From NCBI GenBank assembly GCA_949317995.1, contig OX439041.1, forward strand, positions 13,175,501 to 13,239,500: DNA of 64,000 bases, given 5' to 3'. The translations under genes and the position numbers were made by a program. Source of the stretch: Acholoe squamosa. Its lineage: Eukaryota; Annelida; Polychaeta; Phyllodocida; Polynoidae. Below, in pieces: positions 1-64,000 of the stretch; within the stretch, counting starts at the first letter, position 1, and each line of letters starts with the position of its first letter. Below the pieces are notes generated by a model, which saw only the letters and a list, made by a program, of their open reading frames with translations, searched no databases and was not told the origin of the DNA.

Positions 1-640
1 AATATACTAATTCCCCAGAAGTCACTTCTCATACGTATATTACACTTTTGAAATCCAAGATGGTCGAGTGTAGACTCTTATGCCATGGCGAATATTGACG
101 ACACTATAGATTAGTACTACTTACGCCGTATTCAATGGGGGGGTGGAATACGATCCTCGTATATTCGGCAGCGCCATTTTGAAATTTATACAGAGCTAAT
201 TAGTTTCATATTTAGGTATGGTTATTAGAAGTTTTACGCAAAAAAAGAATGATTGAACTAGTTAAATAATATGTTATGAATTGTTTAAGGTATATCTATG
301 TATTAGCGCCATGTTAAAAAAGAAGATATTGTCCTGCGCAAGGAACATTTATATCGAAACTAAAAGTAGCGGCTAGCTCCATATCACATGACCAATTTCG
401 TCGAGCAAGGTGTCATGGCGGATCAAAACAAATCGAGACGACACAACGTTTTCAAAATCAGTAAATATCATTGATTTTTTTTATCTAAAAAGCAAATTAA
501 CTCTGTAGGGCCATGGCATAAATGCAAATGTCCACTCCCGTGAATAATTTCACATCGTATTCACAGAGGTGAGGCGTCCGTATTCAACGAGGCCTTATAG
601 GGTCGTGGACATTTGCTTATATACCCTATACAGGCCACTA
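1..640. repeat. dispersed repeat with partner at about 51,445-51,885
   Basis: Shared blocks: CGTATTCAAT followed by a G run and GGAATAC; ATGGCGGAT.AAAACAA-like; CATAAATGCAAATGTC; GGTGAGGC; CCTATAAGG or GGCCTTATAGG. No coding sequence is seen. Confidence 0.5.
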
Positions 641-665
641 CAACCCCACTTCTATAGATGCGAAT

Positions 666-871
666 CCCTTAACCCATTAAGGGCTGCTAATGTATTTAAT
701 GTGTCATGCCTATTGGTCATCACGATGCACTAATGCAGCCCTGGTGAGTAACTTGCCAGTATAACATTCATGCATCATGCTGACACTATGGGGTTGATAC
801 ACTCCCGGAGGGTCGGCATGATGCACCAATGAAGTGCTGCACTCCTACATCAGCAGTCTTTAAAGGGTTAA
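666..871. repeat. CATGATGCA-type palindromic repeat
   Basis: Ends in AACCCATTAAGGGCTGCTAATG and CATCAGCAGTCTTTAAAGGGTT, near reverse complements. Inside, GTCATGCCTATTGG, GCATCATGC and GGCATGATGCACCAATGAAG alternate in both orientations. Confidence 0.7.
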
Positions 872-978
872 ATCCTACACCTCGCCCAAAAATCACATGC
901 AAATTTGGCAAAAAAAAGTCCTTGTCCCTCCAAGAGTGAAAATGGTTGGAAAAATGTTCATTCCAAACTCACTTTGTT

Positions 979-1229
979 CTTAGGGAGTGATAATTTCTTA
1001 ACAACAGGGGTAGGGGTTGGGTTTGCACACAGATGTGCGAGGAAAGATTTGACCCACCAGTAGGGGACAGAAATCGTGTGCAAACGCGCCCTTTTTTCAC
1101 TAAAAACAGGTGAAATGATTCTGCCCCCCTCTCAGAGGGGTTGAGAAAATCTTGACCCCCGGTCAAGGGGTCGAAAATTTCTGACCCTCCCCCCAACCCA
1201 CCATCCCCCCTGTTGATCACTCCCTTATA
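979..1229. mobile_element. small TIR element (GGGAGTGAT ends)
   Basis: CTTAGGGAGTGATAA at the left and TTGATCACTCCCTTATAA at the right form imperfect TIRs. The interior is purine- and C-rich. A relative lies at 57,245-57,442. Confidence 0.45.
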
Positions 1230-1326
1230 AAATGATCACTGTCCCTACATGGCACTATTGTTGGTGAGTATAGTATGTATAGAGGACAGCCTCCTCCTCC
1301 TCCTGGAGGGTCCTTGCGCTGTCCTA

Positions 1327-2850
1327 TATAATGATATTAGGAACCACACTGTGTAGGTCCACACTAGCCCTTTAAGGACCACTGATGCACAAGTGCATTT
1401 TGTCCTTGCATGATGCACCAATTGAGCATCATGCAGACCCTGAGAGAGTGTATCAGGCCAGTAGGGTCGGCATGATGTGTGAATGTAGCCCTGGCGATTT
1501 ATTCATCTTGGGCTGAATCGATGCATTATGAAAAATAAATGGCATGAAACATTATTGGCCTTTAAAGGGCTAGGTTTCCGCCTTATATGGTATATCCTGC
1601 ACATTGCCAGGGGGTTCTGCCTTATTTAATACCGAGCTAATATACAGTACACAGTATGTCCTGTATAAGGTACATGTAAGGATAGACTTGTGCTGTGCCT
1701 TATAGAATCTGACTGAAGATAGGGTTGGCCTATACATGGCTAAAAGCCGAGGGGGGGGGGGTAAAAAATCGACGGGCAGACAAAAATAAGCAGATAAAAG
1801 TCAACGCTGGAGACACAGGCACTTTAAAAAAATGGCACTGGTGACACAGGGGTTTTAAAAATCAGCAGACAGAAAGTTATGAAATATAAAACCTGACAAA
1901 AACAGACTAGGTACTTATGTAAAGACAGTCGGCTGTTTCACATTACCAGAATTTGACTCAAGGTGCACCCTATAAATAGGTCTGCTATGAATTCAGGGTG
2001 CACACTGTAAAAAAATAGCTGTTGAATCTACCAGGGATCCTTGTAAAACTGAAAACAGAACCACTGTAATTGTAAAGCAGGGTGGCACTGTAGTTTTTAC
2101 AAGAAACTCCAGTTGGCAGTGCAGTGGCACAAGGAATCTCTGATAAAACAATGACAGATCTCTGACAACTTTGGGATGAGGGATCCTTCATTATTTTGAC
2201 GACTTTTTTTTACAGTGCACCTTACATATATGTATATGGCCGTAAAACCCTGGACATCAGCTGGGTCCATGTATAAGCCACACCCTCACTTTGGGAGAAT
2301 GCTATAAGCCACAGCAGAGGCCTGAAATGGTTCTGATTCCTTACAATATATTTTATAATGAAAACTCCTCATATATTGAATTTAACTCCCTCATATAAGC
2401 TGCACCCGTAGTCTATGGCAATGCTATAAGCTGCATTAAGGACCTGAAATGGTCAATACGCTGCGGCTTACATGCTTGGTATTATGATATGTATGATATA
2501 AACTGAAGTCATACCAATTGTTCCAGTTTGTAGTTTTGTGATGGATGAATGTAGAGATACATGTACAGCCTCCAAGTCTCCTGTTTCTAATGACAAGGGG
2601 TTGCTCGTGGTGAAATGAACCGGTATGCATAGGAGGGGGGAGGCACTTCTTAATTTTGTTACCCTCATGATATGTATGATATAGAGTACTAAAGATAGTC
2701 CTAGACATGGATAAGACATGGAGTGCCCCCCCCATCCCGCACCACCACCATTGGTTTGAGAGGTCCGGGTAAGCCTGCACTAGAAACCGAAACAGGGAAT
2801 CTAGGACAGGAAGGGACATCCCCTCCCCTTCCCACCCCTCAAACTATAAA
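1327..2850. repeat. long dispersed repeat, partner at 45,690-46,380
   Basis: Shares in order: CACACTGTGTAGGTCCACACTAGC, a CATGATGCA element, GTGACACAGGGGTTTTA, ATACATGTACAGCCTC, TGGTGAAATGA, and AATCTAGG.CAG. The partner is shorter by internal deletions. No gene is recognisable. Confidence 0.55.
1369..1572. repeat. CATGATGCA-type palindromic repeat
   Basis: Between CCCTTTAAGGACCACTGATGCA and CCTTTAAAGGGC; several GCATCATGC/GCATGATG units in opposite orientation. Confidence 0.65.
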
Positions 2851-4974
2851 CCATCTACAATTACCAGAGAGTCCATTGGGCACTTTCTCACCAAGCATAT
2901 AAGCTGCAGTTGTGTATACTGTATTTCCCCGATTATAAGCCCGGGTGTATGTAGATTTCAAATGGAAAATTGACCAGGCTTATAAATGGGGTAGGCTTGT
3001 ATTTGAGGCAGGCTTAGAATTAATATACTTGACAACTACATATGGAACCCTGCCTAAGATTGCAATGTCCAATATTTCTATATAATTTGTTTGTTCTGAC
3101 CAGGCTTATAATATTATTCGGGGACTGACATCTAGGGTACAGGCACTCTGAGTCGGACAGACACCTAAAGTCCGACACCTTTTGCATTGAATTACATGAT
3201 AGATATGAGAAATTCAGCTATCATTTGAATTAGACATGAAAACTCAGGTATCATACTCTTTAACAAATGAGGAATAACATGTAAAACAGCTGTCATACAT
3301 GGTTTTACAACTGTACAAACCCAGGGTGTTTTTGTTATATTCTGAGGATAAAGAATGGTGAGTGAATGGAGGTCCTGGTTTGATTTGTCAATTTGTCATG
3401 TCTTAACCTCCAATGTTATAGGATTTCTATACATGTCAATGGCAATATACACATTTTTGCCAATGATTTGACTTGACAAACCTGAATACATCCCTCATGT
3501 GACAGTATGGGAGTTATTCTGGTCTGACCTTCAGATTACACCTACAGTCGGACACCAATTACACCCCACCTGGGACACAATTATATCATGATTTCAATAC
3601 TTATATAATGGACATTTCATTACAAACAGAATCCGTCAAGATATACAAGTACTCCTAGATCTGAATATTGAATATGTGTTTGGTTTACCTACTATCTAAC
3701 ACCTAAACTTAATCACTACCCAATCTGCCCATAGAAGTCATGCTCATCTGGGCCTGTAGACTGATCTGTTATAAGTATGCAAAATTAAACATCTAAGAGT
3801 ATATGGAGAGGAGTATTGTATTAGCTTGGATTCCTTAGTGTAATATGCTATATGCCTTTATGGAATATTTCAGATACAATGACCCATTGTGTCTGTATCA
3901 ATTAGATAACATAGTGTCTGCCTCTAGGATCACTTCTGGCATGAGCTGTTTGACTGTAGGTGCAATTTGATATTTTGGAGACTAAATATGTACAGCTCAT
4001 TTATGCATAAGTATTGGAGAGTTTCATCAAAACCTCTTCAAGAATTTTGAGGGTAAAGTATCATGTATCAACTGGTGAAATGGAAAGTAGAATTCAAGAC
4101 TTTTAAGGTACAAGATTTGAGCACCAAATATGGCCACCTCCTGTGTGGTCAGGAGCGTCCGAAATGGGTGTCTCTATACCCTATTACACTCAGGGGCTCA
4201 GAAAATGTGAGTCTAGTTTAATTCCCGGTCTCCCTACCTGCCCCCCCTTTTTTTAGGCAATTTTTTTAAGACTAGAAAGAGGTATAAGTCTTCATGATTA
4301 TTTTTGCCAATTAGAAGCTCTGAACTACTAAAATGTCAACAACATATTAAATTTTCTAAAAGTGGTTGAATACAGTGAATATATCTGTTTGGTTCACGGT
4401 AAATTACCTCATTGATTGATGCCACAGATGTAACGCACAAGATGGAGAGAGTCCCGTCACAGGTGGAGTGGCCCATATAAACAGTGTACCGTAATTGCCC
4501 GTTTCAGCACCTTGGCACCTATAGATGTAAATAACCCAGTGCTGATTTAAATACTACCGTAATCTCCTGCGTACAAGGTGTGTCTTAGCCTATACACGGA
4601 GTTTTAGTTCTCGCTGGGTCCAAAAGGTGGACACCAAGACCTTTCTCTTGATATGTTACACTCCCCCTAAATCATAATAGCACAAAAGGGGACCCAGGGG
4701 GTCTGGGAGGCCCAAGCTACACAGAGGTTTTTGAATTTTGAAAATCCATTCACTAGAACAAATGTCTTTTTTTATATTTTTGACCATTTTCCTGAACTCT
4801 ATGTGTGCAGGGTGCATCTTATACGCGGGAGATATCAGTATTTCTTTTTGGCTTAGATTGATTTCAGTACCCCCTTACCCACGGAGCCATTTTGAGATGG
4901 GTGCTTATTTGCGATTTGCGGCCCTGGAACTGATACAAGCTAATACAGCACCCTACTTACAAATTATGACCCTT
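2851..4974. other. gene-free stretch
   Basis: No convincing ORF, exon or RNA gene. It holds scattered units of a TATAAGCCxxG/CTTATA family (2895-2960, 3000-3120) and of the CTTATACGCGGGAG family (4555-4600, 4808-4835). Confidence 0.5.
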
Positions 4975-5090
4975 TGTTTACTTTGAGATAGGACAGATAG
5001 ATATTTGAGGTTATTCAAACTCTCCTGTGTAGCCTTTGACCTCTCAGACAGGCCACATCCTCATCTAGACCTGAGGATTTTGAACTTGGT
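4975..5090. repeat. dispersed repeat, partner at 48,293-48,390
   Basis: TTTACTTTGAGATAGGACAG, ATATTTGAGGTTATTCAAAC and the trailing CAGACAGG/CATCCTCA blocks match the partner in order. Confidence 0.55.
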
Positions 5091-5277
5091 GACAGTTTGA
5101 GATATCCATGTCAGTGACCGTTGGTGTTAGATATTAAGGAACTTTAATATCATATTTTGAGAATGAAGATCTGAGTAAGACCCAGTAAGATAATAAGGCG
5201 CAAACACTGTTCTTCATTTGCATCAACCCATAAATTGTATACACATGTGGAATCACGCATCATAACGAATATTTTAT

Positions 5278-5708
5278 TCATGGGCGTGAACTGGTTACCA
5301 GGTTTAGTCTGTGTAGGTGTTATCCATATAAGTGTGCTATAGAAGGGTGAGAAACTAAGGTTACGTCTTTTGGGGAGAAACGCTAACGTGGCGCCATTTT
5401 CGCTTGTAAAATATGAGCAGTAAACTTTCGCCGGAACCAGGGACACACTTCCGATCATACCGTTTCTCCTCGAAAGGGTTCACGAGAAACTAAAGGGAAC
5501 AGTGCTGCCCTCTGGTGCTTTAATTTGCTATGCACAGACCTTGAATACGGAGGTGAGTGGTGACTTTGCCAAAGTAACCCATCACCTCCGTAAGCTTAGC
5601 AAATAAAAGCACCAGAGGGCAGCACTGCTCCCTTTTGTTTCTCACCCTTCTATAGCATATGGATAACACCTACACAGACTGAACCTGGTAACCAGTCCAC
5701 GCACATGA
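5278..5708. repeat. composite inverted repeat
   Basis: Outer arms 5278-5352 and 5641-5708 (GGTTACCAGGTTTAGTCTGT versus ACAGACTGAACCTGGTAACC). Inner arms 5488-5538 and 5592-5640 share CAGTGCTGCCCTCTGGTGCT. An extra 135 bp in the left arm has no partner. Likely a decayed foldback element. Confidence 0.65.
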
Positions 5709-6184
5709 TTTTATTGGTATTAACACCCCCATCCCCACCAGTGTGCAGGTTTCTCAAAAACACTCTCCATAAAAGGCCTCTTTTTCAAAATGCCCCCTCT
5801 CACCCCCAATTGCCTAATTAAGCACATAGCAATGACATTTCCTGCGTTTAAACTGTAACTCTCTCCTTCCACGCCTCCTTTGCTCCTCTACCGCCCGTAC
5901 ATGCAGAAAATACCAGAAGATCCTGGGGCGGCACAGGGGCGATGGGGCTGAGTTACAGTTAAACACGGAAAATGGCATTTTTTTATCGCCTTGGACTTTG
6001 GGCATATTCCATCAAGCCTCTGCCCCTCCACCTGACATTAAATGACTCGTCCTTAGTTTTTTAAAGTCCTTTCCACTGACCCTGGAGTCATTGACATGGG
6101 ACAGATGATATCATGGTGCACTCTGTCCCTCTGGTGGTCGGCATTAGAACTATGGGGATTCCCCAGGTTTTCTATTTGATAACA

Positions 6185-6720
6185 CCTTAACCCTTCAATG
6201 ACTGCTAATGCAGGAGTGCATCATGTCCACTGGTCGGCATGATGCACCAATGAAGTTCCAGTAGATCTGCTCACCACCACTTCATGGGAGAGACCCATGG
6301 CCATTCTGTTGACAAAATGCATGACTTTAGCTCTGGCGAGTCACTCCCCAGCAAATTGTCGTCATCTGTCGCCATGATTGGTCATCAATTGTGACTCCTT
6401 TTTGAGTGATAACTCATTTTGTCATCTTTCGCCACTGTGTGTTAGGCTCACTTGGCATAGCAATTGCTATTCCTGGTGATCGTGTGCTATAACGACGTGG
6501 TGTTCCATCTAGAGACATGTGTGAGCCACTTCACACAGGTCGATGAGGACTCACGACAATTTGCTGGGTCCCCAGAGCTGTATCCCCTGACCACTGGGCA
6601 TGATGCATGAGACTACATGTCTGTGCTGCATGAATGCATCATGCTGACCCCGGGGCTGATACACTACCCAAGCGCCAGCATGATGCATTCATGGCAACGT
6701 CCTTAACAGGACTGCATCAA
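6185..6720. repeat. CATGATGCA-type repeat split by a MITE
   Basis: AACCCTTCAATGACTGCTAATG at left; GCATGATGCACCAATGAAG; resumes after 6573 with GGCATGATGCATG and GCATCATGC. The element at 6350-6573 is inserted within it. Confidence 0.6.
6350..6573. mobile_element. MITE with CAGCAAATTGTCGT termini
   Basis: CCCAGCAAATTGTCGTCAT at the left and ACGACAATTTGCTGGG at the right. The same ends bound a larger element at 48,822-50,066, and internal text (ATTGGTCATCAATTGTGACTCC) matches its end. Confidence 0.65.
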
Positions 6721-6729
6721 CAAATGCAC

Positions 6730-8459
6730 AAAAGGCATACCTCGGGGGGGACTCCCTATCTTTTCTATAATTTCCATGTGCGAACAAGACCAATTTGATA
6801 CCCTTTTCAATGGGGCAAAGAACTGAAAATGTAAGACCCTTTTCAAGGGAAAGTATCAAAGTCCATACCCTAAAATGTATAAGAGAATGTCACAAGATGA
6901 GCGGGCACTGACACATTCCTCTGTGATATTGTGTAATGTCGTTCTCGCCATGAATATGACCTTAGCTGTCGAAATGGCTTTAAGCACCTATTACTCAATT
7001 TTTCTGCTTCTTCCTTTCTTTATAGGGTATAGTGCAATGCACTAATATAGGGGGAAAACATCTGTACGTCGACGTTGTCGATTATAAATCATCTGGTGAG
7101 ACATTCTCAACATCCTTTGTTTGACAATGAGCAGGTCAAAAAAAGAAAGAGTGCTTCAGTTTGACTTCTTGGATTTTTCTTCAATTTTGAAGAATAACAT
7201 ACTTATGTTCAGACAATCAATTTATCCACGAGTCACTGTCTAAAGTTGATTCAACAGTGCAGGGGACCATTTCTCCATATACACATCCACTTTGAGATTA
7301 TCAATATGGCAGTGACCGATTGAGTGATTGAGAGTGACTGATAATTTCTGATTTCTGCCACCAGGTGGCTTCTGTGTACCTGGCAGCGTTCGTCTTTATT
7401 TTGTTTTCCTTCTTCAATTTACATTTCTTAAATCTGTGTGTCTGGCATTCGCCCATAGAGCACTTGTTGATAAAAGAATTGTTGACAATCATTAGGCTGG
7501 ACTAGGATTCTCAGCGAAAATCCTACATCTGCCTCACTAGGGCATGTTTTTTTTTAATATGAGTGCTGCAATTAGGTGATGGACCTTGGTCACTAAATGT
7601 GTAATCAAGACCATAGCTCATAATCATGATCTTCCCTTTGTGCTCCTTATGAAAATACAAAACGTTTCACCAATTTCCATCAAAATATAGACCCTGTGGG
7701 GCAGTACAGAAAAAAAATGTTTTGATATACTGTGATTTATATTATCTCTTTTGAATGCAACTGCTACAAAAACATTATTCCCTATTTTATCATTGTCCCC
7801 TGCTACGTTTGACATTGTACGAATAATGATAACAAATTGAGATGATACATATCACAAATATTGTCATGGTCAAAGTAGAATTTGGTGCTTTACTGTGATG
7901 GCCTGTTTGATACTTAACTCTCAATTTCTGCTTGGCATCAATATATTTATAGTTAATACATGTTTAAGACTTATGTGATGTAAAAGTTTCATTGATGATA
8001 TTATGTCCATATGGTTTGTAACGGTGGTGTACATCAACCGTGATAATTTTGCAGCTAAAGAAAAACAGGAACATTAATCATACTTTTCACTGAAACCAGT
8101 GATTTTGACATGTCACTAGGTTATAACAAAGTAAGGTAAAGGAAGATTGTCTAATACATCAGGGAAAAAAATGTGTTGTTCAGAGCAAGATTGAAGTAAG
8201 AACCATTATCTGAAACTGTTGAATGTTCCATGTTATCCATGTAAGTAAGTAATTCATACAGGAAAAGTATGTCTCTGAATCTAAATATTATTAATCTGTC
8301 TGAGATGGTTTAGTCTTATTGTATGAATTGTAGCTTGATGCATTGAAAGAGGGGTGTGGCTGTGGCTTCAGGACATGAGTAGAAAAGCCAATGTAGGTGT
8401 CAACGTTAATCGCAATTTGTTAATGATACTTTGTTTAACTGATGGTTACGGATAGACAG
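6730..8459. other. gene-free stretch
   Basis: AT-rich, with short ORFs only. I see no domain, exon with splice signals, or tRNA. No repeat shared with the rest of the window was noticed. Confidence 0.45.
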
Positions 8460-8479
8460 AAAGAAAGAAAGAAAGAAAG
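8460..8479 (+). repeat. (GAAA)n microsatellite
   Basis: Five GAAA units, AGAAAGAAAGAAAGAAAG. Confidence 0.85.
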
Positions 8480-8813
8480 CAGAAAGTAAATATATGAGGA
8501 GGGCAATATACAATTCAGTTCAGTAAAGCTTATGTGAACCCTTAGTATAGTTTATTAGAATAGGATTCTTCTTGCCATCATCCACACAAATAATGCACAA
8601 AGATTTGGCAATACAATTTGCAAGTGGCTCCTAGGCTGAACATGCAGTAAAGGTTTCAATTATGCACAGAATTGTACAGAAGAAGTGACATGGGGATGCC
8701 ATGATAGCACCACTGTTGACTTTGTAAGAATAAATGTTGATGTGATTTACTCATTGCTAATGACATATTTCAAGAGTGTAATCATTATGGACATGAATCT
8801 TATCGAACATAAT

Positions 8814-9793
8814 CTAGATTTGTGACACCAAAGTTGGTTTTTGATCCTCGAATGTCTGCCTGAATACAGAGCCAGTGATACAGTACAGTGGGAAGTTTAT
8901 ACTGTGGTTTATATAATCCAAATAGACAACAACTTGAAGAAGAATATAGGTATAATGACATGTGATTGAATCCATTCCAATAATCATGAAGATAAGGAAA
9001 AAATGAAGGCAGAGTAGTGATGACAAACACAATACTGACACCAAGCATTGTGACTGTCAAACTGGTTGTCTTATTTTCACTAGAGCCTTGATGACTCTTC
9101 CTGAACCTGATCTGTGAGTCATCTTATTTACTAAAATGGCATTTATAATAGAAATTATGCAAAACGTTCTGCTACTGTACACAAATGCCACAAAGATATT
9201 ATTTACAGTCCCTAGTAAAGAGCCAGAACCGAAAGAATAAAACAAATTTGTGTTACCCACTGTACTAACATTACATGTAAATAGTAGTGGCACATCAGCA
9301 ATAAGCATAGCACTTATAAGTATTGAAATTGCACAAATAGTCTTTCTGACAGTGCAGTAGATGTGTACCTTTAGTGGTCGAAAAATGGCAATCATCCGTT
9401 CAATTGAGATTTATAAATGTGTACCATTAACCAAGAAGATATGTTTCCTGCCAAAAACAATAAGAAAGTAACAGCGCGACAGAACCACAGCAATGAGGAG
9501 AAAGGAAATAAGCAATATATCCCATCTCTTTTCAAGACCTGAAAAAGTAATGTTAGATTGTCAAAAACAGCTACAACCAGCAACAATATCATAAAGACAG
9601 AGGCCTTAATAAAAGATCCATACAGTATCATGATGATAACAAGACTGTTTAATACCATTCCTATGCCACTCATAGTTACAGTTGCCATGATGTCACCCAA
9701 GAACAGTCGAGGCTGATGTACAATACTGGAACTGTTCCCACTGATGTGGCAGCAAGATGCCTCATATGTAGAAAGGTTTTCCATTGCCTCCAT
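8814..9793 (-). pseudogene. rhodopsin-like GPCR pseudogene, intronless, frameshifted
   Basis: Read on the minus strand from 9793. The N-terminus (MEAMENLSTYEAS, with N-glycosylation sites) is followed by TM1 (GIGMVLNSLVIIMILYG), TM2 (LLLVVAVFDNLTLL) and TM3. The frame changes near 9400, where SIERMIAIFRPLK marks the end of TM3. TM4 and TM5 continue to about 9057. TM6 (VTMLGVSIVFVITTLPSF) is in a further frame, and TM7 (DYINHSINFPLYCITGSVFR) in another, starting about 8985. At least three frame breaks in a single-exon receptor mean it is not translatable as one protein. The family looks like peptide-type class A receptors; the ligand cannot be inferred. Confidence 0.75.
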
Positions 9794-10033
9794 TATGTAG
9801 CAAGCAACGATTTTAACAATTCTTCTTGGCCTCTCTGAACCTCCATGTTTCTGTAATGGCCAATGCGCCCAATAAATAACTCTCCTAATACATCCCTCAG
9901 TACTGCTGCTGTATGCACACGTTTAGATGCAGTGGTCTGTCTGACACTGCACCAAGACGGGAAAGTACAGAAAATACAGAAACATTTTCTGACAAAAGAA
10001 GCCATTTATGACAAAAAAAATAACTTGTAAGAT

Positions 10034-10370
10034 CAGGGGCGCAGGAAAATGGGGGGTGCCAGGGGGCCCAGGCCCCCCAATCATGAAGGAGGTGGGGCCT
10101 GAGTATGCCTGTGCCCCCCGATATTTGCCAAGAATTCCTTAAGTAATTGGAAAAGAAGCTAAAATTTTGCATCTCAAATTAGATTAATATGGTGATGGGA
10201 TAGGGGAAATAAGGGTCAGAGCCTAAAGTCAGATCCAAAATTCACCAATAATTACTTTTCTATACAAATTCTGTATAGATATCATCGCACTCCAGCCAAA
10301 AATTCAAGGTGGTCTCGATGGGGCAATCACTGGGCCCCCCCCCCATTAAGATTTGCTTCCTACGCCTCTG
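10034..10370. mobile_element. 337-bp MITE with CAGGGGCG termini
   Basis: CAGGGGCGCAGGAA at the left and TTCCTACGCCTCTG at the right are 14-bp imperfect TIRs. A 5-bp duplication AAGAT flanks it (10029-10033 and 10371-10375). TIR form resembles hAT-type elements; a 5-bp duplication would fit the hAT5 group. The interior is C/G-run-rich and non-coding. Confidence 0.65.
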
Positions 10371-11039
10371 AAGATTGTTGACACTGTAAGCAGACATATT
10401 GACTTCAGATAGAATTAGGTCAGTTTAGTTTGCACTACATCAGCAGGAATTGTCTTGTGTATATTTGAGCTGTGTTAATCACAAATCACCCTCCATTAGT
10501 CAAGACATAGTCAAATAGACGGTGGCTCTGATGTGTTCTTCCTGGTTTGCCACGCATTGAATGTGGATGAGATTTAAATGTTCCCCGGTAAATGAACATG
10601 TATGGGTAACAGATGATAAAAGCGTTGGATGAAAATTCATTTTGGCTCCCCAACTAGATTGAAAAAGGTCAACATCATAATTTTGGTATCGCAAAACATT
10701 ATATCAATGACATTGAAGTACAATGAGATTGTATGGATGCAAAACGTCTGTTATTTAAAATAGTGAAGGGTACAGGATCATCACAAAGGCAATCTCTAGT
10801 AGCTTATTTAATGGTATTTCTTGGTGGATATAGCAAATAATGTCACAGAAAAAGCTACAAACAACATCTGATTGCACCCTTACAGTGTTGTACAAGCACA
10901 CATTTTGTCAACCGTGACGTCATCAGCTACATCAGATAAACCTTCTGCTCTCCTCTATAGTGGTAGATATTTCAATAACAATGCCAAAATCTTTTTTTAA
11001 CAAAAAGGCCATCAACATACTCTATCGTATAAATAGGGT
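10371..11039. other. gene-free stretch between GPCR remnants
   Basis: Only short ORFs. A perfect CRE-like GTGACGTCATC lies near 10,915-10,925. No further GPCR helix was recognised. Confidence 0.4.
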
Positions 11040-11165
11040 AGTGCTTTTCTTTAATACAATTACACAGATAACTGCTGATGCCATTATGTCAGCCATTATG
11101 TAGTGTGCTGGAACTGTTACCACTGATGATGCAGCAAGATCTTTTATCAGATATAGAAAGTTTTT
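11040..11165 (-). pseudogene. GPCR N-terminus fragment, second copy
   Basis: Aligns with the first 40 or so codons of the 8.8-9.8 kb receptor: the block CTTGCTGC..CATCAGTGG.AACAGTTCCAG is shared on the minus strand. No membrane helices follow in any frame. Confidence 0.5.
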
Positions 11166-11882
11166 TTTGGTGAAATCCATTAAGGTAGAGAATTACTTCT
11201 GTAAATTAACAATTATAACAGGCCTTTCCACTCTGACAACAGGTTGCTGCCTGTGCTTGCTATTGTGGACACACATCACGGCCCTGGCCTTAAGCAGTTC
11301 ATCACTGCATCATCCCGGCCCTCGAAGCCATCACCGGCCATCACGAAGCCATCACCGGCCATCACCGCCTGCTCCAAAGTGTCCATAAGGGACCTAGATG
11401 TAAGCCTGGCAATACAGCAGATGCAGTTTGATAGGACAATGTAGGTTTTGCTAGTATTAATTACAGGTAATTGAAGCTTCTTGTGCCTTTACAGAGAACC
11501 CATTAAAAATGTTGTCATTGATGGCAGAAAAATTCACTTCCTGGCTTCTACACAAAGAATATATGATCCAAAATGCAGAACATTAGCAAACAAACAGAAG
11601 AACCTTATCTTAAATGTGCTCTATGACTTATCCATAATGCAGCAAGGAGCCATAACTTATTATAAATGCCATTGGCAATTGCTACATTCATTAAACATTT
11701 TTATGCATTATTGAACACTGTAACCTTAAGCATATGGTATCAGTCATACCGCTACTACATATTAACGCCTGTCTCATACTATATATATACACTCTGAATT
11801 CAGTCCTTACCATCAACATATACCTTAAGACTGTGTACAGTATGCTGAAATAAATATATTTTTTACTGCTAACTGATACGAG
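11166..11882. other. gene-free stretch left of LTR element
   Basis: Holds a short tandem repeat CATCACGAAGCCATCACCGGC-type at about 11,318-11,365 (two units). No gene seen. Confidence 0.4.
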
Positions 11883-12247
11883 TGTAGGGGCCGGTATCGT
11901 CGTATATATATTAGTGCCGTTCATCCGAGAGACGTGTTCGTGTGGTGCCTGTTCCTTCTATGCCAGCTAGGTGTCGCTTTGTGATACCCCGTTGGTACAA
12001 GAGGGGGCGGCACCATGCCTCGCGTCCAGCTCCTACTAAGGAGCCGGACGAGCGGCAGAAGGTGACTGGATCTAGTCCAGTCCAGACGCGCAGCCTAACC
12101 TGTAGACTAGAGTGGAATAAAGTCCTACCCGAGAGGTAGGGGTTTCTGGGGCTTTGCCCAACCCGAACTACTCGTGTTGTGTTGGTATTTCTAGTGGTAA
12201 GCGAGCCAAAGAGCCACCCAACATATAAGTCAATACGAACCATTACA
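11883..12247 (+). repeat. 5' LTR
   Basis: Begins TGTAGGGGCCGG and ends CATTACA. A TATA-like stretch (TATATATATTA, about 11901-11911) lies near the start and AATAAA at 12116-12121. A very short U3 is implied if that TATA is used. It contains a tRNA-T-arm-like hairpin at 12065-12081. Confidence 0.93.
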
Positions 12248-12248
12248 C

Positions 12249-12266
12249 TGGTGCCATGACCAGTTG
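12249..12266 (+). promoter_or_regulatory. candidate primer binding site of the 8.7-kb element
   Basis: TGGTGCCATGACCAGTTG begins one base after the LTR. TGG pairs with a tRNA CCA end. I cannot assign the tRNA from memory with confidence. Confidence 0.6.
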
Positions 12267-12410
12267 GTTCGGGGGTGGTGCGCGGCCACATTGGCCGAAA
12301 GCCTCGGGAAACCCGAAGCGGATCCCCCCAGCCCTGGGCTAGAGGGATTCGAAGAGGATGACTTTACATCCCAGCATCTGTTGTTAGACTGGAAACCCAG
12401 TCAACAACAA

Positions 12411-14510
12411 ATGTATAATCCGGCGGGTGTCCGAACTGTTTTCTCGACACCTGGTCTGATAGACGGTGCCACGGGTGATGGTATCGTAAACTTGTATCCG
12501 GGTACACCCCAAATGGGAGTACCGGATACGGGATTGTTCAAGGGAATAGTAAAACCCCCAACTTTAGACCTGAGTGATTGGTCCCAAGCTATAACTAGTA
12601 GACGCCAGCTGTGTCCTATTGTACCAGCAGGCTCGGCTAGCAACTTGGGTATGCCAGTGGCACAAAACCCTGGAAAACGTACTGCGACCCCCCCAGTAGC
12701 AGTACCGGATGGTGCAAACGAGGTACCCCCATTAATGACATCGTCGGACCATGACAGCGACGATGGCAAAGCCATAAGGGACGCAATAGTCCCAAGCATG
12801 AATGCGAAGAATAAGCCTAGGGGTGCTGAACCGAAAAGCTCGGAAAGGCATCACTTAGGCCGATCGCTAGACGAAGGCTTGTCTGACTCCATGTTCAATC
12901 CTGGAGGCAGTCGCAGGTCTATATACGGACGTCGGATGGGCCCCGGGTATAAAACTACCCCGGCCTATTTGAAAGCCAAAGAACAGGTAGAGTTACAAGC
13001 TAAGCGGCAACATGAACAATTCATGGCGGCCCAATTAAAAATAGAAGAGGAAACTAAGTCTCGGATCGGAAAATTACGTTCCGAGGAGCAGGAGGCGATT
13101 CTAAAAGAATCTGACCTAAAGTATCGTCTAACTTCGGCAACCCATCGTTTGGAAAGGAAAGAAAGAGACGAACTCGAGAAAGAGAAAAGATTGGCTGAGT
13201 TGGAACTCGAGGAAGCCAATAGACTTAGAGCAATCGAAAAGGCTAGAGCCGAAGAAGTTGCTAAGGCCCGGGATGTAAACAGATTACAATCCGAGTTGCA
13301 TGCCATGGAGGAGAAGCTGAAGAAACTTCAACTCCGAAAGGCGGAGACAGAGGCCAAATTGGTCTCGGAACAAGCCGAGATAAGGAAGGAGACCAACGAG
13401 TATCAAAGGTCTCAGAAAGAAAAAAGTGAAAAGTACCGCTTATTAAAGGATACTTTTAAGCGAGAGGCTTTAGCCGCTCAGGAAGAACGAAACCGAGCTG
13501 TGGCGGAAAATGAAAAGATTCGATCCGAAATCTTAGCAGAAAACGCACAGCTGAGGGAGGAACAGCGAAACCTAACCACAGATCTAGCTACCCTCACAAT
13601 AAATAAGTCTGCCATGGAGAGTTATTTACAGGAGCAGGAGCAAGCGAATGCCCCTCCGGCGAGTAAGGACACAAACCCGAATTCGACTTTCGTTAAACAG
13701 GGCGACCCAGTCTCCTGTTCTACGCCGAAGCATCCGCCGTATAATCCTTTCATTAATGATAATGCGACGCGGAACGTAGATCAAGGGGGAGTTTATATCA
13801 GAACCCAAGATAAACATGGCCGAACTAGTAGAGTCCGGATAAGTGAAGTCCCCATAGTCCACAATTTGGACCCGGATTATATACCACGGGAAGCCTCTGA
13901 CAGTAGTGCAGAGACTAACGGATTCCATATACATGTGGATCCGAGTGACAGCGCGGGGTTGGGAGCTGGTAATGACAGCAACCAACCCAATCCATCAAAC
14001 GATGGCAGTCATCCGACGGGTAACCAGCCTTCAAGCGGCGGTTACCAAAGCGCACAAGGAGGGGGCGGTACCCCGGGTACCACAGGCTACAGTGGTACCT
14101 CGGGTCCCGGCCCTAACCAGGGTGGCGCGGGTTATACGAACCACAGTGTGCCACAGTGGACGTATACGCAGCCACCACCACCACCGCCTCCACCGGGCAA
14201 TACGAGCTTCGGTGGTATAGGGGGCAACCGAACCTTGAATGAAACAAAGGCGGTTGAATGGAGCAAACAGCAATGCACTAGATTGATGTATGCTCATAAT
14301 TCTGCCCGAAGGGTAGCCGTTATTCCAAAAGAATATGACGGTACTCGACCTTGGAAAGAGTGGTTTGAAGACTTCATCGACGTGATGAATTGTAATGGGT
14401 GGACCCCATACGAGGCCAAGCCACATCTGGTAAGATGTTTGAAGGGCGGCCCGGGTCGCATGGCTGTAGAGCAATGGCGAACCTCGTTGGAAGTTTTGAG
14501 CAGTTGGTAG
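12411..14510 (+). CDS. Gag-like protein with long coiled coil, 5' reading frame
   Basis: The open frame runs from about 12264, but its first in-frame ATG is at 12411 (MYNPAGVRTVF), giving 699 codons plus TAG at 14508-14510. A Pro/Gly/Ser-rich N-terminus is followed by about 240 residues of highly charged heptad-like sequence (about 12960-13640), then a Gly/Pro-rich stretch with a PPPPPPPPG run. The C-terminal part reads YDGTRPWKEWFEDFIDVMN and CNGWTPYEAKPHLVRCLKGG, the signature of the Ty3/Gypsy-type retrotransposon Gag domain. The frame breaks inside that domain and the rest continues in another frame up to 15073. No CCHC knuckle is seen. A coiled coil of this length is unusual for Gag. Role: probably particle assembly. 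Confidence 0.75.
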   Translation: MYNPAGVRTVFSTPGLIDGATGDGIVNLYPGTPQMGVPDTGLFKGIVKPPTLDLSDWSQAITSRRQLCPIVPAGSASNLGMPVAQNPGKRTATPPVAVPDGANEVPPLMTSSDHDSDDGKAIRDAIVPSMNAKNKPRGAEPKSSERHHLGRSLDEGLSDSMFNPGGSRRSIYGRRMGPGYKTTPAYLKAKEQVELQAKRQHEQFMAAQLKIEEETKSRIGKLRSEEQEAILKESDLKYRLTSATHRLERKERDELEKEKRLAELELEEANRLRAIEKARAEEVAKARDVNRLQSELHAMEEKLKKLQLRKAETEAKLVSEQAEIRKETNEYQRSQKEKSEKYRLLKDTFKREALAAQEERNRAVAENEKIRSEILAENAQLREEQRNLTTDLATLTINKSAMESYLQEQEQANAPPASKDTNPNSTFVKQGDPVSCSTPKHPPYNPFINDNATRNVDQGGVYIRTQDKHGRTSRVRISEVPIVHNLDPDYIPREASDSSAETNGFHIHVDPSDSAGLGAGNDSNQPNPSNDGSHPTGNQPSSGGYQSAQGGGGTPGTTGYSGTSGPGPNQGGAGYTNHSVPQWTYTQPPPPPPPPGNTSFGGIGGNRTLNETKAVEWSKQQCTRLMYAHNSARRVAVIPKEYDGTRPWKEWFEDFIDVMNCNGWTPYEAKPHLVRCLKGGPGRMAVEQWRTSLEVLSSW

Positions 14511-15073
14511 AATCTGCTAGTGGACTGTTATGCAACATGGTCAAGGAGGACCCGATGGTCCGTTTCAAGAAACGTACGCAGAAGCCTAACGAAGCTTTCC
14601 GAGCATACGGTATGGAGCTCCATGCCCTGCTAAGCAAGGCCAGACCCGGTACTGAAAACCAGGACTGGTATATGGACGATCTGATTACCCAATTCGTCAA
14701 GGGTCTGAGAGACCGAGATGAGCAGGTTGCTGCCAGGGATGCCTGGAAAGAAGGCGTAACACTTCACGACATATTTAATGGTATAGATATGGCCGTGAAG
14801 AAGCAAACAAAGTTAGCAGGAGACATACCGAATGCCAGCTGCTCGGCTCCCCTGGTATCAGTAGTCCAGCAGTCTGAGGTGCAAATCCCCTCAGATGATT
14901 TCGAATTGATTGAAATCGAACAGGAGGACGGAACCTTCTGTTCGGTCCAATTAAGAAAGAATACTACGGGCAGGAAGTATATTCCTAGGAATCGGCGAAA
15001 ACTGTGGAGAAACCCAGTTGGTCCTGACCTGTGTGAGGGGGGACTAGAGAACTCGGTACCTGGACTGGTATGA
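14399..15073 (+). pseudogene. Gag-like C-terminal part in the -1 frame
   Basis: An open frame overlapping the end of the preceding one. Useful similarity starts around 14475 (LVGSFEQLVESASGLL) and continues through FRAYGMELHALLSKARPG and DLITQFVKGLRDRDEQ, typical of the second half of a Gypsy Gag capsid region. The relation to the upstream frame is -1. I see no heptamer slippery site at the overlap, so a single-base indel in this copy is more likely than programmed shifting. The last residues (from about 14990) are read from sequence shared with the miniature LTR element, so Gag was probably truncated when that sequence joined. Confidence 0.65.
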
Positions 15074-15166
15074 CACAGTTAACGCTTCAACCTGCTAGGG
15101 GTAAACTAGTCACCTGCTGGAGGTTGGGTTGGAGGAGAAGGGTTGGCTGAAGCTGGTGGGGAGGAG
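15005..15166 (+). mobile_element. embedded interior segment related to the miniature LTR element
   Basis: Starts with the PBS-like TGGAGAAACC (15005-15014). It then aligns by eye with the miniature element interior: GGTCCTG, GGGGGACTA, ACTCGG, ACCTGG, CTTCAACCTGCTAG. It ends in a purine-rich tract (GGTGGGGAGGAG) directly before the embedded LTR at 15167. Confidence 0.65.
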
Positions 15167-15418
15167 TGTAGGGGCCAGCTCTGGCTGTGAGTCCATGGCG
15201 GTATGCTATCTGTCCCCGTTCCCCAGTTGCACCAGCCCCCAGGGGCTGGTCAGCCAGTGAACACTGCCCCCTTGTGTCATACCGATCCAGATGTAGGTGG
15301 AAGGTAGAGAACGTCAGGTCTGGGGAAGTAGCTCAGAGGAAGAGCTTCCGCTTCGAAGTTGGAGGGTCCCGGGTTCGAGTCCCGGTTTCTCCAAAGACGT
15401 TTTCCGCCGACCTCTACA
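15167..15418 (+). repeat. embedded tRNA-bearing LTR, plus orientation
   Basis: TGTAGGGGCC ... CCTCTACA, 252 bp, the same order of parts as the 243-bp LTRs at 28,438 and 28,924: GT-rich start, CATACC, GTAGGTGGAAGGT, tRNA-like sequence, GACGTTTTC, CCTCTACA. It is preceded by a purine tract and followed at once by an inverted copy. Confidence 0.75.
15322..15393 (+). tRNA. tRNA-like sequence in embedded LTR (plus copy)
   Basis: 72 nt. Acceptor GGGGAAG pairs with TTTCTCC (two G-U), D arm GCTC/GAGC, T arm CCGGG-TTCGAGT-CCCGG perfect, discriminator A, no encoded CCA. A-box TAGCTCAGAGG and B-box GGTTCGAGTCC are present. The anticodon stem has a mismatch and the loop reads TTCGAAG, so it is not a clean decoder. 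Probably a pol III-competent tRNA derivative. Confidence 0.6.
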
Positions 15419-15631
15419 CTCGTAGTCGGCGAAAACGTACTTGGAAACACCGGGTTTCGAACCCGGGACCTCTCAACTTGCAAGCGAGCGCTCTACCACT
15501 GAGCTACATCCCCAGACCTGACGTTCTCTACCTTCCACCTACATCTGGATCGGTATGACACAAGGGGGCAGTGTTCACTGGCTGACCAGCCCCCGGGGGC
15601 TGGTGCAACCGGGGAACGGGGACAGATAGCA
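15419..15631 (-). repeat. embedded tRNA-bearing LTR, inverted copy
   Basis: Reverse complement of most of the preceding LTR (it lacks about the first 37 bp). With it, 15204-15631 forms a near-continuous palindrome of 428 bp whose arms differ at scattered sites, mainly inside the tRNA-like part. DNA this palindromic would extrude or pair as a long hairpin. Confidence 0.8.
15442..15513 (-). tRNA. tRNA-Ala-like sequence in embedded LTR (inverted copy)
   Basis: 72 nt on the minus strand. It begins GGGGATGTAGCTCAGTGG and continues TAGAGCGCTCGC, the 5' half expected of a metazoan tRNA-Ala(UGC). T arm CCGGG-TTCGAAA-CCCGG is perfect and the acceptor end is TGTTTCCA. The anticodon loop (TTGCAAG) is altered against Ala, giving an ambiguous UGC/GCA register. 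Confidence 0.6.
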
Positions 15632-15752
15632 CTCGGGTGGTAGGCCGCGTCCCGCATGTCGAGTCGAATGTTAGTTCGGATCTAGTTCCCTAGGTGGCGC
15701 CGCGGGTGCGGCGGGAAAGGTTGGAACTAGGTCACCGGATAGCCACGGCGGG

Positions 15753-15780
15753 ATCTCGCGAGGCGAGATGCGTGACGTCA
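15753..15780 (+). promoter_or_regulatory. possible internal promoter motifs upstream of the 1,172-codon ORF
   Basis: TCTCGCGAGG followed by a perfect palindromic CRE, TGACGTCA (15773-15780), about 185 bp before the ORF's ATG in GC-rich DNA. Both motifs are common in TATA-less animal promoters. Function here is inference. Confidence 0.35.
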
Positions 15781-15964
15781 TACTGGTCATAACTAGAGCG
15801 GACTCGTGGTGGTTAGACGCCACCCGTTTTTGCTCTAGTTGTTGTTGGCGGTTTACAGGCCCCTAGCTGTCGGTTAGCTTGCCTAACATCACCTTTTGTT
15901 GGACGAATCCTTCGGGAGGAGTCCAACACAGACACCAAACTATTTGGAAGTCGCCCTCAGTGCC

Positions 15965-18900
15965 ATGGCACAGGGGACGATTGACGCCGCGCGTCAGACT
16001 GCCAACGTTCTGTTGGAACTAGGCGAGGACCCGAAGGTCCCGTCTCGGGTCGAGGAATCTATGGATTCTTCGACAGAGGAGGCCGCCCGGACGCTCTCGG
16101 CTATGGCCGAGGCCACCGACCGGGAGAGGATGCCACCTCCACCACCACCACGCCCGGAGCGCTCGTCTGCAGCAGCCGCTTCGGGTAGCAAAGTGGATGT
16201 CCTGGACATTCCTATGTATCCTCCGGGATTCAAGACTCGGATCGAACGTATGGCACACGTCGATCGCGAGGCCGGTGTCGTGTACACCTCCTGGGGGACC
16301 TACATCCCCATGCACGCCTCCATGTTCGGATGTGGACCAATGGCGGTGGAGCAGGGTGTGCCCGAGCCCATACCAGATGATTTCAAGACTCTGGTAATGG
16401 ACTCGTGCAGTGACGAGCTGGCTGACAATATGCCAGTTTCTTGGCTCCGCAACTATCTGAAGTTAGCGGAGAATATGGCGGTCAACGAAAGTCTGGCCCG
16501 AGCCGTCTTGATCTCCGAGGGCATCACCCGAAAGGCCTCAGAGTTAAGGGAGTCCAAATCCGACATGGATACAGACTCCACAGTCACCTTGTCGTCGGTG
16601 GAAACCGACCGGGTCAAGCGATTGACCCGTAAACCTGCGCCTAAGGGTCCTCTCACTGAGAGCGATCTGGAGGCTGAGGATGTCCGCATCGCCGTCGAGA
16701 GGTCCACAACCGAGACCGACCCAGCTGCCGACATCCCGGAGGCACCTGGCGAGATCTCGGAAGAGGACATCTCGCGCCAGCAGGCTGCTGTGGAGGCAAA
16801 GCGAGCCGAGCTTGCCAAGCAGCAGAAGGAGCTCACCGCAGCTCGCCGGGCCCATCGCAAACAGCAGGCCCAACAGAAAACCAAGGTCTCTTCCGACTCT
16901 GACTCCCCGGTCAGCGGAAGGAGGAGCCCTCGTACAGAGGACAGGAATCGACGAGAGTCGGATTCCAGTCCTGAGATGCCGGCGCAGCCCACCAAGGTTC
17001 AGCGCCGGAAGAAAAAGAACGGAGCGAAAGCGTCTCCCGCAGAACCCACACCCCCCACCAAGCCGAGGGGTAAGGGTCAGCCGAAGACGCCCGCCTCCAC
17101 CACCACAACCTCAACCACCACAGTAGCCACCTCGGCTGCAGCTTCCACTGCCAGCACCAGCGGAAAAGGCGCCAAATCCTCTGCCAAGGCTTCGGCTGGT
17201 ACCACCACCACCAGCCGAGCGAGCCGTAGAGGAGCTGGTATCTACACGGACAGTGAGGATAGCGACAGCGATCCAGAACTGCCCGAGTCGGCCAAATCTG
17301 ATTTGGAGTCCGTGACAACGTGGGAAGAGATGACCACGGATGTCCCGAAAGACGACAATCAGAAATGGATGTGGAAGAATGCAGCCGAAGGGTTCAAAGA
17401 ACGGACTCCTCGCTGCTTCGCGGACTGTGCCTACGACACGGTCCATTACATGTGTCCCGGCGCCGTCAATAAGGACGGTGACAGCGACGACGAGGAGTGG
17501 ATGAAATCCGGCCCCTCGGATACGCCTGTAGGTAAATTCTACCTCATTTGGATTGACCAGCTGAAATCCAAATTGGGGTCGATTTACAGCTACGAGGCCC
17601 GGACGAAAGTTCAGTGGGCAATGACCCAATGGGGACCAACCGGCAGCCGCCGACGGTGCCCATTCGAGTCATGCCAGCTGGCTCTCACGGGTGAGGAGAT
17701 GTTCGAGACGAAGCCTCGCTTCGCTCGCCACATTGTTGAACATCACATGCACCACAAGCCTGTGATGATGTGTGTGCTTGGGGACCGCCCGAGCAAACAT
17801 TGTGATGGCTCGTTCAGCACTCACCGGCGCCGAGACATGGCTCTGCACTTGCAGAAGGCCCATGGCATCGGCCTGGAGAAAACCAGGAAACGAGCCATCA
17901 AGTGCTTCAACGAGCTCCTAGCTAACTGGGCCTCGTTGAGCATTAAAGACGTTAAGGAGCAGGCATTCGAGACCGGATTCTGCTCATGGAAGAGCGGCAA
18001 CTTGTTGACCTTCTTCCAAATCAACTTCTCGTCCACGAAATTCGGGATGCCCAGTGAGGTGCACCTGAAGGTAAAAAAGTGGCGAGGAGATGATAAGCGA
18101 GAGAAGGCCAAAGCCCGCTCTAAGGGTCCTAGCAGAGGCACAGCCACGGCTACTGTTGCTTCCAAGAGGACCCGAGCAGACCGGTCCGTGAGCCCTTCGG
18201 GTGGCAAGGACCAGCCAAGACCAGCTAACCCAGCTGATCGTCGCGAGTCGGGACAACAAGTCTCGGCTCTGGATATGCCCAGCAACCAGGCCCGTAGGTC
18301 TGGTAGCCAGGCAGCCACACCGGCGACTCCAGCCACCACCACCTCTACACCTGCACCCGCGGAACAACGCCCGGGCGAAGCCACTGGCAGCCAGGATGGT
18401 GGGGGCGAACTCTTCGCTCCCCCATCCGGGTATTCTTCTTGGTGGGCCGGAGAGGGATCTTCCGGCAAGCGCCCCACGTATAGTGAGTACGCGGCGAAGT
18501 TCCCCGCTATGGGACCAGCTGGACCCGAGTCGCAGGTCCTTACCTCCCTGGGCCGGACCAAACCCCGTGGTAGAGGCCGTGGTGGGCTGGAGTCCACCCG
18601 AGCTCCCCCGGGCGGTGGCCGAGGCCGGGGCGGTCTAACGGTTGAGGGCCCGTCTGCTCCTCCAGCAGGTACTCCGCCTGCCCCAGTGGAAGCCACCGCG
18701 CCTCCACCAGTCATTGCTCCACCAACGGGCCCTCGGGTACCCCTGATGGAGCTAATTTCGGATACGCTGTCAGGTCTTCAGGATCCGAACACGTTTGTTG
18801 ACCACCGAGATGTCCAAACGGTTCACATCCAGAATGAGCTGATGGTGGAGTGGCAGGCATTGCACCGCCAGAAGTCAGTCGACTACTGGCGGGCGATGAC

Positions 18901-19483
18901 TGAAGCCACCCTCAATCTGGTATACGAAATCCAGAAGAGGGAGGAAGACAAGATCAGGCAGCTGGAGAAGGACAGAGTCCAAGAGGCTCTCGAATCCTGC
19001 CGGCGTCAGCAGAAGGAAGCCGAAAAGCTTAAGGAGTTTCACCAAGCTGAAAACGCCAGATACATCCATAGGTTTAAGGAGGCTGACCTCAAGTTTTTCC
19101 TGGCATTCGGGAAACATCTGGAGGAGTGGGACGGCTTACCGTCGTCCCTTATCTTCATACCAGATGTACCCCCGGATGCCCCACCGGTCCCGGCTACTCC
19201 ACCGGTTCCGGCCACTCCACCGGTCCCGGCTGCTCCGCCAGTTCCGGCAGCTCTCCTGCTCCCGCCCCCTACTGTCACCCGGACTGTTACAACTGCCACG
19301 GTCGCTCCACCAGCATCCGAGGCAATGGACAGTCCATCCGCGGTGATGAGGGCCTTGAGCTTGGAGAGCGATACGCCCAGCGAGGCTTCCGCGGCGCTCT
19401 CTACGAGCAGCTGTAGCAGCTCGGCTCCATCTGCCTCAGTGGAGTCGGCTGAGAAGATGGACACGGATCCGGAAGATCTTTAA
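15965..19483 (+). CDS. novel retrotransposon-borne ORF, 1,172 aa, two zinc-finger-like motifs
   Basis: I do not recognise this protein. The start chosen is the first in-frame ATG, GTGCCATGGCA at 15965, a good Kozak context; the frame is open from about 15896. Visible parts in order: a short N-terminal helix, a conserved-looking block (YPPGFKTRIERMAHVDREAG, SWGTYIPMHASMF), a long acidic/basic low-complexity region rich in Ser, Thr, Pro and Lys (about 200-450), a second globular block (WEEMTTDVPKDDNQKWMWKN onward), then two C2H2-like fingers from Cys565 (CPFESC...HIVEHH; then a Cys pair...HLQKAHG). A third globular block follows, then Pro/Gly/Arg-rich sequence, a coiled coil (EEDKIRQLEKDRVQEALESC) and PVPATPP repeats. 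Stop TAA. It occupies the place of pol but has no pol motif. It could be a nucleic-acid-binding accessory protein or a captured host gene. Confidence 0.7.
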   Translation: MAQGTIDAARQTANVLLELGEDPKVPSRVEESMDSSTEEAARTLSAMAEATDRERMPPPPPPRPERSSAAAASGSKVDVLDIPMYPPGFKTRIERMAHVDREAGVVYTSWGTYIPMHASMFGCGPMAVEQGVPEPIPDDFKTLVMDSCSDELADNMPVSWLRNYLKLAENMAVNESLARAVLISEGITRKASELRESKSDMDTDSTVTLSSVETDRVKRLTRKPAPKGPLTESDLEAEDVRIAVERSTTETDPAADIPEAPGEISEEDISRQQAAVEAKRAELAKQQKELTAARRAHRKQQAQQKTKVSSDSDSPVSGRRSPRTEDRNRRESDSSPEMPAQPTKVQRRKKKNGAKASPAEPTPPTKPRGKGQPKTPASTTTTSTTTVATSAAASTASTSGKGAKSSAKASAGTTTTSRASRRGAGIYTDSEDSDSDPELPESAKSDLESVTTWEEMTTDVPKDDNQKWMWKNAAEGFKERTPRCFADCAYDTVHYMCPGAVNKDGDSDDEEWMKSGPSDTPVGKFYLIWIDQLKSKLGSIYSYEARTKVQWAMTQWGPTGSRRRCPFESCQLALTGEEMFETKPRFARHIVEHHMHHKPVMMCVLGDRPSKHCDGSFSTHRRRDMALHLQKAHGIGLEKTRKRAIKCFNELLANWASLSIKDVKEQAFETGFCSWKSGNLLTFFQINFSSTKFGMPSEVHLKVKKWRGDDKREKAKARSKGPSRGTATATVASKRTRADRSVSPSGGKDQPRPANPADRRESGQQVSALDMPSNQARRSGSQAATPATPATTTSTPAPAEQRPGEATGSQDGGGELFAPPSGYSSWWAGEGSSGKRPTYSEYAAKFPAMGPAGPESQVLTSLGRTKPRGRGRGGLESTRAPPGGGRGRGGLTVEGPSAPPAGTPPAPVEATAPPPVIAPPTGPRVPLMELISDTLSGLQDPNTFVDHRDVQTVHIQNELMVEWQALHRQKSVDYWRAMTEATLNLVYEIQKREEDKIRQLEKDRVQEALESCRRQQKEAEKLKEFHQAENARYIHRFKEADLKFFLAFGKHLEEWDGLPSSLIFIPDVPPDAPPVPATPPVPATPPVPAAPPVPAALLLPPPTVTRTVTTATVAPPASEAMDSPSAVMRALSLESDTPSEASAALSTSSCSSSAPSASVESAEKMDTDPEDL

Positions 19484-20251
19484 GTGTCCATCTGACGGTG
19501 TCTCCTTTGTACCCGAGGGTAAAAGCATTTAATATGCCAGAGGCACTGTTCCTTACGCTGGACTCCTGATATCTGGAACGTAACCTGCAGCGAAGATGGA
19601 CGCTAAACCCGACACACCAAAAAGGATTACCACACCTACCCGGGGCTCCATCTTCCCATCTTCATCAGGGCACATCACAACAGCAACGTGGCTTGCCACC
19701 ACACATATGTCGCCGGATGGAGCTGCAGAAACCAGTCGTTCCAGATTCGCCGGAAGTCCGGTATATTGTAAGGGTGATCCTGCTACCCTGGTAGGACACC
19801 TATATTTGTTAGTATTATTATTTTTTTGTATAAATATATTTTTATACCAAATATATATTCTTGTAATTAAAACAAACAAAATTTTTCTCTCGGGTTATCT
19901 ACCCCACCTCGGGTCGGTTAGTTAATACTGTAAAATTTTATTCATATCACCTGATTACTCGTCTACCACTTTTTAATGCGTCTTGTTTATAATAATAACA
20001 CTATTGTAACACTGTTACTACATATCACCATAGGTCGATGGTGCATAAGGCGCCACCTCCTATTCGTTATTATTAATTATCATTACTTCGGGTTATATGC
20101 GACGATGCCTCATTATGTACATATTATTTATAATGCCCCTAGATGTTCTATATCCTATACGAACTGTATATATAGACTTACCTATTTGTATATGATATTA
20201 CTGTATAAAGTTAAAACAATAGGTTAATTACACCCAACCCTAGGTATAGTC
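19484..20251 (+). other. retrotransposon 3' non-coding region
   Basis: From the ORF stop to the purine tract. AT-rich in its second half, with no convincing ORF. It contains a repeated A/T-rich stretch and no recognisable pol remnant. Confidence 0.6.
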
Positions 20252-20263
20252 TAGTGGGGGTGG
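20252..20263 (+). promoter_or_regulatory. candidate polypurine tract
   Basis: TAGTGGGGGTGG directly abuts the right LTR, the place where plus-strand priming needs a purine-rich tract. It is short and not perfectly purine. Confidence 0.5.
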
Positions 20264-20628
20264 TGTAGGGGCCGGTATCGTCGTATATATATTAGTGCCG
20301 TTCATCCGAGAGACGTGTTCGTGTGGTGCCTGTTCCTTCTATGCCAGCTAGGTGTCGCTTTGTGATACCCCGTTGGTACAAGAGGGGGCGGCACCATGCC
20401 TCGCGTCCAGCTCCTACTAAGGAGCCGGACGAGCGGCAGAAGGTGACTGGATCTAGTCCAGTCCAGACGCGCAGCCTAACCTGTAGACTAGAGTGGAATA
20501 AAGTCCTACCCGAGAGGTAGGGGTTTCTGGGGCTTTGCCCAACCCGAACTACTCGTGTTGTGTTGGTATTTCTAGTGGTAAGCGAGCCAAAGAGCCACCC
20601 AACATATAAGTCAATACGAACCATTACA
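20264..20628 (+). repeat. 3' LTR
   Basis: Same length and, by eye, same sequence as the 5' LTR, displaced by exactly 8,381 bp. AATAAA lies at 20497-20502. Flanked downstream by the target duplication CGAG. Confidence 0.93.
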
Positions 20629-20741
20629 CGAGGTCTTGTCTTGTCGATCATGCATATATCTAATAGCTAACAAAGAATGTGACATTGTTAGATGTGGCAC
20701 TAATGCATTATCTAAGAGACGACAGATACCAATGGAGCATA

Positions 20742-20969
20742 CTAAGAATATAATGGTAAAGGTGAACTCTGATTAGTTTGAGCCGACAGTTTCTTCACTC
20801 GCGGGTCCTGCCCGTTCCGCACGAGGCCGGTAGGTCCTAGAATGCTAGATACTAATGTCAGATTATCAAATACAGCAAGGACCAGCAGCAGGATCATGAA
20901 GACAGAGGTCCCCATGAGGGAACCATACATTATCACAATGATAACAAGACTGTTTAAGACCATCCCCAA
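20742..20969 (-). pseudogene. GPCR TM1-TM2 fragment next to LTR element
   Basis: GMVLNSLVIIVIMYGSLMG and VFMILLLVLAVFDNLTLV match TM1 and TM2 of the 9.6-kb receptor almost residue for residue. After TM2 the similarity ends about 210 bp before the LTR element's right border, so the retrotransposon sits in or beside this decayed copy. Confidence 0.65.
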
Positions 20970-21156
20970 TGTACAGATAGTAATGTCAGTGATGGTGTCA
21001 ACTAAGGAAATGGATCTCTTTACATCATGATCATAGTTACTTCTATTAGAGTATGACTAATTTTCAAAAACAGAAATAGTTTCCATGGAATCCAAAGCTG
21101 ATGAATCACACCAAGATGTGGCAATATCTGTTATGGTTCACCTTTAGTATGTGATA

Positions 21157-21345
21157 TCCCAGGTAACAAAAAACGTTGATTAACGTTTACTGGTGGTTAG
21201 TTGGACTAACATTTGTTTGAAAATATTGTTTCAACGTTGATTTGAGGTTATTCAGAAAACGTTTTTTTTTTTTTCATAGATGTTGGTGTTACCTTTAAAG
21301 AATGTTAACCAGATAACGTTTTACCCGAAAGTTGTCAATGTCTGA
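21157..21345. repeat. AACGTT-type element, partial
   Basis: Begins CCCAGGTAACAAAAAACG and continues TTGATTAACGTTTACTGG and GTTAGTTGGACTAACATTTG, matching the reverse complement of the right end of 31,409-32,315. The opposite end is not found nearby; weak AACGTT units recur at 23,935-24,040. Confidence 0.55.
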
Positions 21346-22307
21346 GTTGGTGGACATTGGTGTCCTCAGCGTTAGAACCTTAGAAGGGGAGTGCTGTTAT
21401 GACTTCATTGATCCTAGTTTAGGTTGCTGATACTACCGACCAGTTTTGGTGACCAGAATTGTGGCGCATTCGATATCAGAAAATCGCGACCACTTTTTAG
21501 CGACCAATATATTCTGTGTTTAGAGACCTAAATGGAGATATGACCATCAGTACTAACGGCAGCTTTTCCTGACATTGATCATGCATGCTGCCAACATCAC
21601 AGTGCATTGAGGATGAACAGTGTTTGATCAATTTTAAGCTACAGATCATATTCTCAGTAATTGGCCTCCCAACTACTCACAGTTTGTTTGTAATGTTATT
21701 ACAAACGTATGAGGTCTATTTATCTATTTGAAATAAACTCTTTCCTAAATATTTCATTTGGAGGATAACAGCCCTACAATCATTTTGTGATGTAAATACC
21801 ACAATATAATATTAGAGGAGCAAGTAGTAAACAAACGTAAAATCCTACATAAAAGTTTAATTAAGGAGAAAGAATGAGAAATATATAAAATCGCAAATAT
21901 ATTCTTTGTGAACTATAGCAAAGAATTTTCTTCATAAATATCTTTGGTGAACTCTGTTTTATTATCATGGCACAGTGCATCACTTTGTCTCTTTATACAT
22001 AGTCTTCTCTGTTTCTAGGTCGCCCACCAAGTTTGATTCTATCCAATTTGGGCGAAGATTGTAAATAATTTGGCCGCTTAAATTTGTAACTTTGGTCACG
22101 GTTTTAGCCTTAATGTATTCATGAATCTTTATAACGATTCACTTTGATGACATTTTCTATTCTATCTTAGAACAATGGTGTTAGACTGCTTACATCATCA
22201 CCTCATGTGAGTACTAATCACCTGTGTATCAAACTCTTTCTTTAACTGTGGAAACCTGCCCCTCAATAGCTCCTGTTGATTTTATCCTTCCTTTTAAGAC
22301 ATCTACA
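21346..22307. other. gene-free stretch
   Basis: AT-rich, no ORF of note, no recognised repeat. Confidence 0.4.
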
Positions 22308-22640
22308 GGGGTATCGTGTAAAGAAGTAAACCAATGTCTGCCTAAACACAGACCCAGTCACAAAATACAATATAAAGTTAATGCTCTTGTTTATATAATC
22401 CATTTTATTAGCTATGATAACCACTAGGCTTTGATGAAATTATCTCCAATCAAGAAGATTGCAAACAGGACGAATAAGAAATTACATCTCCATAGGTAAT
22501 GTTGTCACAAGAAAAACTAATGAGCTAGCGAGCATTGACATGGTCAGACTCTTAATACTGGCAGATGGTCTTTGCTGTGGTGTCTGATGTTGGATTCTGA
22601 AATGTCTCTGTGAATTCAACTTTTTCTGCATCAGACAATT
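22308..22640 (-). pseudogene. GPCR TM6-TM7 fragment
   Basis: Minus strand translation gives SASIKSLTMSMLASSLVFLV (start of TM6) and, nearer 22,320-22,390, DYINKSINFILYFVTGSVFR (TM7 with the NxxxY-like core). The intervening sequence is decayed. The order relative to the TM1-TM2 fragment shows it belongs to a different copy. Confidence 0.6.
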
Positions 22641-22658
22641 TAAAACAACACCTTTTTT

Positions 22659-22766
22659 CACTATTCGGCAGATGGACTAAAAGGTGACATTCACTATTCA
22701 GCAGATGGACTAAAAGGTGACATTCACTATTAAGCAGATGGACTAAAAGGTGACATTCACTATTCC
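22659..22766 (+). repeat. 33-bp minisatellite, 3.3 copies
   Basis: Unit CACTATTCGGCAGATGGACT plus AAAAGGTGACATT, starting at 22659, 22692 and 22725, with one or two substitutions among copies. Confidence 0.88.
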
Positions 22767-23377
22767 ATCCTAATAAATTGTGGATGTGTAGTATACATGT
22801 ATGTAAATTCCTTCAATTAGGCTCAATAAGATATACTCAGTATTACTCCAGTTAATTGTACAATAGCTCTAGTTTTACATAGCATCATGATAATAGTTCA
22901 ATTAGCTCAAGGGGATTTTGTAGCCACAGTAGGATGTAACTTTGCATAAGCTTATGGGTATGAAATCCAAAGAAAATACAGATCGTCTAAAGGCCAGTTT
23001 GGATATAGCATTTCTAGTACTAATCAATAGTAATCTGCTAAGTACACATGTACAATCTTTATGAGAAATTGTGCTCATCTTTATTGCTTATTTGCCGGAG
23101 TCACTTAATAACTACATACTTCATATCTTGCATTGTCTTACTCTCATACTCTATACTAAATGTAATAAGTAATTATGCATGTGTTTCAGCCTGTTTATAT
23201 CTTGTTATCCGCTGTGTCACTGTTGTGTGACCATAAAGTCCTATGGTAGTCTTGTATTTTTTGTACATAATGCATATTTTCTTTACCTGTTTGACCTCAT
23301 TTCATCATGAACATTCATAGATGTCATAATGTGAAAATAACTAGATTTGAAACAGATGAATTGGATGAGGAATCACC

Positions 23378-23383
23378 TTTATT
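23378..23383 (-). terminator. candidate poly(A) signal of gene A
   Basis: AATAAA on the minus strand (TTTATT on plus), about 170 nt beyond the gene A stop codon. No closer AATAAA is seen. Position is plausible but unproven. Confidence 0.35.
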
Positions 23384-23550
23384 GTCATTATCCACTTTTT
23401 GTTAAATTGTGTCGGACAATAAAATTAATTTTCAAACCTCAAAAAAAATATACAATGGTGTTGTATAGGTATTGCATTTTTTTGGTATAATATGTCTGCA
23501 AATGAAAGTTTGTCAAAAACTTTGCTTTGCTGACGTAGTTGGTCAGAGTT

Positions 23551-26500
23551 TCATATCTCTCCTGATGGGTCCGTATCTGCAGTTTCCTCAATTATGCTGG
23601 CGTGTCTTTGCTCAGAGGCAGGGGCATTGGGAATACTGTCTGTCCATGACCAGTTGATGTTGTAAGGGTCTCCACACTTTGTTGGTGCACAAGCAATAAA
23701 GTTAACGAATGTGGACAGTCGGTGTATGAGCATGGAGGAGAATTGGATTGCAAGGACGAAGCTGAACACAACCAGGAAAGACACACCTGATTGGATGAAG
23801 AGAAAATACTGGTAATATTTTTCCTACTCTTTCTTCTGCTCTAATAGAATCACTTTTTAATAAATATAGAGCGTAGCTATGTTTAGATGTCAGAATAACC
23901 TTTTTCTATCAAAATGAAAAGATTTTCATAAATTGAACGTTAAAAAACAGTTTTTATGGAATACATAGAAATTGTGATTTGACGTTGTTTCAAATGTTAG
24001 CAAAACCTCATGAACTGAACAACAATGTTTTATAACGTTAGAAAAAAAGGATAAAGTGCAGGAGCACTATAAGTATAGCCGCTGGGGTAGTCACTAACGC
24101 TGGTCCAGGGGGCCTGTAATTTTGGTCCCGGCCCAGTTTTCTGCAGAATTCTTTTTAAGCAAGCTTTTGGGAACTATGTAATACGGAGCCCCTAATAGGA
24201 CATACCAAAAATAAAATTTCCACAAAAAAAAATATTCTTGCGGAAACTGAACAATTCTTGCGGAAACTGAGCAATTCTTGCGGAAACTGAAAATTCTTGC
24301 GGACACTGAACAATTCTTGCTGGTACCAAACAATTCTTGTGGGTTCAAGAAAGATTTTATTGGAGGAAAAAAAGACTTTTTGGTAGGTGAATGCATAATT
24401 CTAGCATCCACAAGGATAATTCTAGCACCTACAAGAATTCTTTGTGCACCCACAAGAACTCTTTGTGTACCTGCAAAAATGTTCCTGTACCTGCAGTAAT
24501 CTTCCAGTACCTGCAGGAATCTTCCAGTATCCACAGGAATCTTCCAGTACCCGCAGGAATATTTTTTTCATGAAAAAAATCTTTTTGGTATTGTTCAGTG
24601 TCCGCAAGAATTGTTCAGTATCCGCAAGAATATTTTTTCTAGTGAAAAATTGTTTTGGTACATATAGACTTTGTTCAGTACCCGCAAGAATTCTTCAGCA
24701 CCCGCAAGAATTCTTCAGTACCCGCAAGAATTCTTCAGTATCCGCAAGAATATTTTTTCAGGGGAAAAATTATTTGTGGTATGTCCTTTTAGGGGCTCTG
24801 TACGTAGCCAACCCCATGTCCTTTGTAAAATTGAATGTTTTCTAAAATTTTTTTTTTTTACTTATGTTTCGGCACCACAAAGAATTCGTTATCAGATGAA
24901 AAAAAAAATTTGCAACCACAAAAAAATATTTCTGCACCTATAAGAATGCCCCTGTACCCGCAAGAATACCCCTGTATCCGCAAGAATTCTCCTGTATCCG
25001 CAGGAATGTTCCTGTACCCGCAGGAATTCTTTTTATGAACAAAAAAAAATCTTTTTGGTATGTCCTATTAGGGGCTCCATGTATAATTACGGAGCCCCTA
25101 ATAGGACATACCAAAAATAAAATTTCCACAAAAAAAATATTCTTGCGGAAACTGAACAATTCTTGCGGAAACTGAGCAATTCTTGCGGAAACTGAACAAT
25201 TCTTGCGGAAACTGAACAATTCTTGCGGATACTGAACAATTCTTCCGGATACTGAACAATTCTTGCAGATACTGAACAATTCCTGCAGATACTGTATTAT
25301 TCAGCCCCTAATAGGACATATCAAAAATAATTATTTTTTCTGAAAAAATCATTCTTGCGGGTACTGGGATATTCTTGCGGGTACTGGGATTTTCTTGCGG
25401 GTACTGGGATATTCTTGTGGGTACTGAACAATTCTTCCGGATACTGAACACTTCTTGCGGGTACAGAATAATTCTTGCATGAAAAAAAGTCTGTTCCTGT
25501 TTCCGCAGAAATGTTCCTGTTTCCGCAGGAATGTCCCTGTTTCCGCAGGAATGGCCCTGTTTCCGCAGGAATGTCCCTGTTTCCGCAGGAATGTCCCTGT
25601 ACCCGCAGGAATATATTTTGCATGAAAAAAAATCTTTTTAGTATGTCCTATTAGGGGCTCCGTAGCACTACGATCTTTGGATTTGGTGTTTGGTTTGACA
25701 TAAATAATCATGTTTTATGAATTTAGAATATTTGTTCTTGTCGCTGCTGTCAAGTAGATATATGAGGCATTAGTGTCTGCTCCTATAAAAGTATTCAGAC
25801 TTGTTCATACCAAGCGCATTGGTCCCGGACAGGTCGAGCTGACTCATTGGTGCCAGTGCCAGGATGAAGATAATCCAAAGTGTGTTGGCCACCCCAAACA
25901 CCACCAGCACAGTGTCACGCAGCTCTGATAACTTCTCTGTAATGAGGAGATGAAACCTTTAAAGAGTTGTTAATGCATTGGAGCATCATGCCCATTTTTC
26001 GTATTGATGCAGCGATGAAGTGCTGGAGTGTTAGCTCACGATCACTTCATTGGAGCATCATGCCGACCCCTGTAGGGTTGACCCCCCCACCACCACCACC
26101 ACCCATGTTGTATTATATACACAGCCCTCCCCACTAAGGACCACGTTGTATGTATACCCTGCATGTATTCTGTTTAAAATAGTACTAATTACCTGTTTTA
26201 ACCTCCAGGACTAAAGAGGATTAATGTAGATTTAAGGAGGAGCTAATACCAGTGGAATTCTGAACCCCGCCCCCCCCCCTGAAGAAAAAAAATCACTGAT
26301 TTTGCAAATTCTCCCCCTCCCCCATCAGTATAGGTTACATACCAGTTCATGATATTAGCTGATATCAACATACTTTCCTAGTTTTGCAATTCAAAGGCAT
26401 ATGACGATAAAAAGTTGTCTATTGGCACATTTTACCGATATTTCATAAATTCATTCGTTAAACACACAGTTGTGCTGCAATACCTTTAAGTTCATTGTCA

Positions 26501-29500
26501 TCAGAGAAAGCGGGTGATGTTGGGAGCAGCTTTTCATCTCTCAGATCTGTCCAGAATGCATTCTCTCTGTCACCCAGGCAACTGGTCTCCAGCCGCTCCA
26601 GTTCGACCTTCGCTCGACCTTGGAGTATCTCAGCTGTCATAAAAAGTAGGAAAATTATAGGATATTTTGGCAATTCAATATTTCGAAAATGGTGTTTGGA
26701 CTTTCTGGGATTCGAACCTGGGACTGCCAGGCCTCTAGGATCATTGAGCTACAAGCCCTCATCTGCCATCTTCAACCTACTGACCACACCTGCTAGCCAT
26801 TTCTCAAACACTACGATCCTACCCCTGTCCCTCCGATTCCAACCACCCCTACGATCCAGTCCAATCATAGTGATTGACCCTTGGTGATTATGTATTACCT
26901 ACGATTGCCTATACAGGTGCATGTCTTTTTCCTCTGTATCTGCTCTAATCGTAGTGATTGACCCTTCCAATGAAGAATTCATGGAATACCTATATAAGGT
27001 GCATTAGGAGCTTAGCAGTTGAAATTGCGTTCAACAAATATCACTATTTCACAGAAGCAGTGGCTTACATCCATATTATTACAGTTTGTCAATTGCATTT
27101 ATATATTCATTGAATTCTTGTGGAAATTATTTTCTTATTTCAAATGTGTGTCTTGATTAATACACAAGTATACATGTCTATACATTAGAGTTATCTCTAC
27201 TCTTATTAACCCACCTTCTGTGGGATATTTCAGTTTCTTCATTGCCAGCAAGAGCCGCTTCAGATGACCTGAAAAAAAAACAGCGGTTGAATTAACAAAA
27301 TGAAAATTTATACATATAATGTTTGCAAAAAGATGAAGACAATCTACACTTAATCAGCAACTTTTTTTGTAAAAGGACTGGGGGTGAACATACCTCCAAA
27401 TCCATTAGCCCTGGGGCAGTTACAAGTACCGTAATCTCCCGCATATAAGGCGCGTCTCATACACGAATCAGAACATGGATGTGTCTTATACGCGGGAGGC
27501 AGGCTGCCTTGAGTTGGGGGTGCACCTTATATGCAGGGTACCCTCAATTACCAATTCAGACCAGGTCGGTCGAATTTTATCTCACCTCGTGCCTTCCTTA
27601 AGGACATCACTCAAGGGTGAGAGGTCCCGTGGGTTGTATCTACACCGAAGTCAGATTACCCTTGTGGTGTTGTGCCCGGACCATAGTCTAATGGGGAGGG
27701 GGGATGATGGTAACCGAATCTATGGGAAGGTAGAAAGCACGCCCCTACACATTTACCGAGCCAATGGTTAACATCTGTCACTACATAGGCATAGTGACAG
27801 ATGGACAGGTCTGTCTTAAGTCATTTGTCTGCCATGACCGATGTGAGACTTTCCAGCACAGCCTAGCCTGGGCAGGGAGGAACTCAAATGACACCTTACG
27901 GCGACATTTGGGGCCACCACTGTGCCTGGAAAGGGGCGGGAACCAAACTCGCAAGCTTACCGCCCCTGAGCGGACGCAATGCCAACTGCGCCATGCCTCC
28001 CAGCCCAGACCAGCTTGTGATGCTGAGAATATAATTTTTTTGAATGCCACAAATGAGGTGTGAACAAAAGTAGAACTCTATTCTAACACTGTATCATCAA
28101 TTTCTTTATTTGTGCATTCTATAAATGTGGTGTCATGTTAGGGAAAGAACATAAATCATCACATTATCTAAATATCTTAATTCATCCGTGCATCCAATCA
28201 TATAGAAATGGTATTGTGGCTCCATCTAGCGTCAAATCATAAACATCTAGATGAATCTAAAGTCATCTGTCCACCCAATCTGATGATTATAAACAATTCT
28301 TATCTAAATGATTCATATGATGTGAAGTCATGCATGTCCTGTGTTTGCTATAATAACACCAGATTTCAGCACACCACAATATGGCAGGAGTATTGATTAT
28401 GATGCTGCATGGATTCACTTGATTAAAAGGTCAATAGTGTAAGGGTTCGTTCCCCGGGTACGTTGAGCCTCCAGAGGCCAGCTCACTTGGTGGTCACTCA
28501 CCCTATGTATACCATACCATTCCAGAGGTAGTTGGAAGGTGGAAATGTCAGTGGGGCCATGTTGGTGATAGGGTATGTCATGCCAGGGGATGTAGCTCAC
28601 CGGTAGAGTGCACGACTTGCAAGCGAGAGATGTGGGTTCAAATCCCCGTGTCTCCAGAGACGTTTTCACCAACCTCTACACTGGTGGAGACACCGAGTGG
28701 TCCTGCCCTGCAAGGGGGACTAAGATACTCGGGACCTGGGCCAGTATGGTATAGACAAGCACTTCAACTTGCTAGTGGTGAGGGACTTGGTAACAGGTGG
28801 CACCCACAGAATGTCCTTGGAACAGGAGATTGTAGTGATGTGTTTGACCCAGTACTGGTACCGTTCGGACCGGAACTGGAGGATCGGGTCTGGCGGGATA
28901 CGATTGAAGCTGGTTGGGAGAGGTGTAAGGGCTCGTTCCCCAGGTGTGTTGAGCCTCCAGATGCCAGCTCACTTGGTGGTCACTCACCCTATGTATATCA
29001 TACCGTTCCAGAGGTAGTTGGAAGGTGGAAATGTCAGTGGGGCGATGTTGGTGACAGGGTATGTTAGGCCAGGGGATGTAGCTCAGCAGTAGAGCGCTCG
29101 ACTTGCAAGTGAGAGACGCAGGTTCGAATCCCGGTGTCTCCGGAGACGTTTTTGCAGACCTCTACAATAGTATACTTGATAAAGATCTCAGTAAGTGGGG
29201 TATACATATATTTCCCAACACTTTTCTGATGAGCAGAATGGTGTGCTTCATTCAGTAGTTTATGGGTATATAAAGCACCATAGTATCAACTACACCTTTT
29301 CTTTGGTTAAATAAAATACATGACCAGTTGTGGTATTGATATCTGTAGACAATATTTGAAATCCCCCTTTGGGTTGGGTCCCTTGTGTGGACAATGCTTC
29401 TTGAGTTAGGGGTGCGCCTTATACGCGGGTTTTTCAAATATTAAACTCAGGAGCAGCAGATGCACCTTGTACGCGGTTCTGCCATCCCTGAGTTGGGGGT

Positions 29501-32500
29501 GTGCCTTGTACGTGGGCTGCGCCTTCTACGCGAGAGCTTATGGTAGTTATAAAAATAGACAAAGGTGCACGAGAACTGGTCAGCACTGAGGGTTATCACA
29601 CAAGTCGAAACCAGGTGTGATAATCCTCAGTGCTGACCAATGAGTGCTCCTTTGCATTTATCTAAGGTAAAGGGGTCGTAAGGGGGAGATTCCACAAAAA
29701 AACAATTTTTCATGTAAAATCAGTGTAAGACACATCAAACCTGTAAATATTATACATGCTTGGAAATGTAATCAATGCCTTTATCATTATCCTTCAATAA
29801 TATAACATTTTCTTATTCATGGAATGTATATGGAACAAAAAACGCTCCGTTTTTGTTCTTTTTGCTGTGAACAGAATTGGGGGATAGAAGATTGTCATAA
29901 TTCTCAGTTTTGATGAATAGAGAACAATTTTGGAAGGATTTCCGAGGGCACGTTTTTTTCTTTTGCTGATACTCCAATTATTAAGGTCTACAGAGCTGTT
30001 CAAAGTTGGGTTGTCATTCTAAAAGTGTAATATTCAAGGAAAAATGGGCGAAAACAGGTGAAAATTAAATTTTTTGGATGACAACCCAACTTTGAACAGC
30101 TCCGTAGACTTTAATAATTGGGGTATCAACAAAAGAAAAAAAGTGCCCTCAAAAATCCATCTGAAATCATTAGAAGTAACATATGACAAATTTCTATCCT
30201 ATAATGATGTTCAAAGCAAAAGAAGCTAAAAAAAAGGATGTTTTTGTTCCATTCACATTCCATAGACACCACAATTGCGCAGGATGGAAGGAAATTGATA
30301 AAGGCATTGATAATGCTTCCAACCATGTATAATAGGTCCAGATTTTTACTTATTCTACATGTCAGAATGTTTTTGTGGAAGCTGCCCCTTACGACCCCTT
30401 AATTTAGTCAGATATGTTTTCCCTGGCAGTGTGATATGGGGCAGTGTTATCACATTGGGGAATGATATGGAGGTCCTTGGTTAAACCTATGGGGCTGTTG
30501 TATTCAACTTGAGATAATGCATAATCCTGTAAATATCAACGTTCAATAATTTACCTGGTTTAATAATGCCGATCTCTTTCTTGATTTCATCTTTTGACAT
30601 GTTCTTCAGGATCTCGAGTTGTCGGCTGCTGACAATCTGCATCTTCTTGAAGTTACTCTCGTACTGTTGGAGGCCGATCAATTTCAGCCAATCCTCTACA
30701 GTTTCCTGAAAGAGTTGCACTTTGGTAATTTTAGTACTGTTCCATAGTAGAAGATCCTTGTATAAGGTGCACCCATCGCGGTGCACAGAAAATGTGACGC
30801 TGCCTGCAAGTCAAACGTCGTCAATGCAGACTACTTTAGCATGGTTCATATCCCATGATGACCTAAACTCGCCATGCTGACAATACCAAGTATACATTTT
30901 GATGGCTCATATGGTTAGGATGACGACCGAAAGTCGTCATTTTGACGAGCTGTAGATTTAGGTATTGCCAAGCTGAGGAACTTAAGTCATTTGCACTGTT
31001 TCGGACTTCTCAGGTTTTCAGTGTGGCTGATTCATCCACCCCCTATGATATACTAGATATGATGTTTTTTTACAATTTTGTTGCATTTAACTGGATAAAA
31101 AAAGGGAAATGAATAATATCAGACAAAATATCATTTTCAAGAATATGGATTTTTTCTTACCGACAAAACAGGCTCTATATTGGGTTCCCCCAGTGCACTT
31201 ATCTCAGCCAGCAGAGCTTCGCGATGAGCCTTGACCTTGACTCCCAAGGTCATGAGTTCAGCATCTGTCATACCGACCAGGAAGGACGTGTCGTCATATC
31301 CTGCATCCTCCAACATGCCTGCGTACTGATTCTGTAAGGAAAGGTGGAAAAATATTGATGTAGTATACAGGCTGGAGTCAGTAATGGAGACCTTTGTGGA
31401 GGGAGGGGCCCAGGTAACAAAATGATGTAATTTTAACGTTAAATTAACGTCATTTCCAAGTAGAAAAAACGTTCAAAGGTGGTTCAGCTTAACCTCATTT
31501 CATGGACTCAAAACAACATTGAATAAATGTTGAAAAAATGCTGATTTAACACCAGAATTCTCATGAAAATAGGCATTAAAATGACTTGACATTAACCTTG
31601 AACCAACCTCATCTTGCTCCCTATGATGCCTGCATATTAGAATAGGATATTTATTTTCTCTTTACTTTTCTTATATATTTTATAGAATAGGAAACATTTC
31701 CTCTCATCTCTTGATGCTCCAATGGTACACCAATCCTCTTTTGTAAAAGGATGATGTGTCCCATGTGTGAGAGGAGCAGCATATTGATTCATAAGGGAAG
31801 ACAGAACGGGAACAGGTTATAGAAATTCTAAATGTTTCAATAAGGGTGTCTACCACACCATGGACCATTATGCAGGGACAATTTTCATTTATTCATGGAT
31901 ATTTTTCCACCAAGATATATCTGGACATGGGATCTTGATGATAAGGTTGATACAACTAGCATATTATCATCACTCTGCTACATATCAGACAGATACCTGT
32001 GTGCAGCATCCAACCCAGTCTTACCATAACATTTCCTGCCACCTAGTGAGTCATTTGGGAACCATCAATCAACGTTTTTTAAACCAGTTAAATCAACGTT
32101 GTTTTGAGTCCACATTCTGAATGTTGATCAATGTTATTCAAGGGTTATCTGGAAAAACGTTGGCTGCTGAACCTTCTTTAAATGTTAAACCAACATTTAT
32201 GAAAAAAACGTTTTCTTAAAAACCGAAAACAACGTTTTTTAACAAATGTTAGTCCAACTAACCATCAGTGAACGTTGATTAACGTTCACCTAACGTTTCT
32301 TGTTACCTTGGGGGCTGCTTCCCGATTCCCAGTTTTAACCTCATATCACTCTGATATCAAGATTCCTAGCTGTGATATCCGAGCTATATACTTTGATATC
32401 AGAGTTATCAAACGTTAAAGTCTATGATATCAAAGTTTCCAATAAACTTGCCCAGATACTAAAAAAGGCGGGGAAATGAATGCATCATAATATCAGTCTG

Positions 32501-35500
32501 CTATGGCAATATTTCAGAAAACCCCTGGGATTGCACAAGGAAACTGTGATATAAAAGTTAGAAACCCTGTAATCAAATTCTAAAACTCTGATATCAACAA
32601 AAGAAACTCTGATATCAGGGGGTGGGGGTGAAACATTGGGCTTACCACAGCAATGTGTAGCTGGGGGCAGAGGAAGAGGTGGGGGGAGGGTGTGTGTCTT
32701 TGGATCAACCCCCAAAAAGGTAAAACCCTACACTGCAAAAATGGTGTTTCGGTTTTAAACATGCTTAGGTCTAAACACGTTTAAAATCTAAACATGTTGG
32801 TTCATCAGGCATTTAGTTCACCATGTGTTTAGGATTTAAACATTAAAATTCTGAACACCTAAACAGTTGCGCTAAACATGTCTCTATGTTTAGACTTTAA
32901 ATGGACAGAAAAGTAGGTGTTTAGCTTTTAAACGTTTACATTTCTAGGTGTTTAGACATAAAATATCCACCAGATGACAGCTGTATGCTATAATGGACTT
33001 CCTACATGCAGCCATCTGCTATTGTTAGGTCATAATAGATTGTGCTATTCTCCTAAATTGCAGTTTCACACAATTTAATATTTACACAATTTTAACAATA
33101 GAGGATTATGCAATTAAGCCCTATCCCAGTAAGCATGTGTTCTCCTTGCATTCACTTGTTTCCTTGAGCGCAATGCATTCAAAATGTCTAGATTGCGTAT
33201 GGATTGCTTCCAACACAATACAAATGCAAATGGATGCCAGCAGATGCAGCATGTGTTGGACCTCAAGCTATGACCCCACACTCAAAGTGAAGTATAAATC
33301 ATGAGTCAGCATTCTCCCACAGCCAGCGTGGCACAGTGGTAGTGCATTGGATTTGTTATCCTAAGGTCGCAGGTTCAAGTCCCAACCATGCCTGCTGTGT
33401 TGGAGTCTATGCTTTGAGTTTGCTATTGGTTTCTATGTGTAATTTTATCTTGTTTTAAAAAAGTCCTTGAAAGACACACTTTTGGTTGCATGATGTTATT
33501 TTAACATTGGATAATATTTGTATAGTATCTGACACAGTCTATCATAGTGTCCACTAGGGTTTAACATTCACATCACAATGGGTTAAATAGAAACTTGTGA
33601 TGACATACCATTAGGTCGTCTGGCAACCAGTCTGACACCTTGGTCGGTTTATTTTCCTTGTAGTGGAACTGGAATCTCCCATAACCAGAATCTGCAGTGT
33701 CTGCCCCTTGATTCGCTGCATTAGTACCCATGGCATCATTACCTGCAGCATCATCACCTGCGGCATCATCACCCGCGGCATCATCAGTAGTGTCGTTGAT
33801 GTCTTCACTGTCGATGTCAATGCTAAGGGTCTGTGTGCTGATCTCATCACGAACCAAACAGCTTCTGTAGCGAAGGCAAGAGAAGGTACTGTGGAGGTCA
33901 TTACTTAACACACTACGACTGCTGTCCGTTAGATCCCCGGCGTTAGATCACAGTCCTTTGCAATATTACAGCATTATTAGTTACTAATGCCTGCACCAGT
34001 ACGACTGCTCTGCCAAACCCTAATTACTACGTAGGTGCTCAACAAATAGAGCAGTTATAGGGGAGTATGTACCTACAATCCCCCTGTACTATTCTTGACA
34101 GGTCTGTGAGGGTCAGAAGAACTAATTAGTATGGAACTTTATGACCGGTCTACATACACCTCAAGCTCCCCTATCATTTTCACACTGGGAATATTGGGCT
34201 ATTCATGACTAGTCCAGTCATTTAAGCCAAATAAGGGGGGGGGGCTTGACAAATTACAACAGAAACACAAACATTCCTCAAGGCACGGGTTTAATCTATC
34301 CTATATACCCCCTTAAATCTGAGCCACAGAATCTGTTGAAATGCTTGGTTTTTTCATTGGTAAAATGGTTGCTTAGCAATGGTATAACCTAAATGTCCAT
34401 TCCCTTAGCACCATAGGTTTATTTCATTCACTGCTCATTTCCTGCAATACCTAACTGCAGGTTTTATGTCTTCCCCCTGGAGGAAGGTAATGTCTGTTCA
34501 ATAGCTCCTTAAGGGTCACTAATGAAGCCAATACCAGCACTACATTGGAATCATATTGCCCATGATAGTGACGACCATTGCCAACGATGGCCCACCATCT
34601 CCTTGCTAGTCTGACTACCAAGCAATCCTATCCTAAACCTCTACTTACTTGAACATTTTTCTGAAGATTTGTATCATGACTCTACTCGCATCTGACTTTC
34701 CTGTGGAGCGTGTGGTCTTCTCCTCACGAGTGCCCCATGAGCAGTCATCGAGGTTCACAATGCTGTAGATGAGGAGGACAATGAAACCCGCAGGCAAACA
34801 GCAGAGGTACCACATGCCGTGTAACAGACAGTAGGCTTCTGGTGGATGCAGGAGGGCAGCAACGACAAACACCATCACAACAAAGCTTACAAAGAGCGTT
34901 ATCACGGAGATGGGCATGGGGAACTTTGCCTCTCCAGCTGGGAATGAATGTGAGAGAAAAGAACAATTATGTTAGAATGAATAAGGGGAAAACCCAATAT
35001 GGATAGATTTTGTTTATTACAATAAAATATAGTTCAAACGTTAATTTCAAATCAGAAGAAGTAGATATTAGTTGATCTTGTGTTAGTTTTTCTCAAATGC
35101 CTTTTAGTTAGTAGAAATAATGAGCCGGCCAACCTTTACCATAAAGGCAAATAAAAAAAGGTGCGTCTCCAATAACCCGACCGACCCTAGCAAAACTGTG
35201 ATTTTGAAGAATTTTGTCTCATTTTTTTTCGTATTTTAAAGAAATTTTCATTACTTTTTGAGATTATTTCCTGTATCCTTTTCATGTTCTTCCCCTCTCT
35301 CATAGTTGCCATTTTCTCATCATTATTTTAAAATGAAATCAAAGAATTTGATACATCCATTGATATGTGCCCTAACATTTCCTATAAATGTAAAAAAAAT
35401 AAAAAAATAAAAAAAAATAACTGACCTATCGACCCTAGCACTTTGATCTATGTTACTCTTTTTTTTTTTTTGCCTAAACCAAATAAGTTATTTTTGTATT

Positions 35501-38500
35501 ATGACCTTGAATGTGAGACCTATATCTGTGACCTCAGTTCCTCAGTGTTAATATTTCTTTGATGTTCAATAAGTCAACCCCTGAGAGGCCCCTGGCGGGG
35601 GGTCCCTTTTTGTTTTGGTTCAAATGTATAGGATTGACGTCATCATAGGACATTTACAGAAACCATTCATTAGACATACTTACTTGCTAGATAAGAGAGA
35701 GTGTCAATGGTTGGTTTTGGTTCGGGCGAGATTTCCTCCACGATCTTCACAGCTGTACCCATCGCCACACAAGCCATCACAATTACACCTACCACTGCCA
35801 GTCCCTTAGCCACCTAAAGATAAATCAAACTTACACTTAAGTCTTCATGGATTTATGCATGTCTATTCATCAGTATGAATGCAACACTAGCAAGTAACTC
35901 ACCAAGGCTACATTCAAGCATCATTCCGATATACCAACACTGTTAAAAAATTCCGTAGATTTTACAGAGAAACTTTGTTATTTTATGGGGTTTCACCATT
36001 ATTTCTATAACAATGAAACACCCTTAGATTAAGTGATTTTACCGTGAATCTGTGTAAAACACTACGGAAAAGTACCGTTATTTCGTATACGGTGAATCTT
36101 TGCCTTTTTGGAAGTTTCATATCTTCCCACTAGGTGGCCTCAGGGCTCACTTTGAGACTTTCTTCAATGTCCTAGACCCTAAACAGATCAAATTGTTGCA
36201 AAATTCGTAAAGTATACACTTTGGTTTATGTACCATGTTATCAAAATGCAAGTCTACATTGTAGTTTCATAGATTTGAAATATTCAAAAAATAATCTTTG
36301 TGTAGCAAAGGAGAGTAGCAGGGATATCATAGACACCCATTATGTGGTAATAGAAAATAATACTTAGGCATACCACTGCAGTTTTTAATCAATCACAATT
36401 CTGAGGTAATCTTTGTTCTTAGATTGTTACTCAAAAGTTATGAAGGGCGTAATGTGCCTCTCAAGGACTCATTTATAATCATAATGATTATGATGTCCTC
36501 CCACTAGGATGTCTAGATGAACTGCATATGCAACCAAACCATACATAAAGACAGCGTCCATTTTGGATTTACAGTGGAATTTCTGGAATGCCAGAGGATG
36601 AATATTCATATGAAAAATTAATGGTGTATAGCAATGAAACCAAAACAATCTGTAATTAATTACCCTTAGGCATTGTTTAAGAAATTCCATAAAAATTACG
36701 GTGACTTTGAAAAAACGGTGACCGTTAAAAAAAAAAGGGGAAAGATTGGCATCCATTGTTGCCAATGATTCTTCATTTTTTCTATGGAAAATTTTTAACA
36801 GTGAATGAATTGCTGGTGATCACTTTATTGTTGCGTTATTCTAACCAATAAACATGATGCACTCCTGTATCAACATCCCTTTATGTGTTAAAGCTATAGT
36901 TCAGGGGATCATTTCACTGAAATAAAAACTGATAATTGCGTACCATGAGTTGCTTGTTAGATGAGGCAAAGCGGCAGGTTAGGAAGTATCCAGACGACAC
37001 ATTGTACAGGAAGACGACAGTGATGTATTGTGAAATGCCCAACGCATAGTATACACCACCAGTTATCACCACAATACAAACCGCTGGGCTGATCTGTAAA
37101 ATAGGGTTTGTTGTTGTGGTGAAAATTCAAACCCCTTAGAACTGTCATAGTAGAGCAAACATTATTTGTAAATGCAGAATTGATCATCATTTTGATACGC
37201 CTTTAATCCCATTCATTAACGTTCTTACCATGACACTTTACAGAATAGGCTACCTTATGACCGTTCAATTTTAATCAATATTAACCATTTAAGGACCGCT
37301 GATGCATTCATGCTTCATGCCGACCCTTAGGGGGTCAATAAAATTATTCGATCGTGGAGTGTCAGTACGATGCTCCAATCAAGTGCTGACAAGCAGTCTC
37401 GCCAGTACTTCTTTGGTGCATCCTGATAACCAATGGGCATGATGCACTCCTGCATCAGCAGCCACTACTAATCCATGATTCATCATTCTAGCTGGAACAT
37501 GTCATGCAATTTACATCACTTTTATGTGATCTCTACGTGAAACTCATCGGGTTTATGTAATCTAAGGGATGGCGTGTGTTGCTGGGGAGGCAATTAACCT
37601 AGTTGTCACGATACATGAATGCCCTGATGAGTACTTTCCAAGGGCTACAATCTAGCACCATGCTGGCCCTGTGGGGTTGTTAACTGCCGGACAGTCGGCA
37701 TGATGCTCCAATGAACCACTTGTGGGCAGTCTAGCCAGCATTTTATTGGTGATCATGACAACCATTGGCCATGATGCATTCCTGCCCCTCTAAATCTTAG
37801 GAACTTAGAGATTTTAAACCTACCAGGGTGGAGATAAGCAGTATGGCCTGGTAAAACAAGAACAGCAGAGAGATCTTCTTGTTGAAGTAATACACGGTCT
37901 TCCACTCCCTAAGGAGCAAGACCAAGTTGGAAAGTGTTGAGGCAAACCATCGTCTGCGCTGTTTGAAGAACTCATCAAACTCCACAGGGCAGTAGGTTTT
38001 GTTGTACGCTGCTGCACTGTACTCAAGTCTCCAACCAGACTGAACCTGAAAGATGAGAAAGCAACATAACCAACATGGATGTCTAGACCTAGGGTTTGGA
38101 ACCATCACTGTTCGTTCAAAGGGTTAGGGGGAGGAGGCAGAGGGCCTTCCCATGAGTGAGAACTCAAAATCCAAAACATTTCAATAATCTTGTTTCTACC
38201 TTGCATTGGTCTGGTTTATGGGTTTACTTTGAAGTCTATGGAATCTAACAAGTCCTATTCTACTTGAGATAGTCACTTGACTGGATAGACTTGCTGACTG
38301 TATAGCCTATATTAACATCATTAATTATGCTTAACATCTAGTTAGCTCACCAGCAAGGTGCACAGCCATCTGTCCTCGCCCATGTCCTTGGTCAGGAATT
38401 CGAAAGCATAAGTCACACTTGTGGCATATGTGGGTAGCACTTGCCTCAATGCCTCTGCCCGGTACATGCTGAAACAACCTGGGCAGCACAAGACTGTTCC

Positions 38501-41500
38501 CAGTACATGGTTAGCTGTCTGTTACAAAAAAGAAGAAACAAAGATTTAGCATGATAGAATAAAATAATATTGGGAAGGTCAGTGTTGCCAACTCTCACGC
38601 ATTTGGCCATACTGTTTATAGCACCACCCTCTACTGGAGAGTGTGCCAATGCATGAGAGTTGGCAACCCTGGAAGGTTGACAACTGTTTGAGGATATTGA
38701 GTACCAGTAGAATTATGAACATAGTGTATATAGCAAGTTTGATATAAGTCTTGAGCTACAAAGGTCTAGTAGGCTTTTAAAGCATAATGTGTGATCAACA
38801 AAATATGAACCATGGGCATCCTGTATAGAGCTCTGGGGTTCTATTATCAACAGAAATGATATAAGGGAAATATCAAATCATATTTCTGGTTTGTATCAAC
38901 AGTTGCCTACTTTTTTATATGCTACTGTATTTAAAGGAGTTATTTACACCTTAGAACTAACCTTCTGGAACCAGTGTCCAAGGGCATAGTCAAATACCTG
39001 GTACCATACCATGGGTCCAAAACCCATTGGGTATGTGCGCCCACAGACAGCTCCGACCTTATCATCACGAGTCATGAGGTCCAGCAGGGCCTCCACAGAT
39101 GCTGGGGTAAAGTCTACGTCAGCATCCGTAGTCAGAATAAAGGTGTTGTTGTCTGTGGCTGAAATAAGGACTAGATCTATGCATTGATCTCTAACTCACA
39201 AAAAAAACTAAGATATGGTATGATAAGCATCTCTGATATATACAAGCTATGGTGGCCTAAATTAGTAGTTGTCATGCTACAACTGCTCAAAAGTCCTACC
39301 ATTGCATCGTGTATACCTGTACAGTATCTAGCATCAAGAATTGATATCTACCAAATTTTGTTATCAGCTGGTGAAAGTTGCTGTTGTATTTATGGTGCCC
39401 TAGAGGAGACATGCAGAAACCTCATTTTATAAAGTCTGGTGCACACCAAATGATTCTGCTGTGCACCAACATGTTCTGGTGTACACCAGAAGATTCTGTG
39501 GTGCACAAGAATATGTAACCAAGGCATAAAGTATTTTTAGAAATGGAGACAAATGAGATGTGCATACCTTCCAGGTCATGTTTGATGAAGTAATCCAACA
39601 TGTAGGACATGTACATCACCTGACTCCAACGCTTCTTGTTCTTCACCTACACAACAAGATTAACATTGATCAATAGGTAGGCCTTAATTAAGGACTTGAT
39701 TTACATAGGGCAAGAGCATAACATACCATTTAGAGTGCATTTCAAAATCTTAATCAAAACTTTGCACATGTTGCATCTGACTATAGCACTAATGATCAAA
39801 ACTCTACCTTCCATAAAACTTTTTAACATATTTTTTTAAGTTATTTCCATATTACAATGGAAATTAGAGAATATTAGATTGAAATCTATTTCTTCTAAGC
39901 TAAACTTTTACATTTAACCTGTACTGGCCCATAGATTAACACATGCACTTCTTTTGGAAGCGACAGATTCAAGGTCTCACCATGAAGTTGTCTTTAAGGT
40001 GTATCACAAAGTCCATGCCCCGCTTTTGTTCTATGACAGTTGGTAACACCCAGTGTAGCTGCATTCCGTATGGCGTCGTAATCTTGGAGCAGTCCTTCAA
40101 CTGTAGCCCTTTATAATTAAGACAAGAAATATTTTGCATCACATCTTCAAGGGACAGTTATTTTCCATTAATCAACTTTGTGTGTTTACTTAGCTTTCCA
40201 TAAGCTTATCATATAAAAGATGTCTCTCTTAAAACAATGACAGATGTCTGGCAACGTTGAGACAAGGACTTCGTAGTTATTTCAACAACAATTTTTCAAA
40301 AGTGTACCAGCTATTTTGTTTGTTTTCTCCTGACGCCTAAACAGAAGTCATTTTATCTCGGTGTTACCTGGGTGTCAGAATGTAACTAAGGATTTCAATC
40401 ATATCATAATGTAAACAACAAATAGCAGTAGCTGAAACATGAGGGTATGTGTATGACTTATGAGAAATGTCTGCTTATGTGAGATCTTATAAATACAGTC
40501 ATTATCTTCTGTTTCCTTAAATTGTTAAATCCAGTAGATTTGTAAGTAACCATACATTTACAAACATTATCCCACTAAGGGCCTTGATAATCTCTTTCAA
40601 GTGTAGCTTGTCGGTTTTAGCACCTACCTAGAGTCTTCCCTGCTGCAACGACTAGCTGCAGTGCAAACTGAGTGAAGCACTTGTGTCTGATGCCATTATC
40701 AAAGAAGATGTGTGCCTGGAAGTGCCTATCAGACTGCTGCTTGGCCCTGTTGATACGGCCCAGACTGTGCAGTAGCTGTTCCATCTCATAGTCTGCCTTT
40801 TTGAGTAACAAGATCAGTTGTAATAGGATTATTAATTCTTCATTTTCTAAAAAATCTGACAATCCTTTATGTTCTTTGAGCCTTAGCAAGAAGTATAAAA
40901 TTTATCAGAAAAATCCTTCCGGTTTTTACCAGCTCCTGGAATCTGATGCCTAAAGCCAAAGCTGTGGAACATGTATCTAGAAAAGCTAGCATCATACTGC
41001 ACAAATAATTATGATAACAACAGCTTGATAATACCATTATATCCTTGAACTGACTCTATCTGATAACAGGCCTATAGAAGGCAGAATATTTTTAGCATCA
41101 AATGGGTTGATAACTGCCTGTTTAAGCCTCTAAGGGAAGCTAATACAGGATGTATCATGCCCATTGGTCTGCATGGTGCCTAATCAAGTGGTCGTAAGAC
41201 TGCTCACCACTAATTCATTGAAGCATGACATAATAGTTTTATGTTATGTCAATTGATTCCACTGACCTCCCGGTACATTGTGGTGCAGATGAAGACCCTG
41301 GATGATCTCGCCTTTTCAAGTCGTTCTTCCTGGGTGCCATTGGTCTGTTTTGTCTTTCTGTTCAGTAGCATGTACTGCTCCAAAAAGGCGCCATTGTAGC
41401 CTGGCAGCCAGAACAGCTGGAATAAGAAGGACCTTTTTATGTAATTTCATCATGATTCATTTTGTATATCTGAAATGAACTTTGAAAGAGTATCAAATCA

Positions 41501-44500
41501 GCTATTCAAAGACCATTATCAATCTTGTCAGAGGAAAATGACATTTAATGGCACCTTTTCTTTGGTAATAACTCTTATTTGCAACAATGGAATAATGTTT
41601 AAATCTGTGTAAACCATTCAGTCCAAACTCAAATACTGATTAAATGAGGAAACAATTTTTTGGCTTTGAAATGAAATAGATTAATTGTGTATAACACATT
41701 TCAAGTAAAGAAGGACAACCAAAATATATATACAATCTATGCATAGGGGTCTAAGGACGAATTGATTGATTGGCTCAAACCATCTAAGCAATTGTCAAAT
41801 GTTGTAAATCAATCTTAACTGCTGTAGGAATCAGCATGATGCACCATTTAAGTGCTGGCAGGTCTGCTTGCCTGCACTTCATTTGGGCCACCTTAACTTG
41901 ATCTGGTGACAAATCCGATACAGTCCTACATCATCAGATCATCAATATTTAGTACAAGAATTGTACACCAGAGGACCCACCTGTGACTCTTTCAGCAGGA
42001 TGAGAGCATTACTCTTGAACACATAGTACCCGATGGACAGTAGCTGTGCTAGGTACAGACAAAATGCTGCAGGCACCACAAAAGGTAGGTTGTATAACCT
42101 AGGGCTACAGTTTGAAGTATAAGTGCTAAATTTAAAGATGTCCACTTTGCATGACTCAATGTAAAGGGTCAGGAAGAAGGCGATTGGGGTTGTGAGTATA
42201 AGGGGTAGGAAGAAGGCCGGACGCATGGACATGCTACAGGCCATCCAACCAAACAGGTAACCAGCACAACTACACACCAGTGTAGTCATCAGGTAGGGGA
42301 AGAACGGGTCATCTGAAAAAGTGCAGACAGAAAGAAATAATGTAGATCATGTGTATAAGCCATGGCTTATAGAACATTTCAGGCTCTTAGTCCGGCTTAT
42401 AGGATTCCCTTGAACTCAGCATGTGGCTTAATATATATGAGGGGTTTAATTATATAGACTATAGGAAGGAATGACAACCATTTCAGACCTCTGGGGTGGC
42501 TTATATCAATCTCCAAAAGTCAGAGTGCAGTTTATACACAGGAGTGGCTTATACACAGGGTTTTATGGTATTATTATCTAAGGAAGTGTTAATTATAAAT
42601 ATGGATGTTGAGACGCCATTGACAATGCACTAGTCCATTGCATTACACCCCAGTGTTGAATAACTCATTGCTAATTCTGCACAATGATATAATCCCCTAG
42701 GGCCACTTGACCATGGCAGAAAGTAAACATCCATGATAATGTACCACCTGGCAATTTTGGGTTGTCCCAAGTAAAAGTGAAAGCATTTTGAATAAAAGAA
42801 CATGAATTTGTCTCTTAAACACCTTGACATAAATGTTAAGGTGAATCTGATCAGTTTGCAACTCATGTTTCTTTGCATGCAGGTCGGGGCTGTTCTGCAC
42901 ATGGCCTAACAGCCTAGACCCGCACGTGAAGAAACTTTCATGAAACACTGATCATTCTATATATTCACATATGCTATGGAAGGCTATTGGCCTGTGCCAT
43001 AAGCTACAGAGGAGAGACTTTTATTTTACACAGAGGTCTTTCTTATTGATATCAAAATATAATCAGCCATTATTATAGGAGTTAAAAATAACTGATTGTT
43101 CCTACCTGGAGTTATATAAGTAAAGCCCACTGACAACTTGGTCAGATTGATATCTGGATGGAATCCCCAGGTTAAAAGCAGCAGAAAGCTAGGCACCATC
43201 ACCATCCTCAGGATGCTGGTAATGATCGTTATCTTCCAGCGAGCTGTCACCATCATCTCCGAGTCACCATGTGGATCTTGCAACTGCATGACATCAAGAT
43301 GAAGCTGTTTATTTAAGTTGATAGATTACCTTTACCTATTAAGATATGGCTGAACCATAAAAATCTCTTTTTATGACCAACATTATTTTATACATTTTTG
43401 GCATAAACTGAAGGATTTATGTCCACACATGTCAAAAGGCCTAGACTCACCCAACTTAATTATTCCAGAGAAGAAGGCAGACACTTTTTCCTTTTTTTTT
43501 GTACCATCTATACTGAAGTATTTTATCCATTGCAACTTAGTGCTGATTTTTGGTGCCTATTATATAGTGGAGCACCGATTTCTTATTGATTATTTTAGAA
43601 CTAAATCAACTTACCTCTGACAACTGGAGGTGGAGCCTTGGGATGCGTCCGGACGTCCTGGGCATTAGCTGTAAATGTTGAATGGGACTACACCAGGCAA
43701 TGCTGAGGCACACCAACGACACAGGTATGGCCCACACTGCAGTTCCTGTCCTTAACCCACCACAGTTATAGCAGAACAGAGCCAGGAGGATACCAGCAAT
43801 TGTAAGCACTACTGATAATGCTAAGGTTAGGGTGAGGCAATAACGCTGCCTGCCCTGAACTTCTGCCTGGTCTGCCCGGCAGAGGGTCTGGAAGAGCATG
43901 TAGGCAGCATGTGCAAGGAAGACGCCATTCATGAGGGAGACTGAAACTGAGGGTTGTATGTTGGGTAGTACCTCCAAGACAAACAGTGCCAAACCAAATG
44001 ACTCAAACAAACTGGCGAGTACACCCTGGAATACAAACCAAACTATTAGTAGTTTAGGGGCACCTGTTGAGAGAATACACATCAATTATTGTAGAAGTAG
44101 ACCTTGTGTTTAGTATGGTAATCATCATGTAGAACAAAGCATTCATTTCCATCTATGACCTCTATCTTATAAAACTGTCTGACCCCAGGCTAAAGTCACA
44201 ACATAGATAAGGAAGTATTTCTTTTTCAATGTGTTTCAAATATGTTTACCAGTGATAGAAACATTCCTTGCTATAATCTGATAAAGTATTTCTCTGTTTA
44301 CAAAGTCTTTCAGGTACGAATAGTTCATTATTGTAATACCCTATGTATAAGCCACATACATGTCAGCTACTTGTTGAGTTCATGAGAAAGCTACTTTTTC
44401 TCCTAAAAGTATCTATTTGCGGCTTGTACACAGGGTCATATAATATGTGAAAATAATGTTAAAGATTGGGAAAAACCTGACTCACTGCAATTATTGCCTT

Positions 44501-45025
44501 AATCGTGGGCCATGGTTGGTCTGCTGAGAAACCACACCAGAGGGAGCGTAGGAACACTGCAAGCAAGGGAATCAACAGAGCAACTATGATCATGGCCAAT
44601 GTGGCTTCCAATGGCCTCTTAACATCAAGTTGCAGCAGGTCCTCAATCCCGGTTGTGGGTGTTGGTGGATTTGGAGTTAAAGTGGGGGTAGGTTTGACAT
44701 ACCCGTTGTGATACAGGTCATTGGCGATGAGGATTATGGCGATCTTGCTGAGAACCAGACAAAATATCAGCGCCAGAGTGAAAAGAAACCCAACCACCCA
44801 TTTCATAAATGTCAGCCACTTTGAAGGTGCACAGGACACCTCATCTTTCCTCTGTAACTCCTGCTCGATTTTGGATTTGTTTCCCACTGTCAGCCCAGAT
44901 TTCCCTTTTTTAGAAGCGTCTGAAGTGCTTGATTCTTGGTTGTTGATTGCGCCATACCTCGATGACGGCTGGTTATTGAGAAGTGGTGATTGGTCTGTAT
45001 GCAGACTGTCCTCCTCCGTTGCCAT
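23551..45025 (-). CDS. CHS: chitin synthase gene A, complete, 21 exons, tandem SAM domains
   Basis: Membrane glycosyltransferase that polymerises GlcNAc from UDP-GlcNAc into chitin. Exons (5' to 3' on the minus strand): 44486-45025, 43615-44025, 43106-43283, 41981-42312, 41267-41416, 40628-40796, 39981-40108, 39568-39646, 38962-39158, 38351-38518, 37824-38045, 36944-37093, 35684-35813, 34649-34937, 33609-33864, 31161-31331, 30555-30705, 27215-27268, 26484-26633, 25811-25936, 23551-23786. All introns are GT-AG, phases agree throughout and the sum is 4,287 nt (1,428 aa plus TGA). The start is the ATG in AAAATGGCA at 45025; it opens a hydrophilic leader before the first membrane helix. Catalytic marks are TTDADVDF (Asp674, Asp676), GEDRW (776-779) and QRRRW (813-817). 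Multiple membrane helices flank the catalytic part, followed by an acidic linker, two SAM domains (about 1125-1185 and 1193-1255) and two C-terminal helices. I see no myosin head in the coding exons. The family is certain; exact exon ends rest on splice consensus plus agreement with the paralogue in this window. Confidence 0.93.
24184..25663. mobile_element. foldback-type element cluster with internal minisatellite
   Basis: In the last intron of gene A. Ends and internal borders carry CGGAGCCCCTAATAGGACAT (24184, 25090, a variant at 25302) or its inverse ATGTCCTATTAGGGGCTCC (ending about 24801, 25077, 25663). Interiors are degenerate arrays of ATTCTTGCGGAAACTGAAC and of its reverse complement, switching orientation mid-segment, so each segment folds on itself. 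At least three, probably four, segments abut. Confidence 0.75.
25954..26085. repeat. CATGATGCA-type repeat, partial
   Basis: TTTAAAGAGTTGTTAATGCA at the left, then GCATCATGCCCAT and CACTTCATTGGAGCATCATG; the right end is missing. Confidence 0.5.
26693..26761 (-). repeat. tRNA-derived SINE-like segment
   Basis: On the minus strand: TGTAGCTCAATGATCCTAGA (A box region) and CCCAGGTTCGAATCCCAG (perfect B box). The acceptor stem does not close well. Confidence 0.5.
27425..27560. repeat. CTTATACGCGGGAG-type repeat
   Basis: ACCGTAATCTCCCGCATATA, CTTATACGCGGGAGGC and CACCTTATATGC; sister units at 4555-4840, 29400-29535 and 50095-50125. Confidence 0.5.
27776..28015 (-). repeat. tRNA-derived SINE-like segment
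   Basis: Minus strand starts GGGAGGCATGGCGCAGTTGG (A box) and has TTTGGTTCCCGCCCC in the B-box position, followed by about 170 bp of unrelated body. Confidence 0.45.
28438..28680 (+). repeat. left LTR of miniature element
   Basis: TGTAAGGGTTCG ... CCTCTACA. Contains the tRNA-like sequence at 28586-28656, so only 24 bp separate the tRNA-like 3' end from the LTR end. Confidence 0.82.
28586..28656 (+). tRNA. tRNA-Ala-like sequence in left LTR
   Basis: 71 nt, GGGGATGTAGCTCACCGG at the 5' end, ACTTGCAAG in the anticodon region, GGTTCAAATCC as B box, ending GTGTCTCCA. The T stem is partly unpaired, so it is a decayed tRNA rather than a working adaptor. Confidence 0.55.
28681..28923 (+). other. 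interior of miniature LTR element
   Basis: 243 bp with PBS at the start and a purine tract at 28912-28923. No coding potential that I can see. Shares blocks with 15005-15166 inside the 8.7-kb element. Confidence 0.7.
28682..28697 (+). promoter_or_regulatory. primer binding site complementary to the element's own tRNA-like 3' end
   Basis: TGGTGGAGACACCGAG. Its reverse complement is CTCGGTGTCTCCACCA, that is, the LTR tRNA-like end (right LTR CCGGTGTCTCC, left LTR CGTGTCTCCA) followed by CCA. Match over the acceptor end is 9-10 contiguous bases plus CCA. Confidence 0.65.
28924..29166 (+). repeat. right LTR of miniature element
   Basis: TGTAAGGGCTCG ... CCTCTACA, the same length as the left LTR, with about 28 scattered differences by eye. 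Confidence 0.82.
29072..29142 (+). tRNA. tRNA-Ala-like sequence in right LTR
   Basis: 71 nt, GGGGATGTAGCTCAGCAGTA start, anticodon region CTCGACTTGCAAGTGAG, B box GGTTCGAATCC intact, ending GTGTCTCCG. Acceptor stem pairs with G-U allowed. Closer to a functional pol III promoter than the left copy. Confidence 0.55.
29561..29655. repeat. 95-bp hairpin
   Basis: GGTCAGCACTGAGGGTTATC and GATAATCCTCAGTGCTGACC are near perfect reverse complements around a short loop; flanks GCAC/GTGC continue the stem. Confidence 0.75.
29668..30401. repeat. large inverted repeat in gene A intron
   Basis: Arms of about 335 bp with a spacer near 30,020-30,075. Outer ends GGGGTCGTAAGGGG and CCCCTTACGACCCC; inner ends GTTCAAAGTTGGGTTGTCAT and its inverse. 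Arms look roughly 75-80 percent identical. A related single arm is at 53,812-54,150. Confidence 0.8.
31409..32315. mobile_element. AACGTT-type TIR element
   Basis: CCCAGGTAACAAAATG at the left and TTCTTGTTACCTTGGGG at the right. The interior repeats AACGTT, GTTAAAAT and TTAACGTT-like half-palindromes in both orientations. Lies in the intron between gene A exons 15 and 16. No transposase ORF. Confidence 0.65.
32340..32625. repeat. degenerate TGATATCA array
   Basis: About ten spaced copies of CTCTGATATCA or TTTGATATCA, a self-complementary core, with non-uniform spacing. Confidence 0.55.
32731..32965. mobile_element. CACTGCAAAAATGG-type TIR element, truncated
   Basis: Left end ACACTGCAAAAATGGTGTTT as at 52,515, with TAAACATGTTTA-type interior; no right TIR. 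Confidence 0.6.
33324..33395 (+). repeat. tRNA-derived SINE-like segment
   Basis: GCGTGGCACAGTGGTAGTGC (A box) and GCAGGTTCAAGTCCCAA (B box); acceptor ends CAGCGTGG and CCATGCCTG pair approximately. Confidence 0.5.
35938..36803. mobile_element. CACTGTTAAAAATT-type TIR element
   Basis: CACTGTTAAAAAATTCCGTA at the left and GGAAAATTTTTAACAGTG at the right. The interior near both ends has repeated ACGGT/ACCGT units (TACCGTTATTTCG, ACGGTGACCGTT). Lies in the intron between gene A exons 12 and 13. Confidence 0.65.
37277..37470. repeat. CATGATGCA-type palindromic repeat
   Basis: ACCATTTAAGGACCGCTGATGC at the left and GGGCATGATGCACTCCTGCA plus TCAGCAGCC at the right. Confidence 0.65.
37600..37795. 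repeat. CATGATGCA-type repeat, second adjacent copy
   Basis: GTCACGATACATGAATGC, GTCGGCATGATGCTCCAATG, GGCCATGATGCATTCCTGC; flanking ends eroded. Confidence 0.55.
37824..41416 (-). other. gene A exons 5-11: catalytic glycosyltransferase domain
   Basis: Residues 488-858. Exon 5 begins LFWLPGYNGAFLEQY and ends VFICTTMYRE, the entry into the GT2 domain. Exon 9 carries TTDADVDFTPASVEALL with the nucleotide-sugar and metal-binding Asp pair. Exon 10 carries TKDMGEDRWLCTLL with the catalytic-base Asp. Exon 11 carries FFKQRRRW, the processivity motif of chitin and hyaluronan synthases. All expected residues are present, so the enzyme should be active. Confidence 0.93.
41125..41245. repeat. CATGATGCA-type repeat, partial
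   Basis: TTTAAGCCTCTAAGGGAAGC, TGTATCATGCCCATTGGTC and ACTAATTCATTGAAGCATGA. Confidence 0.5.
41815..41945. repeat. CATGATGCA-type repeat, partial
   Basis: GGAATCAGCATGATGCACCA, AAGTGCTGGCAGGTCTGCTT and CTACATCATCAGA. Confidence 0.5.
41981..45025 (-). other. gene A exons 1-4: N-terminal multi-helix membrane region
   Basis: Residues 1-487. A hydrophilic leader of about 68 residues, rich in Ser, Asn and Gln, is followed by about ten hydrophobic helices, for example WVVGFLFTLALIFCLVL in exon 1 and FFLPLILTTPIAFFLTLYI in exon 4. A Pro/Thr-rich loop (PTPTLTPNPPTPTTG) lies between helices 1 and 2. This arrangement is usual for animal chitin synthases, where the N-terminal helices precede the cytosolic catalytic domain. 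Confidence 0.85.
42345..42575. repeat. ATAAGCC-type repeat
   Basis: GTGTATAAGCCATGGCTTAT, CGGCTTATAGG, GGCTTATATC, GGCTTATACACAGGG; the unit CTTATA/TATAAG is self-complementary. Intron between gene A exons 3 and 4; a smaller patch is at 44,335-44,445. Confidence 0.5.
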
Positions 45026-45689
45026 TTTGGTGCCTGTATAGGATGTTAAAGTAATAATGGTTGAAGAAAAAATACAATGCAAGTAGTTTTATATTTAAAG
45101 AAGCTTGCAATTACAGGGTTAATGCAAAATGAAGCTTTAAAGAGGTCAAGAGAAATATCTGAGTAAAATGCCCCTGTGGGTATAGATGGCCCTTATACAG
45201 GGCCGGCCCCTATTTAAGACAAAGTTATTAGTTCTCAATACGTATTTCAATACAACTAGAGCACTTATTCGAGACCGGCATTTTATATCATTCAATGACC
45301 CTGTGCTTATACCCACCTCCACAATAGTGCTGACCTAAGGTCATCTTTCAATGGCATGAGGGGGGCATTGCGGAAATTACCCCTACCAATTTTCTGCCCC
45401 CCTCCCCCCACTACAGAGGACCTAAAAATGCATATTCAGCATTTTAGCCTATAGTAAGATTTGGATTTTCTCAGTGAAAAGAGGCAAAATCCCCCTCCTC
45501 ATAGTGGCCCCCACCTCAAATGTACCCCTGTCCCCTCGAACAATGGTTTGAAGAAAAAAAATGTATTCCCCATAAAACTTAAACCCCTCCCTAATTCCCG
45601 TGTTAAACAATTACCAGTCCCTCACTTGGCACTGTGGATGGTGAATGTAGAATGCCAGGGTCTCCTCCCTGGAGAGTTATTGTACTGAC

Positions 45690-46380
45690 CTAAATAATGA
45701 TATGAGGTACAACACTGTGTAGGTCCACACTAGCCCTTTTTAAACTGTTTAATGTTTACTAATGCATTAATGCTTCATGCCCATTGGTCGTCATGATGCA
45801 TGAATGCAGCCCTGGTGGGTAACTCACCAGGCCTGCATTCGCACATCATGCCAACCCTGGCATGTTACTTGCCAGGGCTGCATCCATGCATCATGACAAC
45901 AATGAGCATGATACATTAATTTTTGAATAGACTTCAAAGGGCTAGGAGTGACACAGGGGTTTTAGAAAATGACAGACACTGACAATTCCAAAGGTCCGCA
46001 GTACATTGGCATAATCATAAAAAGTAATGGCATGACATCCTGAAAAATGTGAGCATCCATGTATAGGCACAGTGTTAATCCAGCCAAAATATAACTCTCT
46101 ATGCGCTTTATCGGTCTGGCATAAACTCATGTAGGCCTACCTTAAATATGTAATACGCCTTAATACGCGATGAATAGAAAGTTCTGTTTATGGAAATACA
46201 TGTACAACCTCTAAGCCTCCTGTTCCGGATGGTTTCTCCTGGTGAAATGAGGTGGTATGAATAGCCCATACCACTCATCCCTCCCACCTTTGGTCTGCAA
46301 TAGAAACTGAAACTGTGAATCTAGGGCAGAAGAGACAAAAATATTTCCCCTCCCATAGACCAGCTGCAGCCTCTAGGTTC
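45690..46380. repeat. partner of the long dispersed repeat at 1,327-2,850
   Basis: See the partner entry for shared blocks. Contains its own CATGATGCA element (45,742-45,935). Confidence 0.55.
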
Positions 46381-47314
46381 TGATACGACAGTGAGTGAGT
46401 AATAATGTTAAATGTCATTACGACAGCTAAGGTCATATTCAAGGCAAGAACTACATTACACAATTTCACAGGGGAATGTGTTGGTGCCTGCGCACATGTG
46501 CATCGCATACATCCGAGGCAGATATAGACCCTTTTTAAGTGAGCTAGGGAAGCCCCTGATACAACATTACTCATTTCGTACCCCACTCACCCCTCCCTCT
46601 GCTCTTACAGTGTGATCAATGACTGAACCTAGGATTGATTCATTAGAAGTCTTCTCAATTCTTCTATCCAAAGCTTTATTTCAATTTATATATTTCTTTT
46701 CAGTTTTCTTAAATTAAAATCGATAGACTTGAGCAAGTCTACTCCCCCATTCATAAACCATTTACATGACCGGGAGGCCAATGCGAAAAGATTTGGATAT
46801 GGTTCTGTCACAGGTGCTATTGCCAAAACAAAACTCACTCACCTCAGGGAATTGATTCCCTTGTGTGTTGCGAAAAGGAAATCAGTCAGAGGAGTGGTAT
46901 AGGAGTGTTTCAGAGTCGGGGTGTAATTATCAAGTAGGAACCAATTCATTGGGGAAGTTGATTCTCAGGGTGGGGAAGAGCAGAGAATTCAAAGATTAAA
47001 TAGCTACAGTGAGAATTCATTTCCAATTCTTTTCGCAACAGTCCCGTGAAAGCCTATAAAACTGTGTATAAGAATTAGCCTTGGGTTATTAGATATAAGC
47101 ACATGGGGCAAGTTTAGCGCAGCTTTAGTGCAACTTTTAGACTTAAGTGCAGGAATTTCAATATTCTGGATCAAAATATAAGTCCATAGCTACTAAAATG
47201 CCAACAAAATTCCTAAGCAGTCGATTACTATGGATATAATATATAAGCTAAATTGTGTTAAAATAGGTGACTTACTAATCCTTGGTGACCGATATTGTCA
47301 ATTAAGTTTGCCCA
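46381..47314. other. gene-free stretch upstream of gene A
   Basis: No exon or ORF of note. Any gene A promoter or 5' untranslated exon would lie in 45,026-52,000, but I see no decisive TATA or initiator. Confidence 0.35.
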
Positions 47315-48268
47315 CTTAAACTTTTAAATACTGCTAATGTACCAATGCATCATGCCCATTGGTCGTCATGATACATGAATGCAGCCCTGGTGAGTAACTG
47401 TTTGTAGGATTGGTGTACAGCAGACCCCACAGGAGCTTAATTCAAAACATCCTGGGATCGCAACCCCAGCGATCTTAGTGTAGGCACATATCATAAGACC
47501 TGGCCGGTCTACCCTATCTAATGCAGTGGTTGCAGGCCTGCCAGGAATAGTAAGTCCTGGGATCACTTCACTATTCCTTTTCCAGCGCTAAGATCACTGC
47601 AATCTTAGTGAAAGAATTGCATAGTGGTTTCACCTGAGTACAAGATCACTTACAGGGAACACTCCTGATCGAAAGAGTGAATAGCCTGCTGCATACATAT
47701 AGAGGGGAGGGAGTATGTTTGCTGAGTGTCCTTGAGGGCTCTTAGGGCTACTCATGCGTTAAGTGCACTGTAAGGTAATTCTTCCCTTCTCTCTCTTTGT
47801 CCTGGGGGGGGGCACAATGCTTCTAATAGGCAAACATAAATCATACATTCATGGGAACAACTCTTGATTACTGTACTGGGTCAACTGCACCCTGTACTCT
47901 TTTGTTAGCCCATATGGGGATGTGGAACGATGGTATAAACCCTGTTGTGAAGAAGAGTGACTCCGCAGCTATTCCTTTATTCTGGGACTTTTACCCCTGT
48001 GCCCAGACAGTACTTCTTGGAATAGTGCAGGAGGGCTGAGGCTAAGATCGATGCGATCTTAGTGCTGGCTAGGAAATGTGAATGCAGTCTGACCTTAAGA
48101 TCGCTTAATAGAATAATTCCTAAGATCGCTGGGGTTGCGATCCCAGGATGTTTTGAATTACCCTCCTGGTGTATGAATGAAGTGCCAGCCAGCAGACTTC
48201 CCAGCACTCCAATCATTCTGACCAATGTTACATGATGCACTCTATCATCAGTAGTTTTCAAAGGGTAC
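47315..48268. repeat. CATGATGCA-type repeat split by an insertion
   Basis: Left half 47315-47400 (CTGCTAATGTACCAATGCAT, GTCGTCATGATACATGAATG). Right half 48,165-48,268 (GAATGAAGTGCCAGCCAGCA, ACATGATGCACTC, TCAGTAGTTTTCAAAGGG). The element at 47,438-48,160 lies between. Confidence 0.65.
47438..48160. mobile_element. TIR element with 42-bp perfect ends
   Basis: 47438-47479 and 48119-48160 are reverse complements without visible mismatch, apart from the innermost base or two: outer part TAATTCAAAACATCCTGGGA, inner part ATCGCAACCCCAGCGATCTT. GATCTTAG/CTAAGATC units recur inside. No transposase. Near-perfect TIRs suggest recent activity. Confidence 0.75.
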
Positions 48269-48292
48269 ATCCGCTTTACAAATTACATTTCC

Positions 48293-48390
48293 TGTTTACT
48301 TTGAGATAGGACGGATGGATATTTGAGGTTATTCAAACCTTGCATATAAACCATTAGACAGGACATACCCTCACCCATACCTCACAGGTT
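48293..48390. repeat. partner of repeat at 4,975-5,090
   Basis: TTTACTTTGAGATAGGACGG and ATATTTGAGGTTATTCAAAC shared. Confidence 0.55.
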
Positions 48391-48821
48391 CGCTTTGTTG
48401 TTGTTGTTAATGTTTTTTATTTACTTTTTAAAGGGCTATTCCACAATTCAGCCAAACCTAAACTACTATTAGCTTCTCCAAGTAACGTATGTGAAGTCCA
48501 ATGATAAGAATGGGTAGACTGCCAATGCATCACACCTAAAGTGTTGATAAGGATGGGTTATGTCATACAAATTAAGAATAAAATCAAATACCCGCATATT
48601 TCTGCAGTTTCATTGTTTGCCACCAGGTGGAGCTTGAATAGATCATGCTTGGTACTTTTAATATAATATTATATGAATCAATGAAAACCATGGTCCATCG
48701 TGCTTATTTAAGGGTTATTGACATTGGAAAATGAGAAACCTTTAACTATGGCACGGTGCGCCTTATGGGTGGCTTCAAACTATAGAGCAGTACTAAACCT
48801 CCCAAAATATGACTCTACCCA

Positions 48822-50066
48822 GCAAATTGTTGTGAGTCCTTGTCAACCTGTGTGAAGTGGCTCACACATGTCGCTAGATGGAACACGACGTCATTATAGC
48901 ACAAGATCACCAGCAATAGCGATTGTTATACCACTATTCGGCCACCTGGCTTACTGTTATGCCCTCTCCTACCAGTGCATTATGAGAGCATATACGCACA
49001 TGTGCATTTTTGGGATTTTTGGATATACTTTTTCGAGGTCAAGTTGGACTTAGAATATTTTGGGAAATTTGGGAGACATACAAATTCCGTCTCGCCATAG
49101 TTTCAATGTGAAAAATCGTCCAAACCCGTACGAGGATAGAACCCCGGCCGCAGTGGTGGTAGGCGAAGGCCTTAGCCATAGCGCCACACTGAACGGTGAG
49201 GAAATCCAATGCGAAAATAAATAAGACCTTGACCGGAGAGGTGCCGCATTTTCACACTCACTTTTCTTATGGAATCCAACCTTGACATGTTATAATATCG
49301 AAATCCCAAGAAGTTTTTGATCCATAGAAGAGGAATGCGTGCTAATTTTCTCCATTTTCTTCGATATAAATAAGAATCCATTGATTTTCCCAACGTACAC
49401 GAGTCGCGGTCCGGCCATTCCCACCCGCCTCCTTGTTCGGCGAAAGTGTGTCAGTGGCCCGGATGTAGATATAGGTCATCTGCTCGTCGTGCAAGGAAGA
49501 CGCCGAAAATTTCGGACCGGTTGGGAAAATCAATGGATTCTTATTTATATCGAAGAAATTGGACATAATACGTATGGAGGGATCATCTAGAATGTCTAAG
49601 GATATGTATGTTTTAATTTGAAAACTTGTCATGGTTGGATTCGATACGAAAAGTGACTGTATACACAGCGGTACCTCTCCTGGCAAGGAACAAAAACAAT
49701 GGCTTCGCGCAGAGCGCTGACCCGGGCAGTATCGCTTGCTTTTACAAAATGTCTTCTCGTGGCTATATTCTGTGGATATCAGGTAAGAAATTAATACAAA
49801 ATAGAGGAAAAGGTGGTATAAATGCAATATGGCATAAATATGGCAGCACACGGGTGGTAAATTGACGATATTGCACTCGGCCTAACGGCCTCGTGCAATA
49901 TTCGTCAATATACCACCCTTGTGCTGCCATATTTATGCTATATTCCATTACTATGCCACGTGAGTCTAACACACAGTGGCGAAAGATGACAGAATGAGTT
50001 ATCACTCAAAAAGGAGTCACCATTGATGACCAATCATGGTGACAGATGACGACAATTTGCTGGGTA
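48822..50066. mobile_element. composite element with CAGCAAATTGT ends and nested foldback
   Basis: CCCAGCAAATTGTTGTGAGT at the left and GACGACAATTTGCTGGGT at the right, the ends of the 6.35-kb MITE. Inside lies a tRNA-like segment (minus, about 49,115-49,195, B box GGGTTCTATCC), an imperfect foldback (about 49,240-49,410 against 49,500-49,690) and a 119-bp palindrome (49,826-49,944). Confidence 0.6.
49826..49944. repeat. 119-bp near-perfect palindrome
   Basis: AATATGGCATAAATATGGCA ... TGCCATATTTATGCTATATT around the centre GGCCTAACGGCC. Arms also share GGGTGGTA and TATTGCAC blocks. Confidence 0.8.
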
Positions 50067-51444
50067 GGTGGCCCTTATTAGTCAGTCATAAACGTATATG
50101 TGAGGTGTACCTTATACGGGAGGTATTGTGGTTTAAAAGAATCATATTAGATGAATTGCAAAGTTTTGTTCTATAGAATTATGTGTATACATATATAAGG
50201 TGCATTGGCACATTATTATCTTATATAGCACGTTATTGCATTTAAGGGCCAGGTGTTGAATGAGCGCTGCTCTCTAATTATAAGCAATGGTGGTACCACA
50301 GTCACAAAAGATACCTTTACGCACTAGAAAGTAGGCCTAAGTGCCTGTCTTGTATAGGGGCCTGGGGGTAAAGTTCTTCCAAAGCTACAAGTGGTGTGGT
50401 AGTTATCCAGGATGATGTAATGCATAAAGGGTTATGATATTACCATTGCAATACCTTGCAACTAGATGTGACACACTAGATTGAAAGAGATTTAGAAACA
50501 AGAGAAAACAGTAAATACGTACTCTATATGTATGGTCTTTATCACATTAGGCAAATATCAAAGAATGTTGTTGTTCATGAGGAATATGTTTGATGAATGG
50601 AACAATTACAATATTCATACTTTGAATGTAGCCCAGCCTGGTAGTGAATCTATTAAGCTGTCCAAAGATCGGCCTGACTGGGTCAGGATGTGAGGGTGAG
50701 TCTGCAGCGTAAATCTTACTATTCTTGGTACACAAGTTTTATTTCAATACCCCTGATTTCCCTGCGATCAAGAGTGCCACTTATGTGATGTCCCAGCGCT
50801 TAAATGAGCAATTATGTAGGCCAATATGGTACATCATGAAATATATCCATAGACACTGATCAACCAGTCTTCAATGTTGGTCAATGGGCGCATCAATAAT
50901 GTAAGTCAATGACTGATGAAAAATAAGAGGGGCTAATATAGTGCCATGAAGTTTCTGTCAATAATGTGTATGTCTATTCCAGAAGCACATCATTTCTATT
51001 TACAACGTCAAGCAAACAATTGCAATTGGGACTCTACATGATGTTTGTTAACCAATACATTTCATTTGATATGGTAGACTCCTCCTTATCCCCTGAAGCA
51101 CCGCTGGGAGGACCAGGCCTAGGGTGACCAGGTATGAAAAGCTTTTTGAATTGTGAAAGTCCATACTACAGTATTTCATATTATAGTTACCTACACAACT
51201 TTTTATACTATATGAAATTAGGCTCATGACTGTGTTATGTTTTTTTTTTTCTCGTTGTCCATACAGTGAACGCAGGGCATCAATTCCATAACACTGTAGT
51301 CATAGTAAAGTATGTATTTAGGATCAGGGAGTAATGGATGTTGCAAAGACCTTTGCTGAGAAGTTATCCATCTCATCCATACACTAACTAACAAACAAAA
51401 TATAACAATTTATGTCATGGCTGATACAAACGTCACTTTAGAAC
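50067..51444. other. gene-free stretch
   Basis: No exon, ORF or RNA gene of note between the composite element and the repeat at 51.4 kb. Confidence 0.4.
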
Positions 51445-51885
51445 AGAACTTGACTTGTCGTATTCAATAGGGGGTATGGAATACAATGTGTCCGTATTCA
51501 ATGGCTGTTCAAAATCCAAGATGGCGGATGTAAACAAGATGCAGGCACTTTGAAACTGAGTAAAAATAGCAATTTAAAGGGGGGCTAGCAAGGCGAATGA
51601 ACTCCTGCATTAAAAGGTCACATGACCACCCATTGACCAATCAGGGTGCTCCGCTGGTTTCTGCGAGTTTATCAACAATCTTTTGATCGGCAGCCATATT
51701 GTATTTTACCGTGCTAGCCCCCCTTTAACCCTGTAGGCCATGACATAAATGCAAATGTCAATTCCAATGGGATATTTTTGCATCGTTTTCACCTTGGTGA
51801 GGCCTTTCTGCATTCAACTATGCCTATAAGGCCTCACAAAGGTTAATACGATGCAAAAATAACACATGCTCATTGACATTTGCTT
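51445..51885. repeat. partner of dispersed repeat at 1-640
   Basis: CGTATTCAATAGGGGGTATG, AAGATGGCGGATGTAAACAA, CATAAATGCAAATGTC, GGTGAGGCCTTTCTGC and an inverted copy of the last block at 51,825-51,860 (CCTCACAAAGG). Confidence 0.5.
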
Positions 51886-52029
51886 ATATATGCAGCACTT
51901 GATGAACAAAACACAATCTTCTATAAGGGGCCGTGTAACAAAATTCTGGCATGTAGAATTAGATGGAGCACCTTTTGCAAATAAATGTTTGTCAAGTACT
52001 TTGCTTTGCTGCCTTAGTTTGCCACAGTC

Positions 52030-55000
52030 TCATATCTCTCCAGCTGGATCTGTAGCCAATGTTTCCTCAAATATGTTGGTGCGTCTGCGCACAGAGGCAG
52101 GGACGGTGGGACTGCTATCTGTCCAGGACCAGTTGATATGATACGGGTCTCCACACTTTGGTGGTGCACGGGCGATAAGGTGGACAAACGTGGACAGTCG
52201 GTGAATCAGCATAGTGAAGAACTGGATGCCGATGACGAGTCCAAAGATGATCAGGAATGACAAACCTGATTGGATACAACACAAACACAACCATTATTTA
52301 CTATACTCTTTTACTTTGATCAGATTTTTTACTGTAGCCTACAAGGTTTGCCTCAACTTCTACATTTGAGACTTGTTCCTGAATTATAGTAGAATATGTA
52401 TTTAGTACTTGATAGCGGCCGCAGGCAGCAGCAATGATAATGTTTGAATGTCTTATTAGCATGATCATACACTGATACAGGCATTTATCAAAATATGAAA
52501 ATGAAAGTATATATACACTGCAAAAATGGTGTTTAGATCCTAAACACAATTCTAAACATATTCTTGCAACGTTTTTTGTAATCACATTAATTTCCTAAAC
52601 ATGTTTAGCAAAACAATGTGCTTAGCTCAAGTGTTTAGAAATGTAGGTGTTAAGGTTAAAACTTTTGTGTTTAGATATATGAATTTTTGTGTTTAGGTGT
52701 TTAAGAATTTTTGTGTTTAGATGTTTAAATGATTTGATGGAGAGTTAAGTTTTGCAGACATGTATGCATTAAAAAACAGAGATATATTTATTTTTCTCAT
52801 TTACTCAGGGGGGGGCATCAGCAGGTATTTACTTGTCAAAGTCTCCAAAGATGTCAGCCACACCTATTTATGTGTACATGTATTACACACTGCATCAGAA
52901 GTACAGCAGCTTAGCAGGAAGGACATTGCCTTATCTACTCTAGAATAACATCAAATAGGTGTCAGTCATGGAGTTTATTGATCATTTTATGGTAATGATG
53001 GTGGCATGAGGTGAATCTAGTCAATTTTCTATTGCCCTTTCTATTCACATGACATTCTATTAAATGAAACCATGATAAACATGAGATTTGGGGACATTTG
53101 TCACAACAATTGATTATAACTGTGTGCAGATAGTCCAGTCAAAGGTAGTGCTGCTACCTGGTGTGGATTCAACATCCAAGTATCTAAACATATTGATGTT
53201 TAAATCTAAACACCTATTATTCAACTGTCTCAACTCTAAACATCTAAACATGTTTAGCATAAATGTTTATGTAGTTAGAATAAAGGTGTTCATTTCCTAA
53301 ATGTGTAGTCGATGAGACACCTAACTGACCTATATGTTTAGGTTTTAAAGTGTTTAGACCTAAACATGTTTAAAATCTAAACACCATTTTTGCAGTGTAT
53401 TGTTACCATGGCAATAACCTTTACAAATGATGTTTAGGCTTCTAAACAGTATTTTCCTTTGACACTTGCACAATATATTCCATGAGCAATAATCAAAGCT
53501 GTCCCTACCGAGTGCGTTGGTGCCGAGAAGGTCAAGCTGACTTTTAGGTACCAGGGTAAGAATGAGGATGATCCAAATGGTGTTAGCCACTCCAAACACC
53601 ACCAGTGCTGAGTCACGTAGTTCTGATAACTTCTCTGTAATCAGGAAACAAACACATTTCATAACTTTACTGGTGTTTATATACCATGATTTGGGCCTTT
53701 TGTGTGCCTTTTTTTATCATAACTACTGTGCGTTATGAAGGTATAACTGCATGGTTTTGACACTTAAGAGTCACTTGATACATTTCCTATATATGACAGT
53801 ATCAAATTATCAAGCTTTACAGAGCTGTTCAAAGTTGTGTAGTCAAAATCCTTATTTCCCTCTATTATCACCCATTTTTATTTTTTTTTTAAAAACAGCC
53901 TGTATAGCTTAGATAATTGGAATATCAACAAAAGAAAGAAAAGGCCCCCAGTTATTGACTTCAAAAATACTCCTATATTGTTTAGGATTTTATGCAATTT
54001 CTACCCCATAATGCTGTTTAAAGGAAAAGAAGTTAAATAGAGTATTTTTCATTCCATTCACATTCTATAGGGTTCCAAAATCAATCAAATTGGAATTATT
54101 TAAGAGAGCAATCAGACATGGTCAAGCTAATGTATAATACATGTAGTTTAGACACATATATCTGAAATAGTGAACAAAAAATGAGATTATCTGAATTTTG
54201 ACTACTCAGAGTCCTTAAGTTATCAAATACATTACCTTTGAGTTCGTAGTCATCAGAGAAGGCGGTAGATGTAGGAAGCAGCTTCTCATGTCTGAGATCT
54301 GTCCAGAATGCATTCTCTCTGTCACTTAGTGAACGGGTAGGCAGCAACTCCAGTTTGGCCTTGACTTGACCTTGGAACATCTCAGCTGATGAAAAGCGCA
54401 AAACAAAAGTGGTTGGATTACTCATGGAGATTAAGTTCTTAACCAGTGAACTAAAGCTATCTAATAGAAATAGCATGTTTGGCAGTTTCTTTCGAACTAT
54501 CTAATTGTGAATTGAATTCATTCATTCTATACAGAAAACTGTAGGAAATGTTGACCTGGCTTGGGACACAAAAAGGTATATTCCTAAGAGAGGTACTTAC
54601 ATTCAGTGGGATATCTCAGTTTCTTTATTGCCAAGAAGAGCCGTTTTAGATGACCTGAAAAAAAGATGAAAGAGCTCTAGATTAAGTCATATCATATCCT
54701 AAAGAGCTAAAAAGAAGAAAATCTTTTACAGGAACTATACCTAGGTTTTTACATTAAGAATAGAAGTTATTTCCTATATGACAATATCCAGGTCTGTGCA
54801 ACAGCAAATATAAAAGCTGCCTTGTGCAAGAAACAGACAGAGCGAAATCTTGATTGCTTTCTTGTTTGTTTGTTTTTATTCTACCAGAAAGACAAGTGAT
54901 TCTTAAATCGTAATCAAATATTTGTAAAATGCATAACAAAACCAAATGTAAACATTGAACGCGTGATATGGTATAGATGGAGTCAGTAGTACCAAGGTAC

Positions 55001-58000
55001 ACTTCCAGTCATCTGAGACTGACCTTTTTCAATAGGATATTTAAATTGAATGGTATGAGGTGAATGTATCTGATGTTGCCCAAACTGCACCGGTATGGGG
55101 GGGGGGGGTAATATAACATCTCAGTGGGAGGAATCACCAAGTATTATGGTCTTGACTCTACAGTTATTATGTATTTTCAGTATCATGCGATGACCTACCC
55201 AGTTTGAGGATGCCGATCTCTTTCTTGATATCGTCTTGTGACATGGTCTTTAGGATCTCGAGTTGCCGGCCGCTGATGATGTGCATCTTTCTGAAGTTAC
55301 TGTAATACTGGGGGAGGCCAATCACCGTCAGCCACTCCTCTATTGTTTCCTAAAAGAAGACAAAACAAGCCAGTCAAATATATTGAGCAATTATTCTAAA
55401 TTCGCCATAGCTTCTACACCATTTCTAATGTGGAGTTTTTATTAACACTTCTCTAAAATTACAGGTACCAGGCGTATATTGGATAGTGCATTGGTCTGTT
55501 TTGATACCATTCTACCACCGGTTCTCACACACAGAAAAAAAAGTAACTTTCATAGTCACAAGTTAGTCGAACAGGCTAACTTGTGCAGCCAAGCTAGAAT
55601 TTTGCATGTGCCCAGACGTCTGACTAAGTTCCTTAGGACATTTTGGAGGCTCTCTGATTGTCATTCATGAATTATTTCTGAATTCTGGTGTAACCTAATG
55701 ATTGGGTTTACACCTAAAAGACTACTAAACTAGCCATTTTTAAGTCATTTATGCATTCTACTACTTCTCTTGGTTTATTCCAAACCTATACAATATAATT
55801 ATGAATAAGGATCTTAGATATGGGAAAGAATATCATTTATTATTATTCATGTGGTTTCTGTATGACCTCACCAATCGTCCTAATAACCAACAACAATATC
55901 CCCCTCCTCCCTCCATCTGGTACCCAGCCCAACATAAATATAATAGTCTTCCTCCAGGATCTCTATTGACACAATAGTCAGCACGGACTATCCCTATAGC
56001 ATACATAAACAATGTCAACCCTTTAATGACCTCTAATGCATTAATACATTATGCCCATTGGTTGATAATACTTGATGCTCCGATGCTCATCATGACGACC
56101 AATGAGCATTAGGCAGCCTTGTCAAGCTATTAGCCAGGGTTGCATCCATGTATCATGCCGACTGACATAAATGGTGCATTAAGGCATTATCGGCCCTTAA
56201 AGTTCTAAATGGTTAGAGGGATACAATAATAGGAGCATAGACGTCAATCCAGGACAGCTGACAAGAGGACACGTGCCTCACCCCACACCTCCATCCACCC
56301 TCACCTCCCACCTATAATACATGTCATGTACAAGACATTAGCTCCTCATACACTGGAGTCCTGACCAGTACCCAGTGGGTACAGCAAGAAGAAATTTCGC
56401 TTCTTCTGCTAAAAGAGGCAAAATCACACTGATCAGAAATGTCATGGTGGGTACCTTGTTCCTGAATAACACCTACTTCAAACTGGTTCCCATCTTATCA
56501 GTGCATGCCACAAGAAACCACACAGAGACCCTCCTAAATATACCCTCTAGGCTATTAATTTAACCCCTCTAACAGTTGTATTTACACACCTATCATAAAA
56601 ATCGTTTTTAAACATTTGTTAGTTACGTTTTTTGTGGTTTTTTATATAACGTTTGTTATTAGAAATAAAAACTTTAGCGAAATTTCAACAATTACGTTAC
56701 TGCTTAGGGGTTGGGGGGGGGTCTTTGGTTTCCTCTATATTTTCCATACAAAAACAGTGACAAGGGGGTAGGTGGGTCCTGAAAAATGTCTAAATATCAG
56801 TGACATAATTGTTGAACGTTCCCTTATTATAGAAGGTGAAAAAAAAAACGTTTTATCGAATACAAGTTTTGATGTTTTTTTTTTTTATTACATTCTAAAG
56901 AATCTAAAAAGAACCTTTGTAGGCCAAAAATCGTTGGTTTTCTTTTTTTCTTTTGCCCTAGTGAGAAAAAACCCTCATATGATCACATGCATTGTTCGGT
57001 TTATATATAATTGAGACTTTTAAGTTGAAGACCATTGACATTTTATGTCTTTTTTCTAATGATTTTATGATAGGCGAATACCAATGCATTGAGCACCTGG
57101 TAACGAAAAAGATTAAACTTCCTAAAAGCATCGATTTTTCAATGTTATATAGCTACTAGATTGTAACTCATCAACAATTGGAACTTTGAGAAAATCAATA
57201 GCTTATGGTACCCCAAGATTGAATGAAGATATGAAGGCTTATGCCTTAGGGGATGGTCATTTTTTGACAATGGGGAGGGAGACAAAAATTTCAACCCTTT
57301 TCAGCGAAAAAGCCTGCACACTACTTGAGAGTCAAAGGGGGAGAAAAATTTCAAATCTTCCGATGGTCGGCAGAAAGGTTTTTACCATGCGTGCTGAATT
57401 TCACCACCCCCCTGCTGTCAAAAAGTGACCACTCCCTTAAGACACTCAGAGTATATATTTTCCCTTACCGGTACAAAGGGCTCTATATCGGGTTCGCCCA
57501 AGGTGCAGATCTCAGCTAGGAGAGCCTGGCGATGAGCCTTGACCTTGACTCCCAAGGTCATGAGTTCAGCGTCTGTCATACCAACCAGGAAGGATGTGTC
57601 GTCATATCCTGCATCCTCCAACATGCCCGCGTACTGATTCTGTAAGGGTGTGTGAAGGAATATTTGTATACCTACATTTAATTTTTACAGACTTTTTCAC
57701 CTCTTTTTCAGTTAGCAATAGGCAATTAGGGAGGACGATGTAAAGTAGTATTACTTCTACCCTTCATCAATCATTTATTCATCAATCAATTTATCCATAT
57801 AATCATAGCTTATATAAACTTAATTTTTACATTACATTTTACTGATCATATAGAGAGCATAGAATTCAAATATGAAATAGTGGGAACATACCCTGAGGTT
57901 GCCTGGCAACCACTCAGACACCTTGCACGTTTCATGTCCTGTATCCTTGTAGTGAAAGCGGAAACTGGCATAACGTTCTGCAAAAGGGGAAGATGATTTT

Positions 58001-61000
58001 CCTTGTACTTTTCTTTATTAATAACCGAGGATTCCTATAGATATCCATCCCTACATTAGAAAAGGGAAAAGAAAAAAAATGAAGGGTTGGATTTATTTTG
58101 TCCTAATACCACATTATGGTCCATATATCTAGGCATCTTACAGTGGCCCACAAGGGTCAAATTGAAGTTGAAGCAAAGAGACTTTCACAAAAAAGTTTTA
58201 GCATTGCATGCTGCACTCTATGTCTTTCTATATGAACAAAGTTTATACCAGCAACTACTGGGTAGCTATCGGTTCCCTCACACAATAACTGATGGTTCCA
58301 TACCAAGAAGTTGCTGTTCCAGCATCCTGTAACTGGTGGTTCCCACCCACTGTAACTGCGGTTCCACACCTATCCGCTACTGGCACTGGATCCCATACCA
58401 AGTAGCTGCTGGTTCCCACACCCAGCACTTGGTGTTTCCCATGCACATTAGTTGCTGTTTCCTGTACCCAGTACATGCTGGTTCCCACATACAGTAGCTA
58501 CTGCTTCCCACATCCAGTAGCTGCTGGTTCCCATATAAACTGGTTCCTAACCCAAGTAGCTGCTGGATCCCACACCCTTGCTGGTTCTTGCACCCAGTAC
58601 CTGCTGGCTTCCACATAGAGTAGCTGGTAGTGGTTCCCACATCCATTAGGTGCTGGTTCCTGCACCCACTACCTGCTGGTTCCCAATTAAGACTTAATTT
58701 GACTTAAGACTTAATTTGACCCTCATGGGCCACTGTAGTACCTAAGTGTGTGACTTCCAAACCACTTTGCGAGGATGGGTCACATTATGTTCGCACCCAA
58801 ATTGACAAAGAGGCAAAGTATAAAGGGATATTTGTGGTAGACACCAAGAGGAAATCGAAACTCCATATCTTTTTTTGTGGGACACCACAGTCTAAACGGA
58901 CAAGGCTGAAACTAACTCATCAAAAGTTTAAAGGATCGCATGTGCCATAACATCCTGTGCGAGGAGTCAAATTATTTTTACAAAGCAAAAACAAAGTTTG
59001 TATATCCCTAATATCTAAGATACAATGCAGAAAATAAATTGTTAGTGGACTTAAGCTGATTGAAAATCACCAAGATGCTTCAAACAAAAGACAAAAGAAA
59101 ATAAAAAAAAAAAAACTCCATAGTAGCATTAAGGGGAGCACCCTGAGGTAGTCATTCACCAAATATAGTGACAGATTCAAGACAATTTGTGAAGGGAAAA
59201 TGAATGTGTTACCCCTGTAATTAGATGCTTACCTGACCTTTGCTTGGAAAACTTGCTCCTGACCTTGAGTGCATTAGCAGACTTTTTCCACCTTCCGGCC
59301 CCAGCTCCATCTCCTGCTCCATCTACAGCATCCGTGTCCCCACTCGCTCCATCATCGCTACCATCATCGTCATCTTCATCACCATCTGTGCCCTTGGTCT
59401 CTGTGCCGGAAGACTCCCTCGCTTCATCTTCTGGCAGACAGCAGCTGTTGGAAGGCAATTCATCTCATGGCATTAAAGTAAGTTTAAGTACTAAGATGCT
59501 ATAGAGTAACATCACATCAGTATTACTCATCAGGACCACAATAGCAGCAAAGGGTAATGGTGAACTAAACCAACTAGAGAGAATACAGAAAGGTAAATAC
59601 ATGCTACTGTATCATATAGATGATCAGAAGGGTGTATTTGTTTCACCAGGGGTTAAACTTTGGACCTCTTGCACAGTAAGCAGATGCTCTGCCACTGAGC
59701 TATGTAAGTTGAAACCCCGTCTCCCAGTCAGAATCTGGCTGTCAACAATCATTTGGATTGGTATGATACATAGGAGAAAAGTGAGTCACTGAGGTCTCAG
59801 GGACACCGTACATGGTCTTATATCCTAAATCTTTGCTTACTTAAAGAGTTTTCTGAGTCGCTGCCAGATTCCACCAGCACCTGACTTCCCTCCTCCCAAG
59901 GCTATCGTCTTCTCCTCACGAGTGCCCCAGGAGCGGTCGGTGAGGTTAACTATGCTGTAGGAGAGGAGTATAATAAAGCCAGCGGGTAAACACCACAGGT
60001 ACCAAACACCATGCAATAGGCAGTAGGCCTCTGGTAGATGCAGGATGGCAGCGATGACAAACACCATCACAATGAACCCGAGGAACAGGGTGGTCACTGA
60101 GACAGGCATTGAGACCTCTGTATTTTCTCCAGCTAGAATAATGAGAGATAAGAGTGAATCAGCGAGAATTATGTTTAAAAAGGCATATGCAGTAGGTGTC
60201 ATTCTTGCTAGCCTAGTGTATGGATAATCATATAAGAATAAATAAGGTCAAATAATGTTGATTTTATAGAGAATGTCTTACTTTGATTTGTGTACACTTA
60301 GCTTTGCTCTCGACTCATTCCTTTTCATTAGCATTCCTTCGTCAGACAATAGATATACCATTAAACTCCTAGCTGTATAATACTTACTTGGGAGAATAGA
60401 GAGAGGATCAAAGTCGATCGTTGTATTTGGTTTGGCAGAGTTTTCCTCCACAATCTGTACAGCTGTACCAACCGTTACAGCAGCCATCACAAACGCACCC
60501 AGCACTGTCAGTACCTTAGCCACCTGGACATTAAACAAAAATAATGTGATGATTGAAACCATGCATTGTTCAGCGATTCTCTATAATGCCCCATCTATAA
60601 GCCTATATAATTTAAAGATTAGCACAGGAAAATCAAAATAAGACCCTTCCCCTCTCCCCTTAAATTTTACTTTGTATGTGTTTTGGATGCATATGATACT
60701 TGAATTATTATGACCAATGAATGTGATGAATTAGACTAATGCAGCAAGTCACGTTTAAAGGGTTAAATCAATAATTCAGCGAATAATTTCATGATTACCT
60801 TAAGTTGCATGTCAGGTGAGGCAAACAGGCAAACAGCGACATATCCAGCAGAGATTATGTACATCAGCGAGACAGTGATGTACTGAGAGACACCCCACGC
60901 ATAGTACACACCACCCGACATCACCAGGATACAAACTGCTGGGCTGATCTGTAATGTAGAAGGTTTGCAATCCTTAAAAAGCATAATTTCTCAAGGTTCC

Positions 61001-61403
61001 ATGTTATGGTTTGTTGACATCTTATTCAACTTTATGAATTAGTATTCCTTGATTATTTCCCCTGAGAACTCCTACCGAAATCTTTTTAAAAAAGAGAGAA
61101 AGATACTTATGACTGCAAGTTCAATTTCAATTGAGACCTACCAGAGTAGAGAAGAGTAGTATGGCCTGGTAGATCAGGAAGAGCAGAGAGATCTTGTTGT
61201 TGAAGTAGTACACAGTCTTCCACTCCCTAAGGAGCAGGGCTAGGTTAGCGAGTGTCGAGGGGACCCATCTCCGGCGCTGTTTGAAGAATTCTTCAAACTC
61301 CTCAGGGCAATAGGTGTGGTTGTCTGCAGCTGCGGTGTACTCCAATCTCCATCCAGACTGAACCTGATCAATAAGTAAGGCCAAAAAATATTGTGTCTGA
61401 TTT

Positions 61404-61461
<58 letters not shown>

Positions 61462-63867
61462 GTATAGGAAATGTTTGGGCACATATCAATGCATGTACCA
61501 AATTCTTTTATTTCTTTGCAAAAAAAAAGTTGACAACTGTGAAAGAGGGGAAGAATATGAAAGGAAGATGGATTAAAAATATGAAACTCCTCAAAAAGGA
61601 TGAAAACTTTCTAAAAATTAAGGGAAAAAATGACATTTTTTTGCCCCTGTTTTGCTAGGGACGTTCGGGTTACTGGAAACACAACTTTTTTATTTGGCCT
61701 AAGTACCATAGATTTAATGCAAATGATGCAGAAAATGCCAGGTAGAGATTGAAGCTTATACAAAGGTTAGATCAATGACTTTGTTTAAACCTAATACATA
61801 GAATAGAAAAATGAGTTCAACATCATGCTTCTAAAATTGAAAGGAAATAATATATTGGCTTAAGAACAGATGAGCAACAGGTGATTTATCTTCTTGTTGA
61901 CAACATAAACTATAGGAATACAAGGAGAGGAAAAATATGAGCATAGCATATAACCTCACCAGTAAGGTACACAGCCACCTGTCCTCCCCCATGTCCTTGG
62001 TGAGGAACTCAGAAGCATGAGTCACACTGGTGGCATATGTAGGTAGCACATGCCTCAGAGCCTCTGCACGGTACACACTGAAACAACCCGGACAGCACAG
62101 GACTGTACCCAACACATGGTTAGCTGCCTGTTAAAAGAGATAGAAATGAAAGGGGTAGTATAAGGTAAAAAACAAACTGTCATGTTTCCTTGCAGTAAAT
62201 TTTAGTTTCAGGGCTTTTAAATGTTCCAAAATTTGTGTTCAACTCTTGCATGTTAATGCACCGCTAACCACTTTATAGATGTAAAAACATACTAGAATTC
62301 ATTCCTCACCACCTTTGGTAGTAGTTTGCAATTTTCCAAATGTAATTTACCTTCTGGAACCAGTGTCCGATGGCATAGTCAAATATTTGGTACCATACTA
62401 CAGGACCTGAACCCATTGGGTATGTGCGTGCACAGACAGCTCCAACCTTGTCATCCCGGGTTATAAGGTCAAGCAGGGCCTCCACAGATGCGGGGGTAAA
62501 GTCTACATCAGCATCCGTAGTCAGAATAAGGGTGTTGTTGTCTGTGGCTGAAGACACAAATTCATTTCATTGATTAAAACTAGAAGTACTAAAGCATAGG
62601 CATGAAAACTATTCATTTATGAAATGCCATAAAATACTTCATGCCTTTGCTGCATAAACTATAATCTATGGACAGAATGATAAGGTGCAGTATGGAGTTG
62701 GGTTATGCCTTTACAGATGCCAAGTCTAATCCCATGTACAGCATAAGGAATGTTTGTAAAGTCAATGTGAAGCTTTTGTGGGTGCAACTTATATCTGTGA
62801 TAGTCATATCAAATTGTTGACTAGGTTAGCACAGAATATAAAATCTAACCAATTATTGTGCTGATTGATATGATTATAACAAGATAAGAGAAAATTGTGA
62901 ATGTGCAGACCTCCTGGATCATCCTTGATAAAGTGATCCAACACATAGGACATGTACATCACCTGACTCCAACGCTTCTTGTTCTTCACCTATACAACAA
63001 AAAATCAAATCATTGTTTTACTTACATTGGAAACTTAATTTTAGACTATTACTTTAAAATATAGATCTAGTACTTGTACCAGCTGGATAAATAATGATGA
63101 GAATTGTGATCTAACCTTAACACTTAACAGTTGATACTCTATGAATGCATCATATCCATTGGTCAGCACTAGTCATTCTATTCATTAAGGTGATAATCAT
63201 GCATCGCCCTATCGAAGAACCATGGTTACTAATTTTTATGATGTCTTAATGCATTATCATCTCTTCAAGAATTAAGGTCTCACCATTAAGTTATCCTTGA
63301 GATGAATCACAAAGTCCATGCCCCGCTTTCCTTCTATGACTGTTGGTAGCACCCAGCGTAGCTGCATTCCATATGGCGTCTGAATCTTGTAGCAGTCCTT
63401 TAGCCTCAGCCCTTTAATATGGAGATAAAAAGAGTTATTGTCACAGGTTCCTGTTATTCAGAAGTTAAATATTTGTTTACCTTTCATTATGTATTGAAAG
63501 TATAGACATGTGATGTGACTATACTTCCATGCTCTCATCAAGAAAGGAAACATCCCTTACCTGCTAAATCTTTCATTTAATTTTGTAATTGTAAAGCACT
63601 TTACATCAGCCAAGGAGTCTAAATCTGTTTTTGGACTTTGTTCAGAAAGCAGTGGTTGGGGATGGATTAGGCTCACACGATGAGTACACAGCACTTACCC
63701 AGAGTCTTCCCCGCTATGACGACTAGCTGCAGTGCAAACTGAGTGAGGCGTTTGTGTCTGACACCATTATCAAAGAAGATGTGGGTTTGGAAGTGCTTAT
63801 CAGACTGCTGCTTGGCTCTGTTAATACGTCCCAGACTCCGCAGTAGTTGCTGCATCTCATGGGCAGC
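52030..63867 (-). CDS. CHS: chitin synthase gene B, 3' part (17 exons), 5' end outside window
   Basis: Tandem paralogue of gene A on the same strand. Exons: 63699-63867, 63284-63411, 62911-62989, 62351-62547, 61960-62127, 61142-61363, 60799-60948, 60388-60523, 59841-60132, 59233-59444, 57892-57977, 57469-57639, 55199-55349, 54601-54654, 54236-54385, 53509-53634, 52030-52265. They sum to 2,727 nt (908 aa plus TGA). The first visible exon begins AAHEMQQLLRSLGR, equivalent to gene A exon 6, so exons 1-5 must lie past 64000. TTDADVDF, EDRW and QRRRW are intact. Exon lengths equal those of gene A except +6 and +3 nt in the exon 13 and 14 equivalents, and a linker made of two exons (59233-59444 and 57892-57977) where gene A has one. 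Both SAM units and both C-terminal helices are present. Partial only because the window ends. Confidence 0.92.
52515..53398. mobile_element. CACTGCAAAAATGG-type TIR element with TAAACA array
   Basis: ACACTGCAAAAATGGTGTTT and AAACACCATTTTTGCAGTGT are exact reverse complements. TA flanks fit a TA target duplication around CACTGCAAAA...TTTTGCAGTG. The interior near both ends is a degenerate array of TAAACATGTTTA-like units. Last intron of gene B. Confidence 0.75.
53812..54150. repeat. single-arm relative of the 29.7-30.4 kb inverted repeat
   Basis: TACAGAGCTGTTCAAAGTTG, ATTGGAATATCAACAAAAGA and CATTCACATTCTATAG match arm sequences in order. No second arm. Confidence 0.6.
55350..56014. other. 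gene B intron, no feature
   Basis: AT-rich intron sequence without recognised repeat or coding content. The intron continues to 57,468. Confidence 0.4.
56015..56210. repeat. CATGATGCA-type palindromic repeat
   Basis: AACCCTTTAATGACCTCTAATG at the left, CATTATGCCCATTGG, GGTTGCATCCATGTATCATG, ending GGCCCTTAAAG. Confidence 0.6.
57245..57442. mobile_element. small TIR element (GGGAGTGGTCA ends)
   Basis: CTTAGGGGATGGTCATTTTT at the left and AAAAAGTGACCACTCCCTTA at the right, next to a gene B exon (57469-57639). Relative of 979-1229. Confidence 0.5.
57892..59444 (-). other. gene B split linker exons (equivalent to gene A exon 15)
   Basis: The first piece (59233-59444) is very acidic (DGDEDDDDGSDDGASGDTD) and then turns basic (RWKKSANALKVRSKFSKQ), a stretch absent from gene A. 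A 1,255-bp intron containing a TIR/minisatellite element follows. The second piece (57892-57977) reads RYASFRFHYKDTGHETCKV and then SEWLPGNLR, collinear with the end of gene A exon 15. Donor (CAG|GTAAGC) and acceptor (TTTTGCAG) are good and the phase is kept. Confidence 0.8.
58139..58736. mobile_element. TA-flanked TIR element with internal minisatellite
   Basis: TACAGTGGCCCACAAGGGTC and GACCCTCATGGGCCACTGTA form TIRs of about 25 bp, flanked by TA. The interior (58,240-58,690) is a degenerate tandem array of about 31-35 bp built on CCCAGTAGCTGCTGGTTCCC. Sits in the intron splitting the gene B linker. Confidence 0.7.
59646..59712 (-). repeat. tRNA-derived SINE-like segment
   Basis: Minus strand: CATAGCTCAGTGGCAGAGC (A box intact), GAGGTCCAAAGTTTAACCCC (B box eroded). 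Confidence 0.45.
61407..61456. repeat. (TA)25 microsatellite
   Basis: Uninterrupted TA dinucleotide in the intron upstream of the gene B exon 61142-61363. Likely length-polymorphic. Confidence 0.92.
63108..63262. repeat. CATGATGCA-type repeat, partial
   Basis: ACTCTATGAATGCATCATAT, CATTGGTCAGC, AATCATGCATCGCCC and TAATGCATTATCATC. Confidence 0.45.
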
Positions 63868-63888
63868 CTGTAACAAAAGGGGTTGCCT

Positions 63889-64000
63889 TTAACCCTTTAA
63901 TGGCTGCTAATGCAGGGCTGCATCATTACCACTCTATGATGCACAAATGAAGTGCATTATTGGTGCATTCCCAGCCAACAAAACGTTTCAGTATGTTTCC
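63889..64000. repeat. CATGATGCA-type repeat running off the window
   Basis: AACCCTTTAATGGCTGCTAATG start, then GGGCTGCATCATTACC and GATGCACAAATGAAGTGC; the right end is beyond the window. Confidence 0.55.

Follow-up and report, generated by a model that had tools for sequence, protein, structure and literature searches.

Reverse transcription in LTR retrotransposons and retroviruses is primed, as a rule, by a tRNA borrowed from the host. A short element within the 64,000-nucleotide stretch of Acholoe squamosa DNA that was analysed here (contig OX439041.1; hereafter the window) carries a tRNA-like gene in each of its LTRs and, next to the left LTR, a primer-binding site (PBS) complementary to the end of that tRNA, which raises the question of whether the element encodes its own primer. 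Confidence is evenly balanced that this element, designated A, is a TRIM of the Helenus type and that its LTR tRNA acts as its own minus-strand primer, or did so recently, in the active period of the family. The assignment to the Helenus type was made by described features.

Element A is a TRIM of 729 bp (positions 28438-29166 of the window) with 243-bp LTRs that are 89.3% identical, start with TGTA and end with TACA (Table 1). Stop-to-stop frames of 209 and 129 amino acids run across it. The tRNA-Ala-like sequences that the initial annotation had placed in both LTRs, ending 24 bp before the LTR border, were confirmed as matches to Rfam RF00005, each above the gathering score of that family (29); ARAGORN called the tRNA of the 3' LTR only and not that of the 5' LTR. 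Minimum-energy folding of four tRNAs gave no cloverleaf, with z values against shuffled sequences (0.10, -0.73, -1.07, and -0.57) not clearly better than for the shuffles, so that the identification as tRNA rests on the covariance model. The element contains just two plus-strand runs of four or more T residues, each beginning six bases after an LTR tRNA. The two LTRs of A diverge more from each other in the tRNA and the 3' portion than elsewhere; this was weighed as a sign of exchange and set aside (p 0.054; 0.30 when CpG sites are excluded).

Table 1. Features of element A and of its relative B in the window.
Feature	Position	Strand	Basis
Target site duplication ATAG, left	28434..28437		Same letters at 29167-29170
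5' LTR of element A (TGTA...TACA)	28438..28680	+	89.3% identity with 3' LTR
tRNA-Ala(UGC)-like gene in 5' LTR, A and B boxes	28586..28656	+	Rfam RF00005, 38.5 bits; box motifs
TTTT, candidate pol III terminator, 5' LTR	28663..28666	+	6 bases past tRNA
Internal region of A; purine-rich 3' end GGTTGGGAGAGG, candidate PPT (by inspection)	28681..28923	+	LTR limits
PBS TGGTGGAGACACCGAG	28682..28697	+	14/16 to either own LTR tRNA plus CCA
3' LTR of element A	28924..29166	+	89.3% identity with 5' LTR
tRNA-Ala(UGC)-like gene in 3' LTR	29072..29142	+	ARAGORN; Rfam RF00005, 46.7 bits
TTTTT, candidate pol III terminator, 3' LTR	29149..29153	+	T run
Target site duplication ATAG, right	29167..29170		Equals left copy
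B: PBS-like TG-TGGAGAAACC and internal region	15003..15166	+	Aligns with internal region of A; PBS body 10/11 to own LTR tRNA end; left junction rearranged-looking
LTR B1, tRNA-like gene 15322-15393	15167..15417	+	LTR profile and tRNA match
LTR B2, in inverted orientation and tail to tail with B1; minus-strand tRNA-like gene at 15442-15513	15420..15629	-	LTR profile and tRNA match

The PBS of A was compared with the reverse complement of its own tRNA end plus CCA. It lies one base past the left LTR and is complementary to that end, as had been annotated, at 14 of 16 bases for either LTR; against the majority of both LTR tRNAs, where the PBS itself decided any tie, the count is 15 of 16. Among the approximately 128,000 16-mers on both strands of the window, the score of 14 was reached by the PBS alone and that of 13 by two 16-mers per LTR, and chance was rejected as the origin of the match. 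Directly after the tRNA, the LTRs of A continue with AGAGACG and hold no CCA, and the TGG of the PBS was therefore not copied from LTR DNA; judged by its letters, this TGG points to a CCA-tailed RNA.

Such an RNA could also come from the host. The main rival explanation is that a cellular tRNA-Ala (the canonical one, or an unusual host isodecoder such as one ending GGTGTCTCCA) primes the element, the LTR tRNA being only a pol III promoter derived from tRNA-Ala and the two ends being alike by ancestry; this is a serious possibility, judged somewhat doubtful. The end of human tRNA-Ala, TCCCCGGCATCTCCACCA (PMC12301416), fits the PBS of A at 13 of 16 bases, and tRNA-Ala was the best fit among the 23 cellular ends compared. 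The margin of the own LTR over canonical tRNA-Ala is thus one or two bases in the window copy alone. This PBS is also fitted at 14 of 16 bases by each of the LTR tRNAs of relatives B1 and B2, no worse than by its own. A cellular primer is further favoured by the fit of the canonical end in the 20 elements described below, where it already agrees with the PBS at 9 to 11 of its initial 13 bases, and by the cellular tRNA primers that have been assigned to Helenus families (Kojima 2024, PMC10886601).

Collection of the genomic copies with the LTR as query had been proposed in the initial annotation. The search of the Acholoe squamosa genome (1.48 Gb, 63 contigs) listed at least 43 matches, and 40 of 1578 first-look candidates were scored; from the 38 loci that were read (30 + 8), 58 distinct LTR copies and 20 PBSs were obtained. 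The loci were picked by their likeness to the window LTR and belong almost all to one subfamily, and for this reason the 20 PBSs cannot be counted as independent of one another and test covariation hardly at all. Equal 4-bp flanks were present in 7 of the 12 distinct two-LTR elements (window copy included) and in 10 of 18 single-LTR rows. Two loci, L021 and L023 (C18, ~19 kb apart), hold near-identical LTR copies with the same flanks and represent a local duplication.

The tRNA is absent from two of the 58 LTR copies. It ends with TGTCTCCA in 51 of the 56 readable ones, and the two bases by which it is told apart from canonical tRNA-Ala are TG in 54 of these, the exceptions being one TT (a B-type copy, at locus L024) and one GG. 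At these two diagnostic positions, 19 of the 20 PBSs are complementary to the LTR, and so follow it where LTR and canonical tRNA-Ala differ, which speaks against a cellular tRNA-Ala as primer; the earlier observation that the PBS matches the LTR copy at its diagnostic bases, for which the window copy offered a small margin, was borne out. Bases 1-13 of the PBS read exactly TGGTGGAGACACC in 12 of 20 cases. Over these 13 bases the own 5' LTR matched at 241 of 260 positions in the 20 elements, as against 211 and 191 for two human tRNA-Ala ends; the own LTR was better than both in 17 elements, equal in three, and worse in none, the ends being human and possibly not those of the host. The match to the own 5' LTR was perfect over 13 bases in seven of the 20 elements. 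The most frequent PBS and the most frequent LTR tRNA disagree at base 15 (A for G). The own match thus holds in the copies read.

The two strands of the acceptor stem bear on the form that a cellular primer would take. The 5' strand of the LTR tRNA is GGGGATG, as in tRNA-Ala, in 51 of the 56 readable copies, and it pairs with TGTCTCC by means of three G-U pairs. One of them is G3-U70, the alanine identity pair. An isodecoder ending TGTCTCC and carrying the canonical tRNA-Ala 5' strand of the LTR would have to contain all three; going by this pairing, a cellular tRNA of such build is improbable, and the unusual 3' end therefore has the look of one that belongs to the LTR lineage itself.

The acceptor 3' strand with the discriminator was also the least variable among the segments compared, with changes in 4 of 446 cells. 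Non-CpG columns varied at 237 of 7410 cells in U3 (Fisher p 0.003 against the acceptor end) and at 68 of 2791 cells in the rest of the tRNA (p 0.04), in segments that were defined post hoc, after the data had been seen, and with one column falling in both the T-stem 3' and the acceptor 3' segment. Box B was nearly as conserved (8 of 504 cells in non-CpG columns, 1.6%). Were the tRNA a promoter only, the A and B boxes would be expected to be conserved and the acceptor end would not.

Other elements of the window were also inspected. The LTR element at 11883-20628 has identical 365-bp LTRs and a CGAG duplication, of the same 4-bp length as that of A, and has the LTR start TGTAGGGGCC in common with B. 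Its PBS fits best to the end of tRNA-His (12 of 16), followed by Phe (11) and Ala (8), three ends having been compared, and this neighbour likewise favours a cellular primer. It contains a split gag-like ORF, with Retrotrans_gag at E 0.069 only and below the Pfam cut-off, and a 1195-aa ORF that has no family match. No pol domain was found with Pfam in three of its ORFs, all matches being below the cut-off, and searches of NCBIfam with two ORFs and of the PDB with one gave nothing. Elsewhere in the window, a SAM domain above the Pfam cut-off and a chitin synthase N-terminal match below it were recorded (31140-31472 and 43609-44085, minus strand), a combination that would be in keeping with an invertebrate animal; the similar stretches repeated through the window suggest a tandem gene array. 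Weak, decayed tRNA-bearing stretches that match the LTR profile are found at 59644-59789 (minus, E 1.4e-6), 26687-26770 (minus, E 1.2e-4), and 33328-33383 (plus, E 0.004) and are perhaps older relatives or SINEs. Pattern scans of viral contigs gave no match for four of five patterns and 17 contigs for the remaining one, and one pattern scanned against genome contigs gave a single contig; when these 18 contigs were compared with the profiles of the LTR and of the internal region, none gave a match at E<=1e-3, and they were taken as chance hits.

Relative B, a complex of an internal region, LTR B1, and inverted LTR B2 at 15003-15629, lies within the LTR element at 11883-20628. The tRNA of B1 ends with GGTTTCTCCA, and its acceptor pair 6-67 is A-U, as against U-G in A. 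The adjoining PBS, TGGAGAAACC, has the base that matches this changed pair: it fits B1 at 10 of 11 positions, the A LTR majority and tRNA-Phe at 9, and both LTRs of A, B2, and canonical tRNA-Ala at 8. As far as these letters go, the fit to B1 is what self-priming would predict; it is weakened by the seemingly rearranged junction, and this one second relative is all that the case for covariation has to stand on. One G is missing from this PBS, and the flank to its left resembles an inverted LTR end, a likeness that 78 of about 5000 random stretches of the window equal in score (flank alone); because of this resemblance, part of the PBS of B may come from rearrangement.

The two LTRs of B differ at 2 of 116 positions upstream of the tRNA and at 15 of 72 inside it (p 1.3e-5), a concentration that looks as if the U3/R border, and hence the start of transcription, lay at the 5' end of the tRNA. 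Three stem pairs are changed on both sides between B1 and B2, all in B1; the control for pair covariation is weak (four sequences), and three pairs were changed on both sides in 66 of 500 shuffles. A second B-type LTR was found at locus L024, where it stands tail to tail with an A-type LTR and has the same tRNA end as B1; no B-type PBS is readable next to it. Inverted tail-to-tail pairs of tRNA-bearing LTRs thus occur at two places (15167-15629 and L024:2007-2490). On the minus strand of L024 (~2470-2400), an A-type PBS with an internal fragment lies within the U3 of the B-type LTR.

The joined PBS-like and LTR-like pieces at B and in L024 would fit a second explanation, which concerns origin only: aberrant reverse transcription at one time placed a copy of a primer tRNA in the LTR, and this copy is now only a promoter or inert. 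A single step would account for the common end. What the LTR contains is an entire tRNA gene lacking the CCA that a reverse-transcribed primer should bring, and the acceptor end shows little variation across the 58 copies; on both counts this origin is judged improbable. That template switching or recombination keeps the PBS and the LTR tRNA end alike as DNA, with the LTR tRNA not acting as primer, is very improbable, given that the TGG of the PBS is absent from the LTR past the tRNA and that the LTR-PBS junction of A is regular, and despite the left junction of B, where the apparent inverted LTR end runs into the PBS.

Priming by the LTR tRNA itself can be put in a fuller form, which is offered tentatively: the family would encode, in its LTR, a pol III-made and CCA-tailed tRNA primer, and the PBS would be rewritten in each cycle, so that primer and site would evolve linked and freed from the host tRNA pool. 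Pol III would initiate near the 5' end of the LTR tRNA. Most transcripts would end at the T run just past the tRNA and, once trimmed and CCA-tailed, would pair with the PBS; those that read through, from the tRNA of the 5' LTR to the T run of the 3' LTR, would serve as genomic RNA. Plus-strand strong-stop synthesis would then copy the 3' end of the primer into each new PBS, by which the PBS would be locked to the LTR tRNA. Element A would be mobilised in trans, with proteins presumably supplied by a Gypsy-like partner; the neighbour at 11883-20628 would be a candidate, given its LTR start in common with B and its duplication length in common with A. It also counts against self-priming that few pol III transcripts should get past the T run of the 5' LTR to reach full length. 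The proposal is partly supported: the structure and the match to the own PBS are real across the copies read, and use of the LTR tRNA as primer is what we infer.

If true, the presence of a primer gene of tRNA type in the element would account for the upkeep of a tRNA-like acceptor end in an LTR, and the identity of the PBS could be inherited together with the element. A few LTR retrotransposons prime with part of their own mRNA (PMC6934838). Among TRIMs of animals, A can be set beside biv-TRIM of bivalves, from which it differs by having a PBS, a canonical one being described as not identifiable in biv-TRIM (PMC6934838). Cassandra TRIMs, as described in PMC10886601, likewise bear in their LTRs a gene for a small RNA that is equipped with a pol III promoter; they are elements of plants and carry a 5S rRNA gene, as opposed to the tRNA-like gene of A. 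No 5S family was among the Rfam matches of the window at the gathering threshold or at E<=1.

In elements of the Tf1/Tf2 type, the primer is the 5' part of the element's own mRNA, whereas for A it would be a separately processed tRNA. The likeness lies in a primer derived from the element itself, as is proposed for A, Tf1/Tf2-type elements being self-priming LTR retrotransposons (PMC6934838).

The closest likeness in described features is to Helenus (TRIMp3; Kojima 2024, PMC10886601), TRIMs with a tRNA in the LTR that occur in fungi, animals, and one plant. In the LTR of element A lies a tRNA-derived sequence that includes the A and B boxes (Rfam, box motifs); the element also has two LTRs, a short length without evident mobilisation genes (729 bp, compared with 311-1263 bp in PMC10886601), an internal region bounded by a PBS and a candidate PPT (by inspection), and, in ATAG, the 4-bp duplication of animal Helenus. 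It differs in that its PBS complements the LTR tRNA. Such complementarity, the absence of which is a reported and not a defining trait of Helenus, was not found there according to Kojima 2024, where the tRNAs are concluded not to contribute to priming (PMC10886601), and no other report of an LTR tRNA matching its own PBS was met in the literature searched, mostly at less than full text. The initial annotation had held that a tRNA-bearing LTR matched to its own PBS was not known: the tRNA-bearing TRIMs had already been published as Helenus, and what is new is the self-match of LTR tRNA and PBS. If the LTR tRNA does act as primer, A would be an exception to the published view that Helenus tRNAs play no part in priming (PMC10886601).
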